Assembly (NCBI RefSeq): GCF_035818615.1
Contig: NZ_JAYKZY010000002.1
Coordinates: 2,730,501 to 2,794,500 of the forward strand
Length of the DNA stretch: 64,000 bases
Direction of reading: 5' to 3'
Source of the DNA: Sphingobium sp. CR2-8
GTDB taxonomy: Bacteria; Pseudomonadota; Alphaproteobacteria; Sphingomonadales; Sphingomonadaceae
Shown here: positions 1 through 64,000 of the stretch, piece by piece
How the letters are laid out: each line of letters opens with the position of its first letter
Position numbering within the stretch: the first letter of the stretch is position 1
The notes under the pieces: model-generated
What the model was told of the DNA's origin: nothing
Seen by the model: only the letters and a program-made list of their open reading frames with translations
Database searches by the model: none
Program-made: the position numbers and the translations under genes

Positions 1-1
1 G

Positions 2-604
2 CCCAAGATCGGCACCGGCAGCGGGGAACTGGGCCAGGCCAGCTTCCTGACGCTGCTGACCGCACAGATGCAGTATCAGGACCCGTTCGAGCCAGTCGAC
101 AACGCCCAGATGGTGTCGCAGATGGCGACGATCACCAATTCGTCGGGCATCGCGGAAATGAACCAGACGCTGAAAGGTCTGGCGAAAGAAATGACGGGCA
201 CCCGCCTGGGCGATGCGGCCAGCTGGATCGGCAAATCGATGCTGGTGCAGAGCAATATCGCCGCGCCCGACGCAAGCGGCACCTATGCCGGCCAGATCAC
301 CCTGCCCGCCGCGACCCAGGGCGCGACCATCGACCTGGTCGATGCCAGCGGCAATGTGGTCAAGACCATCGACATGGGATCGCAGCCTGCGGGCGCCGTC
401 ACCTTCTATTGGGATGGCAAGAATGACGCGGGCGACACCGTCGCCACGTCCGCCCTGCAGGTGAAGGTCAATGGCGCAACGCCGACCAAGGTCGCGACCT
501 GGGCCACCATCGCCGCCGTCCAGTCACCCGCTGACGGTTCATCCTCCAAACTCATCACCGCGCTCGGCAGCTACAGCCCGTCCGACGCGATCAGCCTGAT
601 GTAA
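2..604 (+). CDS. flgD: Flagellar hook-capping protein FlgD, 5' end outside window
   Basis: FlgD forms the cap on which hook subunits assemble and is discarded when the hook is complete. The reading frame is open from base 2, and its first visible residues include the conserved LTAQMQYQDP stretch with the following NAQMVSQMA, which is the family's N-terminal signature. The C-terminal part (about residues 70-170 of the visible piece) fits the FlgD Ig-like/tudor region. It ends 48 bases before flgE and belongs to the same rightward flagellar operon. The true start is left of the window. Identity is clear from sequence and position. Confidence 0.93.
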   Translation, partial: PKIGTGSGELGQASFLTLLTAQMQYQDPFEPVDNAQMVSQMATITNSSGIAEMNQTLKGLAKEMTGTRLGDAASWIGKSMLVQSNIAAPDASGTYAGQITLPAATQGATIDLVDASGNVVKTIDMGSQPAGAVTFYWDGKNDAGDTVATSALQVKVNGATPTKVATWATIAAVQSPADGSSSKLITALGSYSPSDAISLM

Positions 605-652
605 TTCCAACCTTTTCTCACCCCAAATCCTTTTCACCCAAGGAGCAACGCC

Positions 653-1495
653 ATGTCCTTCTACATCTCCCTGTCGGGCCTCAAGGCCTCCCAGACCGAC
701 CTGTCGACCATTTCGAACAACGTCGCCAACGTCAGCAGCACCGGCTTCAAAAAGAGCAAGGCGGAATTCGGCGATATCTTTGCCGCCGCGCCGATGCAGA
801 CGACCAACCAGGTCGCTGGCCAGGGCGTGCGCGTGCAGGGCGTGACCCAGCAGTTCACGCAAGGCACACTGGAAAGCACCGCCAAGACGCTGGACCTGGG
901 CATTGCAGGTGAAGGCTATTTCACCGTCAAGGGCGAAGATGGCACGGTCAGCTACACCCGCAACGGCGCCTTTTCCGTTGATCAGGATCGTTTTGCCGTC
1001 GACACGACCGGCGCGAAGATGCAGATTTTCGCCGTCGATCCGGCGACCGGCACCCCCACGACGCCAGCGGCCGGCGCCACCCCGGCCAATCTGGTCGATC
1101 TCCAGATCCCCACCACGCTGAACAACGATCCCGCCGGGGCGCAGCTCAACAGCGTCGCGGTCGGCAAGGACGGTCTGGTTTCTGCCGTCTATGCCGATGG
1201 CAGCACCGTCTATCTGGGCAAGGTCGCCATGGCGTCCTTCAATAGCCAGGAAGGTTTGCGGCAGGAGGGCGACGCCCACTGGACATCAACCGTCGCGAGC
1301 GGTGCGCCGACGCTGGGCACGGCCAATCAGGGCCTGTTCGGTGCGATCAATTCGGGCATGCTGGAACGCTCCAACGTCGACATCACCGACGAACTGGTCG
1401 CGCTGATTGCGGCGCAGCGTAACTTCCAGGCGAACAGCAAGGCGATCGAGGCGGCCAACACGCTGACCACGACCATCGTCAACCTGCGCACCTGA
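653..1495 (+). CDS. flgE: Flagellar hook protein FlgE (short form)
   Basis: Structural subunit of the hook, the universal joint outside the outer membrane. The N-terminus carries the flagellar axial-protein signature (SGLKASQTDL, then ISNNVANVSSTGFKKS) and the C-terminus the matching coiled segment (SNVDITDELVALIAAQRNFQANSKAI). An AAGGAG ribosome site sits upstream of the ATG. At 280 residues it is much shorter than the roughly 400 residues of the enterobacterial hook protein, so the surface domains are reduced. The call rests on its place between flgD and flgF; by sequence alone it could be another FlgE/F/G paralogue. Confidence 0.85.
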   Translation: MSFYISLSGLKASQTDLSTISNNVANVSSTGFKKSKAEFGDIFAAAPMQTTNQVAGQGVRVQGVTQQFTQGTLESTAKTLDLGIAGEGYFTVKGEDGTVSYTRNGAFSVDQDRFAVDTTGAKMQIFAVDPATGTPTTPAAGATPANLVDLQIPTTLNNDPAGAQLNSVAVGKDGLVSAVYADGSTVYLGKVAMASFNSQEGLRQEGDAHWTSTVASGAPTLGTANQGLFGAINSGMLERSNVDITDELVALIAAQRNFQANSKAIEAANTLTTTIVNLRT

Positions 1496-1527
1496 TCGCT
1501 TAAAGCACGGGATAGAAGGTCAAGCCC

Positions 1528-2271
1528 ATGGATCGGCTCGTCAACACGGCTCTTACGGCCATGCGCGGCGCGATGGCACGGCAGGCGGCGGTCGCGAACA
1601 ACCTCGCGAACGTCAACACTGTCGGCTTCCGCGCGGAAATCGCCAATGCCGAGACGCGCTGGATCAAGGGCGACACCTTCGACACCCGCGCGCAGGCTTC
1701 CGAACAGGTGATCGCCGCCGACATGGCGCAAGGCGCGGTCACCGACACCGGCAATCCACTGGACGTGGCCCTGGACGGCGATGCTCTGCTCGCCGTCCAA
1801 GGCGCGGACGGCAGCGAAGCCTATACCCGCCGCGGCGACCTGCGCGTCACCGACAGCGGGCTGCTGACTACCGGCGACGGCCTGGCCGTGCTGGGTGAAG
1901 GCGGGCCGATCGTCCTGCCGCAGATGGACAGCGTGTCGATCGCCAAGGATGGCAGCATCTGGGGCGTGCCGCAGGGCGGCGACCCCGCGAATCCGGCGCA
2001 GGTCGACAAGCTGAAGCTGGTCAACGCGACCGGTTCCAGCATTTCCAAGGGCACGGACGGCCTGTTCCGCGAGGTGAATGGCGGCGCGCTGCCGTCCGAT
2101 CCGATCGCCACGGTCACATCGGGATCGCTGGAGGGATCGAACGTCAATTCGACCCAGGCCCTGATCCAGATGATCGAGGCGAGCCGCGCCTGGGAAACCC
2201 AGGTCAAGATGATCGACACCGCCAAACAGCTGGACGATGGCGGCGCTTCGCTGATGCGCCTCGACGGTTAA
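1528..2271 (+). CDS. flgF: Flagellar basal-body rod protein FlgF
   Basis: Proximal/distal rod component of the flagellar drive shaft. It has 247 residues, normal for FlgF. The start LVNTALTAMRGAMARQAAVA followed by NNLANVNTVGFRAE is the rod-protein N-terminal signature, and the C-terminal segment GSNVNSTQALIQMIEASRAW is the paired coil. It lies 32 bases after flgE and before a separate promoter for flgG. Identity between FlgF and FlgG is set by order and by the more divergent N-terminus expected of FlgF. Confidence 0.9.
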   Translation: MDRLVNTALTAMRGAMARQAAVANNLANVNTVGFRAEIANAETRWIKGDTFDTRAQASEQVIAADMAQGAVTDTGNPLDVALDGDALLAVQGADGSEAYTRRGDLRVTDSGLLTTGDGLAVLGEGGPIVLPQMDSVSIAKDGSIWGVPQGGDPANPAQVDKLKLVNATGSSISKGTDGLFREVNGGALPSDPIATVTSGSLEGSNVNSTQALIQMIEASRAWETQVKMIDTAKQLDDGGASLMRLDG

Positions 2272-2285
2272 GGCAAATAGTTAAT

Positions 2286-2302
2286 TTGGCACGTATCTTG
2301 CT
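2286..2302 (+). promoter_or_regulatory. Sigma-54 (RpoN) promoter of flgG operon
   Basis: The sequence TTGGCACG-TATC-TTGCT matches the -24/-12 consensus TGGCACG-N4-TTGCW at every conserved base, with exactly ten bases between the GG (2288-2289) and GC (2300-2301) doublets. It sits in the 80-base gap between flgF and flgG, about 50 bases before the flgG start. It implies RpoN plus an enhancer-binding activator for distal rod, ring and junction genes. Seen directly; use in vivo is inferred. Confidence 0.88.
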
Positions 2303-2351
2303 GCGATGAGCATATGAGCATCCTTCCGGGATGCGCCACGGAGATTGTACG

Positions 2352-3140
2352 ATGAGCAACGCCGCCCTTCATGTCGCCCGCACCGGCCTCGACGCGCAGA
2401 ACACGAAGATGCGCGTCATCGCGAACAACCTGGCGAACGTCAACACGACCGGTTTCAAGAAGGACCGCGCCGATTTCGAGACGCTGGCCTATCAGCAGAT
2501 CGTGCAGGCCGGCGCAAATTCGGACAGCGAGAACAAGTTCGCCAACGGCCTCAACCTCGGATCGGGCGTCGCGCTCCAGGGCACCAGCAAGATCAACACG
2601 CAAGGTACGCTCAACCAGACCAACAATGTGCTGGACATCGCGATCGAAGGATCGGGCTATTTCCAGGTGCAGCAGCCCGACGGCTCCATCGCCTACACCC
2701 GCGCCGGTAACTTCAGCGTCACCGCCGAAGGCACGGTCGTCACCAGCGACGGCATGCCGCTGATCCCGCAGATCACCGTGCCGCAGGGCGCGACGTCGGT
2801 GTCGATCGGCAATGACGGCACCGTGTCGGCCACCTTGCAGGGCGAAGCGGAACCCAGCCAGCTGGGCCAGATCGAAATCGCCACCTTCATGAACCCGGCG
2901 GGCCTGACGTCCGTCGGCGGCAACCTGCTGACCGAAAGCGCCGCCAGCGGCGTGCCGCAGGTCGGCGTCGCGGGCCTGGAAGGGCGCGGGCTGATGCGGT
3001 CGGGCTATCTGGAAACGTCGAACGTCAACATCGTCGAGGAACTGGTCGACATGATCGAGACCCAGCGCGCCTATGAGGTCAACAGCAAGATGATCAAGGC
3101 GACCGACGAGATGCTCCAGTACGTCAACCAGAATATCTGA
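2352..3140 (+). CDS. flgG: Flagellar distal rod protein FlgG
   Basis: Distal rod subunit spanning the periplasm to the hook. It has 262 residues from the ATG that begins MSNAALHVARTGLDAQNTKM; an upstream in-frame ATG at 2331 gives seven extra residues with no family match, so the internal start is preferred. Signatures are NNLANVNTTGFKKDRADFE near the start and SNVNIVEELVDMIETQRAYE near the end, both diagnostic for FlgG. It is the first gene after the sigma-54 promoter and is followed six bases later by flgH. Confidence 0.96.
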   Translation: MSNAALHVARTGLDAQNTKMRVIANNLANVNTTGFKKDRADFETLAYQQIVQAGANSDSENKFANGLNLGSGVALQGTSKINTQGTLNQTNNVLDIAIEGSGYFQVQQPDGSIAYTRAGNFSVTAEGTVVTSDGMPLIPQITVPQGATSVSIGNDGTVSATLQGEAEPSQLGQIEIATFMNPAGLTSVGGNLLTESAASGVPQVGVAGLEGRGLMRSGYLETSNVNIVEELVDMIETQRAYEVNSKMIKATDEMLQYVNQNI

Positions 3141-3146
3141 GGCCGG

Positions 3147-3827
3147 ATGATGCGCCTCACCTTCGCCACGCTTACTGCGTTTTCGCTCATCGCCCTAGCC
3201 GCGTCGCCGCTCGACGCCAGGCCCAAGAAGCGCGATGTCGAGCGCGACTATTATATGCCCACCATCGCCCAGCCCGTCGCCCCTCCGGCGAACGGGTCGA
3301 TATTCCAGGCGTCGGTCGGCTATACCCCGCTGACCAGCGGCGCACGCGCCACGACCGTGGGCGACATCATCACCATCGTCCTGGTCGAACGGACGCAGGC
3401 CACCAAGAGCACCAGCGCGGACACCGCCCGCAACGGATCGGTCGGCATCACGCCGCCGTCCACCGGCATCCTGTCCAAGCTGTTTTCGCCCAGCGACATC
3501 GCGTCGGGTGGCCAGAACACGTTCACCGGCAAGGGCGGCGCGAGCCAGTCCAACGCGCTGAGCGGCGAAATAACCGTGACGATCGCGGCGGTCTATCCCA
3601 ACGGCACGATGCTGGTGAAGGGTGAAAAGGCGCTGACGCTCAATCGCGGCGACGAGTTCATCCAGATCAGCGGTCTGGTCCGTCAGGCCGACATCGCGCC
3701 CGACAACCGGATCGCATCGACCCGCGTCGCCGACGCCAAGATAATCTACAAGGGCAAGGGCGAGATCGCCAATGCCAGCCGCCAGGGCTGGTTCCAGCGC
3801 TTCTTCTCCGCGATCAGCCCCTTCTGA
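3147..3827 (+). CDS. flgH: Flagellar L-ring protein FlgH without lipobox cysteine
   Basis: FlgH builds the outer-membrane L ring that bushes the rod. The conserved body is present (VGDIITIVLVERTQA, later NGEMLV-like NGTMLVKGEK and RQADIAPDNRIAS, ending in WFQRFF). The N-terminus has a hydrophobic signal segment ending near SPLDA, but the protein contains no cysteine anywhere. The lipobox cysteine that anchors typical FlgH as a lipoprotein is therefore missing and export would be by ordinary signal peptidase. Two adjacent ATGs (3147, 3150) can serve as start. It overlaps flgI by one base. Confidence 0.93.
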   Translation: MMRLTFATLTAFSLIALAASPLDARPKKRDVERDYYMPTIAQPVAPPANGSIFQASVGYTPLTSGARATTVGDIITIVLVERTQATKSTSADTARNGSVGITPPSTGILSKLFSPSDIASGGQNTFTGKGGASQSNALSGEITVTIAAVYPNGTMLVKGEKALTLNRGDEFIQISGLVRQADIAPDNRIASTRVADAKIIYKGKGEIANASRQGWFQRFFSAISPF

Positions 3828-4942
3828 TGGACAGCATGAACATCATGATCCGTTTCCTTCGCCTGGTTGCGGCCTTCCTGGCGCTGATCGCCGTTCCGGC
3901 GCAGGCCGAACGGGTCAAGGATCTGGGCACGTTCCAGGGCGTGCGTCCCAACCAGTTGACCGGCTACGGCATCGTCGTGGGTCTGGCCGGCACCGGCGAC
4001 GACAGCATCCAATATGCGACCGAAGGCATGAAGGGCGTCGTGTCGCGCTTTGGCCTGACCCTGCCGCAGGGCGTCAATCCGGCGCTCAAGAACGCCGCCG
4101 CCGTTCTGGTGACGGCGGACCTGCCCGCCTTCGCCAAGCCCGGCCAGCGCCTGGATGTCACCGTGTCGGCGCTGGGCAAGGCCAAGTCGCTGCGCGGCGG
4201 CACGCTGATCATGACGCCGCTGCGTGGTGCGGATAACGAGATTTACGCCATGTCGCAGGGCAATCTGGCGGTCGGCGGCCTAGGCGTGTCCGGCGCGGAC
4301 GGCAGCCAGGTGTCTGTCAACATCCCGTCGGCCGGGCGCATCCCCGGTGGCGCGACGGTGGAACGCGCGGTCGCGACCGGCTTCGACACGGCGCCCAGCC
4401 TGACCTTCAACCTGGCCGAAGCCGACCTGACCACCGCGCTGCGCGTGGCGGACGGCATCAACCATGCCTTTGGCGATCGCCGCGCCCACGCGACCGACGC
4501 CGTATCGGTCACGATCGACGCAGCGCCCGGCGCGGAAGATCGCATCATGATGATGGGCATGATCGAAAATATCGAGATTTCGCCCGCCGACGCGCCCGCC
4601 AAGGTGATCGTCAACGCCCGCACCGGCACGGTCGTGATCAACGGCGCGGTCAAGATCCATCCGGCCGCCGTGGCGCATGGCAAATTGACCGTCAGCGTCA
4701 ACGAAAGCCCGCGCATTTCCCAGCCCGCACCCTTCAGCCAGGGGCAGACCGCTGTGGAGCAATCGAGCAGCATCAGCATCGACGAACAAAAGAAACCGAT
4801 GATTAATTTTAAAGGTGGGGCGTCGCTGGCCGATATAGTGAAGGCGGTCAATGCAATCGGGGCTTCCCCGGCGGATATGGTCGCGATCCTCGAAGCCTTG
4901 AAACAGGCGGGCGCGATGAAAGCCGAACTGGTGGTGCTGTGA
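3827..4942 (+). CDS. flgI: Flagellar P-ring protein FlgI
   Basis: FlgI forms the P ring around the rod in the peptidoglycan layer. It has 371 residues with a signal peptide (hydrophobic run ending VPAQA) followed by the hallmark ERVKDLGTFQGVRPNQLTGY and GIVVGLAGTGD. The C-terminus ADIVKAVNAIGASPADMVA is also family-typical. The ATG overlaps the flgH stop (ATGA), indicating translational coupling; an in-frame ATG at 3836 is an alternative start. It is a ring partner of FlgH. Confidence 0.97.
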   Translation: MDSMNIMIRFLRLVAAFLALIAVPAQAERVKDLGTFQGVRPNQLTGYGIVVGLAGTGDDSIQYATEGMKGVVSRFGLTLPQGVNPALKNAAAVLVTADLPAFAKPGQRLDVTVSALGKAKSLRGGTLIMTPLRGADNEIYAMSQGNLAVGGLGVSGADGSQVSVNIPSAGRIPGGATVERAVATGFDTAPSLTFNLAEADLTTALRVADGINHAFGDRRAHATDAVSVTIDAAPGAEDRIMMMGMIENIEISPADAPAKVIVNARTGTVVINGAVKIHPAAVAHGKLTVSVNESPRISQPAPFSQGQTAVEQSSSISIDEQKKPMINFKGGASLADIVKAVNAIGASPADMVAILEALKQAGAMKAELVVL

Positions 4943-5265
4943 TGCAGGTAACGACGACACAAAGCGCCGCCACGACCGGCGCCGCCCCCTCGCAAAAGGC
5001 GCAGCTGACGAAAGTCGCGCAGCAGTTCGAGGCGGTGTTCCTGCGCCAGATGATCGGCGCGATGCGCTCCGCCAGTCTGGCCGAGGGCATCGCCGATTCC
5101 GCCGCGACCCAGCAGTTTCGCGACATGGCCGACGCGCGCACCGCCGACGCGATGGCCAGCAAGGGTGCGATGGGCATCGCCGAACTGCTGCTCAAGCAAT
5201 TTGGCGACCGGGTAAGCGACACGCCGTCGACTGCCGACGCCGCCGCCAAGGCGCCGGGTGCATGA
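4942..5265 (+). CDS. flgJ: Rod-binding protein, single-domain FlgJ
   Basis: It matches only the N-terminal rod-capping half of FlgJ: VAQQFEAVFLRQMIGAMR then a DMADAR-AMASKGAMGIAELL-like tail. At 107 residues it lacks the C-terminal muramidase domain of enterobacterial FlgJ, the usual alphaproteobacterial arrangement in which a separate lytic enzyme opens the wall. The ATG at 4942 overlaps the flgI stop (TGATG); an in-frame GTG lies one codon upstream. Its stop overlaps the flgK start (ATGA). It is predicted to be a periplasmic rod scaffold. Confidence 0.88.
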   Translation: MQVTTTQSAATTGAAPSQKAQLTKVAQQFEAVFLRQMIGAMRSASLAEGIADSAATQQFRDMADARTADAMASKGAMGIAELLLKQFGDRVSDTPSTADAAAKAPGA

Positions 5266-6596
5266 GCGACCTCTTCATCATCGGGTCTTCGGGAACCAGG
5301 GCCTATCGATCGGCCATGGCCGCGATCGCCGAAAATATCGCCAATGCCAGCACCGAAGGCTATGCGCGCCGGTCGGTGCGGACGATGGAGTCGGGGTCTT
5401 CGACCGCGACGATGGCGACCTATATTTCGCGCGCCAATTTCGGCGGCACGCAGGTGGCGGGCGTCAACCGCGCATCCGACCCCTATCTCGACGCGTCGGT
5501 CCGCAACACCGGCATGGCGCTGGGCAGCGCGACGGCGCGGCTGCGCTGGCTGAAAGATTCGGAGACCGCGCTCAATGACAGCAGCACCGGCATCGGCCAG
5601 CTGATGACCGGCATTTTCCAGAATATGGAGAAGCTGGCGGCCAGCCCCACCGACACGTCGCTGCGCGTCACCACGCTCGACAGCATCAGCCGGGTCGCGC
5701 AATCCTTCAACCAGACCGCCGCCGACCTGAAAGCCGTGTCGGAAGGCATCGCGACCGAAGGCCAGTCGTCCGTCAGCACGATCAACCGGTCGCTGTCCGC
5801 ACTGGCCGACATCAACAACAGCCTGCTGCGCGCCCAGCCCGATACGTCCGCCTATGCCCAGCTGCTCGACAGCCGCGATTCGGCGTTGCAGGCCTTGTCG
5901 GAAAATCTGAACGTCACCATCAGCTTCGGCGCGCATGACAGCGCGCAGGTCAGCTTCGGCGGCCAGACGCTGGTCAGCGGCGATAGCGCAGCCAGCCTGA
6001 CGATGGCGGCGAACGCCAACGGCACATTGGCGCTCAGCCTGGAAGACGGCACGGCGCTGACCGCACCGGCCAACGGCACGCTGGGCGGTCTGTTTTCCGT
6101 GGCCGACACGGTGTCCGATCGTCGCGCGACGCTCGACACGCTGGCGACGCAGTTCGTCACCAACGTCAATGCCTGGCACGCGCAGGGACGGACCGACGCT
6201 GGCGCGGCGGGGGGAGCATTGCTGTCCGGCACGACGGCGGCGACCATGACGACTTTGATAAGCGATCCGACCCAATTGGCGCTCAAATCCCCCGATGGGA
6301 CGCCCAACGGCAACCTGCTCACCGTCACGTCCGTTTTGCGCGGCAATGGCAGCGTCGAACAGAATTGGACGACGCTGATCGCCAGCCAGGCGACGTTGCT
6401 GGGATCGACCAAGGCGGAATATGACACGGCGAACAGCCGCAACGATCAGTCCGTCGCCGCGCGCGAAGCGGTGAGCGGCGTCGATCTGGATTTGGAAGCC
6501 GCCGACCTGCTGCGCATCCAGCAGGCCTATTCGGCCTCCGCCAAGGTCCTGCAGATCGCCAAAGAGACGATCGATGCCATCATGAACATCATCTGA
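5262..6596 (+). CDS. flgK: Flagellar hook-filament junction protein FlgK
   Basis: First hook-associated protein, joining hook to filament. It has 444 residues. The N-terminus (GSSGTRAYRSAMAAIAENIA, then NASTEGYARRSV) and the C-terminus (VSGVDLDLEAADLLRIQQAY, SASAKVLQIAKETIDAIMNI) are diagnostic. It is translationally coupled to flgJ by a four-base overlap and is 16 bases ahead of flgL. The central variable domain is of moderate size. Confidence 0.94.
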   Translation: MSDLFIIGSSGTRAYRSAMAAIAENIANASTEGYARRSVRTMESGSSTATMATYISRANFGGTQVAGVNRASDPYLDASVRNTGMALGSATARLRWLKDSETALNDSSTGIGQLMTGIFQNMEKLAASPTDTSLRVTTLDSISRVAQSFNQTAADLKAVSEGIATEGQSSVSTINRSLSALADINNSLLRAQPDTSAYAQLLDSRDSALQALSENLNVTISFGAHDSAQVSFGGQTLVSGDSAASLTMAANANGTLALSLEDGTALTAPANGTLGGLFSVADTVSDRRATLDTLATQFVTNVNAWHAQGRTDAGAAGGALLSGTTAATMTTLISDPTQLALKSPDGTPNGNLLTVTSVLRGNGSVEQNWTTLIASQATLLGSTKAEYDTANSRNDQSVAAREAVSGVDLDLEAADLLRIQQAYSASAKVLQIAKETIDAIMNII

Positions 6597-6612
6597 CGGA
6601 AAGGACTGATCC

Positions 6613-7458
6613 ATGGTCGGTATCACCAACAAGATCATGCTCGCCGAAATCCGTCGGCAGCAGAAACTGTCCCAAGATCTGGTCGACGGACAGACTGCGA
6701 TCTCCTCGGGCATCACGCTCACAAAGCCATCCGACAACGCTCTGGCCTGGGTCCAGGTGTCCGACATCGGCCGCGCCCAGGCGCAACAGGCCGCATGGCA
6801 GACCAACATCAGCTATGGCACGACCCGGTCGGGCAATGCCGAAGCCAATCTGTCCGAAATCGACAGCATGCTGACGCGCGCGCAGGAACTGGTGACGTCG
6901 GCCCGCAACGGGTCGCTCAACGCCAACAGCCGCGCCGCCATCATCGAGGAAATGTCGACCATTCGCGCGACCATCGGCGAATTGCTGAACCAGAAGGATT
7001 ATCAGGGCGTGTCCGTCTTCGATGACGGGCAAAGCATCCTGGTCCCGGTCAGCAAGGGGCTGAACCTGGCGGTTGTCGGCACCCGGCAGGAGGTGTCGGA
7101 AGGCATCGACGTCAATGGAACGCCGATGTCGATCGACGCCATATTGGGCCAGAGCATCGCGGCCGTGCAGGCCGGCGACGACGCCGCCATCTCGGCTTCA
7201 CTACAGGGCGTGAAGAACGCCCAGGGGCATATCACGATCGAGCAGGCCAAGCAGGGCGTGCGCAGCGACAGGCTGGAAGTGGTCGGCACGCGGCTGACCG
7301 ACATCGGTCTGGACCTGACTGAACGCCGGTCGGACCTGGAATCGACCGATCTTCAGAAGGTCATCGCCAATGTGAAGGCCGGGTTGCTGCAACTGGATGC
7401 GGCGCAGGCGACCTTCGCCCGGATCAACCAGCAGACGCTGTTCGACCTCATCAAATAA
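6613..7458 (+). CDS. flgL: Flagellar hook-filament junction protein FlgL
   Basis: Second junction protein, sharing the flagellin fold. It has 281 residues and a flagellin-type N-terminal helix (QKLSQDLVDGQTAISSGITL, KPSDNALAW) and C-terminal helix ending in FARINQQTLFDLIK. A GGAAAGGA ribosome site precedes the ATG. The downstream 154-base gap before motA separates the axial genes from the stator pair. Confidence 0.92.
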   Translation: MVGITNKIMLAEIRRQQKLSQDLVDGQTAISSGITLTKPSDNALAWVQVSDIGRAQAQQAAWQTNISYGTTRSGNAEANLSEIDSMLTRAQELVTSARNGSLNANSRAAIIEEMSTIRATIGELLNQKDYQGVSVFDDGQSILVPVSKGLNLAVVGTRQEVSEGIDVNGTPMSIDAILGQSIAAVQAGDDAAISASLQGVKNAQGHITIEQAKQGVRSDRLEVVGTRLTDIGLDLTERRSDLESTDLQKVIANVKAGLLQLDAAQATFARINQQTLFDLIK

Positions 7459-7612
7459 TCCGCCCGAACAGGGGCGAAACCGACGCCGGACGGAAAAAAC
7501 CGGCCTGTCCTAAACCGGACGCTAACCAGTCCGTATTAACCACAAGGACACAGCGTCGCCAATCGACGCCGGGACACTACCGCCTCAAGGGCCGTTTCAA
7601 TCGGGGATTTTC

Positions 7613-8476
7613 ATGTTCGCAGCCATCGGCCTCGTCATTCTGCTCGTCATGGTGTTCGGCGGGTTCGCCTTCACCGGTGGCGACCTTGGCCCGGTGCTCC
7701 ATGCCCTCCCCCATGAAATGCTGATCATCGGCGGCGCGGCCGTTGGCGCGCTCGTCATCGGCAACAGCGGCGCGGATTTGAAGGCGCTGGGCGGCGGCTT
7801 GGGTAAGGTGTTCAAGGGGGCGAAATATAAGAAGCAGGATTTCCTCGACTGCATCTTCCTGGTGAGCAAGCTGATGAAGACGCTGCGCGTCGAAGGCCCG
7901 GTGGCGCTGGAACCCCATATCGAAGATCCGTCCAGCTCCACCATCTTCACCGAATATCCCAAGCTGATGAAGGACAAGGCGCTGGTCCACCTGATCAGCG
8001 ATACGCTGCGTCTGGTCGTCATTTCGTCCGGCACGCTCGATCCGCACGCGGTCGAGGATGTGATGGACAATGCGCTCAAGACGCATCACCATGAAGCGAT
8101 CAAGCCTGCCGACAATCTGCAAGGGCTGGCCGACGCCCTGCCCGCGCTGGGCATCGTCGCGGCAGTGCTGGGCGTGGTGAAGACCATGGGATCGATCGAC
8201 CAGCCGCCCGCCATATTGGGCGCGATGATCGGGTCGGCGCTGGTCGGCACGTTCCTGGGCATTCTGCTCGCCTATGGCATGGTCAATCCCTTCGCCAATC
8301 GATGCCGTAGCGTGATCGAGGCGGATGGGGCCATTTATCATGTCGTCAAGCAGATCATCATCGCCTCGCTCCACGGCCATCCGCAGCCGCTGGTGATCGA
8401 AGCTGCGCGGTCGGGCCTGACCCATGCCAACCAGCCCGGCTTTGCCGAAGTGTTCGACGGCATGCGGGGCAAATAA
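7613..8476 (+). CDS. motA: Flagellar motor stator protein MotA
   Basis: Inner-membrane proton-channel subunit that turns the rotor. It has 287 residues with four predicted membrane segments: two at the N-terminus and two after residue 165, the latter carrying the conserved prolines in ALPALGIVAAVLGVV and MVNPFANRC. The cytoplasmic loop has the charged KTLRVEGP region that contacts FliG. In the gap upstream, TAAA (7511) and CCGTATTA (7531) are weakly like a sigma-28 promoter, but I would not rely on it. Three bases separate it from motB. Confidence 0.95.
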   Translation: MFAAIGLVILLVMVFGGFAFTGGDLGPVLHALPHEMLIIGGAAVGALVIGNSGADLKALGGGLGKVFKGAKYKKQDFLDCIFLVSKLMKTLRVEGPVALEPHIEDPSSSTIFTEYPKLMKDKALVHLISDTLRLVVISSGTLDPHAVEDVMDNALKTHHHEAIKPADNLQGLADALPALGIVAAVLGVVKTMGSIDQPPAILGAMIGSALVGTFLGILLAYGMVNPFANRCRSVIEADGAIYHVVKQIIIASLHGHPQPLVIEAARSGLTHANQPGFAEVFDGMRGK

Positions 8477-8479
8477 GCC

Positions 8480-9529
8480 ATGGCCGAAAAGAAGCGCGGC
8501 GCGAACGAGCCGGAACCCCGGCCGATCATCGTCAAGAAAATCATCGTCGAAGGCCATGGCGGCCATCATGGCGGCGCGTGGAAGGTCGCCTATGCCGACT
8601 TCGTGACGGCGATGATGGCGTTCTTCCTGCTGATGTGGCTGCTGGGCGCGACCACCGAAAAGCAGCGCAAGGGACTGGCCGATTACTTCACGCCCACATT
8701 GGTGCAGATGAAGGAGAATTCGGCCGGGTCCAACGGCATGTTCGGCGGCGACAGCATGATGGCCAAGGAAAATTACCCGACCACCGGCGGTCAGGGCAAT
8801 CTGGCGATCACCATTCCCCGCGACGCCAGTGGCACCAAGGACCAGGGCGGCAAGGCGACCCGTGCCGCCGATCGGCAGAAGTTCGAGGCGATCAAGAAAG
8901 AGCTGGAACAGCGCATCGCCAAGCGCATGGCCAAGCTGCTCAAGAATATCCGCTTCACCGAAACGCGCGAAGGGTTGCGCATCGACCTGATCGACGAGGC
9001 CGATTTCGCGATGTTCGCGATGGGCACCGATCGCCTGGTGCCGCAGGCCCGCGCGCTGATTTCTGAAGTGGCGGGCGTGTTGCAGACCATGCCCAACCCG
9101 CTGATCGTGCGCGGCCATACCGACGGCCTGCCCTATGCATCGGGCCGGACGATGAACAATTGGGTGCTGTCGTCCAGCCGCGCCGAAACGACGCGCAAGG
9201 CGTTGGCCGACAGCGGCATCGGCAACGCGCGCTTCGCCCGGATCGAAGGCGTCGCCGACCGCGAACCCTTCATCAAGGACGACGTATACGACCCGCGCAA
9301 CCGGCGCATGTCGATCATCCTGGGCTGGACCCGCGGCGGTGGCGACAAGACGGACGACGCGGAACCGGACGCGGAAACCAAGGCCGCGATCAAGGAACGC
9401 GACGATCCCATGCGCGTGGCGAAGGAACAGGCGCAGAAGCTGGACATGGGCGGCACCGGCCTGCCCAGCGGCGCTGCGCTGATCAACCCGACCGCCAAGG
9501 GCGCGTCGGCCAAGCCAGGCAAGCATTGA
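8480..9529 (+). CDS. motB: Flagellar motor stator protein MotB
   Basis: Peptidoglycan-anchored stator subunit. One membrane helix follows the conserved WKVAYADFVTAMMAFF, in which Asp40 is the proton-carrying residue. The N-terminus has an extended His-rich stretch (GHGGHHGG). The C-terminal OmpA-like peptidoglycan-binding domain is shown by PLIVRGHTDGLPYA and the downstream SSSRAETTRKAL (about residues 205-275). A charged tail ends the 349-residue protein. It pairs with motA. Confidence 0.95.
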   Translation: MAEKKRGANEPEPRPIIVKKIIVEGHGGHHGGAWKVAYADFVTAMMAFFLLMWLLGATTEKQRKGLADYFTPTLVQMKENSAGSNGMFGGDSMMAKENYPTTGGQGNLAITIPRDASGTKDQGGKATRAADRQKFEAIKKELEQRIAKRMAKLLKNIRFTETREGLRIDLIDEADFAMFAMGTDRLVPQARALISEVAGVLQTMPNPLIVRGHTDGLPYASGRTMNNWVLSSSRAETTRKALADSGIGNARFARIEGVADREPFIKDDVYDPRNRRMSIILGWTRGGGDKTDDAEPDAETKAAIKERDDPMRVAKEQAQKLDMGGTGLPSGAALINPTAKGASAKPGKH

Positions 9530-9598
9530 GCGCTCAAGGATAGCGCCGACTTTTCCTGCCAACAGTTGCGGGTGGTTTGCGGACGGATGGCTTTTCAT

Positions 9599-9680
9599 TC
9601 CGTCATCCCAGCGAAGGCTGGGATCTCAGGCCTCGTAGCGCTTCATCGCATGAGACCCCAGCCTTCGCTGGGGTGACGGA
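9599..9680. repeat. 30-bp imperfect inverted repeat (REP-like dyad)
   Basis: Arms 9599-9628 and 9651-9680 are complementary at 28 of 30 positions around a 22-base spacer. Each arm contains the nested palindrome CCCAGCGAAGGCTGGG. It lies between the convergent motB and histidine-kinase genes, so its transcript would fold into a long hairpin able to end both. Dyads of this sequence are common dispersed elements in sphingomonad genomes (from memory, not searched). Confidence 0.8.
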
Positions 9681-9682
9681 TA

Positions 9683-11095
9683 TTAACCCGGCAACACTAA
9701 ACTTGCTTCCAGGCCGCCTTCCGGCCGGTTCGCAAGACGCAATTCGCCCTGATGCTCCGCCATGATCGCGCGGACGAGGGCCAGACCCAGGCCCGCGCCG
9801 CCCGTCTCGCGGTTGCGCGATCCTTCCAGGCGGGTGAAGGGTTCCAGCATTTCGGCCATGCGGTCTTCCGCGATGCCCGGCCCGTCGTCGGCGACGGCGA
9901 TGCGGATCGCGCTACCTTCATGCGTCACCGACACATGGGCGCAGTCGCCATAAACGATCGCGTTTTCGATGAGGTTGCGCAGCGCGCGGCGGATCTGCTG
10001 GGGACGGACGAAGGCGACGGCGCGGTCGCTGTCGGCGAGGTCCACGGGCGATCCCAGTTCGATGAAGTCCTCCACCACCGCATCGGCCAGCGCGGCCAGA
10101 TCGACCTTCTGCGCGGCCTGGCTGCTGCGACCCGCGCGGGCGAGCGAGAGGATATCCTCCAGCATCCGGTTCATCTCGTCGATCGTTTCGGACATGCGCG
10201 CCCGCTCGGCATCGTCCTCGACCAATTCGGTGCGGACGCGCAGCGAGGCGAGCGGGGTGCGCAGGTCATGGCCGATCGCGCCCAGCATACGGTCCTTTTC
10301 GTCCAGCATCGCGATGATGCGCGCGCGCATGGCGTTGAACGCCATGGTGAGGTCGCGCACGTCACCCGGCCCGCGCTCATCCACCCGATCGGCAAGGCCG
10401 GTGCGCGCGAATTGCTGGGCCGAGCCGGTAAGTTGCTTCAACGGCCGGGCTAGGCGACTGCCGACCCAGAGCAGCGGCAGCAGGACGATGACGTAGAGGA
10501 TCAGGGTCTGACCGATCAGCCAGCCGCCAAAGCGCGCCGGGGGATTGCCGCTGCGGGCTTCGGCCGTGACCCATTTGCCCGCGTCATATTCCACCGCCAG
10601 CATCAGTCGTCCCGCACGCGGTCCGCGTGGGCCATCGCCCGTCGTGCGCATCCGTATCCGCTCCCAACGGCGCAGCGGCATGATGCGATCATCCTCCACC
10701 GCCATCACCGACCGGGCGGAGACGCCTATGTCGGACAACATGGTTTCGGCCCGCTTTTCGATATCGGGGCGCGGCTTGCCGACGAGAACGGGGCGCGTCG
10801 TGCTGAACCGCACCGCGCGCGGGCCATCGCGATCCGGTCGCCTTTCCGGTCCCGGTCCCGGTCCCAGCCCCGGTCCCGGCATCGGACGGGGGCGCTCCGG
10901 CCGCCGGTCCGGACGATTGTCGAGCGCATTGATGATCCGGAATACCGCGGGTGCCGTCTGGCTGGTCAGCTGCACGCGGTTGCGTTCCTGCAACAGCAGC
11001 ACGAAATTGATGGATTGCGCCACGAACAAAGCGAGCGCGACGAGCGCGATGATCTGCCCGACCAGGCTTTGCGGCCACAGGCGCAGCCGCTTCAC
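9683..11095 (-). CDS. Membrane sensor histidine kinase, OmpR-partner type
   Basis: Receptor half of a two-component pair. The order is: membrane segment near the N-terminus (LVGQIIALVALALFVAQSI), periplasmic region with a Pro/Gly-rich repeat (GPGLGPGPGPE), second membrane segment (ILYVIVLLPLLWVG), HAMP linker, HisKA with phospho-acceptor His in AIGHDLRTPLASLR (about residue 276), N box NLIENAIVYG, G1 VADDGPGI, G2 GAGLGLALVRAIM. The GTG at 11095 overlaps the regulator stop as GTGA and is preferred over a frame-open start at 11137. The input signal is unknown. Confidence 0.88.
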   Translation of the reverse strand: MKRLRLWPQSLVGQIIALVALALFVAQSINFVLLLQERNRVQLTSQTAPAVFRIINALDNRPDRRPERPRPMPGPGLGPGPGPERRPDRDGPRAVRFSTTRPVLVGKPRPDIEKRAETMLSDIGVSARSVMAVEDDRIMPLRRWERIRMRTTGDGPRGPRAGRLMLAVEYDAGKWVTAEARSGNPPARFGGWLIGQTLILYVIVLLPLLWVGSRLARPLKQLTGSAQQFARTGLADRVDERGPGDVRDLTMAFNAMRARIIAMLDEKDRMLGAIGHDLRTPLASLRVRTELVEDDAERARMSETIDEMNRMLEDILSLARAGRSSQAAQKVDLAALADAVVEDFIELGSPVDLADSDRAVAFVRPQQIRRALRNLIENAIVYGDCAHVSVTHEGSAIRIAVADDGPGIAEDRMAEMLEPFTRLEGSRNRETGGAGLGLALVRAIMAEHQGELRLANRPEGGLEASLVLPG

Positions 11096-11811
11096 AGTTT
11101 GCGGACTTCCGCAGAAAAGGCATAGCCGCCGCCCCACACGGTCTTGATGAGGGTCGGGTTTTTCGGGTCCGGTTCGATCTTCTTGCGCAGACGGCTGATC
11201 TGGTTGTCGATCGCCCGGTCGAAGGCGTTCGCCTCCCGCCCCTGCGTGATGTCGAGCAACTGGTCGCGGCTGAGCACGCTATTGGGGCGCGTGGCGAAGG
11301 CGAGCATCAGATTATATTCGGCGGTGGAGAGCGGCAGCGATACGCCTTCGCTATCCACCAGCGTGCGTTCCTGCGTCTTGAGCAGCCAGCCGGCAAAACT
11401 GTAATTGGCGCCATCGGGCGCAGTGACGCGCTGGCCGCCGGTGGCGACGCGGCGGAAGATCACCTTGATCCGGGCGACCAGTTCGCGCGGGGAGAAGGGT
11501 TTCAGCACATAATCGTCCGCGCCCATTTCCAGGCCGACGATACGGTCCGTCTCTTCGGTGCGGGCGGTCAGCAGGATCACCGGAATCTCTGTGGTTTCGC
11601 GGAAGTGGCGGCACAGCGACAGGCCGTCTTCCCCCGGCATCATGATATCGAGGATCACCATGTCGATCGCATTGGCGTTGAGGCGCAGCCGCGCTTCGGA
11701 CGCGCTTTCCACGGCCGTGACGCGGAAGCCGTTGCGGCCCAGATATTGGGCCAGCGGTTCGCGGATCGAACGCTCGTCATCGACGAGCAGGAGATGGGGT
11801 CGGTCGCTCAT
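11092..11811 (-). CDS. OmpR/PhoB-family response regulator
   Basis: DNA-binding output half of the pair with the kinase that overlaps its stop by four bases. The receiver domain shows the acidic pair DDE at residues 11-13, phospho-acceptor Asp55 in MVILDIMMPGEDG, conserved Thr in ILLTARTEE and Lys in DDYVLKPFSPRE. The C-terminal winged helix is seen in LDITQGREANAFDRAIDNQI and SRLRKKIEPDPKNP. It has 239 residues, the normal length. Target genes cannot be read from the window; the pair is not in an obvious operon with a transporter. Confidence 0.92.
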   Translation of the reverse strand: MSDRPHLLLVDDERSIREPLAQYLGRNGFRVTAVESASEARLRLNANAIDMVILDIMMPGEDGLSLCRHFRETTEIPVILLTARTEETDRIVGLEMGADDYVLKPFSPRELVARIKVIFRRVATGGQRVTAPDGANYSFAGWLLKTQERTLVDSEGVSLPLSTAEYNLMLAFATRPNSVLSRDQLLDITQGREANAFDRAIDNQISRLRKKIEPDPKNPTLIKTVWGGGYAFSAEVRKL

Positions 11812-11841
11812 GATGCCTGTCTGTCACGGCTGGAGAAAGGT

Positions 11842-11882
11842 TGGAAGGGCGAAGGCGAAGGGGGCAAGCCTTCGCCCTTCCA
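11842..11882 (-). terminator. Perfect 15-bp stem between regulator and EF-hand genes
   Basis: Arms 11842-11856 and 11868-11882 are perfectly complementary around an 11-base loop. On the minus strand the stem is followed by CCTTTC, only a weak U tract. It lies 30 bases upstream of the response regulator start and 76 bases below the EF-hand stop. It probably ends the EF-hand transcript. Confidence 0.55.
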
Positions 11883-11958
11883 GTGCGGGTGGCGTGGGTG
11901 CGGAGCCAGGGGAGGAACCCCGCGCCCTGCGCCACCCGGAGGGTCGATCGGTCAGCGA

Positions 11959-12624
11959 TCAGTTCTGGGGCGGGGGCGGCGGACCCTTGCGGTCCTTCCA
12001 TTCGGCCCGCATCGCCTGACGCGCGGCCTTCATTTCGTCGCCGGTGACGAAACCGTCCTTGTTCGCGTCCGCCTTATCGAACATGGCGACCGGGCGGGCC
12101 ATGAACTGCGCCTTGGTCATGACGGCGTCCTTGTCGGGTCCGCCAGGGCGACCGGGCCCAAAGCCACCGGGACCGCCACGGCCGGGACCGCGATGAGGGC
12201 CCCTGCCCCAGCCGCGCCCGTCGCGCTCACCGGGCTTGCCAGCTTCCGCGCGCCGTTCCTGACGCTTTTCAACGCGGGCGTCATGAGCGGCGGTAAATTC
12301 CGCCTTGCTGATCTGGCCATTCTTGTCGGCGTCGAGTTCGGCGAAGCGGGCGTCCTGCCGTTGCTGGCGCAGCGCATCGCGATCCTTCTGGGTGATCTGG
12401 CCGTCGCGATCGACGTCCATCCTGGCAAAGCGGGCTTCCAGGCTGGCGGTCAGTTCCGCCTTGCTGATCTTGCCGTCCTTGTTCGCGTCGGCTTGCGCCA
12501 TCATGCCGCCGCGGGGACCGCGCGGGCCATCCGGGCCGGGCTGGGCATAAGCAACATGGGTTGCCGCGAGCCCGCCGACGAACAGCGATCCGACCGCAAC
12601 GGTGGTGAAGAATGTGCGAAGCAT
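11959..12624 (-). CDS. Exported EF-hand calcium-binding protein
   Basis: It has 221 residues with a signal peptide (hydrophobic run ending HVAYA). Canonical EF-hand loops are visible: DANKDGKISKAE, DVDRDGQITQKD, DADKNGQISKAE and, near the C-terminus, DANKDGFVTGDE, each with acids at loop positions 1, 3, 5 and 12. A low-complexity Gly/Pro/Arg linker separates the third and fourth loops. It is likely a periplasmic calcium-binding or sensing protein of unknown partner. It stands alone between the two-component genes and argG. Confidence 0.85.
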   Translation of the reverse strand: MLRTFFTTVAVGSLFVGGLAATHVAYAQPGPDGPRGPRGGMMAQADANKDGKISKAELTASLEARFARMDVDRDGQITQKDRDALRQQRQDARFAELDADKNGQISKAEFTAAHDARVEKRQERRAEAGKPGERDGRGWGRGPHRGPGRGGPGGFGPGRPGGPDKDAVMTKAQFMARPVAMFDKADANKDGFVTGDEMKAARQAMRAEWKDRKGPPPPPQN

Positions 12625-12756
12625 GTCTGTCTTCCTTTTTGCATCTGTTGGGCGGCATGTCCGCCGCCCTTGACGATGTTTATGGAAGGAAGTTGTCCCG
12701 CAGATATGTCACGCCGCCCGCTTGTTTGTCGCATATTGTAACGGGCGGCGGCATGG

Positions 12757-13977
12757 TCATTCCCGGTCGCGACGGCCCAGCAGACGCAGGCGCAGCGCGT
12801 TCAATTTGATGAAGCCCGCCGCATCGCGCTGGTCATAGGCGCCCGCATCGTCCTCAAATGTCACAACCTTTTCGCTGTAAAGCGAATAGGGCGACTTGCG
12901 ACCGACGACATAGACGCCGCCCTTATAGAGCTTCAGCCGAACGGTGCCGGTCACCTTTTCCTGGCTGTAATCGATCGCGGCCTGGAGCATCTCGCGCTCG
13001 GGCGAGAACCAGAAGCCGTTATAGATAAGCTCGGCATATTTGGGGGCGAGTTCATCCTTCAGATGCGCGGCGCCACGGTCGAGCGTCAGCTGCTCGATCC
13101 CGCGATGGGCGAGATGATAGATGGTGCCGCCCGGCGTTTCATACATGCCGCGCGACTTCATACCCACGAAGCGGTTCTCGACCAGATCGAGGCGGCCGAT
13201 GCCATGTTTGCGGCCATAGTCGTTGAGCGTTTCGAGCAAGGTCGCAGGCGACATGCCGACGCCATTGATCGCCACGCCGTCGCCCCGCTCGAAATCGATG
13301 GTGATATATTCGGGCGCGTCGGGCGCGTCTTCCGGGTTTACCGTGCGCGAATAGACATAGTCAGGGGTCTCTTCCCACGGATCTTCCAGCACTTTGCCTT
13401 CCGAGCTGGTGTGCAGCATGTTGGCGTCGGTCGAGAAAGGGCTTTCGCCGCGCTTGTCGCGCGGGATCGGTATCTGATGCTTCTCGGCAAATTCGATCAG
13501 CTTGGTACGGCTGGTCAGATCCCATTCGCGCCAGGGGGCGATCACTTTGATGTCGGGGGCGAGGCCATAATAGCCCAGTTCGAAGCGAACCTGATCGTTG
13601 CCCTTGCCGGTCGCACCATGGCTGACGGCGTCGGCGCCCAATTGCTTGGCAATCTCGATCTGACGCTTGGCGATCAACGGCCGGGCGATCGAGGTGCCGA
13701 GCAGGTACAGGCCTTCATAGAGCGCGTTGGAGCGCATCATCGGGAAGACATAGTCCTTCACGAACTCTTCGCGCAGGTCGTCGATGAAGATATGTTCTTC
13801 CTTGACGCCCATCAAGCGCGCCTTGGCGCGGGCCGGCTCCAGCTCTTCGCCCTGCCCCAGGTCGGCGGTGAAGGTCACCACTTCGCACTGGTAGGTTTGC
13901 TGCAACCATTTCAGGATCACGCTGGTGTCGAGACCACCGGAAAAGGCAAGGACGATACGGTTGATCTTGTCGGACAT
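12757..13977 (-). CDS. argG: Argininosuccinate synthase
   Basis: It catalyses ATP-dependent joining of citrulline and aspartate, the penultimate step of arginine synthesis. It has 406 residues from the ATG beginning [20 protein letters not shown]; the frame is open to 14064 but only the shorter start fits the family. The ATP pyrophosphatase P-loop is AFSGGLDTS, and the substrate-binding region [18 protein letters not shown] is conserved. The C-terminal part ([14 protein letters not shown]) is also typical. It is monocistronic in appearance. Confidence 0.97.
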
Positions 13978-14069
13978 GGTTGCGGCGAGCCTTCTGTAAA
14001 ATGGCGCGGGAATGACCGGCGCGCCGGTAACAGGGCCGCCGCCAAAGCGCAACCGAAGGCGCACAGGAA

Positions 14070-14103
14070 AAGGGACGGACAGCTGATTGGCTATCCGTCC
14101 CTT
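14070..14103 (-). terminator. Rho-independent terminator
   Basis: A 10-bp perfect stem (AAGGGACGGA with TCCGTCCCTT) is followed on the minus strand by CCCTTTTCC. It begins 19 bases after the stop of the Ala/Pro-rich gene and ends its leftward transcript before argG. Confidence 0.72.
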
Positions 14104-14122
14104 CCCTTATTTCATTGCCAGA

Positions 14123-15112
14123 TTAACGGGTGCGCGGTTTTAGGAAGCCCGAACGCGCATCCTGATTGCCGAAGCGATAGACCGTCTGGCTGCGGTCGAT
14201 GGCCGGGGCGGCGACGGGTTCCGCATGCATCGTCTGCGGCGCAGGCGCGGCGACCATAGCGGCCTGGCGCTGGGCGATCAGATGTTGCGCGCGCCGCAGA
14301 CGCTTGGCCCGGGTGCGGAAAGGGTTGTCCGCACTCGGCGCTGCGGCCACCATAGCCTCCAGCGTGGCGTCTTCGCTCAGGCGATGGCTCGTCGCCGGGA
14401 CATAAGCCGGACGCGGTGCGGGTTCGGCCGCCATCGGCACGGCTGCGACCGGCGCGGGCACGGTCTCATAAGTAGCGGCAGGAACGCCATCCTGCACGTC
14501 CTCATCGCGACGGCGACGGCGCATCAGCGCAGCACCACCCAGGCCCATCAGCAGCAGCGCGCCGCCACCAAGGGCCCACAACAGCGCCTGATCGGTGCGC
14601 GCGACGCTCTCAGTCGGCGTAGCGGTGGCGATAGGCGCGGCAGCCGGGGCCTGCGCAGCCATCGGCGTTGCCGACGATGGCGCAGGCATGGCTGCGGGCG
14701 CGGTCGGCGCAGGTGCGGCTGGCGTCATCGCAGCAGGGCGTGGCGCGGTAGCAGGCCGTTCAGCGGCACGCACCGGCGCGGCGCGCGTTGCGCCGCGAGG
14801 GGAAGCGACGGGTGCCGCAGCCTGCTCCGCTTCAACTGCCGCCGTGGCAGCGGCGATGCGCTCTTCCACGGGCACCGTCTGTTGCACGACCGGCTGACTC
14901 GGCGCAAATTGCGGCGTTGCTGCGGCCGTCGTCGGCGCAGGGGTCGGCACCACTGTCGCGGGTGCCACGGGCGGCGTCGGCACGGTGACGTCCGGCGTCA
15001 TCGTCGGCACGTCTACAGGCGCGGTCTGGGCCAGCAGCGGGGTTGCGGTCAAAGCCAGAACAGCGGCAATCGCGGCCCTGGCGGGGCGGGTTGTGCGAAT
15101 ATTTCCAGTCAT
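14123..15112 (-). CDS. Ala/Pro-rich exported protein with C-terminal-half membrane anchor
   Basis: It has 329 residues and I do not recognise a family. It has an N-terminal signal (hydrophobic run ending TPLLAQ), about 140 residues of Ala/Pro/Thr-rich low-complexity sequence, one clear membrane helix (LLWALGGGALLLMGLGGAAL) followed by RRRRR, then a cytoplasmic tail containing basic and Ala-rich stretches. The layout resembles LPXTG-less surface or periplasm-spanning proteins but no sorting motif is present. It is a single-gene transcript with its own terminator. Confidence 0.6.
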   Translation of the reverse strand: MTGNIRTTRPARAAIAAVLALTATPLLAQTAPVDVPTMTPDVTVPTPPVAPATVVPTPAPTTAAATPQFAPSQPVVQQTVPVEERIAAATAAVEAEQAAAPVASPRGATRAAPVRAAERPATAPRPAAMTPAAPAPTAPAAMPAPSSATPMAAQAPAAAPIATATPTESVARTDQALLWALGGGALLLMGLGGAALMRRRRRDEDVQDGVPAATYETVPAPVAAVPMAAEPAPRPAYVPATSHRLSEDATLEAMVAAAPSADNPFRTRAKRLRRAQHLIAQRQAAMVAAPAPQTMHAEPVAAPAIDRSQTVYRFGNQDARSGFLKPRTR

Positions 15113-15290
15113 AGCCCAACATCAACGGCTCACCACGCGATTCAATGCAAGGCCCTGACAGGAATCGCGATGAATTGTGATGCTATAGCGACAAGACGAT
15201 CAGCATGAACAGACGTTCATATTAAGATGAACCGCAGATTTATGAAATAGCGCTGCGCTTTACTGCAAGACCATCCTTTTCCGTTTCGAA

Positions 15291-15479
15291 TTACTTCTCG
15301 TCATTTCTATCAAGCCGAGCGCCATCTAGAAGAATAGCGCGCTTTTGTTCCTCGGCGGCATCCGCGACACGCTGCGCCCTAGTCCGGCCGAAGCGGGCGC
15401 GATTTTCGTCAGCGGTCTTCGCCTTGTCCACGCGCGCCTTCGCTTTGCGCGCCTGCCGCAGATTGACGATGTTGGTCAT
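15291..15479 (-). CDS. DUF4169 family small basic protein
   Basis: It has 62 residues, highly charged. The start MTNIVNLRQARKAKAR and the central NRARFGRTRAQR match the DUF4169 pattern found across alphaproteobacteria. The function is unknown; a helical, probably cytoplasmic or nucleic-acid-associated protein is plausible from composition only. It reads away from the LacI-type gene. Confidence 0.72.
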   Translation of the reverse strand: MTNIVNLRQARKAKARVDKAKTADENRARFGRTRAQRVADAAEEQKRAILLDGARLDRNDEK

Positions 15480-15595
15480 GGCCGGTCCTGTCCCCTTGTC
15501 GCGGTCCGGTCATAATCTTGTCGCGGCCATCTTGCCAATCGGCCTTGGCTGGCGTCATGGTCGATGCCGTCCCTTTTCCAGCGGTGCGAAACAGC

Positions 15596-16591
15596 ATGAC
15601 CAGCATCCACGACGTCGCCGCGCTCGCCCGGGTATCGATCAAGACGGTATCGCGCGTCGTCAACAAGGCGCCCAATGTCAGCCCGGCCTTGCAGGCGCGG
15701 GTCGACGCCGCGATCAAGCAGCTCGACTATCGCCCCAACCAATCGGCACGACGACTGGCTGGCGGGCGGTCCTTCATGATCGCCTTTCTCTACAATAATC
15801 CCGCCCCCGGTTATGTCAGCCGTATCCAGATCGGCGCGGCGTGGCGATGCCGCGAACTGGGCTATCATCTGGTGGTGGAGCCGATCTCACCCGGTGGCGA
15901 GGAACGTTATGAGGTGCTGGACCGACTGGTGGGCGCGCTGCGCCCGGACGGCGTGCTGCTGGTGCCACCACTGTCGGACGATGAAGGGCTGCTGGCGCGG
16001 CTGGCGGAGATGAAGCTGCCCTGCGCCCGCATCGCCGGATCGGTCGCGGCCGCGCATTTTACGATTCCCACGCCCGAGCGCACCGCCGGGCGCATGGTGG
16101 CGGATCATCTGATCGCGCTGGGCCATCGACGAATCGGCGTGATCACCCCGCCCCCGTCCCACCGCGCGGCGCTGCGACGAGTCGACGGGTTTCGCGATGG
16201 GCTGGCGGCGGCGGGTATCGCGATCGCCGATTCGCTGTTCATCGAGGGCCGGTTCGACTTCGCGTCGGGCATCGAAGCGGGCGAGGCCCTGCTGGCGCTG
16301 CCCGAGCCGCCGACGGCCGTGTTCGCCACCAATGACGAGATGGCGCTGGGCGTCCTGACATTGGCGCACCGCATCGGGCTGCGCGTGCCGGAGGATCTGT
16401 CGGTGACGGGTTTCGACGACACCACCGCCAGCCTGACGTCCTGGCCCCCGCTCACCACCGTGCGGCAACCGCTGGAGGATATGGGACGCTCCGTCATCGA
16501 CGCGCTCGCCAACGGGCCGGTCGACACGCCGGAATTTCTGTTCACGCTGGTGGAAAGGGGCAGTTCGGGACCGCCATCTGCGGGCGGCTGA
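15596..16591 (+). CDS. LacI-family transcriptional regulator
   Basis: It has 331 residues from the ATG that begins MTSIHDVAALARVSIKTVSR, the family's helix-turn-helix; the frame is open to 15518 but the extra residues match nothing. The hinge region is NQSARRLAGGRS. The periplasmic-binding-protein-like effector domain follows, with GHRRIGVITPP and VFATNDEMALGVL, both family signatures. It is probably a repressor or activator for sugar use, but no catabolic gene is adjacent, so the effector is unknown. Confidence 0.88.
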   Translation: MTSIHDVAALARVSIKTVSRVVNKAPNVSPALQARVDAAIKQLDYRPNQSARRLAGGRSFMIAFLYNNPAPGYVSRIQIGAAWRCRELGYHLVVEPISPGGEERYEVLDRLVGALRPDGVLLVPPLSDDEGLLARLAEMKLPCARIAGSVAAAHFTIPTPERTAGRMVADHLIALGHRRIGVITPPPSHRAALRRVDGFRDGLAAAGIAIADSLFIEGRFDFASGIEAGEALLALPEPPTAVFATNDEMALGVLTLAHRIGLRVPEDLSVTGFDDTTASLTSWPPLTTVRQPLEDMGRSVIDALANGPVDTPEFLFTLVERGSSGPPSAGG

Positions 16592-16639
16592 GATGCCCGC
16601 CCGGTGCCGATGCGATCGGCGACGTGCATATAAAGGGCA

Positions 16640-16667
16640 TCCGGTCCCGCGCGAACGCGGGACCGGA
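16640..16667. terminator. Hairpin between convergent LacI-type gene and HU gene
   Basis: A perfect 12-bp stem with a four-base loop (TCCGGTCCCGCG, loop CGAA). On the minus strand it is followed by TGCCCTTTATAT, so it probably terminates the HU transcript; on the plus strand no T tract follows. Confidence 0.65.
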
Positions 16668-16675
16668 CAGTCGCA

Positions 16676-16951
16676 TCAGCCGTTCAGCTGATCCTTGACC
16701 GCCTTGGCAGGCGCGAAGCCGAGCTTCTTGGAAGCCGCGATCTGGATGGTCGCGCCGGTCGCAGGGTTGCGGCCTTCACGGGCGGCGCTTTCCTTGACCT
16801 TGAACTTGCCGAAGCCGTTCACGGACACTTCTTCACCCTTGGCGGCGGCAGCGGCGATCGACGAAAAGACCGTATCGACAGCCTTCTTTGCATCAGCCTT
16901 GGTCAGGCCCAGTTCGGTCGCAACAGCATCTGCGAGGTCGCTATTATTCAT
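16676..16951 (-). CDS. HU-family nucleoid DNA-binding protein
   Basis: It has 91 residues from ATG (MNNSDLADAVATELGLTKAD). The DNA-binding arm signature is FGKFKVKESAAREGRNPATG, followed by the conserved ending KLGFAPAKAVKDQLN. HU bends DNA and compacts the nucleoid; phages and integrases often use it as host factor. A frame-open upstream extension to 17005 lacks family similarity. Confidence 0.93.
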   Translation of the reverse strand: MNNSDLADAVATELGLTKADAKKAVDTVFSSIAAAAAKGEEVSVNGFGKFKVKESAAREGRNPATGATIQIAASKKLGFAPAKAVKDQLNG

Positions 16952-17086
16952 GTCGTGCCTTTCTTGGAGAATTTCCTGACGCATAGCCCCGGTTTGCGAC
17001 CGCATGCAAGACGTTGCGATGTCGCATCGTCAAGAAATGGTCGTAGGCTCTGGACAGGATCGCGCATCGCTCGCTAACGCGCCGCC

Positions 17087-17293
17087 ATGAGCATCGTTGC
17101 AACCATCATGAACTCCGCCACCGGCCAGCCCATTCAGAAGATGACCTTCGGGCGCATGCCCAAGCCTTGGGCCACGTTCAACCTGGAAAGCGGCGAACGC
17201 GTGACCGCCGATCGCGTCCATGTGGGTAAGCCCGCCCCCGGCAAGTTCGTAGCGCCCGTGGAAGTATGGGTCACGCCCAAGGCTGTCGGCTGA
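17087..17293 (+). CDS. Small hypothetical protein
   Basis: It has 68 residues starting MSIVATIMNSATGQPIQK. No family is recognised and no clear ribosome site is visible. It is divergent from HU and convergent with tRNA-Gly. Composition is that of a small beta-rich soluble protein (FNLESGERVTADRV). It is open and coding-like but unproven. Confidence 0.5.
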   Translation: MSIVATIMNSATGQPIQKMTFGRMPKPWATFNLESGERVTADRVHVGKPAPGKFVAPVEVWVTPKAVG

Positions 17294-17341
17294 CCATCGT
17301 TCCGGCGGCGGACGAAAAGCGGTTGCGTTATATGGTAGCGC

Positions 17342-17415
17342 TGGAGCGGGTAGCGGGGATCGAACCCGCATCACAAGCTTGGAAGGCTAGTGCTCTACCA
17401 TTGAGCTATACCCGC
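17342..17415 (-). tRNA. tRNA-Gly(TCC), prophage attachment gene
   Basis: The minus strand reads GCGGGTA (acceptor), D arm GCTC-AATGGTA-GAGC, anticodon loop CTTCCAA with anticodon TCC, T arm GCGGG-TTCGATC-CCCGC, acceptor TACCCGC, discriminator T and an encoded CCA (17342-17344). The anticodon stem has one T-T mismatch. The 5' half (17376-17415) is the phage-shared core, so the complete gene here is a host 3' part joined to a phage-borne 5' part. It lies 27 bases below the integrase stop, on the same strand. Confidence 0.95.
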
Positions 17416-17416
17416 A
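17376..17416. repeat. attL core, 41-bp direct repeat
   Basis: It is identical to 47714-47754 over 41 bases and differs immediately on both sides (17375 A against T; 17417 T against A). It covers the 5' half of tRNA-Gly from the acceptor end to the 3' side of the anticodon stem. It marks the integrase-proximal end of the prophage. Confidence 0.95.
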
Positions 17417-17442
17417 TTTCAATGACTTAGCGCCATCGCAGC

Positions 17443-18576
17443 CTAGCGTTTTACAGATCGTTTTACCGAAGCCTGTGCAAGACGTTCGCCCAGTGCCACG
17501 ACAATGGCCGCGTCGTCAACATAGTGTGAGCGAATTTCTGACACCTGTTCGGGTGTCCAGCCCATGAGATTGGCGATTTCCTTGTCGGTCAGATTGAGGC
17601 CGGGCGCGGTCATCAGCTTCGTGGCGTAGGTGCCGCGGATATCGTGCAGATGCTTCCAACGCTTTTCGCCGTCGCTGTCGACGTGGTGCAGATCTGTTTC
17701 GCGGATCGCTTTGCCGAATGATCCGGACAGGCCATTGCCAGACCAGGGCGTCCCGTGGCTGGTGACCAGCACAGTTTCCACATCGGGTTTGCGCGGCCGC
17801 GTTTTGAGATCGTCGAGCAGCTGCTGAAGCGTCGGCAGAATCGGCATGACGACTCGGCGCCGCTTCCCCCTGCTCTTCTTGCGTGCGATTCGGGTGATCG
17901 CGACGGCGCCTATCTCTGCCCAGGTCAGGCCGATGAGATCCGCGCGCCGCAATCCCGTCTCGGCCGCCAGCGCAGCGACGTCGCGAAGCGACTGGACAAC
18001 CTTCCTATGGCTATTCCACGTCGCGAAATCCTGGTCCGTCCAGATGATCTCCGCGCGCTGGGCATTGCGGTAAAGCGTCGGGATGCCTGCTGCTATGTTG
18101 ACGGTCACCTGACCGCGCAACCTGGCGAACTCTAAAAGGCGAGCAAGCTGCGCGATCGCGATGTCGGCCGCGCGTGGCGTCTCGGCCATTTCGTCCCGCC
18201 ACTTCACGACCTGGGTCACCATGCGTGGGTTGCACCACAGGCGCAGCGGCACGTCGGGCCAGCGGGCTTCAATCTTGTCCAGCGCCCTGCCCCATGTATC
18301 GCGCGTCGACGCTTGGAGGGCTTTCCATTCGGGACTGGCGCGATAGGCGGTAGCGAGGCCCGCGACTGTGTCTTTGGGAACCGGCTTCGACGCCTCCAGC
18401 GCGGCGGCGATGGCCCTGATATCGGCCTGAGTGATGGTAGGTTTGGGGCCGCCTTCTACCGACCTGATGCGCGGACCGCCCCGCCATGCGTAGATGTAGT
18501 ATCGCACCGGCTTTCCCGCCTTGCGCGATGTGACGATATGGACGCCATCTACCCCAGTTTTCCGCTCTGTAGCCAT
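17443..18576 (-). CDS. int: Tyrosine recombinase (phage integrase)
   Basis: Site-specific recombinase that integrates and, with a directionality factor, excises the element. It has 377 residues: an arm-binding N-terminus with YYIYAW, a core-binding domain (about 65-165) and a catalytic domain. Catalytic residues visible are Arg210 (TGLRRADL), basic residues near 233-238, His311 and Arg314 (HDIRGTYATK), Trp340 in place of the second His (MGWTPEQV), and nucleophile Tyr352 (SHYVDD). All are in place, so it looks functional. It is transcribed toward tRNA-Gly, whose 5' end is 27 bases past its stop. Confidence 0.95.
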   Translation of the reverse strand: MATERKTGVDGVHIVTSRKAGKPVRYYIYAWRGGPRIRSVEGGPKPTITQADIRAIAAALEASKPVPKDTVAGLATAYRASPEWKALQASTRDTWGRALDKIEARWPDVPLRLWCNPRMVTQVVKWRDEMAETPRAADIAIAQLARLLEFARLRGQVTVNIAAGIPTLYRNAQRAEIIWTDQDFATWNSHRKVVQSLRDVAALAAETGLRRADLIGLTWAEIGAVAITRIARKKSRGKRRRVVMPILPTLQQLLDDLKTRPRKPDVETVLVTSHGTPWSGNGLSGSFGKAIRETDLHHVDSDGEKRWKHLHDIRGTYATKLMTAPGLNLTDKEIANLMGWTPEQVSEIRSHYVDDAAIVVALGERLAQASVKRSVKR

Positions 18577-18776
18577 TCGTCAAACTCATCCTTCGGCGCG
18601 GCAGTGGGAATCGCGGCGCGATCGAAAATACGGATCGTCCCGTCAGGACATATCTCCAGGCCGCCGGGGTTGATACCCATTGCTTCGGCCGCCTCCTTCG
18701 CATGCCGAATTGCGACCTTGCCAGGATACACGGCTTTGCCCCTTCGGCGTGCGGCCGGGACGGTGTGCGCGTTCAT
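18549..18776 (-). CDS. Small phage protein upstream of integrase
   Basis: It has 75 residues from ATG (MNAHTVPAARRRGKAVYP). Its stop overlaps the integrase start by 28 bases. It has a basic N-terminus then an acidic C-terminus (KDEFDEWLQSGK). No family is recognised; its position is that of an excisionase/directionality factor, but no winged-helix signature is evident, so that is only a guess. Confidence 0.65.
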   Translation of the reverse strand: MNAHTVPAARRRGKAVYPGKVAIRHAKEAAEAMGINPGGLEICPDGTIRIFDRAAIPTAAPKDEFDEWLQSGKLG

Positions 18777-19141
18777 GCGGCCTCCGTCGCGTAGGGGGGC
18801 CAGCCCATGGGACGAACCCAGCGATACAGGGCCAAAAGGTCCGCTGTCTTGATGCGGTTCGCCTCGATCGTCTGGTCTAGCTTTGCATCTGCTTTGCAGG
18901 CGGTCGCCCATAGGTTCTTTGCCATGACCGCTCGCTCATCGTCTCTCCAGCGCTGCGGGTGGCGGGCTTGGCAATGCGGATCGCCCGCCGCCAGGCCCGC
19001 CATCTGCTCGATGTTGGACCAAAGCGCGTCGTCATATCGGGCACGATCCGATTGCCCCTGCCCGGCAGCTTCCAAAGCGGCCTTGCGGCGGGCGCGTTCG
19101 TCGCGCGCGATCTGGTGCAGCTGGGCTGGGGTGCGGGTCAT
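18773..19141 (-). CDS. Hypothetical phage protein
   Basis: It has 122 residues from ATG (MTRTPAQLHQIARDERAR). It is strongly charged and helical, with a segment ARYDDALWSNIEQMAG and a C-terminal ALYRWVRPMGWPPY. No family is recognised. It overlaps the following gene by four bases, as in a translationally coupled early operon. Confidence 0.6.
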   Translation of the reverse strand: MTRTPAQLHQIARDERARRKAALEAAGQGQSDRARYDDALWSNIEQMAGLAAGDPHCQARHPQRWRDDERAVMAKNLWATACKADAKLDQTIEANRIKTADLLALYRWVRPMGWPPYATEAA

Positions 19142-19485
19142 TTTTCGACGCTGCCCTGATGGAGGGCGATACCCTTGCCGTGGCCGAAGAGGGCAATGAT
19201 CTTCGTGCGAACGTCTTCCGACCACGCTTCGAAATGCTCGCCGACAGCAACGCCATCAACGCCTCGCGCGATTTCCTCTTGCTCATCTTCTTCGGGCCAG
19301 TGGTCAAGGTCCGAGAATAACGCGGCCTGCCAGGCCTCCCAATGGAAAGGCGACAGGATTTCGTTCAAATCGTCATAGAGTTTTTCGGCAGCGTAGTCGC
19401 GACCCACACCCACCCCGGCATCATCCGTTCGCGCTGGGGTGGCGAGGGCTATCGGGATCGACCGTGTTGCTGATCGTCTCGACAT
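19138..19485 (-). CDS. Hypothetical acidic phage protein
   Basis: It has 115 residues as an open frame; the start is uncertain because it overlaps the upstream gene by 65 bases. It contains TPARTDDAGVG, encoded by a 44-bp sequence that recurs in frame in the MazG-like gene at 45.1 kb. The C-terminal two thirds (SPFHWEAWQAALFSDLDHWP, EEDEQEEIARGVDG) is acidic. No family is recognised. Confidence 0.55.
   Translation of the reverse strand: MSRRSATRSIPIALATPARTDDAGVGVGRDYAAEKLYDDLNEILSPFHWEAWQAALFSDLDHWPEEDEQEEIARGVDGVAVGEHFEAWSEDVRTKIIALFGHGKGIALHQGSVEK
19407..19450. repeat. 44-bp dispersed repeat, copy 1
   Basis: It matches 45121-45164 at 43 of 44 bases (the only difference is base 19443, C against T). 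Both copies lie inside leftward genes in the same reading frame and encode TPARTDDAGVG. Flanking sequence is unrelated. Confidence 0.9.
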
Positions 19486-19864
19486 TGCGCGTTTCGCCGA
19501 ACTGGTCGGGGTCGTTCATATGATTGATCAGCCACTTTTCCGACCAAGCCGTCAAAAACTGCTGCAATTCGGCTTCCGCCACCTTCTGCTGATCTTCTGG
19601 CAGCAGCCATTCGGGATAGTCACCCTCGCCCGAATAATAGTCGCTGGTGTCGCCCAGATGCTCGAAATAGTCGTTGATGATCGTGTCGGCATCCAGCGGC
19701 GGCGGAATCAGCGAGCAGGCTTCCATGACGACGAAATCGCCCTCGCCTTCACCAATATCGCGCATAGCGCCAGCGACAGCATCATCGCGGGTGCTACAAG
19801 GGCCGACAGTCATCCATTCATCGGTGCGGCCTGCCCACCAATTCCAAAGATCCTTGGTCATCAT
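19421..19864 (-). CDS. Hypothetical acidic phage protein
   Basis: It has 147 residues starting MMTKDLWNWWAGRTDEW. It is acidic with Trp/Tyr-rich segments (DYFEHLGDTSDYYSGEGDYP, FLTAWSEKWLINHM). No family is recognised. It reads in the leftward early operon and its 3' end overlaps the next gene by 65 bases, so one of the two boundaries may differ. Confidence 0.6.
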   Translation of the reverse strand: MMTKDLWNWWAGRTDEWMTVGPCSTRDDAVAGAMRDIGEGEGDFVVMEACSLIPPPLDADTIINDYFEHLGDTSDYYSGEGDYPEWLLPEDQQKVAEAELQQFLTAWSEKWLINHMNDPDQFGETRNVETISNTVDPDSPRHPSANG

Positions 19865-19915
19865 ATTTCCCGGCCCCGCTTATTAGGCTGACGGGCCGTT
19901 CCCTTGAGAAACTGG

Positions 19916-20281
19916 TTAGGCGGCGGCCTGCTCAGCCTTCGCTTCGTAGCGATCGCCACAAAACGGGCAGAACGTGTGCGCCGCGATCGAAGGCTTGCTG
20001 CGGCGGTTTTCCCGCTTGCCGGTGTCCTTTCGGAGGATCTGCGTCGTGGTGCGCAAGCTCATTGTCTTGAGGTCGCGTGAGAGGGAGATGGAGGTTTCCA
20101 GCTCCTGCCCGTCACCGGTCAGGATTTCCCCCGCCAGTTTGAGCATATAGGTGCGGCGCGTCTTGCTTTCGCCGCCACCTCTCCCGCTCGCCATGATGGT
20201 TGAGAACTGGCTGGCAGTCGGGATGCCCATGCGGCAGGCGAACCATTCCGGGGTGCCTTGGACGTAATTGTATATCTGCAT
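19916..20281 (-). pseudogene. YqaJ-type exonuclease N-terminus fused to a zinc-ribbon tail
   Basis: Residues 1-56 match the N-terminus of YqaJ/lambda-exonuclease recombinases ([20 protein letters not shown], then [13 protein letters not shown]). The catalytic core that should follow, about 150 residues, is absent. Instead an unrelated tail follows ([20 protein letters not shown], ending [14 protein letters not shown], a CPFC zinc-ribbon half). I read this as two genes fused by an internal deletion near base 20,114. The start lies one base after the stop of the RecT-like remnant, the usual phage recombination-operon order. Confidence 0.65.
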
Positions 20282-20282
20282 G

Positions 20283-20480
20283 TCAGGCGGCCTTGAGAGT
20301 AGCCAGCACAGCGGCGAAGTCCGAAGCCCAAAGGTCTTCGATTTTGGCGATGCTGTAGCTGCATTTGTCGTTCAGGAAGGTGACGAAGCGCGGTTCCGAC
20401 TTGCTCTTTATGTTGAGCATGTCGCGCAACTGCTGAGCCTGTTCGAGGCTTATCGTCTCGATGGCGCTGGCGTCGTTTCC
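20283..20480 (-). pseudogene. C-terminal remnant of a RecT/Bet-like annealing protein
   Basis: The last 65 or so residues of a longer open frame ([40 protein letters not shown]) resemble the helical C-terminal tail common to phage single-strand annealing proteins, which sits just upstream of YqaJ genes. Further upstream the frame runs antisense to a terminase remnant and has no sense. So only the tail remains. Family assignment from so short a piece is tentative. Confidence 0.45.
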
Positions 20481-20513
20481 GTCGTCGTCGCGGGTGGCAA
20501 TAAGCACAAGGGC

Positions 20514-20780
20514 AAGCATCTGCGCGGCTTCAATGTCGAAGATAAGGCGAGCGGGACGGGCTTGATCCAGTCCCTGCGAAAGAAAGCGATTCCTGTCGTC
20601 GGCATCCCCCGCGACCGGGACAAGTACACGCGCGGGCTTGATGCAGCGCCATGGGTGGCAACCGGCATGGTCCATTTGCCAAACGATCACGAATGCAAGG
20701 TAGCTCTGCGCGCCGAATTGCAGATGTTCGACGGACTTGGCACTGGATGGGACGATCAGGTCGACCCGCTGATGGACGCC
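20514..20780 (+). pseudogene. C-terminal remnant of terminase large subunit
   Basis: About 90 residues in the frame beginning at 20514 match the nuclease-domain end of phage large terminases: FNVEDKASGTGLIQSLRKKA, IPVVGIPRDRDKYTRGLDAA, and GTGWDDQVDPLMDAI with the Mg-binding DDQVD. The ATPase domain with Walker motifs is absent, and upstream of the fragment is the opposite-strand RecT-like tail. The junction lies at about 20,480-20,514. The phage cannot package DNA with this gene. Confidence 0.75.
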
Positions 20781-21015
20781 ATTCACCAGCACCTCGCCAT
20801 TTGCATATGCTGCGGTGGTCGACACGGCGAACAATCAGATGCCGTGCAAGATTCAGACGCGATCAGCCACGGCCTTCACCGGCATCTGCAACGCCGCGCA
20901 GAACACAGTGCTTTCCCTGTCGGTCGTAACGACCGGCCTGACGCTCTTGCCGTTCGGCACCACCTGCACCGCTGGCACGGCGGTCATGTGGGTTGCACGG
21001 GAGCCTACTCAGTAA
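20773..21015 (+). pseudogene. Fragment of a structural-region gene before the connector
   Basis: An open frame from 20773 to a TAA at 21013-21015 with coding character in its last 65 residues (NNQMPCKIQTRSATAFTGIC, VLSLSVVTTGLTLLPFGTTC, VMWVAREPTQ). It may be a small intact gene using GTG at 20815, or the tail of a head-region gene cut by the deletion near 20,780. Its position, directly before the connector, suggests a head-region protein. No family is recognised. Confidence 0.45.
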
Positions 21016-21515
21016 TGGCGGCGTACGGCGACGATGCAGGCTTCCAAACCTGGCTTGATGAGCAGGGCTATGTGCTGCCTGGAACGGCGCCGTCGCTTGC
21101 GGTCCTGCGCGCGCGTGGCAGCGCCTACGTCGATGGCTATGAGGCGCAATGGACGGGCTATCGCATTGGCGGCGCGGTGCAGGATCTGGCCTGGCCCCGT
21201 ACTGGCGCGCGCTTCAATTGCGTGCAGGCGATTCCCGACAACATCATTCCTCCCTCGATCATCAATGCTGCATACCGCGCGGCATGGCTAGAAGCTGAGA
21301 CACCAGGCATCCTCATCGGATCGTCGGCAGGGCTTGGCCAGCGCGTGAAGCGTGAGCGGGTCGAGGGCGCTGTTGATGTCGAGTATTTCGATGACGGCAA
21401 GCCCGGCAGCAGTGGCGGCCCTTCGTTCATAGACAGCATGATCGACGGCGCTCTGCGGGCCTTTATCTGCGATAACAGCAAGGGCGCGGCGTTCCTGTGG
21501 ACGCTCGGAAGCTGA
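21015..21515 (+). CDS. DnaT-like head-tail connector protein
   Basis: It has 166 residues from ATG overlapping the upstream TAA. It opens with GDDAGFQTWLDEQGYVLPG then RGSAYVDGY and AWPRTGARF, the pattern of the DnaT-like ssDNA-binding/phage connector family that usually follows the major capsid gene. In phage context it is taken to be a head completion protein rather than a replication factor. It is coupled to the next gene (TGATG). Confidence 0.72.
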   Translation: MAAYGDDAGFQTWLDEQGYVLPGTAPSLAVLRARGSAYVDGYEAQWTGYRIGGAVQDLAWPRTGARFNCVQAIPDNIIPPSIINAAYRAAWLEAETPGILIGSSAGLGQRVKRERVEGAVDVEYFDDGKPGSSGGPSFIDSMIDGALRAFICDNSKGAAFLWTLGS

Positions 21516-21925
21516 TGGCCGACATTTACACCCGCATGCAGGCCACGGCGCGGCGATTGCTAGCCCCAACCGACCAGGGCGGCCTTGGGCAAGGCGAGAT
21601 CGCTATCGTGCGCTATGTCGCGGGTGAAGCGCCGGCTAATCCGTGGGAGCCGCCATCGGCCCCGACGCTTGAACGCATCCCTCTCGACGGCGCGGCGCGC
21701 GGGGTCGGCAAGGAGCTTGTGGGAACGCCGGTTGAGAATGGCGGCCAGATCGTCGCCACAGACCTGCTCGTCATCGTCGCCGTGCCGGAAAGCGGCTACA
21801 ACGCCGATGATTACGAGCCTGCGGATGTGCTGGAAATCGACGGTGCGCCCGTTACCGTCATGTCGGTGAAGAATATCCCAGCGGCAGGCACGCCCTGCGT
21901 CATTCAGTTCGTGGCTCGGCAATGA
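21515..21925 (+). CDS. Probable head-closure/stopper protein
   Basis: It has 136 residues from ATG (MADIYTRMQATARRLLAP). It is a small beta-rich protein with PADVLEIDGAPVTVMSVKNI. Length and place between the DnaT-like connector and the morphogenesis gene suit a head-tail stopper. It overlaps both neighbours by a few bases. The function is inferred from order. Confidence 0.6.
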   Translation: MADIYTRMQATARRLLAPTDQGGLGQGEIAIVRYVAGEAPANPWEPPSAPTLERIPLDGAARGVGKELVGTPVENGGQIVATDLLVIVAVPESGYNADDYEPADVLEIDGAPVTVMSVKNIPAAGTPCVIQFVARQ

Positions 21926-23115
21926 GCGACGACCTCCAAGCCCTGGTCGACCAGCTTGAACCGTTGCTGGCTGCTGTGTTCATTGCGGCAATCGCCACGC
22001 TGCGCGCCGGGATTGATTACCCTCGTCTCCTGATCGCCCTGCGCACCGGTGACATCGATGCAGCGATTGACGCCCTAAACATCGAAAGCGGCGTGTTCAG
22101 CGGCTATGTGCTGGAGCGCCAGGCGGCGTTTGCGAAGGCTGGCGCTGTCGTGTCGGAAGCGGTCACGAAAGATCGGGTGGCATTCTTCCGGCGCGAAACC
22201 CGCGATCCATCTATTCGCGGGCCTGTGCTGGAGCCTGAAGCGCGTGGCCCAGATCGGACGCCACCCCCTGCTCCGCCGTCTCTATCGCTGGACGGCCCGA
22301 CGCCGACGAACATCGTGTTCCGCTTCGATATGCAGAACCCCCGCGCGGAAAACCGTATCCGATCGGAGGCCGCCACCCGTGTCGCTGGCTATGTCGATGA
22401 GCAGGTGGAAACGGCGCGCAAGGTGATCGCGGACGGGTTCAGCCGTGGCGAAGGGCCGCAGACGATCGCAACCACCATCGCCGGGCGCGTCGATCCGAAC
22501 AGCAAGCGCCGACAGGGCGGCATAGTCGGCCTGTCCGATCCCCAGGTGGGCTATGTCGATTCCATGCGCGCCCGCCTGCTGTCCGGTGATCCCGACGAGA
22601 TGATGAAGGTGCTGGGACGCTTCGACAAAGGCGGGAAATGGATAGAAGGCACCGGCATGACCCGCCGCGATCGTCGCTATGACGGCGCGATCAAGCGGGC
22701 AATTGCGGCCATCGCGAAGGGCAAGCCGAACCCACTGACGCGCGACAAGATTTACGAGCTGACGGCTAAATATTCCGACCGGCTGCTGGCCAAGCGCGCC
22801 GACGACATCGCGCGGACGGAAACCGCCCAAGGGGTCATGATGGCGCGCGCCGAAGCGACGAAACAGGCGCTCGACAAGAGCGGCTTGGACGATGCGGCAG
22901 TGGAGAAGATTTGGCGGCACCTTGGCGGCCTGCATCATGCGCGTGATTGGCATCTCGCCATGAACGGCAAGAGCGTCACCGGAATCGACGCCGTGTTCCA
23001 CATGCCCGATGGATCATTGATGCTGCACAGCCATGATCCACAGGGCGGGGCGAAAAACAACGTGGCATGTCGCTGCTCAACTGACTTTGACATTGATTGG
23101 GCCGCTGGCCTGTAG
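21922..23115 (+). CDS. Phage head morphogenesis (Mu gpF-like) protein
   Basis: It has 397 residues. The C-terminal half has the gpF/minor-head signature: DIARTETAQGVMMARAEAT, then WRHLGGLHHARDWHLAMNGK and a closing HSHDPQGGAKNNVACRCSTD with Cys-Arg-Cys. The N-terminus is helical (VDQLEPLLAAVFIAAIATL). In complete phages this minor protein enters the procapsid; here the capsid gene itself is missing, so it probably has no assembly partner in this element. Confidence 0.8.
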   Translation: MSDDLQALVDQLEPLLAAVFIAAIATLRAGIDYPRLLIALRTGDIDAAIDALNIESGVFSGYVLERQAAFAKAGAVVSEAVTKDRVAFFRRETRDPSIRGPVLEPEARGPDRTPPPAPPSLSLDGPTPTNIVFRFDMQNPRAENRIRSEAATRVAGYVDEQVETARKVIADGFSRGEGPQTIATTIAGRVDPNSKRRQGGIVGLSDPQVGYVDSMRARLLSGDPDEMMKVLGRFDKGGKWIEGTGMTRRDRRYDGAIKRAIAAIAKGKPNPLTRDKIYELTAKYSDRLLAKRADDIARTETAQGVMMARAEATKQALDKSGLDDAAVEKIWRHLGGLHHARDWHLAMNGKSVTGIDAVFHMPDGSLMLHSHDPQGGAKNNVACRCSTDFDIDWAAGL

Positions 23116-23128
23116 GAGGAGAACGAAC

Positions 23129-23347
23129 ATGGCTTGCAAGAACTGTAAGAAGATCCGCAGCGCGATCATGCACGGCAAGATGGCTGAGGCAGCCGGCCTC
23201 ACCGTCGAGGCGCTGCGTGAGAAGTTCAGCATCTCCGACCCGTTCGAAAGCACGGATGAAGGACTGCGGACGACGATCGCAATTGATGCGGGCGCGGATC
23301 ACCGCAAGGATGCCGCAAAAGCTGCGAAGCCCACCAAGGCCGAATAA
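23129..23347 (+). CDS. Small hypothetical phage protein
   Basis: It has 72 residues from ATG preceded by AGGAGGA. It has an N-terminal CKNCKKIR, then a helical AEAAGLTVEALREKF segment. Similar small basic CxxC proteins occur near tail genes, but no function is known. It ends directly before the next ATG. Confidence 0.65.
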   Translation: MACKNCKKIRSAIMHGKMAEAAGLTVEALREKFSISDPFESTDEGLRTTIAIDAGADHRKDAAKAAKPTKAE

Positions 23348-23779
23348 ATGGCTGGCTGGCAAGGCGTCGATCCTGCGAAGTGGGCGGGTAATCTGTCCAC
23401 CACCGGATTGACGGCTTTGCTGCGCAACAGCGTCCAGGCGCTTGCTAATGAAGCCGGGAAGACAATTCCCAACGGTGGCCGCGTGCCAGTGAAGACCGGT
23501 AACCTGGCGCGCTCTGTCGTGATTTCTCTGACGCCCCCCACGATCAAGGATGGTGACGCGACGGGGGATGTCACAAGCGCCCTCGCCGTCATGAAGCCCG
23601 GCGACACAATCTATCTGGGCTGGCAGGCGAACTATTCCAGACGCCAGAATAATGGGTTCGCTGGCACCGACAGCTTGGGCAGGACTTACAATCAGGCTGG
23701 CTTTGGATTCGCCGAGGCGACGGCTGTCAAATGGCCTTCCATCGTGCAGGAGCAGGCCATGAAGATGAGGGGCAAATAA
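23348..23779 (+). CDS. Tail completion protein, HK97 gp10-like
   Basis: It has 143 residues. The VPVKTGNLARSVVISL motif (PVxTGNLRxS) is the HK97 gp10/neck protein hallmark, followed by NYSRRQNNG. These proteins join the tail to the connector. It is coupled to the next gene by TAATG. Confidence 0.75.
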   Translation: MAGWQGVDPAKWAGNLSTTGLTALLRNSVQALANEAGKTIPNGGRVPVKTGNLARSVVISLTPPTIKDGDATGDVTSALAVMKPGDTIYLGWQANYSRRQNNGFAGTDSLGRTYNQAGFGFAEATAVKWPSIVQEQAMKMRGK

Positions 23780-24219
23780 TGGCAACCGTTCCGACGATCG
23801 ACACTAGCGACTGGCTGGCCCTCAAGCAGCGCGTCGACACGCTTGCGCTCGACACCGCCATTCCGATCTACGAGCCTGGCGCCGTCTTCACGGCGCCCAA
23901 GGACGCGGCCGGACCTCTCCCCTACATCCTGCTATCGGACGTGACGAACGACCGGGATCGTGGCGGGCGGATTGATCCTTCGCTTCACGAACGCGCCGGC
24001 ACGCTGATGCTCACCCTGCAATGGCCGATCGCCAAGCCCGTCACGCACGCGCGGCTGAAGGAGTTGGGCGGACAGATCGCGGCGCATTTCCCCGCCGACA
24101 CCTGCATGTCATACGGCCGGTCGCGCTTGCGGGTGACGCAGGATAGCGCAGCGCTGGCGGCCTATGTTGATGGCGCATACCGCGTGGTAGTGGTGCGGGT
24201 GTTTTGGTCGAGCATGTAG
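23779..24219 (+). CDS. Tail terminator protein (DUF4128-like)
   Basis: It has 146 residues from the ATG overlapping the upstream stop (MATVPTIDTSDWLALKQRVD). PLPYILLSDVTNDRDRGG and the ending YRVVVVRVFWSSM fit phage tail-terminator proteins that cap the tube. The frame is open back to 23731 but translation from 23779 is preferred because of the TAATG coupling. Confidence 0.7.
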   Translation: MATVPTIDTSDWLALKQRVDTLALDTAIPIYEPGAVFTAPKDAAGPLPYILLSDVTNDRDRGGRIDPSLHERAGTLMLTLQWPIAKPVTHARLKELGGQIAAHFPADTCMSYGRSRLRVTQDSAALAAYVDGAYRVVVVRVFWSSM

Positions 24220-24246
24220 CGCGCGGAATCCGGCTGTGATATGTTC

Positions 24247-24276
24247 GGGTCAGCGGTGTTAGCGCACCGCTGACCC
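24247..24276 (+). other. Perfect 12-bp hairpin after the tail terminator gene
   Basis: GGGTCAGCGGTG, loop TTAGCG, then the exact complement. No U tract follows, so it may slow or partly end transcription, or protect the upstream mRNA end, before three small inserted genes. Confidence 0.6.
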
Positions 24277-24303
24277 TGACCAAAACGCGAAAGGACCGCG
24301 ATC

Positions 24304-24501
24304 ATGGCTACCTCCACTCTATCTCCCGAACAGCACCTTCGCCAAGCAGCATTGCAGAAGATGGATTACTTCGCAGGCCAGTGGGGATGCTCGAACCGAA
24401 ATTGGCAGGAAGATGACGACGGCGTGACGGTGGCGCTGCGCGGCGTTACTGACGGCGGTGAGCATTTCGCTACTGCCTATGAAAAGTCACTTCCGCGATG
24501 A
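24304..24501 (+). CDS. Small hypothetical phage protein
   Basis: It has 65 residues (MATSTLSPEQHLRQAALQKM). An AAAGGA ribosome site precedes it. It is soluble with no recognised family. It is the first of three coupled small genes between the terminator and tail tube genes; such extra genes are often dispensable cargo. Confidence 0.6.
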   Translation: MATSTLSPEQHLRQAALQKMDYFAGQWGCSNRNWQEDDDGVTVALRGVTDGGEHFATAYEKSLPR

Positions 24502-24773
24502 CCCCGCTCGAACGCGCCGCGCGGGCGCTATTCGAATACGAACCCGGCCCATATGGAGGCGAACACCTCGCATTCCACATTGAGCAAGAATATGGTTGGC
24601 GGTCATGTGTTGATATGGCGAAAATCGTCCTCACCGCGATCCGCGAGCCAAGCGAGGCGATGGAGGATGCCGGGGCGTTCGCTGGCGACTGGAATCGGGA
24701 CAACCTCGCCATCGGTGAAGAGGCAAAGACGGTGTATGCTGCCATGATCGACGCCATGCTGGAGGAGGGGTGA
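24498..24773 (+). CDS. Small hypothetical phage protein
   Basis: It has 91 residues, acidic, overlapping the upstream gene by four bases (ATGA). The sequence LERAARALFEYEPGPYGGEH followed by VLTAIREPSEAMEDAGAF has the look of phage proteins that carry an AARAL/IREPSEAM pattern of unknown function. It is coupled to the next gene by TGATG. Confidence 0.65.
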   Translation: MTPLERAARALFEYEPGPYGGEHLAFHIEQEYGWRSCVDMAKIVLTAIREPSEAMEDAGAFAGDWNRDNLAIGEEAKTVYAAMIDAMLEEG

Positions 24774-25000
24774 TGGCGATAGATTGGCGGCCGATTGCTG
24801 AACTGCCCGACAACCTCAAGGACGGACGGGAGGTGCTGCTTTGGGAAACTGTGGCAGGCATCGGTGCTGAGATAGCGTCATGGTCGCCCTCCGCTATGTG
24901 GAAGCCACTGGCGGTGCGGAATAAAGAGGGCGTGTGGTGCGACCGTGCAGGATTCACAATTCGGGGCATCACTCATTACGCCGAGATAGGCCCGCCCTAA
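24773..25000 (+). CDS. Small hypothetical phage protein, DUF551-like
   Basis: It has 75 residues from ATG (MAIDWRPIAELPDNLKDGRE). The W-x-PIAELP-x-x-L opening and the WxDRAGF-ITHYAEI ending resemble DUF551-type phage proteins. The role is unknown. It is last of the three-gene insert; 108 AT-richer bases follow before the tail tube gene. Confidence 0.6.
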   Translation: MAIDWRPIAELPDNLKDGREVLLWETVAGIGAEIASWSPSAMWKPLAVRNKEGVWCDRAGFTIRGITHYAEIGPP

Positions 25001-25108
25001 TGAACTAATATTTCACCATGACGCATCATTATTGCGCAAATCATATTCCCGTTGTAATGTTCCGTCAATTCGGAACCGCCCGGTCATGGGCAACGGGAGC
25101 GCCGCGTC

Positions 25109-25840
25109 ATGGGTTTGCAGTCAATTGCAGGGTCGAAAATCTTCATCGGTACGCGGGTGGCGCTGCCCACCGACCTGACCGTGGAACTCGCGGACTTCAC
25201 CCTTCAGGAGCCGGAATGGCTCGAAATCAAGGGATGGACGCAGGCCGGATCGCTGGGGGATACCCGCGAAGCCATCTCGCAGAACTTCATCGACGCCGAT
25301 CGCACGGTCACCATTGGTGGGACGAAGAACGCTGCGGAAATGCAGAACGTTTTCGCGCCGCTGCCGAATGATCCTGGTCAGAAGCGCTTGCGTGAAGCAA
25401 TGGCGGGCTGCTCCAACTATGCGATCAAGGTCGAATGGGGCGCCTCTTGTGTGGCCGAGAGCGCTGTCACGATCAGCGTTGCCTCCCCCGGCGTCATCAC
25501 CTGGCCGGGCGGCCATGGCTTGGAAGCCGGTTCGCCGGTGGTGTTCACTGGCAACGGCGGCACGCTGCCGACCGGTCTGACCGCTGGCACCGTCTACTAC
25601 GTCCGCGAAACCGGCCTCACGCCCACCACCTTCACCGTGTCGGCCACACCGGGCGGCGCTGCCGTTGCGACCACGGCGGCGGGAACGGCAACGTCCATCA
25701 CGGCGACCGCTTCGCCCGTTGGCCAGACCGACCTCTTCTACGCGCTCGCCATGTCGTTCAGCAAGAACGGCGGCGAGGCGAACACGGCCCAAATGCTGAC
25801 CGCCAGCATCAAGCCCAACACCAACATCGTTACCGTTTAA
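25109..25840 (+). CDS. Major tail tube protein
   Basis: It has 243 residues. The N-terminal part (MGLQSIAGSKIFIGTRVALP, then GSLGDTREAISQNFIDADRT) fits siphophage tube subunits that stack into the tail tube. A Gly/Thr-rich insertion around residues 125-215 (GHGLEAGSPVVFTGNGGTLP) looks like an exposed Ig-like or decorating domain. It is followed by the chaperone pair, the classic tube-chaperone-tape order. Confidence 0.82.
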   Translation: MGLQSIAGSKIFIGTRVALPTDLTVELADFTLQEPEWLEIKGWTQAGSLGDTREAISQNFIDADRTVTIGGTKNAAEMQNVFAPLPNDPGQKRLREAMAGCSNYAIKVEWGASCVAESAVTISVASPGVITWPGGHGLEAGSPVVFTGNGGTLPTGLTAGTVYYVRETGLTPTTFTVSATPGGAAVATTAAGTATSITATASPVGQTDLFYALAMSFSKNGGEANTAQMLTASIKPNTNIVTV

Positions 25841-25859
25841 CCAGCTAGGGGCGGCGGCT

Positions 25860-25891
25860 GTTCGGGTCGGCCGTCGTCCTTAGACCCGAAC
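25860..25891 (+). other. Hairpin between tail tube and chaperone genes
   Basis: An 8-bp stem (GTTCGGGT with ACCCGAAC) in the 70-base gap. A partial stop here would give much more tube protein than chaperone, as tail assembly needs. No U tract is visible. Confidence 0.45.
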
Positions 25892-25910
25892 GACCCGGTG
25901 AGAATGAGCC

Positions 25911-26348
25911 ATGGAAATCGGACACGTAAGCAAAAAAGTTGATATGAATGACGGTGAATGGGTCGATGATATCCCGGATCTCGATGGCGTCCGCCTCAAG
26001 GTCCGGTCGACCAAGTTCAAGCCGTTTGAAGTAGCGTCCAGCGCCCTGATCCGCCGTTTCGGCAAGCGGCTTCGGACGGATGAGGGCGTTATCGCGTTCC
26101 GCGCTGCGTCTGGCGGGCCTTTGGCTGACCACATCCTGATCGACTGGGATATGACGAAAGCGGAGGGTTCGATTGCCCTGACGAAGGAGGGCAAGCCCCT
26201 GCCCTATTCTCGCGAGGACGCCCGCTTCGTTCTGACCGTGGACGACGATTACGGGATCGGCCAGATCTACCGCCAAGGCGTGGAATGGGCCGGCGACCGC
26301 GTAGCAGAACAGATCGCCGCGCGCGCGGAGCAAGTGGCGGGAAACTGA
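25911..26348 (+). CDS. Tail assembly chaperone, zero-frame product (gpG-like)
   Basis: It has 145 residues, acidic. DGVRLKVRSTKFKPFEVASS at the start and position between tube and tape-measure genes mark it as the G-type chaperone. The last codons GCG GGA AAC TGA contain the slippery heptamer GGGAAAC, so a fraction of ribosomes should continue in the -1 frame into the next open frame. The chaperone holds the tape measure during tube polymerisation. Confidence 0.78.
   Translation: MEIGHVSKKVDMNDGEWVDDIPDLDGVRLKVRSTKFKPFEVASSALIRRFGKRLRTDEGVIAFRAASGGPLADHILIDWDMTKAEGSIALTKEGKPLPYSREDARFVLTVDDDYGIGQIYRQGVEWAGDRVAEQIAARAEQVAGN
26339..26345 (+). promoter_or_regulatory. Programmed -1 ribosomal frameshift site GGGAAAC
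   Basis: X-XXY-YYZ heptamer in the right phase (G GGA AAC) immediately before the zero-frame TGA at 26346-26348. After a one-base backward slip the next codon is CTG at 26345 and the frame runs on to 26725. Frameshifting at this position is a conserved feature of siphophage tail chaperones. Confidence 0.82.
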
Positions 26349-26725
26349 CCGAAGGGCTGCAATGGACGCTATCCAAGCATGGCGCGTTCATTGCGGCCCG
26401 CAAAAAGGAGGAAGAAGATGGATCGAAAATCCCAGACGATCTTCAGCCTCCCGATATTGAAGAAGGCTTTGAGGGCTGGATTGATGCCTTCATGGACCTT
26501 GGGACCGAACGTCAGATCGGCATGGTGGAGGGGCCGATCCCAGCAAGCGCCATCGCTCGCCACACGCAGGGCTGGCATTACGTCGACGCTCATCTGTTTG
26601 AGATTTGCATGAGGCAGTTGGACAAAATCTATCTCAAGCGCGGTTCGGCCGAAACTTCCGAGCAGCCCCAGGCGTCGGCCCGCGATGCTTTCCGCGCAGC
26701 AACCGCCAATCGCAGGGGTGGATAG
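26345..26725 (+). CDS. Frameshift extension of tail chaperone (T part of gpGT-like)
   Basis: About 126 residues beginning LTEGLQWTLSKHGAFIAARK. No good start codon or ribosome site is present; the frame is open from 26285 but only the part after the slip looks coding. The fusion product would have about 271 residues. The extension contains EGFEGWIDAFMDLGTERQIG and ends in a basic tail; it is expected to bind the tape measure and tube protein. It lies three bases before the tape-measure gene. Confidence 0.75.
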   Translation: MTEGLQWTLSKHGAFIAARKKEEEDGSKIPDDLQPPDIEEGFEGWIDAFMDLGTERQIGMVEGPIPASAIARHTQGWHYVDAHLFEICMRQLDKIYLKRGSAETSEQPQASARDAFRAATANRRGG

Positions 26726-26728
26726 AAT

Positions 26729-29302
26729 ATGGATGTTGCCGCACTCTCGATGAACATCGATAGCAGCAAGGTCGTCACTGCGGCGAACGACCTTGACCGC
26801 TTCTCGGCGTCCTCGGATCGTGCGGCGGCATCGGCCGGCAAGGTCAACTTCGGTAGCCAGGCTGGATCGATCGCTAAAATGGTCGCCTTGGTCCAGTCGA
26901 TCGACACGAAGATGTCAGCGCTGATCGGCACGCTGACGAAGGCGCAGCAGGCGGAGAAGGCGCTGGCTGCTGCCAACGACAACACGGCGTCGAGCATGGC
27001 CAAGGCGGGCGCAGCGGTCGCCGTCGCGGACAGCCATGTCATCGCCTATACTCAGCATCTTGCAGGGCTGGCAGCAGCCCAACGAAACGCCAACACAAAT
27101 GTTTTGGCGTATCAATCTACCCTACAGTCGATCCGCACGCCTCAGGTGCAAGCGGACGCTCACGTCCTCGCTTATCGTGACAGTCTCAATCGCGCCGCCG
27201 ATAGCGCAAAGGTAGCGGCCACAGCCATTAAATTCACGGCTCAAGACACGTTGAACGCAAGCCGCCAGCTCTCGGATATCGGTGTGACGCTGGCAATGGG
27301 CATGAACCCGTTCATGGTCGCGATCCAGCAGGGACCGCAACTGCTCGACATTCTCCAGAACAAGGCGGCAGTCACCGGGCAGACGATCGGGGTAGTGTTC
27401 AGGGCCGCAGGAGCAGCCATTTTCGCCGCCCTGTTGCCACTTCTACCTTTGATTGCTGCACTGACCTTGGCGGCGGCGGGCATCGCAGCCCTCACGGCTC
27501 AGGCAAATGATGATTCCGGCCTCAAAAAATACACGACCGCGATGGGTTATACCAAAGCGGAAGTGGCGAAATTGAACGCCGTGACTGTCACCTTTGGCGA
27601 CACGACGAAGGCGGTTTTCCAAGTCGCCCTCCGATCGGCCGCTGAGGCTATGGGCATCAACACGGCCGACATGGCCAAGACGTGGGAAACATTTCTTGAT
27701 AGGCTGGCGTCGGGTACGCGCGCTACCTTGGCTGGCATTTACGCAGGGCTTGCCGGTACACGCGCATATCTGGCTGAGATTGAGAAGGGTGGCGTTCTCG
27801 GACTAGGCAAGATGATAATCGGGCAAGGCGATCCCGACATCATTAAAAAGACCTACGGCAAAGCCTATGCCGATGGGCAGAAGGCGCTTGATGAAATCGT
27901 GAAGCAGGCGCGGGCGAATGCTCGCACGCGGCAGGACACTATGGCCAAGGCCATGTACGACGCGCCCAAGGCAAAGGGCGGCAAGTCCGATGCTGAAAAA
28001 CTAGCAGACATCATCCGTAACGCCGAAGCTGAGATCAAAGCTGAGCAGGCCAAGGCTGATGCGGTGGGCGTGTCTGCACACGCCGCCGCTGAGCTGGAGC
28101 AGCGCACGAAGCTTCTTAATCAAGTTGAAAAGGCAAAGATCCCGATTACAGCGGCTGTACGCGCCGAACTTGATCGTCTTGCCAAATCTTATGCTGATGT
28201 GAAGATTGCTGCCGACACTGCAGCGGTCATCCAGGGCGTCATCGACGGGTCCGAAAAACAGCGGTCGACACTCAACGATCAGAATAACTTGATCGGCATT
28301 TATGGCGACGAACTGACGCGCGCGCGTATTCAGATGGAGATGTTAACTAAAGCGCAAAACGCATTGCCGAAGGGCGTGATCCTTTCGGTTAAAGATGCCA
28401 ATCGCTTGTCCAATGCTGCATCGAGCGAAGCAGATGACCAAATCCTGTACGACCGCAATACTCGCATGGAAAAAATCCGCAAGGACGCAGCAGATGCCAT
28501 GTACGCGCTCGACCTTGAGAGTAAAGGCCTGGGCCTCACAGGAGCGGCGGCTGAGGCCTATGCCTACAAGGTAGAGCGCTTGAGTGAAGCGCAGCGTGCG
28601 GGCAAGCCACTCTCGACTGAAGAGCTTGCACTTTTGGACCAGAAAGCGGAAAAGTATGGCGAAGTCCGCAATGCCATAGATCGCATGCTTGAAATCGAGA
28701 ATGTGAAGGCTCGCGGCCTGGACAGCCTGAACAACGGCATTGTCGATGTCATTACCGGCGTGGATTCGCTTGGCAACGCTTTCAAGCGAGTGGCGGATCA
28801 GATCATAGCCGATCTTCTGCGGATCGCTGTCCAGCGCTCGATTATCGAGCCGCTCGCCAATTCGCTTTTCCCTGCTGGTAGCAGCACCGGCAATTTGATC
28901 AGCGGCATAGGTAAAGCTTTGGGTTTCGCCAATGGTGGCGCGTTTGGCACTCCGACCCAATTTGCCAACGGCGGCGCTTTCACCAATTCCGTTGTCACAT
29001 CGCCAACGCTATTCCGCTTTGCCAATGGCGCAGCGCTGGGTGAAATGGGCGAGGCTGGTCCCGAAGCCATTATGCCGCTGAAGCGTGGCCCGAACGGATC
29101 GCTTGGCGTTGAGGTGCACGGTGGAGGAAAGCCCTCCATGCGTCTTGGCGACAACTATTTCACGATCAGGGTCGAAGGTGGATTTATGCCAGAGGCCGTC
29201 ATGGCTGTGGCTGATCAGGCAGGCGAGCGCGCTGTGCAGACGGCGCGGCGCAGCTTCCAAGATTGGGCCGCTGAATGGGAAAGTGGCGGATCGGTGGTGT
29301 AA
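26729..29302 (+). CDS. Tail tape measure protein
   Basis: It has 857 residues and sets tail length. It has a helical/coiled N-terminus rich in Ala and Lys, a membrane-active segment (FAALLPLLPLIAALTLAAAG, about residues 232-255), a long coiled middle (EAEIKAEQAKADAVGVSAHA) and the family's C-terminal signature GEAGPEAIMPLKRGPNGSLG. By the usual 1.5 angstrom per residue the tail would be roughly 125-130 nm. It is coupled to the next gene (TAATG). Confidence 0.92.
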   Translation: MDVAALSMNIDSSKVVTAANDLDRFSASSDRAAASAGKVNFGSQAGSIAKMVALVQSIDTKMSALIGTLTKAQQAEKALAAANDNTASSMAKAGAAVAVADSHVIAYTQHLAGLAAAQRNANTNVLAYQSTLQSIRTPQVQADAHVLAYRDSLNRAADSAKVAATAIKFTAQDTLNASRQLSDIGVTLAMGMNPFMVAIQQGPQLLDILQNKAAVTGQTIGVVFRAAGAAIFAALLPLLPLIAALTLAAAGIAALTAQANDDSGLKKYTTAMGYTKAEVAKLNAVTVTFGDTTKAVFQVALRSAAEAMGINTADMAKTWETFLDRLASGTRATLAGIYAGLAGTRAYLAEIEKGGVLGLGKMIIGQGDPDIIKKTYGKAYADGQKALDEIVKQARANARTRQDTMAKAMYDAPKAKGGKSDAEKLADIIRNAEAEIKAEQAKADAVGVSAHAAAELEQRTKLLNQVEKAKIPITAAVRAELDRLAKSYADVKIAADTAAVIQGVIDGSEKQRSTLNDQNNLIGIYGDELTRARIQMEMLTKAQNALPKGVILSVKDANRLSNAASSEADDQILYDRNTRMEKIRKDAADAMYALDLESKGLGLTGAAAEAYAYKVERLSEAQRAGKPLSTEELALLDQKAEKYGEVRNAIDRMLEIENVKARGLDSLNNGIVDVITGVDSLGNAFKRVADQIIADLLRIAVQRSIIEPLANSLFPAGSSTGNLISGIGKALGFANGGAFGTPTQFANGGAFTNSVVTSPTLFRFANGAALGEMGEAGPEAIMPLKRGPNGSLGVEVHGGGKPSMRLGDNYFTIRVEGGFMPEAVMAVADQAGERAVQTARRSFQDWAAEWESGGSVV

Positions 29303-29961
29303 TGAGAATATGCAACTTCCCCACCTTCCGCATCGAGACGCAGCTGTTCCACACGCCTGGTGCTGGCTATGACGGCGGCCTGACATCGGGCGGCGCGCAG
29401 TTCATCACGCCAGAGCCGGGCGGATTCTCTGTGCTGGAAATCGCCCCCGCGCTCATCGACACGGAATGGGACGCCCCGCTGGCGTCGTGGATCATGTCGA
29501 AGATCAGCGGGCAGGTTTTCCGCGTCCGCCTCGCTCCTTCACCCCAGATCGCCTACAGCAAGCGCCGTGGTATGACCGCCGTGCCGTGGGACAATGGGCA
29601 AGCCTGGAGCAATCAGCAGAATTGGGATGGTGACTTCACGGCCCGATTTGCGGCGGCTGGGCTGAAAGGCTCACTGGAAATCAAGATCGACCTTACCGGC
29701 GTTGGTCCGATCGTTGGGCCGGGTCATGTCATTGGACATGACTTCGATTGCTATCTGATCGATGAGATCAGCTATGTCGGTGACGTCGGGACCGCGATCG
29801 TTACCTCGCCGCTCAACCGCGACATATCAGCCGGCGACAATTGCTACCTGCGGCCCTGGTTTACCGGGCGGATCAGCAATGGCGCCGACATCCGCGCCGC
29901 CTACAATTCGATGGGGCATGTGAAGCCCGGTAATATAGTTTTGCAGGAGGCGCGGGTTTAG
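29302..29961 (+). CDS. Probable distal tail protein
   Basis: It has 219 residues from ATG at the tape-measure stop (MRICNFPTFRIETQLFHTPG). No firm family is seen; size and the place directly after the tape measure match distal tail or tip-base proteins. It contains SPLNRDISAGDNCYLRPWF near the end. It was presumably adjacent to the tail gene now at 33,572 before the accessory genes entered. Confidence 0.6.
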   Translation: MRICNFPTFRIETQLFHTPGAGYDGGLTSGGAQFITPEPGGFSVLEIAPALIDTEWDAPLASWIMSKISGQVFRVRLAPSPQIAYSKRRGMTAVPWDNGQAWSNQQNWDGDFTARFAAAGLKGSLEIKIDLTGVGPIVGPGHVIGHDFDCYLIDEISYVGDVGTAIVTSPLNRDISAGDNCYLRPWFTGRISNGADIRAAYNSMGHVKPGNIVLQEARV

Positions 29962-29972
29962 CGCGTCAATAG

Positions 29973-30275
29973 TTATGCAGGCTCTAACTCCCGGCGCTCT
30001 ATAGACATTTGCAGCCCAAGGGCATCCAAGACCTTGATGACGGTATCAAGGGTAGGGTTGCCTTTGTCGCTTAGAGCCTTTTCGAGCGTCTTCCTATGTA
30101 GGCCAGTAGTGCGCGATAGCTCGCTGATGCCCCCATGGGCGCGCGCTACTGCGCCAAGAGCGGCGGCAATGTAACGAGGATCGCCGTCAACGACCGCATC
30201 ATTGAGCAGATCCGCTTCGTCTTCGCGATTGTCTAGGTAGCGCGCCGGATCAAAGGCACGAGTTTCGATAGCCAT
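29973..30275 (-). CDS. Antitoxin, HigA-like addiction-module antidote
   Basis: It has 100 residues from the ATG (MAIETRAFDPARYLDNREDE) with GGAGG five bases upstream; a start four codons earlier is less good. A helix-turn-helix is visible in ISELSRTTGLHRKTLEKALS. It matches the putative addiction-module antidote family. It should bind the toxin and repress the shared promoter. It lies 15 bases after the toxin stop, the toxin-first order of higBA-type pairs. Confidence 0.85.
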   Translation of the reverse strand: MAIETRAFDPARYLDNREDEADLLNDAVVDGDPRYIAAALGAVARAHGGISELSRTTGLHRKTLEKALSDKGNPTLDTVIKVLDALGLQMSIERRELEPA

Positions 30276-30290
30276 ACCAACCTCCATTGG

Positions 30291-30575
30291 TCACAAATCA
30301 GCGGCCAATCGCTTGGCCTTGCTGATATCACGATCTTGGCTGTCCTTGTCTCCCCCGCAGAGAATGACAGCGCCATCACGCACAATATAATAGACGCGGT
30401 AGCTCGGCCCCATATGGAACCGCATTTCTGATACTCCGTCGCCAACCGGCTCAGTATCCCCGAAATGGCCGGTAGCGGCCAAGCGGGTAAGCCTTTTCAC
30501 GATGGCACGACGAGCAACAACGTCACGCAGGCTACCGAGCCAGTCCGAGAATTCGAGAGTTTCAATCACCTGCAT
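30291..30575 (-). CDS. RelE/HigB-type toxin (phage Gp49-like)
   Basis: It has 94 residues from ATG (MQVIETLEFSDWLGSLRDVV); a TTG six codons earlier is in frame. RAIVKRLTRLAATGHFGD, VSEMRFHMGPSYRVYYIV and LCGGDKDSQDRDISKAKRLA are the RelE/ParE-superfamily Gp49 signature with the conserved RxYY and GGDK motifs. It is likely a translation-dependent mRNA endonuclease. The promoter at 30583-30611 would give an almost leaderless mRNA. Confidence 0.87.
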   Translation of the reverse strand: MQVIETLEFSDWLGSLRDVVARRAIVKRLTRLAATGHFGDTEPVGDGVSEMRFHMGPSYRVYYIVRDGAVILCGGDKDSQDRDISKAKRLAADL

Positions 30576-30582
30576 GGATATT

Positions 30583-30611
30583 TTAGTATCCAATGCTCAT
30601 GCGTTTGTCAA
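30583..30611 (-). promoter_or_regulatory. Promoter and operator of the toxin-antitoxin pair
   Basis: On the minus strand a perfect -35 TTGACA (30606-30611) and a -10 TACTAA (30583-30588) are separated by 17 bases. The -10 lies within the palindrome GGATA-CTAAAA-TATCC, a likely operator for the antitoxin. Transcription should start about at the toxin ATG. Confidence 0.7.
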
Positions 30612-30791
30612 GCGAGGGTTGAAAAGCGCAGAACTGATCCGCCCACTAGCCAACCCCCGCCATCAATGGCAACCTCGCCCAATTAAAACTATTGTCACAA
30701 TCGCTGTTGGATCAGGTTGATGTGGACGAATCTCAAGCATCACTCCATCTTATGGAAATCCGTGCAACCAGCGGAGCAACAGGGGCAATTT

Positions 30792-31358
30792 ATGAAAAAA
30801 TATTACGCGCCACTTCTTTTTGGATTTATTCTGTCGGGATGCACCATCACGACGATGGAAGCAAAAATTGACCCACAGCCACAGGTTCAGGCGTCAACAA
30901 TTGGCAACGGCAAGAAAGTTGGGGTCATCGTGGTTGATGAGCGCCCATCGAAAAACTTGGGGAAGCGCTCGTCCATCGGTGGGACCATCGAAATGAACGA
31001 GGATCTGGCGGTCGTCTATCAAACCGCCATCATGAAAGGGCTTTCGGCGAAAGGGTTTTCGCCAGTTGGAGGGGTGTCTCCAGATGGATCGAATCTAAAA
31101 GTCGAACTTCGCGGCCTAAACCAAGTCAGCACCACCGGCTTCTGGACTATGGGGGCGGACATAGACGCGGCAATGAAGGTTGTCGTGACCGGAGGATCAG
31201 CGCCTTACGAACAAATGTACCGGGCGGCTTCATCCAACCGCACCATCGTTGTATCCGGCGCCAAAGCACTGAACAAGAAAATGAATGCCGTGGTCAATGA
31301 CCAGATCGAAGCGATGTTTAATGATCAGGCGCTTTTGACGGCGCTCGCAGCAAAGTAG
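30792..31358 (+). CDS. YajG-like outer-membrane lipoprotein
   Basis: It has 188 residues from ATG (MKKYYAPLLFGFILSGCTIT) with lipobox LSGC, so it is a lipoprotein. The body (KVGVIVVDERPSKNLGKRSS, NLKVELRGLNQVST) resembles the YajG family. It has lower GC than the phage around it, its own terminator, and sits inside the tail operon beside a toxin-antitoxin pair, so it looks like lysogenic-conversion cargo. A surface role such as exclusion of other phages is possible but not shown. Confidence 0.72.
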   Translation: MKKYYAPLLFGFILSGCTITTMEAKIDPQPQVQASTIGNGKKVGVIVVDERPSKNLGKRSSIGGTIEMNEDLAVVYQTAIMKGLSAKGFSPVGGVSPDGSNLKVELRGLNQVSTTGFWTMGADIDAAMKVVVTGGSAPYEQMYRAASSNRTIVVSGAKALNKKMNAVVNDQIEAMFNDQALLTALAAK

Positions 31359-31371
31359 GAATCCTGATGCG

Positions 31372-31400
31372 GGGGTGGGTGCAATGCACCTACCCCTTTT
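31372..31400 (+). terminator. Rho-independent terminator of lipoprotein gene
   Basis: GGGGTGGGTGC-AAT-GCACCTACCCC (one mismatch) followed by TTTT, 13 bases after the lipoprotein stop. Confidence 0.8.
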
Positions 31401-31404
31401 GCCA

Positions 31405-31629
31405 TCAATGATTGGGTGATGTCAGATAGGATTCTATGTCCGAAAGGCTGGCCTCATAGCCAAAATGGCCCATGCCAAAATTCGCCCCGCCCGTTTGATG
31501 GTCTATTAGGGCGTAGCATCCGTAATCCAGCGCATTAGGGTCGCGTCGTCGCGATTTGACCAATCGCATTCCTTGACGATCCGCCATTCGGCGAAGGCGG
31601 TTCTCCCTTATCTTTTCGTTCTCGCTCAT
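31405..31629 (-). CDS. Small hypothetical protein of mobile elements
   Basis: It has 74 residues from ATG (MSENEKIRENRLRRMADRQG). RLRRMADRQGMRLVKSRRRD and LDYGCYALID form a pattern seen in many phage and plasmid small proteins with no known role. It stands alone and reads leftward toward the lipoprotein terminator. Confidence 0.7.
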   Translation of the reverse strand: MSENEKIRENRLRRMADRQGMRLVKSRRRDPNALDYGCYALIDHQTGGANFGMGHFGYEASLSDIESYLTSPNH

Positions 31630-31756
31630 GCTGGCACCTATGCTGGAAATGATGCTTGACGTGATGCCAGAAGGTGTTCTACAAGTCAATGCAGGCTAGA
31701 GAGGGAATCCTACCTCCCTCCCCAGCCCTAACCTCAACGATCCATAGGAGATCGAA

Positions 31757-31966
31757 ATGGCTCATGCGCCCATACACTTGGCGATACCCTCTGTCACGCC
31801 TGCCTTTCTTCTCGCGGCGATGCTGGACACCTGTCGCACGTCGGAAACGATCGAGGTCTGGAACCAAGACTTCATCGAGAACATGCACCTCATCAGCTAT
31901 GCCGATCGCATGGATTTGGTCGCCAAGTCGGCCGCCCGTCGTGGTCAGATCGGAGGTGTGCAATGA
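31757..31966 (+). CDS. Small hypothetical protein
   Basis: It has 69 residues (MAHAPIHLAIPSVTPAFLLA), preceded by AGGAGA. It overlaps the following Tat-signal gene by four bases. No family is recognised. Confidence 0.6.
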   Translation: MAHAPIHLAIPSVTPAFLLAAMLDTCRTSETIEVWNQDFIENMHLISYADRMDLVAKSAARRGQIGGVQ

Positions 31967-32500
31967 CCGATCGTCGCGCATTCCTCACCGCCGCGCTGAT
32001 CGCGCCTGTCGCCATCGCCGCGCCTGCTCATGCCGCCGCAACGTTCGTATGCGCGCCGACGAATTCCATGCCCTCGCTAAGGCACAGTGGGACAAGGCGG
32101 ATGCGCACCGTCCGAACTATCTTATCCGGCACGAAGCCAGGAACGGACGAGTGATATACCACGACCTAGACCCGCATCGGGCGGACCATAGCAAGTACCT
32201 GCTCGATGGAAATGGCGTGGACTATCACAGAGCCATCCGCCCGCAGAACGAGCAGATACAGGCGCAGCATGATATCTATCAGCGCGCTTGCGACGCCGTT
32301 GGCTATGACAAGCTGGTAGAGCAGGCAGACGATGCTGCTCGGCTATGGTCGATGCCGAAGATGTATTGCTGGCTTTGCCCGCGCCGCATCTCAATGCGCT
32401 CGAATGGAAGATGCTGCGCTGGCGTGAGCAAAGCGAAGATTCCAGCCTCATGCCGGAAAACTTCGACGCAATGCTGGCTGACATTCGGCGTCTCGCCTGA
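31963..32500 (+). pseudogene. Tat-signal protein gene broken by two frameshifts
   Basis: Three coding-like pieces lie end to end in three frames: a twin-arginine signal (MTDRRAFLTAALIAPVAIAA) from 31963, a charged middle from about 32049 (DEFHALAKAQWDKADAHRPN, DYHRAIRPQNEQIQAQHDIY) and a C-terminal piece from about 32345 (VDAEDVLLALPAPHLNALEW) ending with TGA at 32498-32500. Past each junction the previous frame turns Cys/Arg/Trp-rich, as expected after an indel. The middle piece can start alone at ATG 32049. Function is unknown. Confidence 0.55.
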
Positions 32501-32645
32501 CGACGGTAAACCCCTGCCGTCCGTAGTCGCATAAGACATGGACATGCATAATCATCACGAACAAATCATGCGCTAATGCGCAATGATGTTGCGCTAATTT
32601 GATCTTGAGCGTAACATCGCCATAGTTTCCCCCTGGAAAAGGGAA

Positions 32646-32760
32646 GGCGGTACGATCTCCAATCGTGTCGTGGACGAGCGGGAAGAGTTCTTGGTTGTCG
32701 AGGCCACCTCTTCCCGCCCGCCGTATCCTCGACAAGCAGCCGGTCGATAAGGCGACTGCA
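32646..32760 (+). ncRNA. Structured leader RNA before Rha gene, C4-antisense-like candidate
   Basis: Two pairs of exactly complementary segments interleave: GCGGGAAGAG (32678-32687) with CTCTTCCCGC (32708-32717), and TTGTCGAGG (32695-32703) with CCTCGACAA (32727-32735), an H-type pseudoknot order. A 5-bp GGCGG/CCGCC pair (32646-32650, 32718-32722) and a hairpin GTCG/CGAC (32743-32756) near the ribosome site add to it. P1-type C4 RNAs lie directly upstream of phage antirepressor genes and work by short complementary segments. Class assignment is inferred. Confidence 0.55.
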
Positions 32761-32774
32761 TCCGAGAAAGGCAT

Positions 32775-33575
32775 ATGGTCATGCCCGAATCAATAGATAC
32801 ACCAAACTCACCCATTGTCATCGTCAAGGACGGCTCCGCTGTGGCGGATAGCCGCAATATCGCGTTGGCCTTCGGCAAGCAGCACAAGGATGTCATCCGA
32901 AAGGTCGATGCGCTTGTGGTTGAAGCTCCGGAACTCAACGGGCGCAATTTTACGCCCGTTCTCTACGAAGACGCCAAGGGCGAGATGCGACGAGCATATG
33001 AGATGGACCGATTTGGGTTCAGCCTTTTGGCTATGCGCTTTACCGGCGCCAAGGCTCTCCAGTGGCAAATCGCTTACGTCGCTGAATTCGAACGGATGGA
33101 ATTTGCGCTCCATGCAGGCGGTCAGATCGGCATTGTCGAACAGTTCAGCCCAGCGGCTCGTTCAACCATCGGCGGTATTCTCAAAAGGGTCACCCATTCA
33201 GAGCTTCAAGAGATGTTCGGACAGGTGGTTCCACGTTTGGTTGAGCCGATGCTGGAGCGCATGGTCAACGAGCGTTTGCTAACCGGGGACCGCAAGGTTG
33301 TGCAGGGCGTCAGCGCCCTTGAGGTTGCGGAAATGGCTGGTTACGGAACCGGCAATCGCCCGCGCGGGCTATCGCAATTCATCACTTCGAAGCTGATGCC
33401 CTACCACATCCAGCGAAAGCATTTCCCTGAACGCTCCCCACATGGCGCGGGCAAGGTATGGGTGTACGTAGAATTGATCGCGCGGGCATGGCTTGTCGCT
33501 GGCGGGCGGGCGGAAATAGACGCTTATGTCGCTGAGCGTAAAGGCCAAGGCAAGTTGCGGTTGGTGAGCGCATGA
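32775..33575 (+). CDS. Rha-family phage regulatory protein (antirepressor type)
   Basis: It has 266 residues. The N-terminal pRha domain shows DSRNIALAFGKQHKDVIRKV, ELNGRNFTPVLYEDAKGEMR and RFGFSLLAMRFTGAKALQWQ. A helical middle and a C-terminal domain (ALEVAEMAGYGTGNRPRGLS) follow. Rha proteins interfere with host or phage development, and related genes act as antirepressors. The structured leader upstream probably controls it after transcription. It is the last accessory gene; its stop overlaps the next tail gene (ATGA). Confidence 0.82.
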   Translation: MVMPESIDTPNSPIVIVKDGSAVADSRNIALAFGKQHKDVIRKVDALVVEAPELNGRNFTPVLYEDAKGEMRRAYEMDRFGFSLLAMRFTGAKALQWQIAYVAEFERMEFALHAGGQIGIVEQFSPAARSTIGGILKRVTHSELQEMFGQVVPRLVEPMLERMVNERLLTGDRKVVQGVSALEVAEMAGYGTGNRPRGLSQFITSKLMPYHIQRKHFPERSPHGAGKVWVYVELIARAWLVAGGRAEIDAYVAERKGQGKLRLVSA

Positions 33576-34222
33576 GCGCGTTTTACGACCAAATTGATGA
33601 AGCTCTAGGCGATTCAGACAGCCTAGCAGATATCGTCTGCACCGTGCGAAAATGCTGGCTCTTTGACTTCAAAGACGATCCCATTCGATTTTGGGATGGC
33701 CAAGGCAATTTCGTTGACGCCGATGGGCATGAATGGATTGGAACCATTGATGGCAATGGTACGAACCATCACAAGACGCCTGCCCTCCAAGACGGACGCG
33801 ACGGCACATCCGCCAGCTATACTTTCTCAATGACGCTGCCGGGCGACGATGGCCTGGCGCTTTACGAGGAATTGAAAGCCGATCAGTCGAAGGTCTTTGG
33901 CCGGTCGCTGACATGCTATTTGGTAATGTTTGTAGAGGGCGAAGGCCTGCGGCCGAATACGCCAATCTCATTCTACAAAGAGATGACGATGTTCTCTCCT
34001 AAATTCAGCGAAAGAATTAGTCGGAATTCTGCTGGAACTGTGGTCAAGACTTATACAGCTTCGATAGTTGCCAAAGACGATAACCACGGTCGCAGCGAGA
34101 CTCCTGACCGCACATACGCCGACACGATGCAAAAGCGACGCGCTGCACAACTAGGCGCGCCTCTTGATCGCGGCTCGGAATACCTCGCCCTTCTCGCCAA
34201 CCGAACATATCAGGTGCCATGA
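33572..34222 (+). CDS. Phage minor tail protein
   Basis: It has 216 residues. WLFDFKDDPIRFWDGQGNFV and VDADGHEWIGTIDGNG suggest a tail tip-base protein of the type that precedes the NlpC/DUF6950 gene. Family not named with certainty. It is coupled to neighbours on both sides by short overlaps. With the gene at 29,302 it probably forms the tail end. Confidence 0.65.
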   Translation: MSAFYDQIDEALGDSDSLADIVCTVRKCWLFDFKDDPIRFWDGQGNFVDADGHEWIGTIDGNGTNHHKTPALQDGRDGTSASYTFSMTLPGDDGLALYEELKADQSKVFGRSLTCYLVMFVEGEGLRPNTPISFYKEMTMFSPKFSERISRNSAGTVVKTYTASIVAKDDNHGRSETPDRTYADTMQKRRAAQLGAPLDRGSEYLALLANRTYQVP

Positions 34223-34629
34223 TGCAAAAAGACATTGTTGATGAGACGCTGACCGAATGGCGTCGGGGCAAATTCGTTTACGGCCAAAGCGACTGCATGT
34301 TGTCGATCGGCAAATACCTCGCCCGCACTGGCCACAAGGACGTAACCGATCAATTCGTCGACCGATACGATACGCATGAAGGGGCGGTAGCCATGATGGC
34401 AGCGCATGGTGGCGTCGCAGGGCTGATGGCGCTAGCTGGGGCCAAGCCCAAGGATGGCCCGGCCGAGCGCGGCGATGTGGTCGAAGTTCTATACAAGGAC
34501 GAAGACGAAGAAGGCAGCATCGGAGGAATTTGCACCGATGGTTTTGTAGCAATGCGACGCGAAGGTTATGTGACAGAGGTCCGCGTTGGACTGCTAAGTA
34601 TCGGTGGCGTCTGGCATGGCCGCCCTTAA
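34219..34629 (+). CDS. DUF6950 tail-tip protein (NlpC/P60-like position)
   Basis: It has 136 residues. The FVYGQSDCMLSIGKYLART motif carries a Cys in the place of the NlpC/P60 nucleophile and matches DUF6950 phage proteins, which take the place of lambda gpK. It may help the tail through peptidoglycan, but catalytic His and activity are not established. The stop overlaps the tip gene by 14 bases. Confidence 0.7.
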   Translation: MMQKDIVDETLTEWRRGKFVYGQSDCMLSIGKYLARTGHKDVTDQFVDRYDTHEGAVAMMAAHGGVAGLMALAGAKPKDGPAERGDVVEVLYKDEDEEGSIGGICTDGFVAMRREGYVTEVRVGLLSIGGVWHGRP

Positions 34630-36751
34630 AAAGATCGGCTCTATTCTCGCGATCGCTGCCCTGACATGGGCTGCGGGTCCGTTAGGGCCGATCTATGCGG
34701 CTATTGGCGCGTCTGGCTTCCTGGGAGCAGCGATCGGTTCAGTTATCATCGCTGTTGGGTCTTTCGCCGTCATGGCTGCACTGGGCGGAGGCCGCAACGC
34801 CCCTTCCATCGAAGCGGGGAAAGTGAATGTCAAAATATCCGACCCGCCCCGCTGGCTGAACGCCGGCCGCGCCCGGCAAGGCGGAGGCGCACTGTTTGGC
34901 GAGTTCGACAGTCAGGGCCGATGGTGGATGCTGATCGTCCACAGCGACGAGATATTGCATCCGGGGTATAGTCATTTTCTAGATGACGAAGCGGTCACGT
35001 TGGATGCCTCTGGCTACGTGCAACAGGCGTCATTCCGCCTGAAGACCAACAAGGACAAAGACCCTGCGGCGGTCGATGGCGAGGGTCGGGGCTATGTCCG
35101 CATTTGGACGCGAACCTACTCGGAAACGAACCCAGTGCCGGGGCGGGTGGCGGAATTTGACGCGGCAATGGGGTCGCTCTGGACCAATGACCACAAACTG
35201 GTCGGCACGACCTACAGCGTCGTATGCATGGACGCCCTGGACATCGAGCATCGCTATAAAATCTATCGGTGGCGCGGCGTCTTTGGCCTTGGGGAACCGG
35301 GCGTCAGTGTAGTCGGTGATTGGGCAAATATGTACGACCCGCGTGACCCTTCCCAGGAGCTTGGCAACCGGGCCACTTACAAGCCTTCACGAAATGCAGC
35401 GCTCGTCTGGGCTTGGTTCCGCACCCATAAATTCGGACGCGGCAAGCCCGAATCGTCCATCAATTGGGAGCGCATCGCCGCACAAGCGGACATCTGCGAC
35501 CAAGCCGTCAGCGGGATCGAGGGCGAGCAGAAGCGTTACGAGGCAGGCGTTGCGATCGTGGACAGCAAGCGCCGCATTGCCGCTGAAACAGAGATCATGA
35601 TGGCGTCGGACGCTCACATATTTTTCGATGAAGCGGGGAAGACGTTCATTCGTGTTGGCCATTGGGAAGCTCCGACACTGGCGCTCTACCGAAATCGCGA
35701 CATCATGACGCTCGACTCCCAGCAGGTGCAAGACGGCGAGAGCGAAACGCACGGCGTAATCGTGGAATACCTTGACCCCGACGCGAAATTTACAAAACAG
35801 CCGTCTGCTGCGTGGCTAAACCCAATACATTACGATCCGCTCACCACCCCGAAGTTCTTAAAGGTGCCGATCGAGGCCTGCCAGAACCACAACCAAGCCA
35901 TGAGGCTTGCAAAGGGCATCGGCCTGCGCTCCCAGCCCCAGCACAAGGTTCAGCCAATGCTAAACCTTCGCGGCCTCAAGACCCGCCAAGAAAGAATTGT
36001 CGACCTCAATTACGACAACGTTTTCTCAGGATTTTATGAGATCGCCACCCCGGTCGAACTGGACGGCGCCGGGATCTTCACCGGCTTTGGCGCGGTCCCG
36101 ATCGATCCGTCGCGGTGGACGCTGCTACCGGGAGAGGAGCAGCCCAAGCCGGTAGTCGAGGGCAGCACCGGCACGGCCACCTATCCCGCCATCACCGGCG
36201 AGAATGTCTATTTCTCAGACGGCACAATCAAGATCGACTTCCCTGCCCCGCCGCGAGGTGACGCGACCTACATCGCAGAATTCATCCTGACCTCGGAAAT
36301 TACAGGCGGCGAGAATGACCCGTGGCGGCCGATGGCAATCAATATCAACACGGCGATCAGCGGCGCGGTCGAGGATGCGGATTACACGGTGCGCTATCGC
36401 TACACGACCTCCGCAGGCAACGGCCCTGCGTGGGAGTATCAGACGATATCGACCAGCACGCCCCTCCCACAAAGCACGAATCTGACCGGCGAAGGCGGCG
36501 TTGGCCAGGCGGTCATCACGTGGAAAAATCCCAGCGATCTGCGCTTCTTCTCATCGGACACATGGCGAGGTTCGACCAATGCGTTCAGCGCCGCGACGAA
36601 GATCGTTGATAGCTACGGCGGCGGGGTTGGCCAGGTGCAATCGATCACGGATACGGTGTCGCCCGGCGTTTGGTTCTACTGGAATGTCGCAACCGATGGC
36701 GTGTCGCTGGATGCTGCACCGACCGGTCCTATCAGCGTGACAGTCACATGA
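34616..36751 (+). CDS. Tail tip attachment protein (gpJ-like)
   Basis: It has 711 residues from ATG (MAALKKIGSILAIAALTWAA). The hydrophobic N-terminus (GPIYAAIGASGFLGAAIGSV) is typical of lambda gpI/J-like tip proteins and would insert at the tip. The body contains WRGVFGLGEPGVSVVGDWAN and a C-terminal fibronectin-like segment (TYRYRYTTSAG-like, VRYRYTTSAGNGPAWEY). It probably determines receptor contact with the fiber gene downstream. Confidence 0.78.
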   Translation: MAALKKIGSILAIAALTWAAGPLGPIYAAIGASGFLGAAIGSVIIAVGSFAVMAALGGGRNAPSIEAGKVNVKISDPPRWLNAGRARQGGGALFGEFDSQGRWWMLIVHSDEILHPGYSHFLDDEAVTLDASGYVQQASFRLKTNKDKDPAAVDGEGRGYVRIWTRTYSETNPVPGRVAEFDAAMGSLWTNDHKLVGTTYSVVCMDALDIEHRYKIYRWRGVFGLGEPGVSVVGDWANMYDPRDPSQELGNRATYKPSRNAALVWAWFRTHKFGRGKPESSINWERIAAQADICDQAVSGIEGEQKRYEAGVAIVDSKRRIAAETEIMMASDAHIFFDEAGKTFIRVGHWEAPTLALYRNRDIMTLDSQQVQDGESETHGVIVEYLDPDAKFTKQPSAAWLNPIHYDPLTTPKFLKVPIEACQNHNQAMRLAKGIGLRSQPQHKVQPMLNLRGLKTRQERIVDLNYDNVFSGFYEIATPVELDGAGIFTGFGAVPIDPSRWTLLPGEEQPKPVVEGSTGTATYPAITGENVYFSDGTIKIDFPAPPRGDATYIAEFILTSEITGGENDPWRPMAININTAISGAVEDADYTVRYRYTTSAGNGPAWEYQTISTSTPLPQSTNLTGEGGVGQAVITWKNPSDLRFFSSDTWRGSTNAFSAATKIVDSYGGGVGQVQSITDTVSPGVWFYWNVATDGVSLDAAPTGPISVTVT

Positions 36752-36951
36752 CGGCGAAGGCTAATCCAGTCATCGGCGCAGTGGTCCAGCATGATGGTAA
36801 GCTTGAACCTGTTGAGGGCAGCGATCCGTCATCTCAATGGACCTACCGCGAACAGCACCCGCCGCCGACATCAAGCCAAGGCGGATCAGATCGGGCAGAG
36901 TTTCCATTTATGTCGCGTGACTTGTCTAATATTGCGCTTAAATGTATATGA
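36748..36951 (+). CDS. Small protein between tip and fiber genes
   Basis: It has 67 residues from ATG overlapping the tip gene stop (ATGA). It starts MTAKANPVIGAVVQHDGKLE. No family is recognised. Overlap and position support translation; composition alone is not decisive. Confidence 0.5.
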   Translation: MTAKANPVIGAVVQHDGKLEPVEGSDPSSQWTYREQHPPPTSSQGGSDRAEFPFMSRDLSNIALKCI

Positions 36952-36978
36952 AAGACATATACTTTCAAAAGGTGCGAT

Positions 36979-39900
36979 GTGGCCGGAATTGAAACACTCA
37001 GGGATGGACTGTACGGCAACCCACCGTCGCCTACTTGGAAGCCGTCTCGCGAAGCCCTTTTGGCAGCATTCAGCGAAATTTACGATGCTTTGGGCGCGTC
37101 CGGTATCGCAGACACAATATTCGCTGACCAAGCCACCGGCCTCTCCGCTACCTCAAATGGCGACTTGTTTCTCGTGCAGGCTAGTGGTGTGGAGTTTGCC
37201 CGCCTGTACAAAAACGTGTCTGGGGCAGCGGTCGATCAGAACATTGCACTTCCAAGTTCGGCGTCATTGGCAGACAAAGCCGATGTTTCCGTTGTCACGG
37301 CGATTGACCAACAGGTCGGGCTGTTAACTGAAACGATCGGCCAAAAGGCTGACAAAGACGATTTGGCCGCGAAAGCCAACACCGCCGACCTATCCGACGT
37401 AGCCACGTCTGGCTCCTATGACGACCTCTCCGACAAGCCAGTCCTCGGGTCGGCAGCACAACAGCCGGTCACCGCGTTCGCCACCCCGGCCCAAGGCGCT
37501 AAGGCCGACAGCGCCCTGCAACCCGCTGCACTCGTTCCTTTTGATGAGCGCATCACCACCGCCGAACAGCAGGTAGGCGGCCTGTCCGATCTCATCGCCC
37601 GCGCCCCTGAACGCGCCGGTGACAGCCGCTCGCTCTTCTCGTCGTTCCTGACCGGCGAGCCAACCACGCGGCCGACGATTGGTGGCGCTAAAGCTGTTGC
37701 CAGCAGCGTCGGCACAGTCCTGCGCATCGCGGGCGCTGATGCCAGCGACGCCACCGGCTATATCGACGTGGCGCCGAAGATCGCTGCACCGGTGTATCCT
37801 GATCGCACCTACCTTGTTCGCGTTCGTCTGCGCCGCAATGTCGATCCGACTGACCCGGCAGGCAACGCGGTCGAACTGCGCTGGCAGAACCTTGGCGCGG
37901 CCAAGAGCGCGGTGAGCAACGCCCTGCTGCAATCGGCGCTCACCCCGGTTGTCGCTGATGGCGTGATTGTCCGGTCGTTCCTTGTCGGTAAGGCGGGCGC
38001 CCCCGGCGCGCTCAACTATACGATCCCGCCAACCGCTGTTTACGGCCTCCCCTTCATCCGCATTTACGGCACCGGGCAAGAGACCGACATCATCGCGATC
38101 GACGGTCCTGTGGATGTCACGGATTATCTGGTGGGTGGCGCAGATGTGCCGGTCATCCTGGAGGCGGCGGAAGCAGCGGCAGAAGCGGCGGGCCGCGCGG
38201 AAACGGCGGCATTGGAGGCGCAGGATGCGGCGGCGGCTGCAACGGCGTCGGTCATGACCTTTGAGACCCGCCAGGATGTGGTCGACTATAGCGGGTCACT
38301 CGCTGCCGATCTCATCCAGGTGCGCCGCTACGACGCGAACACGCCCGTCTCTCCGGGCGGCTATTACAGCCGCGACACGGCAAGCAGTTCCGGCGCGTTT
38401 CAGGCTGGTGGGGTCTGGTGGAAGCCTGCGGACCCGATAACCTATCTGGAGACGTTCGGCGCGCGTGGAAACGGCGTGACCAACGATCAGGATGCCTTCG
38501 ATGTAGCCCGCGAGTTGGGCCGCGCTTTCTATCTCACGGCCGAATATCTGGTGACCGATGGCGCGAACACGCTTGGTGTCCCGTTCCTCGGGCCTGGAAA
38601 CCTCATCAAGGCTGTCCCAGGGGGCTTTGTCCAGATCAACAGCCATCTGGAGAATGGCCCGACCTACTTCCGCAATGTGCTTTGGCGGGTCAAGAACCGC
38701 CAGCTTGCAGGGGAATTGATAAAGATCGCGGTATTCGGCGACAGCACGGCGACCAATGCTTACGGCTTGAACATCGCGGGGTTCATTCAGGATGAACTTC
38801 GCAATGTCGGGTCCGGCGTGGACGTCGTGACCAACCTTGCCGTCGCTGGATCAACCTGGGGTACGAACGACCTCTCAGTCATGCTGACGGGCATCGGCTC
38901 GCAGCAACACCTTGCGATCTGCAAATTCGGGCTGAACGATGCTTCGACCGGCGACATCACGCTATCATTGATCGCGCTGCGTGACTCGATGCGCCAGCGC
39001 TTGAGCGAGATTCGCGCAAGCACATATGGCGATTATGACGACCTATCTATCCTCCTACTCATGCCGAACGCTTTGGGCAACACCGAGGACAATGCCACCA
39101 ACCGCAACGACCTATGGCTTGAGGCGATCGTTGGAATCTACGTAGAGGCCGCCCGCGATTTCGAGTGCGCCATTTACAACCCCTACCCCGAAGCCAGCGT
39201 GGCCGAGGATGGCGGGGACCGGTGGCTGGATGACGATCTGATCCATCCCCAGGTCAACTACAATCTGGACATCTGGGGCCGCGCTCTCGACCTCATCAAG
39301 CCACACGGCTCGATCAAGCGCAACCGGTTCCTGAATTACGGCGCTGGCGAGCAGCTGGCCCCTCCGGCCGCAAACAGCCTCGCATCGTACAACAACGGCC
39401 AGTCTATTCTCCGCGCCTTCTCGTCCGATGGCTGGCCTGTGACGGGCTGCGTTCTGACGATCCGCAACCCTGACAATCCAGCGGTTCAAATCCTGTTCGG
39501 CTACCAGATTGGCAGCTTCGCCGAGGTGGTGATGCGCACATGGATCGTCGGCGCAAATGTCTGGAGCGAGTGGAGCAACGCGGATCACCCGCTGAATGTC
39601 GCCATTCCCCTCACCGTGACATCCAGCCTCGAAAGCGCGCGGTATTGGCGGACGATGGACGGTTCGACTGTGATCGCCGGGACCATCCGACCCACCGGCG
39701 CAGTGTCGCAGAATAGCAAGATTGCTGAGCTGCCAAGCAATTATCGGCCTGCACTTCAGGTCGTCCGGTACGCAAAGACGCTGACCGACATGGATGTGCG
39801 ACTGCGAGTATATCCAAACGGCGATGTGTTCACCGAAACGGCGATCCCTGCGGGGGCCTACGTCACGTTTCAGAACCTCACCTTCAAAGCGGTGACGTGA
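36979..39900 (+). CDS. Tail fiber with SGNH-hydrolase domain
   Basis: It has 973 residues from GTG with AAAAGG upstream. The N-terminal part is helical and tail-binding, with a coiled Ala-rich stretch (about 395-420). A central receptor/pectate-like segment begins at TYLETFGARGNGVTNDQDAF. An SGNH/GDSL esterase domain follows: nucleophile Ser589 in VFGDSTATN and the DxxH pair Asp753/His756 in DDDLIHPQ. It is likely a deacetylase of host surface polysaccharide. A C-terminal beta-rich domain ends the protein. Confidence 0.85.
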   Translation: MAGIETLRDGLYGNPPSPTWKPSREALLAAFSEIYDALGASGIADTIFADQATGLSATSNGDLFLVQASGVEFARLYKNVSGAAVDQNIALPSSASLADKADVSVVTAIDQQVGLLTETIGQKADKDDLAAKANTADLSDVATSGSYDDLSDKPVLGSAAQQPVTAFATPAQGAKADSALQPAALVPFDERITTAEQQVGGLSDLIARAPERAGDSRSLFSSFLTGEPTTRPTIGGAKAVASSVGTVLRIAGADASDATGYIDVAPKIAAPVYPDRTYLVRVRLRRNVDPTDPAGNAVELRWQNLGAAKSAVSNALLQSALTPVVADGVIVRSFLVGKAGAPGALNYTIPPTAVYGLPFIRIYGTGQETDIIAIDGPVDVTDYLVGGADVPVILEAAEAAAEAAGRAETAALEAQDAAAAATASVMTFETRQDVVDYSGSLAADLIQVRRYDANTPVSPGGYYSRDTASSSGAFQAGGVWWKPADPITYLETFGARGNGVTNDQDAFDVARELGRAFYLTAEYLVTDGANTLGVPFLGPGNLIKAVPGGFVQINSHLENGPTYFRNVLWRVKNRQLAGELIKIAVFGDSTATNAYGLNIAGFIQDELRNVGSGVDVVTNLAVAGSTWGTNDLSVMLTGIGSQQHLAICKFGLNDASTGDITLSLIALRDSMRQRLSEIRASTYGDYDDLSILLLMPNALGNTEDNATNRNDLWLEAIVGIYVEAARDFECAIYNPYPEASVAEDGGDRWLDDDLIHPQVNYNLDIWGRALDLIKPHGSIKRNRFLNYGAGEQLAPPAANSLASYNNGQSILRAFSSDGWPVTGCVLTIRNPDNPAVQILFGYQIGSFAEVVMRTWIVGANVWSEWSNADHPLNVAIPLTVTSSLESARYWRTMDGSTVIAGTIRPTGAVSQNSKIAELPSNYRPALQVVRYAKTLTDMDVRLRVYPNGDVFTETAIPAGAYVTFQNLTFKAVT

Positions 39901-40343
39901 TGCACGCACAACAGGGAGCAGCGGCGATGACGCCATGGGGTGAGGCGCTCGTTGCCAAATATGGCTGGATCGCGGTTGGACTAACGTTCGGGCTGGCGGC
40001 GAAGTACGCGCTGCTGATCAAGCGGGGCGTCAAGATCAAGGGCGCGCTCATCATGGCGGACGTTCTGCTCCTGCCGATGGTGGCCTTGATCGCCTACTGG
40101 ATGGTGAACCAGGCGGGCGTCCATGGCGAAGGCGCGGCTCTGATCACTGCCGCCGCAACCGTTGGCGCTGACCGGCTCGTCAAGCTTTACACCGATCGGT
40201 TTATCCGTGGCGTCAGCGACATGATGCTGGACGAGGTGGCACGGCGAAAGGCGGCAATTCGTGAAGAGGTCCAGGCCGAACTCAGCGCCAACCGGACCAT
40301 GCAAGATATCGCAGTGGGCAAGCGGACCTTGGGAGGCGAGTGA
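39900..40343 (+). CDS. Holin-like membrane protein
   Basis: It has 147 residues from ATG (MHAQQGAAAMTPWGEALVAK). Two or three membrane segments are seen (YGWIAVGLTFGLAAKYALLI, ADVLLLPMVALIAYWMVNQA) then a charged helical tail. It directly precedes the endolysin, coupled by TGATG, so it is a good candidate for the holin that opens the inner membrane. Confidence 0.7.
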   Translation: MHAQQGAAAMTPWGEALVAKYGWIAVGLTFGLAAKYALLIKRGVKIKGALIMADVLLLPMVALIAYWMVNQAGVHGEGAALITAAATVGADRLVKLYTDRFIRGVSDMMLDEVARRKAAIREEVQAELSANRTMQDIAVGKRTLGGE

Positions 40344-40924
40344 TGGTCGATTGGCGAAAACTGCAACGCGAACTTGGCGTCACGCAGGACAATGATTTCG
40401 GGCGCGGCTCGTTCACAGCCCTTTTCCGCCGCCTTGGTGCGGCACAGGACCGGGCCGAAGAACTGGCTATCGCCGCCACCGTCCATCTCCCGCGCTACGG
40501 GATCATGGATAGCAAGCTCCGGTTGGCGCACTTCATGGCCCAGGTCGGTCACGAAAGCGGCTCCTTCAAATACATGGAAGAGATCGCCAGCGGCGCCGCG
40601 TATGAAGGCCGCGCAGACCTTGGAAATACGCAGCCGGGCGATGGAAAGCGGTTCAAGGGCCGCGGCCCCATCCAGATCACTGGTCGCGCCAATTACCTGT
40701 TCTTCGGCCGGTTGCTTGGCATCGACCTGATCCGACATCCTGAGATGGCCGCCAATCCCTCGATCGGCCTGCATCTGGCCTGCTTGTTCTGGGACAACCG
40801 CCAGCTCAACGCCTTTGCCGACAAGGACGACATCGACGGCATCACTCGGCGTATCAACGGCGGCGCGAATGGCCTGGCTGACCGCAAATCGCGGCTGACG
40901 ATGATGAAGGGGATGATCGGATGA
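40343..40924 (+). CDS. Endolysin, glycoside hydrolase family 19-like
   Basis: It has 193 residues from ATG (MVDWRKLQRELGVTQDNDFG). QVGHESGSFKYMEEI (putative catalytic Glu71) and KRFKGRGPIQITGRANYLFF are the GH19-like phage lysin signature. It hydrolyses peptidoglycan sugar backbone at lysis. No signal peptide is visible, so release needs the holin. It overlaps the next membrane gene by four bases. Confidence 0.88.
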   Translation: MVDWRKLQRELGVTQDNDFGRGSFTALFRRLGAAQDRAEELAIAATVHLPRYGIMDSKLRLAHFMAQVGHESGSFKYMEEIASGAAYEGRADLGNTQPGDGKRFKGRGPIQITGRANYLFFGRLLGIDLIRHPEMAANPSIGLHLACLFWDNRQLNAFADKDDIDGITRRINGGANGLADRKSRLTMMKGMIG

Positions 40925-41181
40925 AAGGCCCAGGATGGCCCGACGCGCGCGGGTGGATAGGCATTGGCAGCTATGGGCTGGTCGTGCTGGTAATCCTACT
41001 AATCTGGGCCGATCGCACACTCCTCAACAACGACTTCTTCAAGGTCATAGCCACCGCAATTGTTCTGACAGGCTGGAATGGTGGTCCGCTTTCGTGGGCC
41101 TACTCCGCCACAAAGTCGGGCGGCGAGTTGGCCGATCGCAATGCGGATCTCGTTCAGCGCCAGGCAGAGGACAAGAAGTGA
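40921..41181 (+). CDS. Small membrane protein of the lysis cassette
   Basis: It has 86 residues with a strong N-terminal membrane helix (GIGSYGLVVLVILLIWADRT), a second possible one, and a charged Glu/Asp/Lys C-terminus. Position fits an inner-membrane spanin or second holin. A lipoprotein frame is nested in its 3' end. Confidence 0.7.
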   Translation: MKGPGWPDARGWIGIGSYGLVVLVILLIWADRTLLNNDFFKVIATAIVLTGWNGGPLSWAYSATKSGGELADRNADLVQRQAEDKK

Positions 41182-41314
41182 CCCGCCTCGCCCCCTCCTC
41201 CTGCTCGCCCTAACCGGCTGCACCCACAGCCTCGCAACCTGCGACAACGCCCGCGCCGCCGCAATGCTGGCAACCGCCGCAATGGCCCGCATTTGCCCGA
41301 TGTCGGTTCGGTGA
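41141..41314 (+). CDS. Nested small lipoprotein, Rz1-like
   Basis: It has 57 residues in the frame shifted by two from the gene it overlaps for 41 bases. A basic N-terminus, then PLLLLALTGC, a lipobox, then a short Cys-containing tail (THSLATCDNARAAAMLATAA). A lipoprotein overlapping an inner-membrane protein after the endolysin is the Rz/Rz1 spanin layout, though the overlap here is only partial. The exact start is uncertain. Confidence 0.5.
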   Translation: MRISFSARQRTRSDPPRPLLLLALTGCTHSLATCDNARAAAMLATAAMARICPMSVR

Positions 41315-41809
41315 GGGTTTGCCCCGCGCTATTGGTTCTGGCTGAAAGCCGCGCGGGGCGACACTAATACACTTGCGAAATGATTATGTTCCCGCAGGCC
41401 AATCAGCTGCATCACGGGCGGCGCCGCACAACGGCATCGGATCGCCTTAGCTAAGAAAAAGCCCCGCCTCGGGGATGCAAGGCGGGGCAAGGTCATTCGC
41501 AGGTCGATGTCTATCGAACCGGAACAATTACGCGCAGCTGCTATCGTGGTTCCGGCGCCGTCGACCATTCGGCCGATGCGTCAAGTATCCAGGCCTCTAC
41601 GGGATATCCGACGATACAGGCGCCCTGCCTTGATCAGATGCAATGGCCCTAGCACATCCGGGTCGCATGGCTGCGCTAGGGCCTATCTCGATCCCTGGGT
41701 TGTCGCAACCGCATCGAGACAGATGAGCATCAGCAAAAGACAATGATTCGGTCAAGCTGGAACCAAGAATTGGCGCGGCGGTTATGAGGCCGCAACAGGG
41801 GACCCTGCA
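41315..41809. other. Non-coding 495-base gap after lysis genes
   Basis: No convincing gene on either strand. It holds a leftward-reading terminator at 41457-41488 and a 9-bp stem, GGCCCTAGC (41645-41653) with GCTAGGGCC (41675-41683). It separates the rightward late operon from the mixed-strand right arm. Confidence 0.6.
41457..41488 (-). terminator. Rho-independent terminator, leftward
   Basis: The stem GCCCCGCCT / AGGCGGGGC is followed on the minus strand by TTTTTC. On the plus strand five A precede the stem and no T tract follows, so it works leftward and would end right-arm transcripts before they meet the late operon. Confidence 0.75.
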
Positions 41810-42001
41810 ATGATACGCGACGCCAGTTTTTGCCGAGACCAGGCTCAATTGCATCAGGACAGAGCCGACGCCACCGACCTTCCAAACGTTCGAGCGGTCG
41901 AACTGGCCGCTGCGCTCAGTTGGCGCAAAGAGGCTGACATTGCCCACCGGCTTGACACGCTCCGCTCCCGCAAAGGCCCGGCCTCGGTTCTTCTCTATTA
42001 G
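41810..42001 (+). CDS. Small hypothetical protein
   Basis: It has 63 residues (MIRDASFCRDQAQLHQDRAD) with AGGGGA upstream. ADATDLPNVRAVELAAALSW followed by a basic end resembles small sphingomonad proteins of unknown role that carry a DLPNVR-AALAW pattern. Confidence 0.65.
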   Translation: MIRDASFCRDQAQLHQDRADATDLPNVRAVELAAALSWRKEADIAHRLDTLRSRKGPASVLLY

Positions 42002-42007
42002 ATCAAG

Positions 42008-42328
42008 CTATCCCCGCATGGTCTGGATCATCCGTTTCCACGTCCGCTCGTCAGGCATCGGAAGACTGATCTTTGGCGCCTGGGAGGTCGCGTCAATATG
42101 GTGCGGTCGGACCCTTTGGCCGGACGCCTTGAAGCACCGGCTGCAATAAAAGCGACTGCGCATGCGGGGAAATTGATAGGGCCAGCGCTTGGTATAGAAC
42201 CGCCACCACAGGCCGTTCGGATGAAAGAACGCGACATTCCCGCAAGCGCATTTCACCTCGATCGTCTTGTGGTGGATCACGGCCTCAAACAGATCCGTGG
42301 GCATGACGGTATTGCCGACGCTGCGCAC
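42008..42328 (-). CDS. Hypothetical protein with paired CxC/CxxC motifs
   Basis: It has 106 residues from GTG 42328, or 98 from ATG 42304 (MPTDLFEAVIHHKTIEVKCA). The cysteines in KCACGN and FYCSRC could hold one zinc ion. It is basic and perhaps binds nucleic acid. It is last of a leftward trio beginning at 42,757. Confidence 0.62.
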   Translation of the reverse strand: MRSVGNTVMPTDLFEAVIHHKTIEVKCACGNVAFFHPNGLWWRFYTKRWPYQFPRMRSRFYCSRCFKASGQRVRPHHIDATSQAPKISLPMPDERTWKRMIQTMRG

Positions 42329-42329
42329 A

Positions 42330-42503
42330 TTACTCTGCCGGTGTGAGCGCCTGAACCTGCGCCCAGATCAGCGCGCCGATCATGAATGGCGTGTCGTCGC
42401 GGCGGCCTTCTCGGATGTCCTGGCGCCAGGACTGATCGCCGATGTCTCGCGCCTCTAGCCCGTCAGCGACCGCTGCGCGCACATGCTCGATCTGATAGTT
42501 CAA
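42330..42503 (-). CDS. Small phage protein with TTG start
   Basis: It has 57 residues. TTG overlaps the upstream TGA (TTGA) and GGAGAGG lies just before it, so translation is likely coupled. The sequence includes YQIEHVRAAVADGLEARD and TPFMIGALIWAQVQALTP. No family is recognised. It has no ATG start. Confidence 0.55.
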   Translation of the reverse strand: MNYQIEHVRAAVADGLEARDIGDQSWRQDIREGRRDDTPFMIGALIWAQVQALTPAE

Positions 42504-42757
42504 AGATCCTCTCCCGCCAGATCCTGTCTGAAAAATTCAAGGGCGGTTTCAGCATCCTCGATCATCACGGCGCGCATCTCGACGGGAAGGTCGTTCTCGA
42601 TCGCGTAACGGATTGCCGCGTCTGCTGCGATCACATGCGACCTATATCCCGGCAGCACCCGATCGTGGGTGAAGCGCTTTTGATCTGGTCCGTAGACTTT
42701 CGGCTCAACAACGAACCAGAGGTTGTCGCCAAATTCTATCCCGACGCGGGGCTGCAT
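42500..42757 (-). CDS. Small hypothetical protein next to SOS box
   Basis: It has 85 residues from ATG (MQPRVGIEFGDNLWFVVEPK). It is acidic, with VIAADAAIRYAIENDLPVEM. No family is recognised. It is divergent from the SRAP gene, and the LexA box lies in the 99-base gap between them, so both may be damage-inducible. Confidence 0.62.
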   Translation of the reverse strand: MQPRVGIEFGDNLWFVVEPKVYGPDQKRFTHDRVLPGYRSHVIAADAAIRYAIENDLPVEMRAVMIEDAETALEFFRQDLAGEDL

Positions 42758-42793
42758 CGCTCTACTCCTGTGTGATTCGATGAAACTAATATA

Positions 42794-42808
42794 GAACATA
42801 AAGAGAAC
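42794..42808. promoter_or_regulatory. LexA (SOS) box, alphaproteobacterial type
   Basis: GAAC-ATAAAGA-GAAC, read on the minus strand as GTTC-TCTTTAT-GTTC, an exact match to the alphaproteobacterial GTTC-N7-GTTC consensus. It lies between divergent genes, 49 bases before the SRAP start. Confidence 0.82.
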
Positions 42809-42856
42809 ATACGGGAGTCTGTTGACTCTCGATCCGTCGCAGATCACCCTCGCAGC

Positions 42857-43504
42857 ATGTGCAATCGGGCAGAGCGCGGGCAGACCGACAAGGTGTTAAA
42901 CCTCTTCGGCGCTCGCCGCGGCGCGCGGTTTAATGAAGGGCCGCTTGAAACGCACCCGGCCCAGCCCGGTACCATCATTCGCCTTGAGGATGGCAAGCGC
43001 GTGCTGGAGCAAATGACGTGGGGTTTCCCGCTGGCTCAGAAGAGCAAGAAGACCGGCAAACCGCTCAAGCCAAAGCCCGTCAACAACGCTCGGTTCGACA
43101 AGCTGGGTACGTACTGGAAGCGTTGGGCGGTAGATCCTGCCAACCGCTGCCTAATTCCAACCGCCCGATATGCGGAGGCCGTGGGCGAGCCGGGCCGCAT
43201 GACCGAAACATGGCTGTCCCTGAAGGAGCAGCCGATCTTCGCCTGGGCCGGGTTATGGACCAACAGTGATGAATGGGGTGGCGTCTATACCGGGGTCATG
43301 ACCGACAACGCGCCTGAGTTGGCCTACATCCACGATCGATCGCCGGTGATCCTTCACCTGGCAGATTGGGACACATGGCTGCACGCGCCGCTGGAGGATC
43401 TGTATCAGTTCGACCGGCCGTATCCAGCTGACCAGATGGTGATCGAGGCGACCGATGCACCTTGGTTCAGAAAGAAGGGCAGCGCGGGGCCGACGCTGCT
43501 TTAG
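42857..43504 (+). CDS. SRAP/YedK-like abasic-site DNA-protein crosslinking protein
   Basis: It has 215 residues. Cys2 directly after Met is the residue that in the HMCES/YedK family bonds to abasic sites in single-stranded DNA. PVNNARFDKL, CLIPTARYAEAV and APELAYIHDRSPVILHLAD supply the family's Asn, Glu-like and His positions. It protects damaged replication intermediates. It lies right after a LexA box, in keeping with the family name SOS-response-associated peptidase. Confidence 0.88.
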   Translation: MCNRAERGQTDKVLNLFGARRGARFNEGPLETHPAQPGTIIRLEDGKRVLEQMTWGFPLAQKSKKTGKPLKPKPVNNARFDKLGTYWKRWAVDPANRCLIPTARYAEAVGEPGRMTETWLSLKEQPIFAWAGLWTNSDEWGGVYTGVMTDNAPELAYIHDRSPVILHLADWDTWLHAPLEDLYQFDRPYPADQMVIEATDAPWFRKKGSAGPTLL

Positions 43505-43632
43505 AAGTCGATCTCGCGCGCTTCCATCTCTGCGATGATCTGCTTCTGATACTCGGTCAGATTTTCAGGGTCTTCGACTTGGTTCCAGAGGGCAACCAAA
43601 GCTCGATCATCAAGGCATATGACTTCTGGCAT
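43501..43632 (-). CDS. 43-residue phage peptide
   Basis: It starts MPEVICLDDRALVALWNQVE, and has AAGGAG eight bases before the ATG. Its last bases overlap the SRAP stop on the opposite strand. It is acidic with no family recognised. Good ribosome site and clean boundaries support it in spite of its size. Confidence 0.58.
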   Translation of the reverse strand: MPEVICLDDRALVALWNQVEDPENLTEYQKQIIAEMEAREIDF

Positions 43633-43770
43633 AGCGACACTCCTTGGCGAGACGGCGCCTTTCAACAGCGCTCGATGTAAACGGCTAACTCGTCGCGAAG
43701 TTGCTATCGCGCAATATTACGGAAACATGCGGTCTTTGACGCCGCTCGATGTTCTGGCCATGTTCCGCGC

Positions 43771-44049
43771 ATGAGTCGCGCCCCGAACAAGAATGACCTC
43801 GCCATCATAGAGCTGTCGCTCAAGATCCTGGAGGATGCCCGCGATCGAGCGTCGAAGGAGGTGGTCGACACGATACCAGTTCGGTTGGCGCTTCGGTGTC
43901 TGCGGCCCTACATGCCCGAACAATGGCCGCTGCACACGTTCTGGGACGGCACGTCCAGTCCGAACGAGCTTGGACGGTCTGCCAGCTGCACGGCGGGGCT
44001 GAACGGGATCAAGCTTCAGTTGCGGAAGGGTGGTATTAGGGTGGAGTGA
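43771..44049 (+). CDS. Hypothetical phage protein
   Basis: It has 92 residues (MSRAPNKNDLAIIELSLKIL). It is helical and basic, with VVDTIPVRLALRCLRPYMPE. No family is recognised. It faces the leftward block and ends one base from the next stop. Confidence 0.58.
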   Translation: MSRAPNKNDLAIIELSLKILEDARDRASKEVVDTIPVRLALRCLRPYMPEQWPLHTFWDGTSSPNELGRSASCTAGLNGIKLQLRKGGIRVE

Positions 44050-44388
44050 TCACCCCTCCCCCAAATTGCGGATGGCGGCGGCGATCTGCTGACTGGTCCT
44101 CCACCCCTCGGCGTGGACGTTGCATCCATCCCTGTCATGATCCTTGGATGCGAGGTTGTGCAGGGCGCGTGAACCTTCGGCGGCATCATCCGCCACTTTC
44201 GCGCACCGCTCCCGCTCATCCTTGCGCGTCTCTGCTTCGAAGCGGGCGAAGGCTTGGATGCGCGGATGGCTATCATGGAAGCCGGCCATCCAAGAAAATC
44301 GCTCACGCGGACCGCCACGCATGAACCAGTTGCGACTTCTCCATGCCGCCTCTCTCGCCCCTTGCGACACGGCGATAGGGTCAGTCAT
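44050..44388 (-). CDS. Hypothetical phage protein
   Basis: It has 112 residues (MTDPIAVSQGAREAAWRSRN). FARFEAETRKDERERCAKVA is a pattern shared by many phage proteins of unknown role that track with MazG-like genes. Its ATG overlaps the stop of the upstream gene. Confidence 0.65.
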   Translation of the reverse strand: MTDPIAVSQGAREAAWRSRNWFMRGGPRERFSWMAGFHDSHPRIQAFARFEAETRKDERERCAKVADDAAEGSRALHNLASKDHDRDGCNVHAEGWRTSQQIAAAIRNLGEG

Positions 44389-44558
44389 GAGCGGGCCTTT
44401 CGCAACATGCGCTGGAGGGATGCGGATTTCTCACGGGGTTTCGGCTTCGGCTTTCCGACCGGCAACGATGGCAACGGCTCGCCCCTGTTCATCGCCTCCG
44501 TTGCCGCCAACAGAGCCAGCCCCGCAAAGCCGATTGCGCCGATTCGCTCCCCGCTCAT
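44385..44558 (-). CDS. Small hypothetical protein with one hydrophobic segment
   Basis: It has 57 residues from ATG overlapping the MazG-like gene stop (ATGA). IGAIGFAGLALLAATEAM could be a short membrane segment, then a basic KPKPKPREK tail. No family is recognised. Confidence 0.55.
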   Translation of the reverse strand: MSGERIGAIGFAGLALLAATEAMNRGEPLPSLPVGKPKPKPREKSASLQRMLRKARS

Positions 44559-46048
44559 TCGCCCGAACCTCCCTGCTGGCCGCAAGTGCAAGGATCGGCA
44601 TGAGCATCCGGCAGTTCGCCACCCTCGTCATCCCAGCATACCCGTGATGCGAAGGCGTCCAGCGCCTTGGTCAAAGCCTCAGAATCGACGCGCTCTTCCT
44701 CGATCGAGATGGAGACATAGCCCCGTTCCATGATCTGTCGACCAGCCACGACCAGCGCTGCCACATCGGCAGGCACCGCCATCTGCACCGCCTCCCCGGC
44801 TGGTGTGGCGTCCGCTGGCTTAAGGGCGGCGGGAAACACGCGAAGCATCCGGGTTGCGACTTCGCGGAACTTGGCCTGCACATCAGACGGCACGATCTTC
44901 ACAAATCCGCCGTCGCGCTGGCCGGTATCGTCTCGATGTTCGGGCCATGTATAATTGGACCAAGCGTCACCGAACCCGCCTTCGTCATGCAGCCATTGGG
45001 CAGCGCGTTCGATATGTTCGGCGTCCACCTCCCCGCGATCTGGCGCAGGGGAGAGGGCGCACTTTGAGCAAACAAAGCGTCCGTGGTCGTCGCACATACC
45101 GTCTACGTCCCAGCCTGGACCACCCACCCCGGCATCATCCGTTCGCGCTGGGGTGGTGAGGGCTTGGCGCAGAGCGCGGGCAATGCGATCAAAGGCATCC
45201 GCCGTTCTTGCCGCACCCTGCCATCCGCCAGTGCGATTGCGGTCGCGCATTAGGTTGGCCGACATTTCAGCGGCGCGCGCTTCCCTTGCCACAGCCTCCC
45301 GCAACCCAACCGGCTCAGCGGCGGGCGGGTGGGCGACAGGCAGCGCTGACCCCGTAGGCTTGGCGGCTTGCTTGGCCCTGATCTTTTCCACGATATGCGG
45401 CTGGAGTATGCGCGCCAGTTCGATTTCGCCAGCTTCGTGCATATCGATGTCGGCGGCCAGACAGAGGGCGGCCAGCGTCACCATCACGCCGCCTACTTCC
45501 TGTTGCCGCTCGCCAACATCGCGGCCGAACACATAGTCAACGAGCGCATGGGCGCGGGTCGCTGTGAAGCCGGGCATCGTCTGCGCCAGTTCCAGCGCCT
45601 CTTCTGTGAAGCGGTCGGCCCGCTCCAGCATGTCGCTGCTGATTTCTGCGCCAAAGCACTGCATCATCCATGGCTGGACACGCTGCTGGAACGCAACCGC
45701 CTCCCCCTCAAGAGGGGGATTTGCGCTACTTGCCAGGCCATCCGGGAGTTTCAGAGATCGCGGTCCAGATGCAACCTCTCCCGCGAGCATCCGGGCGGAT
45801 GAAGAGGTATATTGGGTTTCGGGCATTTGCTCAATAGACTTGCTGTCCGCGAGCATCCGGGCGGCGGGGGTGGAAAGGGCGGCATCTTGGTCTGCGGCCA
45901 GCGATGATATGATCGCCTCCAAATCGCCGAACGTTATTTTCAGCATTATTGGAAGGTCGGAACGGCGGTTGGCAACATGTACCCTGTCGCGCTTTCTCTC
46001 CAGAGCAGCCGCCAGCGCTTCGGGTTCGGTGGGGGTGGTCGAGGTCAT
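44555..46048 (-). CDS. Large phage protein with MazG-like domain
   Basis: It has 497 residues. The middle (about 125-235) resembles MazG-like nucleotide pyrophosphohydrolases: DRFTEEALELAQ, VDYVFGRDVGERQQEVGGVM and TLAALCLAADIDMHEAGEIE, giving the EExxE and ExxxD metal motifs. Around it are low-complexity segments with two RMLA-type repeats, the TPARTDDAGVG module and a C-terminal Cys motif (CTCGQQ). It probably trims nucleotide pools or alarmones; full activity is unproven. Confidence 0.7.
   Translation of the reverse strand: MTSTTPTEPEALAAALERKRDRVHVANRRSDLPIMLKITFGDLEAIISSLAADQDAALSTPAARMLADSKSIEQMPETQYTSSSARMLAGEVASGPRSLKLPDGLASSANPPLEGEAVAFQQRVQPWMMQCFGAEISSDMLERADRFTEEALELAQTMPGFTATRAHALVDYVFGRDVGERQQEVGGVMVTLAALCLAADIDMHEAGEIELARILQPHIVEKIRAKQAAKPTGSALPVAHPPAAEPVGLREAVAREARAAEMSANLMRDRNRTGGWQGAARTADAFDRIARALRQALTTPARTDDAGVGGPGWDVDGMCDDHGRFVCSKCALSPAPDRGEVDAEHIERAAQWLHDEGGFGDAWSNYTWPEHRDDTGQRDGGFVKIVPSDVQAKFREVATRMLRVFPAALKPADATPAGEAVQMAVPADVAALVVAGRQIMERGYVSISIEEERVDSEALTKALDAFASRVCWDDEGGELPDAHADPCTCGQQGGSGE
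45121..45164. repeat. 44-bp dispersed repeat, copy 2
   Basis: Same sequence as 19407-19450 with one mismatch, inside the MazG-like gene and in the same reading frame. The two copies lie 25.7 kb apart, at opposite ends of the prophage. Confidence 0.9.
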
Positions 46049-46485
46049 CGTGAGTAAACTCCTGAATGGCCGCGCTCACCATATTTGGCGCGGCGGGTTG
46101 CCCATGCCTGTTTGCGGATCTCGGAAATGGTTCGGGCGGGCGTTTCAGGGGCCGTCACCTCGAACACATAATGTCCGCCCCGCCTCCAACTCAGCATGTG
46201 ATGGCGAAGGTCAGCACGGCGGTTGATGAGGGCGATGATCAATTCTGCGCCAGACCATCCACCAGTGCTGAACTCGATCAGCAGAACTGGCTTGCCAGTG
46301 ATGCCCTTGCCTTTGCGGACGCGGCACGAGCAGCACATATTCTCGGCAGCGCGGGGCAGTTCGCGAAGGAGCCATTCGCCGGCCAGCTTTATGTCCAACC
46401 GCGGCGACGAGACATTGCCCCAAGCGACGAAATCCTCATCGACCGGGTAGCACTCGCCGTATTCGATTTCGGGCCAGTCGCTCAT
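46045..46485 (-). CDS. Hypothetical phage protein
   Basis: It has 146 residues from ATG (MSDWPEIEYGECYPVDEDFV). It contains CCSCRVRKGKGITGKPVLLI, a possible metal site, and a basic C-terminus. No family is recognised. It overlaps both neighbours by four bases, so it is one of a tightly coupled leftward operon. Confidence 0.62.
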   Translation of the reverse strand: MSDWPEIEYGECYPVDEDFVAWGNVSSPRLDIKLAGEWLLRELPRAAENMCCSCRVRKGKGITGKPVLLIEFSTGGWSGAELIIALINRRADLRHHMLSWRRGGHYVFEVTAPETPARTISEIRKQAWATRRAKYGERGHSGVYSR

Positions 46486-47045
46486 TCGTAGAACCCCCAT
46501 GCCTTAGCCTCATTTACCCCGAACAGGTTGAGGCGAAGGCGCAGCAGTCGAGCGCTTTTCCGACGCTTGGCTGCATCGCCGGGGTATTTGCGGTCCATAT
46601 GCGCGTTCATCTCATGATCGGTTTCCAGATCATTGAGCCAGTCGCGCTCCATCCTGCCGAGCGGCTTCCGGTTATGTCCAAGAACCACGACCTCCCGAAA
46701 CATCTTGCCTCGGAAACCTCCGCACTTCCGGCACCATCCTGCGCCGTTGGTGTAGGTCGAATGGCCGGGGCGATTGCGGCCCCACAGATGGTCGCAGGCG
46801 ATATCGCGCTGGTACTTCTCGAACGCCTGCCGCTCAGCATCAGCGATCGTCTCGCCCTCGCCACGGATGAACGTGCCGGTCGGAAAGGCCTCGAAGAATG
46901 GCACGGCAGGGATCAGCCCGTGGCCCCACTGGACGGTGCAATCATCGGGCCATGCGCAGACAGGCGCGTAATCAGGGTTGGGGTGGATCATGGAGGAAAA
47001 GCGATGTTCCGCCGTGCCGGGAACGTGGTGGGCCGCGATTCTCAT
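46482..47045 (-). CDS. Hypothetical phage protein with zinc-ribbon-like cysteines
   Basis: It has 187 residues from ATG (MRIAAHHVPGTAEHRFSSMI); this start overlaps the upstream stop. CDHLWGRN followed by GWCRKCGGFRG forms a likely Cys/His metal site. The first part includes VCAWPDDCTVQWGHGLIPAV. No family is recognised. Confidence 0.62.
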   Translation of the reverse strand: MRIAAHHVPGTAEHRFSSMIHPNPDYAPVCAWPDDCTVQWGHGLIPAVPFFEAFPTGTFIRGEGETIADAERQAFEKYQRDIACDHLWGRNRPGHSTYTNGAGWCRKCGGFRGKMFREVVVLGHNRKPLGRMERDWLNDLETDHEMNAHMDRKYPGDAAKRRKSARLLRLRLNLFGVNEAKAWGFYE

Positions 47046-47275
47046 GCGGCGCCTCCGTTGAGGCGGGCGCGAAACTGATGCCTGTAGAAACGCGCGAGGC
47101 GGTCTATGCGCGGACGGCACCAGTCGTCATCCCATTCATCGCCAGTATCCCTGAGGCGCTGTTTGACCTTGGCTCTTGCCTCTGCCCGGCAGGCGGCGGG
47201 CAAGGTGAGATAGCGCCTGCCTCCGCCACGATAGACTGTGGCGCTCTCGCTGCTGACGATTAGCGACTCACCCAT
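47042..47275 (-). CDS. Small basic phage protein
   Basis: It has 77 residues (MGESLIVSSESATVYRGGGR). It is basic with RYLTLPAACRAEARAKVKQR. Similar small YRGGGRRYLT proteins appear in proteobacterial phages; the role is unknown. It overlaps its neighbours slightly. Confidence 0.6.
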   Translation of the reverse strand: MGESLIVSSESATVYRGGGRRYLTLPAACRAEARAKVKQRLRDTGDEWDDDWCRPRIDRLARFYRHQFRARLNGGAA

Positions 47276-47561
47276 GGGCCGCCTCCCCGTTCAAGCGGGC
47301 GATCTCGGCCTCGATCCCAGCGGACCAATTGAACCACTCGCCATGCTTCCGATCATCGGCAAAGCGGGCGTGGTAAGATCGCTCTGATGCGAAACTGCCA
47401 GGCGTCGATGCCAGCAGCTTTTGGGGGCATCCAGTTCGCTTGATCAATTCTGTCAGTCTGGCGGCAAGGTGGCGGGTGAAGCCTATCTTCACATCCTGTC
47501 CACACCAGCCAATGAAATAGACGACTGGCTCTCCATCTGGGGCTATAGGGATATCCGTCAT
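47268..47561 (-). CDS. GIY-YIG-type (T5orf172/MUG113) nuclease-family protein
   Basis: It has 97 residues from ATG (MTDIPIAPDGEPVVYFIGWC). The VYFIGWCGQDVKIGFTRHLA segment is the GIY-YIG-like core (YFI / KIG), followed by RLTELIKRTGCPQKLLAST and the Glu-containing SERSYHARFADDRKHGEWF. Phages use such proteins as small endonucleases, perhaps in packaging or exclusion. It is the first gene of the leftward operon. Confidence 0.78.
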   Translation of the reverse strand: MTDIPIAPDGEPVVYFIGWCGQDVKIGFTRHLAARLTELIKRTGCPQKLLASTPGSFASERSYHARFADDRKHGEWFNWSAGIEAEIARLNGEAAHG

Positions 47562-47713
47562 GCGATGCTCCAATCATCGTGTGCGCGGCCCTCGGTCCTG
47601 TGGCGGGATCGAGGGCCAAAACAGTTTGCTTCCCGACGACAAGCCATTGAATCAAATGGCTTGAAAATCGCGAAAGTTTGCTCGCAAATGTTAGGAGGAC
47701 CGGGATATTTCCT

Positions 47714-47754
47714 AGCTTGGAAGGCTAGTGCTCTACCATTGAGCTATACCCGCA
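47714..47754. repeat. attR core with tRNA-Gly 5' half remnant
   Basis: Identical to 17376-17416. Bases 47714-47753 are the 5' half of tRNA-Gly on the minus strand, without its 3' half, so no functional tRNA can come from here. It is the right limit of the prophage. Confidence 0.95.
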
Positions 47755-47763
47755 ACACTTTGG

Positions 47764-47792
47764 GATAGTTCGGAATTATTCGGCTGTTCCAA
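47764..47792 (-). promoter_or_regulatory. Orphaned promoter of tRNA-Gly
   Basis: On the minus strand TTGGAA (47787-47792), 17 bases, then ACTATC (47764-47769), ending ten bases before the first base of the tRNA remnant. This is exactly where the host promoter would have been before integration. It now reads into a truncated tRNA and the phage right arm. Confidence 0.65.
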
Positions 47793-47963
47793 GGCCATTC
47801 CGACTGTCCATCAGTCGGTATTCCGACTGGCTGCTGGACGGGCGGATAATCCAGCGCGCTTCACCCGTCAACCGCCTGCATCATTCAGCCCTTAACCATT
47901 GTTTTCGCATGGCGGGCCCCTTCCCCTGTTCCCGCTGCGATGAGAATGGTCTATCACCCTGCC

Positions 47964-48902
47964 ATGGATAGCCCATCCCTGCGCCAGTTGGACATATTCG
48001 CGCAGATGGTGGCCGCTGGCAGCGTCGCGCGCTGCGCTGCCGATCTGGGCGTCGGTCATGACCAGATATTGCGTGACCTTGAATCACTGGAGATGCGGCT
48101 GGGCTATCGCCTGTTCGACGATTTGGATGGCGCGGCGCGGTTGACGCCCGCGGGCCGCAAGACCGCGCAGGCGATGACATTGTTGTCGCAGGACGCGCCC
48201 GCCCCCGTGGAAGACGCCGCGCCGGACCTCACACCCGCCGCTGCCCCCGCCTTCGTTCCAACCTTCGCCATCCCCGATAACCCGCCCCGTCAGGTCATCA
48301 CGCTGGCCGCCCCGGCACCCGTCTTCGGCCATTTCCAGGATGCGCTGACCGCGTTCGAAGCGGCGAACGAGGATATCGCGATCACGCTCGACCTGCATGT
48401 CCACACCGCTGAGGACGCCGCCAGCGCGCTTGCCAACGGGCGGGCGGACATCGCCTATTTCTATGCGCTGGAGGAACCCGCCGGTTTCGGCTCCCGCTAT
48501 GGCTGGTCCGAACCGCTCAGCCTCTATGCGGGAAGCGACCATGCCCTCGCGCGCGCCGACAGCGTCAGCCGCGACGATCTGGCGCTGACGCCAATGCTGT
48601 CGCTGGAAACGCGCAGCGGGATGCGGGAGATCATCGAAACGGCGTTGGCCAAGGGGCGGATGCACAACAGGATGCCCCTGCTGGAAAGCGACAATATGTT
48701 CGAGATCATCGCCGCCCTGCGCGATGGCGCGGGCTGTTTCGCCGCGTTCGGCACGCTGGCCCGCGACATCGGCCGGATGAGCGGTATCCAGCGGCTGGCG
48801 CTCGACATGCCGCTGCCCGCGATCGAAATCCGCCAGGCGATCGCCCCGCGCGCAGCGGAAAAACCGGCGGTCGAAGCGCTGGCCGAGTTTCTATTTCTGT
48901 AA
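47964..48902 (+). CDS. LysR-family regulator with Ala/Pro linker
   Basis: It has 312 residues from ATG (MDSPSLRQLDIFAQMVAAGS); ATGs at 47940 and 47946 are also possible. The N-terminal winged helix includes RCAADLGVGHDQILRDLESL and LEMRLGYRLFDD. An Ala/Pro-rich linker (about 70-105) separates it from a LysR substrate-like domain. It stands directly before the ZnuD-like receptor and may control it. Confidence 0.8.
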   Translation: MDSPSLRQLDIFAQMVAAGSVARCAADLGVGHDQILRDLESLEMRLGYRLFDDLDGAARLTPAGRKTAQAMTLLSQDAPAPVEDAAPDLTPAAAPAFVPTFAIPDNPPRQVITLAAPAPVFGHFQDALTAFEAANEDIAITLDLHVHTAEDAASALANGRADIAYFYALEEPAGFGSRYGWSEPLSLYAGSDHALARADSVSRDDLALTPMLSLETRSGMREIIETALAKGRMHNRMPLLESDNMFEIIAALRDGAGCFAAFGTLARDIGRMSGIQRLALDMPLPAIEIRQAIAPRAAEKPAVEALAEFLFL

Positions 48903-48958
48903 TCATGACGAAAATTTAATGGCTCGCTGCAGCGGAAACGGGCTGAACCGATCTTGAT

Positions 48959-48980
48959 ATGATGTATCATCCTCGATACA
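48959..48980. promoter_or_regulatory. Operator candidate before TonB receptor
   Basis: Perfect inverted repeat TGTATC-N6-GATACA (48963-48980), overlapped by ATGAT-GT-ATCAT (48959-48970). It lies 36-58 bases before the receptor start, where Zur or LysR-type regulators would act. The binding protein is not known. Confidence 0.45.
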
Positions 48981-49016
48981 GGATTACATCAGACCAGAAC
49001 CAAAGGGTTGATCTTC

Positions 49017-51140
49017 ATGTCCCGCTTTCCCTTGCTGCGCGCAGGCTGCGCCCTGCCCGCCCTGTGCCTCGCCTATCCCCTGTTCGCGCAGGACACACCC
49101 AAGCCGGATATGGCTGACCAGGCCTATCATGACTCGCAGGCCAACATCGTCGTCACCGCCATCATCCCGCGCAAGCAGGGGGACATACTGTCGGGCACGA
49201 CCGTGCTGACCGGGCAGCAGCTGACACGCGAACTGCGCTCTACCATCGGCGAGACGCTGGCGCGTCAGCCGGGCGTTTCGGCCACATCCTTTGGCCCCAA
49301 CGCGTCCCGCCCCATCCTGCGCGGGTTCCAGGGCGAACGCGTCCGCATCCTGACCGATGGCATCGGCAGTTTCGACGTATCCAACACGTCGGTCGACCAT
49401 GCCGTGGCGATCAATCCGCTGACCGCTGACCGGATCGAAGTGCTGCGTGGGCCTGCGGCGCTGCTTTATGGATCATCCGCCATCGGCGGCGTGGTCAATG
49501 TGATCGACAGCCGCATTCCGCGCCGCGTGCCCGACGAACCGGTGCATATCGACGCGATCGGCACCTATGGCAGCGCATCGAACGAACGCACCGGATCGGG
49601 CGAGGTCGAAATCCCGCTGGGCGACAAGTTCGTCGTCCATTTCGACGGCAGCTACAACAAGACCGGCAATCTGGACACCGGCAGCTATATCCTGACCCCG
49701 GCGTTGCGCGCGCAGGCGGCGGCGAGCGGCGATCCGGAGATTGCGGCGCTGTCGACCCTGCGCGGCAAATTGCCCAACAGCGCTGCGGAAACATGGGAAG
49801 TCGCAGGCGGAGCAGCCTTGATCACCGATGGCGGCAATCTCGGCTTTTCGGTGGCCCATACCGACAATTTCTATGGCGTTCCGGTACGCTATGCGACGGA
49901 AGCGGGCGGCGAGGCCGAACAGGTGCGCCTGCACATGAAGCAGGATCGCGTCGACCTGCGCGCCGAATTGCCGGTCAATGGCAGCCTGCTGGAATCGATC
50001 CGCTTCCGCGCCGGTTTCGCCGATTACCAGCATCAGGAGATCGAGGACACAGGAGAGGTCGGCACGACCTTTTACAACCAGTCCATGGAATCGCGGCTGG
50101 AACTGATCCAGGCCAATCGCGGCGGATGGGACGGCGCGGTCGGCGCGCAATTCTTCACCCGCAAATTCTATGTCGTGGGCGAGGAGAAATTCCTGCCGCG
50201 CAACCAGACCGATCAGATCGGCGTCTTCACGCTCCAGTCGATCGACCTGGGCAAGACGCGCGTCGAGGTCGGCGGGCGGTTCGAACATACCGACGTGAGC
50301 GCCGACGCTGACGACACGTTGTTCAACCCGTCCTATGACCGCAGCTTCGACACCGTGTCGGGATCGGTCGGCGCGAGCCGCGAACTGGTCGCGGGCTGGC
50401 GGCTGGGCCTGAACCTGTCGCGCACCGAGCGCGCGCCATCCGCCGAAGAACTGTTCGCCCGCGGCAACCACGCCGGCACGCAGGCGTTCGAGGTCGGCAA
50501 TCCGAATTTCTCGAAGGAAAAGAGCTGGGGCATAGAAGGCACGCTGCGCGGCCAGGGCGAGGGCTATACGATCGCCCTGTCGGCCTATCACAACTGGTTC
50601 AGCGGCTATATCTACGACGCACTGGTCGACGACAGTGCCTGCATGGCGGTCAACGGTGGCGCGGAGCTGGACTTCCCCTGCTATCAGTATAGCCAGGCCG
50701 ATGCCCGCTATCTGGGTTTTGAAGCGGAAACCACGGTCAAGCTGGCGCAGGTCGGCAATTATGGGATCAGCTTCAACGGCGTGGCCGACTATGTCCGCGC
50801 CACGATCACGGGGAATGACAGCGGACCCGCGCCACGCATTCCGCCGCTGCGCCTGCTGGGCGGGCTGGAAGCCCAGGGCGACCGGCTGAGCCTGCGTGGC
50901 GAGGTGGAGCATAGCTTCGCACAGAACCGCACGTCCGCGCGGGAAACGAATACGGACAGCTTCACGCTGGTCAATGCGTCGGTGTCCTGGAAGCCGTTGA
51001 AGAGCAATGACCGCACCACGTTGACGCTGTCGGCCAACAATATATTCGATGTCGAAGCCCGCCGCGCGGCGAGCTTCCTCAAGGATTATGCCCCGCTGGC
51101 CGGTCGCGACATCCGCCTGACGGCCCGCCTGTCGATCTGA
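49017..51140 (+). CDS. TonB-dependent outer-membrane receptor, ZnuD-like
   Basis: It has 707 residues from ATG (MSRFPLLRAGCALPALCLAY), with a signal peptide ending near PLFAQ. The TonB-box region is ANIVVTAII. The plug domain has SFGPNASRPILRGFQGERVR, GIGSFDVSNTSVDHAVAINP and EVLRGPAALLYGSSAIGG, the pattern of zinc-uptake receptors of the ZnuD type. The 22-strand barrel ends LAGRDIRLTARLSI. It likely imports zinc or another metal complex using TonB energy. The substrate is inferred from family resemblance. Confidence 0.85.
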   Translation: MSRFPLLRAGCALPALCLAYPLFAQDTPKPDMADQAYHDSQANIVVTAIIPRKQGDILSGTTVLTGQQLTRELRSTIGETLARQPGVSATSFGPNASRPILRGFQGERVRILTDGIGSFDVSNTSVDHAVAINPLTADRIEVLRGPAALLYGSSAIGGVVNVIDSRIPRRVPDEPVHIDAIGTYGSASNERTGSGEVEIPLGDKFVVHFDGSYNKTGNLDTGSYILTPALRAQAAASGDPEIAALSTLRGKLPNSAAETWEVAGGAALITDGGNLGFSVAHTDNFYGVPVRYATEAGGEAEQVRLHMKQDRVDLRAELPVNGSLLESIRFRAGFADYQHQEIEDTGEVGTTFYNQSMESRLELIQANRGGWDGAVGAQFFTRKFYVVGEEKFLPRNQTDQIGVFTLQSIDLGKTRVEVGGRFEHTDVSADADDTLFNPSYDRSFDTVSGSVGASRELVAGWRLGLNLSRTERAPSAEELFARGNHAGTQAFEVGNPNFSKEKSWGIEGTLRGQGEGYTIALSAYHNWFSGYIYDALVDDSACMAVNGGAELDFPCYQYSQADARYLGFEAETTVKLAQVGNYGISFNGVADYVRATITGNDSGPAPRIPPLRLLGGLEAQGDRLSLRGEVEHSFAQNRTSARETNTDSFTLVNASVSWKPLKSNDRTTLTLSANNIFDVEARRAASFLKDYAPLAGRDIRLTARLSI

Positions 51141-51285
51141 TCCCACGCTTTTGGCCCCTTCGCGCGGTTTAGACGTCGTGCGCAGGGGCCAATTGCGAAA
51201 AATGACAATATCGTTACAGTGCGCCCATGGAACGCGCGGCGGGTAATGATGATGGGTTGGGCATGGTCCCGGGACGGGTCGGCTG

Positions 51286-52401
51286 ATGCGCCAGATCGCC
51301 GCCCTGCCCTATACGACCGATGCCGACGGCGCGATGCGCATCCTCCTCATCACATCGCGCGACACGCGCCGCTGGGTGATTCCGAAGGGCAATCGCATCA
51401 AGGGCATGGCCGGCCATCGCGCCGCCGAACTGGAAGCCTATGAGGAAGCGGGCATCCATGGCATCGCCTGCCCCGCCCCGCTCGGCCGCTACCGTTATGA
51501 CAAGCGCAAGCGCAACGGCAGTTCGCGCGAGGCGACGGTCGAGGTTTTTCCGCTTGCGGTCACCGGCCACCTGACGCAATGGCCCGAACAGGGCCAAAGG
51601 GAACTGCGCTGGTTCCCCGTAGCCGACGCTGCAAAAGCGGTGGACGAACCGGATTTGCAGTCGATCATCGCGGCCTTCCGCGAACCGCCTGCCAATCCCG
51701 GCTGGTTCTTTCGCCTGTTGCTGGCGATCCGCGAAAAGCACAATGAAAGGACTGGAATGCTGCGCTGGTTTCATGGGTTGATGCCCAAACAGGGGCGCTT
51801 CTTCGAACAGTTCGAGGATCACGCCGCCACGCTGGTCATCGGCGCGGACGCGCTGGCCAAGCTGCTGAAAGGCGGCCCGGACATGGCCGAGCATATCAAG
51901 GCGATATCCGACCGCGAGCATGAGGCGGACGATATCATCCGCGACGTGTTGCAGGATGTGCGCCGCATCTTTGTCACGCCTTTCGACCGCAGCGCCATCA
52001 CCGGCCTGATCGGCGTGATGGACGACGCGATCGACCAGATGAACCAGACCGCCAAGGCGATCGCGCTGTATGAGGTCAAAACGTTCGCGACGCAGATGCA
52101 GGATATGAGCGCGCTGATCGTGGAATGCGCGCGCATCACGGCCGAAGCGATGCCGCTGCTGCGCTCGCTGAACCTCAATTCCACCCGGCTGCACGAACTG
52201 ACCGAACGACTGGTGAAGCTGGAAGGCCATGCCGACATCCTGCACGAGGCGGGATTGAAGGCGCTGTTCCAACAGGCGCAGGCGGGCAACCCGATGGACT
52301 TCATCGTCGGCAACGAAATCTACAGCCATCTGGAAAAGGTGACCGACCGATTCGAGGATGTCGCCAACGAGATTTCCGGCCTGGTCATCGACCACGCCTG
52401 A
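51286..52401 (+). CDS. Nudix hydrolase fused to DUF47 (PhoU-like) protein
   Basis: One open frame of 371 residues. Residues 1-155 are a Nudix domain (RWVIPKGNRIKGMAGHRAAE, LEAYEEAGIHG, a Nudix box lacking the usual Arg and first Glu). Residues 158-371 are a DUF47 protein (LRWFHGLMPKQGRFFEQFED, SDREHEADDIIRDVLQDVRR), the phosphate-transport partner normally separate. ATG 51757 with AAAGGA upstream could also start the DUF47 part alone. The PiT gene follows after a repeat. A link of polyphosphate or inositol-phosphate turnover to phosphate uptake is suggested. Confidence 0.82.
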   Translation: MRQIAALPYTTDADGAMRILLITSRDTRRWVIPKGNRIKGMAGHRAAELEAYEEAGIHGIACPAPLGRYRYDKRKRNGSSREATVEVFPLAVTGHLTQWPEQGQRELRWFPVADAAKAVDEPDLQSIIAAFREPPANPGWFFRLLLAIREKHNERTGMLRWFHGLMPKQGRFFEQFEDHAATLVIGADALAKLLKGGPDMAEHIKAISDREHEADDIIRDVLQDVRRIFVTPFDRSAITGLIGVMDDAIDQMNQTAKAIALYEVKTFATQMQDMSALIVECARITAEAMPLLRSLNLNSTRLHELTERLVKLEGHADILHEAGLKALFQQAQAGNPMDFIVGNEIYSHLEKVTDRFEDVANEISGLVIDHA

Positions 52402-52421
52402 TCCGCTCGCGGCACATACAC

Positions 52422-52494
52422 CCGTTCGCTTCGAGCCTGTCGAGAAGCGGATAGCGCGCCCATCTCGTTTCTCGACTTCGCTCGAAACGAACGG
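52422..52494. repeat. Imperfect inverted repeat (REP-like dyad), second type
   Basis: Arms 52422-52449 and 52466-52494 (CCGTTCGCTTCGAGC against GCTCGAAACGAACGG) pair with a few mismatches. It lies between the Nudix-DUF47 and PiT genes and would fold in their common transcript. This differs in sequence from the dyad at 9.6 kb. Confidence 0.7.
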
Positions 52495-52538
52495 ATTTTA
52501 GGATGCTTCGATCCATGCAGGACAGAGTGTAACTCGCC

Positions 52539-53537
52539 ATGGACCCCATCGCCCTCCCCCTGCTGATCGCGCTGATCGGCGTCGCCTTGCTGTTCGATTT
52601 CCTGAACGGCCTGCACGACGCCGCCAATTCGATCGCGACCATCGTGTCGACCCGCGTGTTGAAGCCGCAATATGCGGTCGCCTGGGCCGCCTTCTTCAAC
52701 TTCATCGCCTTCCTCTTCTTCGGCCTGCATGTCGCCGAGACGGTGGGCAAGGGCATCGTCGGCGCCAGCATCATCGATCCGCAGGTCATCTTCGGCGCGC
52801 TGATGGGCGCGATCGCCTGGAATCTCATCACATGGGGGTTGGGCATTCCGTCCTCGTCCAGCCATGCGCTGATCGGCGGTCTGCTGGGCGCGGGCACGGC
52901 CAAGGCCGGGCTGGGCGCGGTCGTGTGGAGCGGCGTGTTCAAAACCAGCGCCGCGATCGTCATCTCGCCAGCGGTCGGCCTGTTTTTGGCGCTGATGCTG
53001 GTGCTGGCCATCAGTTGGATATTCCGTCGCTTCACACCGCAGGGCGCAGACAAGGTGTTTCGCAAGCTGCAGCTTGTTTCGGCATCCCTCTATTCGCTGG
53101 GTCATGGCGGCAACGATGCGCAGAAAACGATGGGGATCATCGCCGTGCTGCTCTATTCGCAGGGCATGCTCACCGGCGGTTTCCATGTTCCGCTCTGGGT
53201 GGTGCTGAGCTGCCAGGCCGCAATGGGGCTGGGCACCTTGCTGGGCGGGTGGAAAATCGTGCACACCATGGGGTCGAAGATCACCCGGCTGACACCGGCG
53301 CAGGGTTTCTGCGCGGAAACCGGCGGCGCGATCACCCTGTTCATGGCGACGCATCTGGGCATTCCGGTATCGACGACCCATACCATCACCGGGGCGATCG
53401 TGGGCGTGGGCGCATCACGGCGGCTGTCGGCGGTGCGATGGAACGTGGCGTCCAGCATCATCGTCGCCTGGGTCGTGACCCTGCCCGCCGCTGCGGCGAT
53501 CGGGGCGCTGTTCTACTGGCTGACGACATTCTTCTAA
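52539..53537 (+). CDS. pit: Low-affinity inorganic phosphate transporter, PiT family
   Basis: It has 332 residues with about ten membrane segments. The duplicated PiT signature is present: LFDFLNGLHDAANSIATIVS near the start and HGGNDAQKTMGIIAVLLYSQ in the second half, with GIPVSTTHTITGAIVGVGAS as the second substrate motif. It moves metal-phosphate with protons. The upstream DUF47 domain is its usual regulator. A strong terminator follows. Confidence 0.94.
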   Translation: MDPIALPLLIALIGVALLFDFLNGLHDAANSIATIVSTRVLKPQYAVAWAAFFNFIAFLFFGLHVAETVGKGIVGASIIDPQVIFGALMGAIAWNLITWGLGIPSSSSHALIGGLLGAGTAKAGLGAVVWSGVFKTSAAIVISPAVGLFLALMLVLAISWIFRRFTPQGADKVFRKLQLVSASLYSLGHGGNDAQKTMGIIAVLLYSQGMLTGGFHVPLWVVLSCQAAMGLGTLLGGWKIVHTMGSKITRLTPAQGFCAETGGAITLFMATHLGIPVSTTHTITGAIVGVGASRRLSAVRWNVASSIIVAWVVTLPAAAAIGALFYWLTTFF

Positions 53538-53558
53538 AGCGCAGCCGTGTGGGCGATG

Positions 53559-53590
53559 AAAAGGGCGCGGGAATGATCCCGCGCCCTTTT
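53559..53590 (+). terminator. Rho-independent bidirectional terminator
   Basis: A perfect 10-bp stem GGGCGCGGGA / TCCCGCGCCC with a four-base loop (ATGA), AAAA on one side and TTTT on the other. It ends the PiT transcript and probably the leftward small gene as well. Confidence 0.9.
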
Positions 53591-53611
53591 GTCATGCAGT
53601 CCGTGCGCTGG

Positions 53612-53788
53612 TTAAGCCACCCGGCCGAGGCGGTGATAGAGATTGGCATATTTGACCGATTCCGGCTGGTCCTGAACCTCGCGCAGATAATGGGCGATGG
53701 CGGTGCGGATGAGGCCGAAATCCTGCTGCGAGAAAACGGCGCGCGAACGGGTCGGCTCGCAGGTCTGTTCGATCGTATCGGTGGTCAT
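53612..53788 (-). CDS. Small hypothetical protein divergent from XRE regulator
   Basis: It has 58 residues from ATG (MTTDTIEQTCEPTRSRAVFS). The helical ending (LREVQDQPESVKYANLYHRL) has no known family. Its start is 140 bases from that of the regulator, on the opposite strand, so the palindrome there may control both. Confidence 0.62.
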   Translation of the reverse strand: MTTDTIEQTCEPTRSRAVFSQQDFGLIRTAIAHYLREVQDQPESVKYANLYHRLGRVA

Positions 53789-53892
53789 AGTGTCGTCCTT
53801 CGCGGCTAAGCCCGTCGGGGCTGATGAACAGCGAATTAGACAGGTCAATCGCGCATGGTAAGGGCGATGAGTGACCGGAAGTCATAATCTTC

Positions 53893-53929
53893 TTTGGTCA
53901 TATTGTCACTCTATGACATAATGACCAAA
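53893..53929. promoter_or_regulatory. Large palindrome with promoter over regulator start
   Basis: TTTGGTCAT-A-TTGTCA and TGACAT-A-ATGACCAAA are near-perfect 16-base inverted arms centred at 53911. Within it TTGGTC (53894-53899), 17 bases, CATAAT (53917-53922) make a promoter whose start would fall at the regulator ATG (53929), so the mRNA is probably leaderless and autoregulated. Confidence 0.65.
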
Positions 53930-55341
53930 TGGCTGAACTGACTGATCGCAAACTCTATCTTGGTCCCAAACTGCGCGTCCTGCGGCGCGAACTTGGGCTG
54001 AACCAGACCCAAATGGCGGAGGAACTGGGCGTTTCGCCCAGCTATCTCAACCATCTGGAGCGCAACCAGCGCCCCCTGACCGCGCAGATGCTGCTGCGGC
54101 TGGCCAATACCTATGACATCGATATTCGCGATTTCACGGCGCAGGCGCAGGAGGGGGGCCCCGGCGACCTGAGCGAAATCCTGTCCGATACGCTGGTGCG
54201 CGACATCGGCATCGCCCGCGACGAAGTGCTGGAGGTCGCGGAAAATTATCCTGGCGTCAGCGAGGCGATCGTGCGCTTCTACCGCGCGCTCGGCGACCTG
54301 CGGCGGATGCCGGGCGAGGTGGCCGCAGGCGGCGGTGGCCCGCCCCCGCTGGTCGCACCGATCGACTGGCTGCGCGAAACGATCGCGCGCGCGGGCAATT
54401 ATTTCGCGGAGATAGACATTGGCGCGGAAGCGATCGCCGCCGACCTGCCCGACGATCCCGCCCTGTTGCAGGCGGCGTTGCGCACGCGGTTGAAGGACCG
54501 GCATGGCATGGCGTGCCAGGTCGTGCGCAGCGATATTCTGGCCGACAGGCTGCGCCATTATGACATGCACCGGCGCAGGCTGTTACTGAACGAGCGCCTG
54601 CCCCCGTCCGGCCGCCTGTTCGCCGTCGCCTATCATCTATGCGCGCAGGAACTGGCCGATGTCATCGCGGCGCAGATCACGCGCGCCGCGCCGCCGGACG
54701 AGGACAGCCGCCGCCTGGCCAGCATTGCGCTGACCAACTATGCCGCCGCCGCGCTCATCATGCCCTATGACCGTTTCCGCCAGGCGGCCGAGCAGAGCCG
54801 CCACGACCTGCCCCTGCTGCGCGACCGCTTCGGCGTGTCGAGCGAGCAACTCGCCCATCGGCTCACCAGCCTCAACCGCACGGGCGCGCGCGGCATCCCT
54901 TTCTTCATGGCGAAGGTTGATCGCGCGGGCATCCTGTCCAAACGCTTCGACGGCGAAGCCTGGCCCTTCGCCCGCTATGGCGGCACCTGTCCGCGCTGGG
55001 ACGCGCATGGTTCCCATGAAGCGGACCGGGTGACGCCGCAATTGATCGAGACGCTGGACGGCAAGCGGTTCGTGACGCTGGCGATCGGCCTGCCGCCCGG
55101 CGCCAGCGGCGCGCGCGGCCGGTCGGTGATCGCGCTGGGGTGCGAGGCGAAGCATGCCGCGCGGATCTTCCATGCCGACGGGATCGACGGGGACAAGGGC
55201 GAAGCGACCGGCGTAGGGCCGACATGCCATCTGTGCGATCGTCGCGCCTGCCCCGACCGGGCGCTGCCACCGGTGACGCGCGCGCTGGACCTGCACAGCT
55301 ATGAACGGACGATCGCGCCCTTCCCGTTCCGGCGGGTGTGA
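53929..55341 (+). CDS. XRE-family regulator with ScfR/RamB-type C-terminus
   Basis: It has 470 residues. The HTH at residues 12-66 contains LRRELGLNQTQMAEELGVSP and YLNHLERNQRPLTAQMLLRL. It is followed by an IrrE/ImmA-like domain (about 150-320) lacking a clear HExxH (VAYHLCAQEL takes its place), and a C-terminal Cys-rich domain (TCPRWDAHGS, CHLCDRRACPDR). This is the layout of short-chain fatty-acid/glyoxylate regulators (RamB, ScfR, PrpC). It has no ribosome site and is likely leaderless. Confidence 0.85.
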   Translation: MAELTDRKLYLGPKLRVLRRELGLNQTQMAEELGVSPSYLNHLERNQRPLTAQMLLRLANTYDIDIRDFTAQAQEGGPGDLSEILSDTLVRDIGIARDEVLEVAENYPGVSEAIVRFYRALGDLRRMPGEVAAGGGGPPPLVAPIDWLRETIARAGNYFAEIDIGAEAIAADLPDDPALLQAALRTRLKDRHGMACQVVRSDILADRLRHYDMHRRRLLLNERLPPSGRLFAVAYHLCAQELADVIAAQITRAAPPDEDSRRLASIALTNYAAAALIMPYDRFRQAAEQSRHDLPLLRDRFGVSSEQLAHRLTSLNRTGARGIPFFMAKVDRAGILSKRFDGEAWPFARYGGTCPRWDAHGSHEADRVTPQLIETLDGKRFVTLAIGLPPGASGARGRSVIALGCEAKHAARIFHADGIDGDKGEATGVGPTCHLCDRRACPDRALPPVTRALDLHSYERTIAPFPFRRV

Positions 55342-55345
55342 GCGG

Positions 55346-56284
55346 TCAGACAGACACGATTTTCAGGGCAGGCGTTGGCTTCGGGGCGGGCGCAGGCGTG
55401 ACCGGCCAACCCTTCTTCAGATGCCGCGACAGGAAATCGAGGCAGGACCGGACCTTCGCCATTTCTCCCTGACCCGGCACATAAAGCGCGACGATGGAGG
55501 AAGCAGGCAGCGCGACGTCTGGCAATATCCGCTGCAACCGACCCGCATCCAGATCGTCGGCCACTTCCCACAGCGATTTGATGACGATGCCCGCACCATC
55601 CAGCGCCCAGGCCCGCGCCATTTCGCCGTCATTGGTGCTGAGCGTCACGCGCGGTGCATTGCCGGTGCCGACGACCGATCGCCACAAGTCCTGCTGCCCG
55701 TCGCCCACGACGATATTGTCGTGCAGCGCCAGGTCGGTGATGCTGTCCGGCCGACCGCGGCGGTTGAGATAGTCGGGCGCGGCGCAGAACAGCCGGGGAT
55801 TGTCGGTCAGCCGCTTCATGGTCAGCGTGGAATCGGGTGGCGGGTCGAAACAGATGGCGATGTCGTGGCCGGTTTCCACGATATTCGTCACCTGTTCGGC
55901 GGTTTCCAGATGGATGGCGACGTCGGGGTGCAGCGTCGCATAGTGACGGAACAGCGGCGCCAGGCGCATCCGCGCCGCATTGATCGTCGTCACCACGCGC
56001 AGCAGGCCGGTCGCCTCCGTCGCGCGGCGCATGACGTCGGTTTCGACATCGTCGATCGCGCTGAGCGCCTGACCCGCCCGATCATAGAGCAGGCTGCCTT
56101 CCTCCGTCAGCGACAGGTGGCGACTGTTGCGGCGGATCAGCATCACGCCCAGCCGCGCCTCCAGTTGCGAGAGCCGACGGCTGGTCGCGGCGAGCGACAG
56201 GCCCAGGCGGCGCGCCGCTTCGGACAGCGTGCCCGATTCGGCAATCTTCACGAAGGATTCGATTTCAGCAAAACGATCGGCCAT
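55346..56284 (-). CDS. LysR-family transcriptional regulator
   Basis: It has 312 residues. The N-terminal winged helix is AEIESFVKIAESGTLSEAAR and RRLGLSLAATSRRLSQLEAR. The effector domain contains NAARMRLAPLFRHYATLHPD and a typical LysR C-terminus. It is convergent with the XRE regulator, with four bases between stops. Target and ligand unknown. Confidence 0.9.
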   Translation of the reverse strand: MADRFAEIESFVKIAESGTLSEAARRLGLSLAATSRRLSQLEARLGVMLIRRNSRHLSLTEEGSLLYDRAGQALSAIDDVETDVMRRATEATGLLRVVTTINAARMRLAPLFRHYATLHPDVAIHLETAEQVTNIVETGHDIAICFDPPPDSTLTMKRLTDNPRLFCAAPDYLNRRGRPDSITDLALHDNIVVGDGQQDLWRSVVGTGNAPRVTLSTNDGEMARAWALDGAGIVIKSLWEVADDLDAGRLQRILPDVALPASSIVALYVPGQGEMAKVRSCLDFLSRHLKKGWPVTPAPAPKPTPALKIVSV

Positions 56285-56507
56285 CGCTCCAAGCTAGGGA
56301 CGCGATGCTGCAACGCAATAGATCGCATGTTGCAAGAGCGTATCCTTTCATTGCTCCGTCTCTGATAACCAGCGCCTTTGTAAGCTTTCTTTGCCGACTT
56401 TTGCCGCACGCAAGCATGGCTTGCGTGGGCCGCAGGCCGTTGACCAGGGCTTTTGCAGCGCATCATTTTAACGCCGTTTTCCCGCAATCCCGACGGAGTA
56501 ACCATTC

Positions 56508-56744
56508 ATGCCGATGCTGAGCGCACGCCGCGCCAAGGTCGATCCGCCGATCGCCTGGAACGATATCGAAGCGCTGCCCATCTATGCCGCGATGCTGCTG
56601 GGCCTCATCTGCCTGGCCTTCGCGCTGACCGATACGACCCCCACCCTCCATGCCACGATGCTCAAGGCCGTGGGCATCGTCGGCAGCCTGGCGCTGCGCC
56701 ATGCCTGGCTCAGCCTGGATGATGAGGACGGCGCGGCCTTTTAA
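56508..56744 (+). CDS. Small membrane protein upstream of bestrophin
   Basis: It has 78 residues (MPMLSARRAKVDPPIAWNDI). Hydrophobic segments IYAAMLLGLICLAFALTD and MLKAVGIVGSLALRH suggest two membrane passes. It is 12 bases before the bestrophin gene and perhaps works with it. No family is named. Confidence 0.62.
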   Translation: MPMLSARRAKVDPPIAWNDIEALPIYAAMLLGLICLAFALTDTTPTLHATMLKAVGIVGSLALRHAWLSLDDEDGAAF

Positions 56745-56756
56745 GAGACACAGGGC

Positions 56757-57662
56757 ATGATCGTCGGACGCCACCCCCGCATCCGCCAGAGTTTCCAGCA
56801 GGCGTGGAGCGCGCTGACCGCGCTGTTCTTCTGGGATCTGGCGGTCACCATCTTCTACTTCGTCTCCCCCTTTCAGGCGCCCGCCCTGCCGCTGACCATA
56901 TTCGGCACCGCGCTGGCGCTGGTCCTGGGCTTCCGCGTCAACAGCGCCTATGCGCGCTGGTGGGAAGGCCGCATCTTGTGGGGCGCGATGGTCAATGTGT
57001 CGCGCAGCTATGCGCGCGCCGTGCTGGCCTATCTGCCCGACACGGCGCAAGCGCGCGCCGTGGGCGTCACGCTGGTGAAGCGCCATGTCGCCTATGTCCA
57101 TGCGCTGCGCTGCCAGTTGCGGCGCGAAGACCCAGCGCCCGACATGCGCCGGGTGCTGGAGGGCGAAGGACAGGACGTCGCGGGCGGCGACCTGCCCGAA
57201 CTGGCGCGGCGCAACCCGGCCAATGGCGTGCTGGACGGGTCAGACCGCCAGTTGATGGACGCGGTGCGGCGCGGTTGGATCGACACCATCCAGCATAGCC
57301 GGATCGAAGGCATGTTGATCGACATGTCGAACGCGCAAGGGGGCATGGAGCGGATCAAGAACACGCCGCTGCCCGCCCAATATCGCGCCTTCCCCAAATA
57401 TTTCACCCGGCTGTTCTGCATCCTGCTGCCGATCGGGCTGGTCGAAACGCTGGGCATCGCGACGCCGATCGGGTCGGCGGTGGCGGGCTTCATGTTTCTG
57501 GCCGTGCTCCAGATCGGCGACGACCTGGTCGATCCGTTCGGCAACGACGTGCACGACCTGCCGCTGACCAGCATCACCACGACGATCGAGGCGGACATGA
57601 ACCAGGCCATCGGCCTGCCTGCCCCGCCACCGCTGGAGCCGGTCGATGGGGTGTTGTGGTGA
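56757..57662 (+). CDS. Bestrophin-family anion channel
   Basis: It has 301 residues. RQSFQQAWSALTALFFWDLA, TIFGTALALVLGFRVNSAYA and RWWEGRILWGAMVNVSR form the bestrophin/YneE N-terminal signature; YFTRLFCILLPIGLVETLGI and DPFGNDVHDLPL the C-terminal one. It is a membrane channel for chloride or other anions. A short upstream membrane protein shares the operon. Confidence 0.88.
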   Translation: MIVGRHPRIRQSFQQAWSALTALFFWDLAVTIFYFVSPFQAPALPLTIFGTALALVLGFRVNSAYARWWEGRILWGAMVNVSRSYARAVLAYLPDTAQARAVGVTLVKRHVAYVHALRCQLRREDPAPDMRRVLEGEGQDVAGGDLPELARRNPANGVLDGSDRQLMDAVRRGWIDTIQHSRIEGMLIDMSNAQGGMERIKNTPLPAQYRAFPKYFTRLFCILLPIGLVETLGIATPIGSAVAGFMFLAVLQIGDDLVDPFGNDVHDLPLTSITTTIEADMNQAIGLPAPPPLEPVDGVLW

Positions 57663-57770
57663 GGGGCGAGGGCGGCCTACCAGTAGCGACTGATCACTGC
57701 GCCGATGCTAAAACGACAAGGTAGCGTTGGAACGCGGACACGCAGACATGGTCGGACAGGTACGCCGCCA

Positions 57771-58958
57771 TCAATCCCGTGATTCAATGGTTGTGAAACG
57801 CCGCTTCAATCTTAAGAACGGCGTTTCGACATAACGGTACAGAAGGGAAGCCACCGATACCGTCGCGGCAAAGGCAAGCGCCATACCGATATTATTCTGC
57901 CACTCCGCCAGACCGGCATTGTCCAAGACTCGAGTAAACCACGGTCGCATCTTGTCATAGATGATCCAGAAGAAGAATATGTGGATCAGGTACATGCCGT
58001 AGGAAATACGTCCCAGATAGGCGAGCGCGCGTGGCAGATAGCGCCGCGGCATCCCCAACACGCTGACCAGCATCAACGCCGCCCCGCCCAGTACCAACGG
58101 TCATCCCGCCAGACTTTGCTCTATGGTCGAGCGGGGATTGTCGGCCGCGATGCCGAACTGGGTGAACGCGACCAGCCACATCCCCACTGCCATCCCGAAC
58201 AGCCCAACGCGCAGGACGACGGGCCAGTTGGGTTCGCGCCCTCGCAGACCCAGGGACAAAAGCATGCCACCGGCGAAAAACTGGAACTGCACGAAACTGT
58301 TGGTCCATTGACCGCTGAACTGTGATGTGGGCGTAAATCCGGCCGCATAATAGATGATGACGGCATAAGCGACGATCAACACGCCGATATTCACCAGGAC
58401 CAGCGTCCTTCGAGCCAGCATCGCCAGGAGCGGGATAGCGATATAAAATTGTTCCTCGACCGACAGGCTCCACATCGGATTGACGGGATATTCGATCCAG
58501 CCATTGAAGCTAATGTACCAGTTACCGGCAAAAGCCATGAACGACGCGATCTTCCCTGGGCTGTCCGCGCCCGCGCCGGGCAGGAACTGGTTCAGACATA
58601 CTAAACCGAAGAATATCAGAAAATAGAGCGGCCAAATTCTGAGAATACGCCGGACGTAGAAAGCGCGCACGTCGATCCGTCCGGTTGCGGCCCGCTCCCG
58701 TTGCAGCAATTCGGTTATCAGGAACGCGCTCAACAGGAAAAAGACGGGCACCCCGTAGACGCCGGTCATAGTAAAGGCGTGATACCAAGGATGCGCCACC
58801 GGATCGATCGGCGCCAGGTCGTTGCGATGCGTGATGAACACGAACAGGAACGCGAAAAAACGGAGACAATCGAGTTCCGGTCGATAGTAGCGCGGAACAT
58901 GATGATCGACGTCGCCGGGGCTTTTCTGGGTGCGCGCGTCTGCCGGAGGCTCATACAT
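57771..58958 (-). pseudogene. Acyltransferase-3 family membrane protein with in-frame stop
   Basis: Total coding length is about 395 codons. FLFVFITHRND, FFLLSAFLITELLQRER, FYVRRILRIWPLYFLIFFGL and PMWSLSVEEQFYIAIPLL are the O-acetyltransferase signature. A TGA (58101-58103) interrupts the frame after QSLAG; translation resumes in the same frame with PLVLGGAALMLVSVLG and runs to the natural end. One base (for instance TGG to TGA) explains it. It may be a real knockout, rare readthrough, or a read error. It would modify surface polysaccharide. Confidence 0.85.
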
Positions 58959-59182
58959 AGAGGGCCATCGCAACCAGATGCCCAACCAGCATATCCTGTG
59001 TCCATCACACAATCAAACGAAGCCATCCATACCATATTTTTATTCATGAAGCAATGCTTCACCTATAAAATTCACGCGCACACCCGTGGCATCAAGGAGG
59101 CAAAACGATACCGGCCGATATCGCCCTTCCCTGCCCGGGGTTTTGCTCAGAAGTCGTCCGTCATATCCCCGACCCAAAGAAA

Positions 59183-59210
59183 AAGGGGCCGCCCTTGCAG
59201 GCAGCCCCTT
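59183..59210 (-). terminator. Rho-independent terminator of cold-shock gene
   Basis: Stem AAGGGGC/GCCCCTT plus GCC/GGC with one mismatch, then TTTTTCTTT on the minus strand, 40 bases after the stop. Confidence 0.8.
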
Positions 59211-59250
59211 CTCTATCCTCTCCCTTGTAACAGGGATGATCCGTCCGGCC

Positions 59251-60093
59251 TTATTCGGCCTTCGACTGGAGGTTCACTGCGGCGTACTTGCCGCGGCGAT
59301 CGACTTCCAGTTCGAAGTCGAGGCGGTCGCCTTCGTTGAGGGCGGCCATGCCGGCGCGTTCGACGGCGCTGATGTGGACGAAGGCGTCGGGCTGGCCATC
59401 GTCGCGCTGAATGAAGCCGAAGCCCTTCATCGCGTTGAAGAACTTCACGGTGCCGCTGGATCGCTCACCGGTCAGCTGACGCTGCGGGCCACCACGGTCG
59501 CCGCCCGCAGGGGCGCCGAAGCCACCGGCGCGGGGTTCGCGCGCTTCACGCGGCGGGCCGCGATCGGTGACGGGCAGCGGTTCGCCGTCGATCACCAGAT
59601 CGGTCGCCGACACCTTGCCGCCACGATCGACCAGGGTGAAGCCGAGCGGCTGTCCTTCGGCCAGACCGGTGAGGCCGGCCTGTTCGACAGCGCTGATATG
59701 TACGAACACGTCTTCGCCGCCATCGTCACGCACGATGAAGCCGAAGCCCTTTTGGCCGTTGAAGAATTTTACGACGCCCTTGCCTTCGCCGACGACCTGG
59801 GCAGGCATGCCGCGACCACCGCCGCCACCGCCGCCAAAACCACCGCCGCCGCCGCCGAAGCCGCCGCCGCTGCGACCACCGCCGAAGCCGCCGCCACCGC
59901 CGCGGTCACCGCCGCCGAAACCTCCACGATCGCCGCCGAAGCCGCCACCGCCGCCGCCGAAGCCGCCGCGATCACCGCCAAAACCGCCGCCGCCAAAGCC
60001 GCCACGGTTGCCCGAATCGTAGAAATTGTCGTCGCCGAAACCGTCGCGCTTATCCTTGCCGCGCCCGCCGCGGCGACCTCTATCAAAACTCAT
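59251..60093 (-). CDS. Tandem cold-shock-domain protein with Gly-rich N-terminus
   Basis: It has 280 residues. The first 95 or so are low-complexity Gly/Phe/Arg/Asp repeats (GGFGGDRGG type). Two cold-shock domains follow, with RNP1/RNP2 at VVKFFNGQKGFGFI / VFVHIS (about 105-150) and TVKFFNAMKGFGFI / AFVHIS (about 215-265). They bind single-stranded RNA/DNA. Double-CSD proteins are common in alphaproteobacteria; the glycine-rich end resembles RGG-type RNA-binding tails. Confidence 0.85.
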   Translation of the reverse strand: MSFDRGRRGGRGKDKRDGFGDDNFYDSGNRGGFGGGGFGGDRGGFGGGGGGFGGDRGGFGGGDRGGGGGFGGGRSGGGFGGGGGGFGGGGGGGRGMPAQVVGEGKGVVKFFNGQKGFGFIVRDDGGEDVFVHISAVEQAGLTGLAEGQPLGFTLVDRGGKVSATDLVIDGEPLPVTDRGPPREAREPRAGGFGAPAGGDRGGPQRQLTGERSSGTVKFFNAMKGFGFIQRDDGQPDAFVHISAVERAGMAALNEGDRLDFELEVDRRGKYAAVNLQSKAE

Positions 60094-60373
60094 GCCCTGT
60101 TAGTCACTTTCGCTTCGCCCCAAGACCAATCGGACAAACATGTCGGGCGAATGACATGCAGAATCCACCGCAGACGCGGATTTGGGACTCACTATATCAA
60201 CTTTTCCGCAGGGCGCGAATGATTTTCACGCCTGTGGTCCCGTTCCGTTCCAATAGACCCAAAATCCCGTAATTCGCTGCCATTCACCGCATTCATGCTC
60301 CATTTCATCGCGACGGCGCGCACATGCAAAGCCTTGATTGCGGTTCGCCCACTTTAGCCATAGAGGGAATGGC

Positions 60374-60991
60374 ATGACCGTGCATTTTCATGAAGAAGAT
60401 CTGCCCGCCGGCGTGCTCGCCCCCGGCCCGATCGCCATCGATACCGAAACCATGGGCCTCATCACCCCGCGCGACCGCCTGTGCGTGGTCCAGATCAGCG
60501 ATGGCAAGGGCGACGAACATCTCGTCCGCTTCAACCCCGGCAGCGATTATGCCGCACCCAATCTGAAGGCCGTGCTGGCCGATCCGGAACGGCTGAAACT
60601 CTATCATTTCGGCCGGTTCGACATCGCCGCGATCCAACATTATCTGGGTGTGGTCGCCGCACCCGTCTATTGCACCAAGATCGCCTCGCGCCTGATCCGC
60701 ACCTATACCGACCGCCACGGGTTGAAGGAACTGGTCCGCGAACTGCTGGGCCAGGACATCAGCAAGCAGCAGCAGTCGAGCGACTGGGGCAGCCCCGTCC
60801 TGTCGGATGCGCAAAAGGATTATGCCGCGTCGGACGTGCGCTATCTGCATGCGCTCAAGGCCGAACTGGACAAGCGCCTGATCCGCGAAGGCCGGATGGA
60901 ACTGGCCCAGGCCTGTTTCGATTTCCTGCCCCATCGCGCGCAACTCGACCTGGCCGGATGGCCGGAGATCGACATCTTCGCGCATATGTAA
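60374..60991 (+). CDS. Ribonuclease D / DEDD 3'-5' exonuclease
   Basis: It has 205 residues from ATG (MTVHFHEEDLPAGVLAPGPI). Exo I PIAIDTETMG (Asp and Glu), Exo II YHFGRFDIAA and Exo III DVRYLHALKAEL with the conserved Tyr in KDYAASDVRY are all present. It lacks the C-terminal HRDC domains, as in the short alphaproteobacterial form. It matures or degrades structured RNA. It lies before lptC. Confidence 0.86.
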   Translation: MTVHFHEEDLPAGVLAPGPIAIDTETMGLITPRDRLCVVQISDGKGDEHLVRFNPGSDYAAPNLKAVLADPERLKLYHFGRFDIAAIQHYLGVVAAPVYCTKIASRLIRTYTDRHGLKELVRELLGQDISKQQQSSDWGSPVLSDAQKDYAASDVRYLHALKAELDKRLIREGRMELAQACFDFLPHRAQLDLAGWPEIDIFAHM

Positions 60992-61012
60992 GGGAGGCCG
61001 AAGGGTCCAGCC

Positions 61013-61660
61013 ATGTCCGTCCAGGCCGATCAGCAACGCGATGTGCGCCGTCAATGGGCGCAGCCCGGCGGCAGTCATGACCGGCTGGTGTCGCTGCTCA
61101 AGAACTGGCTGCCGGTCGCGGTGGGCGTGCTGGCGGCGCTACTGGCGACCGCGCCCTTCACCGGCGGCGACAAGGTCAGCTTCGTGCTCGACAAGAACAA
61201 GGTCGAGGTCGCCAAGGACCGCATGCGCCTGACCGAAGCGCTGTATCGTGGCGAGGACAGCAAGGGCCAGCCCTTCTCCCTGCGCGCCGGGTCCGCGGTG
61301 CAGAAAAGCTCGCGCGAGCCGGTAGTGGACCTCAACAGCATGTCCGCGCGCATCCTGCTGTCGGATGGCCCCGCCGTGCTGAACGCGCAGAAGGGGCGAT
61401 ACGACATGGACACCGAACGCGTCGCCATCGTCGGCCCGGTGCAGTTCGAGGCGGCGGGCGGCTATCGTCTCACCACCCGCGACGTCGGCATCGACCTCAA
61501 GACCCGGCGGATGAAGAGCGCGGGCCGGGTCGATGGACGCATCCCGATCGGCACGTTCAGCGGCGACCATCTGGAAGCGGACATGGCCGCACGCACGGTG
61601 ACATTGAATGGCCGGGCAAGCTTGCGCATCGAACAAAATGGCCTCAAAGGGCGAAACTGA
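61013..61660 (+). CDS. lptC: LPS export protein LptC
   Basis: It has 215 residues with one N-terminal membrane helix (LPVAVGVLAALLATAPF). The periplasmic beta-jellyroll carries NGKVEV-like KNKVEVAKDRMR and ends in the LptA-binding strand. It belongs to the transenvelope LPS bridge with LptA downstream (ATG overlap of one base). Confidence 0.85.
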   Translation: MSVQADQQRDVRRQWAQPGGSHDRLVSLLKNWLPVAVGVLAALLATAPFTGGDKVSFVLDKNKVEVAKDRMRLTEALYRGEDSKGQPFSLRAGSAVQKSSREPVVDLNSMSARILLSDGPAVLNAQKGRYDMDTERVAIVGPVQFEAAGGYRLTTRDVGIDLKTRRMKSAGRVDGRIPIGTFSGDHLEADMAARTVTLNGRASLRIEQNGLKGRN

Positions 61661-62226
61661 TGAAACGCACCCTGATCCTGCTGTCGACCGGCCTTGTGGG
61701 CGCCACCGCGCTGATGTTCGCGGGCGCGGGTACGCCGCTTGGGGCACAGGTCATGAAGAATCACGACAGCAACGCCCCGGTCAATTTCAACGCCGACCGG
61801 ATCGAGGTGCAGGACCGCGCCGATCGCGTCGTCGTGTCGGGCAATGTCCAGGTGACGCAGGCGGGCATGACGCTGAACGCGGCGCGCATGACCGTCGCCT
61901 ATCGCAACCAGCCGGGCGGCGGCACCAATGGCGTGGACATCGACCGGATCGACGCGTCGGGCAATGTCGTCATCAACAAGGCGGACCAGACCGCGCGCGG
62001 CAATGTCGCCATCTACGACCTTAACAGCAAGCTCATCACCATGTTGGGCAACGTCACGCTGACGCAAGGCGCGAATCGGCTGACCGGCGGACGGCTGGTG
62101 ATGGACCTGACCAGCGGCCGCACCACCGTGGACGGCCGTTCGTCCGGCGGCGGCGCGGCGGGCACGTCGACCAGCCCCAGCGGGCGCGTGTCGGGCACCT
62201 TCACGGTCCCCCAGCGCAAGAACTGA
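61660..62226 (+). CDS. lptA: LPS export protein LptA
   Basis: It has 188 residues with a signal peptide (run ending LGAQ). The OstA repeat is seen in VNFNADRIEVQDRADRVVVS and GNVQVTQAGMTLNAARMTVA. It bridges LPS from LptC to the outer-membrane LptD. No lptB follows; the rplJ leader begins at once, so the ATPase lies elsewhere. Confidence 0.87.
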   Translation: MKRTLILLSTGLVGATALMFAGAGTPLGAQVMKNHDSNAPVNFNADRIEVQDRADRVVVSGNVQVTQAGMTLNAARMTVAYRNQPGGGTNGVDIDRIDASGNVVINKADQTARGNVAIYDLNSKLITMLGNVTLTQGANRLTGGRLVMDLTSGRTTVDGRSSGGGAAGTSTSPSGRVSGTFTVPQRKN

Positions 62227-62299
62227 CCGGCCCATCGTCGCAGGTCGGGCGGCGTGCGCGTCGTCCATGCGTCAGATTCCGCGTGACATGCCCACCCCT

Positions 62300-62576
62300 T
62301 TACCCTAAAGGCGCGCCCAGCAGGTTCCCGGCAGCGATGTGGGGAACCTTCCGTCCGAGACAGTTGGCGAAGGGAATATGCCCTTCTTAATCTCCAGCCT
62401 AGACGGGGAAAAGTTCTTTACCGATCGGGCGACGCGCCTGATTCGGGTCTGCCTGTCTCCTTTACATGGTGCGGGCCGGTCGATCTCTCCCCTTCGGACT
62501 TAGTGCCCCATGCCCCATGGCGTGGGTTTAGTCGTTCGCCCGTGCAAGCGGCGTGAACATGAAGTGGAGTAATGGC
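62300..62576 (+). ncRNA. Ribosomal L10 leader of rplJ operon
   Basis: About 350 bases separate lptA from rplJ. They include GGTTCCC (62323) with GGGAACC (62342) as a 7-bp hairpin and several purine-rich loops. L10 leaders are long and mimic the 23S site to which L10(L12)4 binds, giving feedback control. The exact limits cannot be set here. Confidence 0.6.
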
Positions 62577-63092
62577 ATGGATCGTAATCAGAAATCTGAG
62601 GTCGTTTCCGCGCTGAACGCAGAACTGGCAGAAGTTGGCGTGGTCGTCGTGACCCGCAACCTCGGCATGACCGTCGCTCAGTCGACCGTCCTGCGCCAGA
62701 AGATGCGCGAAGCCGGCGCTACCTACAAGGTTACGAAGAACCGCCTCGCCCGTATCGCCCTGGATGGCACCAGCTACACCGGCCTCAGCGACCTGCTGAA
62801 CGGCCCGGTTGGCCTCGCCACCTCGGTCGACCCGGTCGCCGCCGCCAAGGTTGCGATCGATTTCGCCAAGACCAACGACAAGCTTGAGATCGTTGGCGGC
62901 GCGATGGGCGAAGTGCTGCTCGATGCGGAGGGCGTCAAGGCCCTGGCATCGATGCCGTCGCTGGATGAACTGCGTGCCAAGCTGGTCGGCCTTCTGGTCG
63001 CCCCGGCTACCAAGCTCGCAACCGTCACCCAGGCACCGGCAGCGCAGCTTGCGCGTGTCTTCAACGCCTATGCGGAGAAGGAAGCGGCCTGA
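62577..63092 (+). CDS. rplJ: Ribosomal protein L10
   Basis: It has 171 residues from ATG (MDRNQKSEVVSALNAELAEV); an upstream in-frame ATG at 62553 lies in the leader. VTKNRLARIAL and LVGLLVAPATKLATVTQAPA are L10 signatures. It forms the L10-L12 stalk. Followed 75 bases on by rplL. Confidence 0.95.
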   Translation: MDRNQKSEVVSALNAELAEVGVVVVTRNLGMTVAQSTVLRQKMREAGATYKVTKNRLARIALDGTSYTGLSDLLNGPVGLATSVDPVAAAKVAIDFAKTNDKLEIVGGAMGEVLLDAEGVKALASMPSLDELRAKLVGLLVAPATKLATVTQAPAAQLARVFNAYAEKEAA

Positions 63093-63167
63093 TTGGTCGC
63101 GACCGACTTCCTGTAATCGTTTCAATATCATAGTGCGGGTTTCGTCCCGCTTAGAAGGACATATATC

Positions 63168-63542
63168 ATGGCAGACATCAACGCTCTGGTCGATCAGCTT
63201 TCGGCCCTCACCGTCCTCGAAGCCGCCGAGCTGTCGAAGGCTCTGGAAGAAAAGTGGGGCGTTAGCGCCGCTGCTGCCGTCGCCGTCGCCGGCCCGGCCG
63301 CTGCCGCTGCTGCTCCGGCTGCTGAAGAGCAGACCGAATTCGACGTCATCCTGACCGGCGACGGTGGCAAGAAGATCAACGTCATCAAGGAAGTCCGCGC
63401 CATCACCGGCCTGGGTCTGACCGAAGCCAAGGCGCTGGTCGAAGCCGCGCCGAAGGCCGTCAAGGAAGGCGTGAACAAGGACGAAGCCGAAAAGGTCAAG
63501 AAGCAGCTTGAAGAAGCTGGCGCGACCGTCGAGCTGAAGTAA
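63168..63542 (+). CDS. rplL: Ribosomal protein L7/L12
   Basis: It has 124 residues. The N-terminal dimer region is followed by an Ala-rich hinge, then the factor-binding C-terminal domain ([60 protein letters not shown]). AGAAGGA precedes the ATG. Confidence 0.97.
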
Positions 63543-63610
63543 TCGGTGCGCCCCGGGTTTCCGGGGCACATCGTTCAGCCTTGGGGTACGCCCTCTGGCT
63601 GGAGAATATC

Positions 63611-63645
63611 GGGCGGCGCCTTTTCGGGGGGCCGCCCTTTTCTTT
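63611..63645 (+). terminator. Rho-independent terminator after rplL
   Basis: Stem GGGCGGC / GCCGCCC with loop, then TTTTCTTT. A second GC hairpin (GCCCCGG/CCGGGGC, 63550-63567) without T tract lies just upstream. Together they end the rplJL transcript. Confidence 0.78.
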
Positions 63646-63650
63646 GCCCG

Positions 63651-64000
63651 TCACATGGCGACCACCATGGCGTGGATGATCAATTCCACCAGCGTCGGCG
63701 CCAGGAACAGCATCGCCAGCGCATAGGGCGCGGGACGCCAATGGCGCGCGATCACCCCGATGCCCGTGCTCGCCGCCAGCGCAATGCCAGGCCACAGGAC
63801 ATTATAATAGCGGGTCTGTGCGATCGTCAGGTCGCCCATAGTCTGGAAACTGCGCCAGCCGAAGGTGAAATGGATCGCCATCAGTATGATGAGCCCCGCC
63901 ATATAGGCGAGGGCGATCGGACGCACCGCCACCCTCCGCAGGCCGAATCCGGCCACGCCCAGCATCGCCAGCAATCCCGCCGCGATGACCCGCAGCGTAT
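63651..64000 (-). CDS. Membrane protein, 5' end outside window
   Basis: The C-terminal 115 or so residues are visible; the frame is open to the right edge. At least three membrane segments are seen (AYMAGLIILMAIHFTFG, WPGIALAASTGIGVI, YALAMLFLAPTLVELII). Polytopic sugar-transferase-type proteins can end this way, but the piece is too short to name a family. It converges on rplL. Confidence 0.6.
   Translation of the reverse strand, partial: TLRVIAAGLLAMLGVAGFGLRRVAVRPIALAYMAGLIILMAIHFTFGWRSFQTMGDLTIAQTRYYNVLWPGIALAASTGIGVIARHWRPAPYALAMLFLAPTLVELIIHAMVVAM

Follow-up and report, generated by a model that had tools for sequence, protein, structure and literature searches.

We describe here a 30.4 kb prophage in the genome of Sphingobium sp. 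CR2-8, which is quite likely to be a young defective siphoprophage that has been internally deleted and is probably silent and decaying. Between its integrase arm and its first connector gene, ~0.9 kb of gene fragments with three junctions stands in place of ~20 kb in the head-bearing relative G524. The first-pass annotation had suggested that the genes kept beyond this point could form an F-type tailocin. Because the adjoining dead terminase fragment is conserved equally well, open tail genes without a head do not alone signal such a particle.

Results

The window, i.e. the whole stretch of 64,000 nucleotides analyzed here (G000:C2:2730501-2794500, where G000 is our own genome), belongs to a genome of 4.51 Mb in three contigs, the contig itself being 3.53 Mb long. 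Within the window, the prophage extends from 17,376 to 47,754 and is flanked by exact 41-bp direct repeats, the left attachment repeat at 17376-17416 and the right one at 47714-47754. The left repeat covers the 5' half of a tRNA-Gly gene (17342-17415, minus strand), and an open frame of 377 aa (17443-18576, minus strand; PF00589, phrog_1) encodes a tyrosine integrase. The integrase is 42% identical to its counterpart in L047, a locus that is part of the head-bearing record G524 from the same phage group. The right flank of the prophage has a match, often a partial one, in all 94 genus genomes searched (our own included), and in all seven sister loci examined, a single tRNA copy is followed by the right flank after ~94-104 bases. 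Five of these seven have the left flank directly beside the tRNA. With the right flank close behind the tRNA (7/7) and the left flank next to it (5/7), the sister loci represent the empty integration site. The element is bounded by attachment repeats at a tRNA gene and is absent from sister genomes, as a defective prophage should be. Just left of the tRNA-Gly gene, ~745 bp (16592-17336) is missing in four sister loci, where the left flank stops at 16591 and the tRNA follows directly; in a fifth locus (L081), the left flank stops at 16575.

The three junctions are all present in the assembled sequence of the window, and the pieces retained between them measure ~60-100 residues each. Alignment with relatives, as had been recommended for placing the deletion ends, maps them to ~20,110, ~20,500, and ~20,784. 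The first lies inside a 121-aa ORF (19916-20281, minus strand; phrog_149, phrog_7033) consisting of residues 1 to ~57 of YqaJ followed by the last ~65 residues of a separate zinc-ribbon protein of 78-80 aa. Its best matches are a 205-aa protein of PF09588, which we take to be YqaJ (93%, covering 47% of the fusion), and one of 80 aa (81%, covering 54%). Among the best 120 of 594 homologues, with candidates limited in length to about 67-212 aa, coverage is at most 69% for anything besides the query itself: PF09588 proteins of ~150-212 aa cover 46-69% of the fusion and two homologues of 78-80 aa cover 54%, a comparison that does not give the half covered. In L047, the zinc-ribbon gene stands alone (3489-3731, minus strand) and aligns to residues 45-121 of the fusion. 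Homologue coverage and L047 therefore bear out the fusion, which had been noted at about 20,114, but not the idea that its tail is foreign, as a free-standing gene in a head-bearing relative indicates that these phages carry the zinc ribbon natively and that the fusion marks a deletion.

The neighboring fragment (20283 to ~20495, minus strand) is assigned, weakly, to the C-terminus of an ERF-like single-strand annealing protein. Its single match, itself weak, is to the ERF C-terminus of the Bradyrhizobium phage ppBjS10J-1 (31% over 67 aa, E 4e-3), in which the ERF gene immediately precedes YqaJ. Based upon this match and gene order, the fragment is better called ERF-like than RecT-like; the original description as the C-terminal piece of a recombinase stands, whereas its assignment to RecT does not. 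On the opposite strand, a C-terminal fragment of the large terminase, TerL (20502-20783, plus strand; phrog_38, PF17289), is 68-75% identical in alignment to its counterparts in L004, L008, and L009. Nucleotide comparison puts the limits of TerL homology at ~20,502 and ~20,783, so that the change from ERF-like to TerL sequence falls within the interval of ~20,480-20,514 first proposed for it. This fragment cannot work as a terminase. The last junction, which had been placed at about 20,780, is likewise confirmed by the end of TerL homology, and is followed by a fragment (~20785-21015, plus strand) for which homology searches recovered no recognizable relative. Since its stop codon overlaps the ATG of the connector gene, this fragment is presumably the end of a lost gene.

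The scale of the loss is apparent from comparison with head-bearing sphingomonad siphophages and prophages, which include those of Sphingopyxis indica DS15 (L002/L007) and Sphingomonas sp. UBA978 (L001), the IMG/VR elements L008 and L009, and G267. Here, "head-bearing" means that a head module is present and says nothing of the completeness of a virus record. These phages share with our element the gene order connector, closure, gpF, neck, terminator, tube, tape measure, and tail proteins, at 54-84% protein identity per gene (36-58% for the tape measure). Ahead of the connector, however, they have a module of portal, decoration, and capsid genes that is missing from our element. From the zinc-ribbon gene to the connector, the distance is 21.7 kb in G524 (3,489 to 25,152) versus 1.1 kb in the window, from which we estimate that roughly 20-20.5 kb is missing relative to G524. 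All 16 relatives whose sequence extends 4.5 kb or more beyond the same connector on its upstream side (L001, L050-L060, L063-L065, and G267) retain a head module. By homology to L008 proteins, whose labels were taken from PHROG, 15 of the 16 keep portal, phrog_760 protein, decoration protein, and capsid; in L056, the portal is only partly present, at the contig end. An L008-type TerL was matched in 7 of the 16. One candidate for a headless relative, L060, was rejected, as it carries a different major head protein family (phrog_264).

The relatives were drawn from genomes via the gpF-like protein (2 loci), IMG/VR via the same protein (10 loci), a connector alignment (20 loci), and G267, with the named relatives of the gpF-like protein being one Sphingomonas and one Sphingopyxis genome. 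Left out of the count were L061 and L062, in which the upstream sequence is too short (L062 also has identities equal to those of L001), L006, L010, L066, and L067 from the connector alignment, as well as L005 and L011 from the IMG/VR search with the gpF-like protein, in which <0.5 kb precedes gpF. No separate count was given to L002-L004, L007-L009, and L012, which are further excerpts of elements in the tally; L003 is the contig of L062. Wherever contigs reach, the gpF-like gene lies downstream of the connector and closure genes in every relative compared. Its position outside the deleted block means that the retention of the gpF-like and connector genes in our element is not odd.

The missing genes were also sought elsewhere in the genome. 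L008 capsid and portal queries have no match anywhere in it, and the L008 TerL query matches only the window fragment (residues 386-491 of 503). The same capsid query matched seven of eight records, relatives included, the sole miss being our own genome; one Sphingopyxis phage accounts for two of the seven, G520 and G522. In the same tool, the portal query was run without a positive control, yet it matches relatives in the gene-by-gene comparison. The PF03864 profile found nothing in our genome. Taken together, the junctions, the head modules of relatives, and these searches uphold the earlier view that at least three deletions removed the early region, TerS, most of TerL, portal, and capsid, and with these essential genes gone the element again has the makeup of a defective prophage. 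Relocation of the window's head genes was considered and rejected, as the sole PF05065 capsid found belongs to a gene transfer agent-like cluster (G000:C2:2172000-2187000; loci L072 and L073). This cluster encodes an HK97-type capsid (C2:2182112-2182975), a PF04860 portal, an S78 protease, and an Rcc01698_C tip protein. Gene transfer agents of the RcGTA type are, like our element, host-resident and tail-bearing phage remnants, but they keep capsid and packaging genes. Our element retains neither capsid nor portal nor a whole terminase and is therefore not of this type.

The retained operon, all on the plus strand, opens with the head-tail connector Ad1 (21015-21515; phrog_477 and alignment), head closure Hc1 (21497-21925; phrog_161), a gpF-like head morphogenesis protein (21922-23115; phrog_3517), a neck or tail completion protein (23348-23779; phrog_169), and the tail terminator (23731-24219; phrog_179). 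These are followed by the major tail (tube) protein (25109-25840; phrog_158), tail assembly chaperones 1 (25911-26348; phrog_313) and 2 (26285-26725; phrog_3817), and the tape measure protein (26729-29302; phrog_1716). The best conserved of the tail genes (29275-29961) has no family hit and probably has a distal-tail role, judging from its position; its identity is 77-84% in most relatives and 62% in L059 and G267. Beyond it lie a putative tail tip protein (33572-34222; phrog_2048, weak; 70-78% in relatives), a tail tip region protein (34219-34629; DUF6950/phrog_2134), a tail tip or fiber protein (34604-36751; phrog_5616), and a tail fiber-like protein of 973 aa with a GDSL-lipase-like domain (36979-39900; PF13472). 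The last is common to relatives only over its first ~60 residues, and one might guess that its domain is perhaps a deacylase acting on a receptor polysaccharide. The lysis genes comprise a holin-like membrane protein (39897-40343), an endolysin (40340-40924; phrog_181, 63% to L041), and a spanin-like small protein with an N-terminal membrane helix (40921-41181). Between two tail genes, a cargo slot (29962-33571) contains three genes without a match in the fetched relatives, which carry other cargo or none: a lipoprotein-like gene (30717-31358; PF03923), an ORF without an assigned family (31674-32534), and a Rha-family regulator (32775-33575).

That the tail and lysis genes are open holds for the tail genes and the endolysin, which align full length wherever they have homologues, except for the tape measure in some relatives and the fiber, and there is no stop or frameshift in the tail genes aligned with relatives. 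The holin- and spanin-like ORFs are open as well, but they have no match in the fetched relatives and are labeled by hydropathy only. Whether this openness reflects selection was addressed by scoring, for each gene, the rate at which the window differs at positions on which all other copies agree. The TerL fragment departs at 1 of 61 invariant positions, and the corresponding figures for the eight other copies are 0 to 6 of 60-66. Among the retained genes, departures number 2/137 for gpF, 0/51 for Neck1, 1/42 for the terminator, 1/85 for the tube, 1/81 for the tail protein at 29275, and 2/103 for the tip protein at 33572. For Ad1, the window value (4/50) is the highest of 16, and for Hc1 (2/37), it is exceeded by 1 of 15. 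Relaxed constraint on the connectors was nonetheless rejected: the window departs at 6/87 connector positions versus 7/499 in the other genes, and since L054 shows a similar excess (5/86 versus 5/497), we conclude nothing from it. Decay since the deletions is thus not visible even in the dead TerL piece, which means that selection cannot be deduced from the tail genes being open. The TerL test is of little power, as we estimate that a few percent of neutral divergence is compatible with it.

The truncated arrangement was not encountered again. In the 93 other genus genomes, there is no long DNA match to 19900-24300: against all 94 (our own included), nine others match, eight by 27-48 query bases and G015 by 257 bp of TerL at 78%. 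The latter locus, L019 (G015:C1:1097074-1097330), places a TerL of the same group in another genus member. Exact 30-31-mers spanning the junctions (20093-20123, 20487-20516, and 20766-20796) and an exact 34-mer of the pre-connector fragment (20785-20818), just right of the last junction, each have 0 occurrences in viral contigs. The tail group itself is rare. A connector profile run against 396 genomes of the order recovered our own genome and G608, which, judging by its contig and coordinates set beside those of G520, probably duplicates the S. indica genome, while the tail protein at 29275-29961 was found among 397 family genomes in our own and the head-bearing G267 only. Among 100 relatives, the gpF-like protein was found in our own genome, with weak partial matches in three others (E 1.6e-4 to 7.5e-4). 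PADLOC returned no match for any of 10 proteins tested.

With regard to regulation, no repressor was recognized among the element's ORFs given to family scans, which took in only some of the short ones, the only regulator seen being the Rha-family protein of the cargo slot. The exact LexA-like motif GTTC-N7-GTTC occurs four times in the window (39484, 42794, 43751, and 53989) against 1.35 expected, little above chance, with 4 of 100 shuffles reaching that number; the scan placed none upstream of the tail operon. Consequently, SOS control of the tail operon, as once supposed, is unconfirmed. One of the motifs (42794-42808) lies ~50 bp upstream of a right-arm gene for SRAP, an SOS response associated peptidase (42857-43504; PF02586), and this motif may be the source of the SOS-control reading. 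No promoter-like site was found in 19800-21600, a weak test with 0.6 expected by chance.

Discussion

As we envision it, a temperate siphophage of the sphingomonad phage group would have integrated at tRNA-Gly, after which at least three internal deletions would have made the prophage defective by removing its early region, TerS, most of TerL, and the portal, decoration, and capsid genes. The remnant should be unable to package DNA, and transcription of its tail operon is most probably absent, or else weak and driven from outside, because the region for repressor, replication, and activator functions is gone. In keeping with a defective prophage, the integrase frame is open and both attachment repeats are kept. 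A survey covering 1384 prophages reports that those classed as incomplete tend to lose terminase, portal, and lysis genes, with integrase, transposase, and tail fiber genes being enriched among them (PMC7744054). Our element fits this pattern except for its still-open endolysin. The deletions are probably recent, and the tail genes would then owe their open frames to the short time available for decay rather than to any known selection. Speaking against decay is that, with the tail genes and endolysin all open, pure neutrality would demand very young deletions. The first-pass suggestion that the remnant may be simply decaying has gained support.

F-pyocins and monocins resemble the element in having non-contractile tail genes and lysis genes but no head genes; they are domesticated loci with their own regulators and are not known to carry an integrase. 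F-type tailocins are described as flexible, non-contractile, SOS-induced tails (PMC8718954). It is conceivable, though unlikely, that our element is an incipient tailocin of this type, in which tail and lysis genes are expressed under stress, headless flexible tails kill relatives, and the loss of the head and packaging genes brought it into being. The recognized tail genes, the endolysin, and the two membrane lysis-like ORFs are open, the non-contractile siphophage-type tail set is complete as judged against relatives of the same group, and no portal or capsid of the relatives' type was found in the genome. There is also an alphaproteobacterial precedent, as the report on rhizoviticin of Allorhizobium vitis describes a prophage-derived F-type tailocin without head genes, encoded with flexible-tail and lysis genes beside a tRNA gene (PMC10811719). 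The likeness is one of gene content and setting. However, that report describes an early region that encodes a LexA-family repressor as well as replication genes, five early-region genes being needed for transcription of the tail and lysis genes (PMC10811719), whereas the early region of our element is gone, which by analogy argues against expression of its tail genes. Rhizoviticin is further described there as having a truncated integrase, no detected attachment repeats, and representation in eight further strains, whereas our element has its integrase and repeats whole and no second strain is known, the truncated arrangement being in no other record searched among the 93 genus genomes and viral contigs. 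Also at odds with a tailocin are the head-associated connectors and gpF-like gene that are nonetheless present, the lack of a recognized repressor among scanned ORFs or of an exact LexA-like motif upstream of the tail operon, and, as a weak test, the lack of a promoter-like site before it. The proposed recipe is borne out in its headless tail and lysis gene set and unsupported in its SOS control. Equally doubtful, in our estimation, is a tailocin caught at birth, its head, packaging, and control genes lost in a few steps, with its tail and lysis operon whole and repressor-free and headless tails made at a low constitutive or host-controlled level. A title-level search found no paper on a sphingomonad tailocin, which does not establish absence.

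An assembly artefact, in which an intact prophage or two prophages had been collapsed at this place, seems very improbable. The genome is indeed in 3 contigs, but the contig concerned is 3.53 Mb long, three separate junctions with small retained fragments would in our judgment be an unusual pattern of collapse, and searches of the rest of the assembly, whose completeness is rated at 99.84%, turned up none of the capsid, portal, and full TerL sought. There is slightly less reason still to suppose a helper-dependent mobile element that excises by its own integrase and attachment sites, to be transported by either a helper phage or the host gene transfer agent. Such an element would make sense of the whole integrase frame and 41-bp repeats, and a possible carrier exists in the host's gene transfer agent-like cluster, with its HK97-type capsid near C2:2.17-2.19 Mb. 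Yet no small terminase, packaging, or capsid-remodeling gene was recognized among the scanned ORFs, and it is tail rather than packaging functions that were kept.

If the young defective siphoprophage that we favor makes no tails, it offers a clean snapshot of prophage decay, with three junctions bearing fragments and 16 head-bearing relatives for reference. If tails are made, it would demonstrate how small a number of deletions suffices to make a weapon of a prophage and provide a young comparison for rhizoviticin. Were it truly caught at birth, it would be the second path, after rhizoviticin, by which F-type tailocins arise in alphaproteobacteria.

A separate observation concerns the two arms of the prophage, which share a 44-bp direct repeat of 98% identity (19407-19450 and 45121-45164). 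The repeat joins a left-arm ORF (19138-19485) with a right-arm ORF of 497 aa (44555-46048), both of which encode the peptide TPARTDDAGVG, and it is possibly a trace of exchange between the prophage arms.
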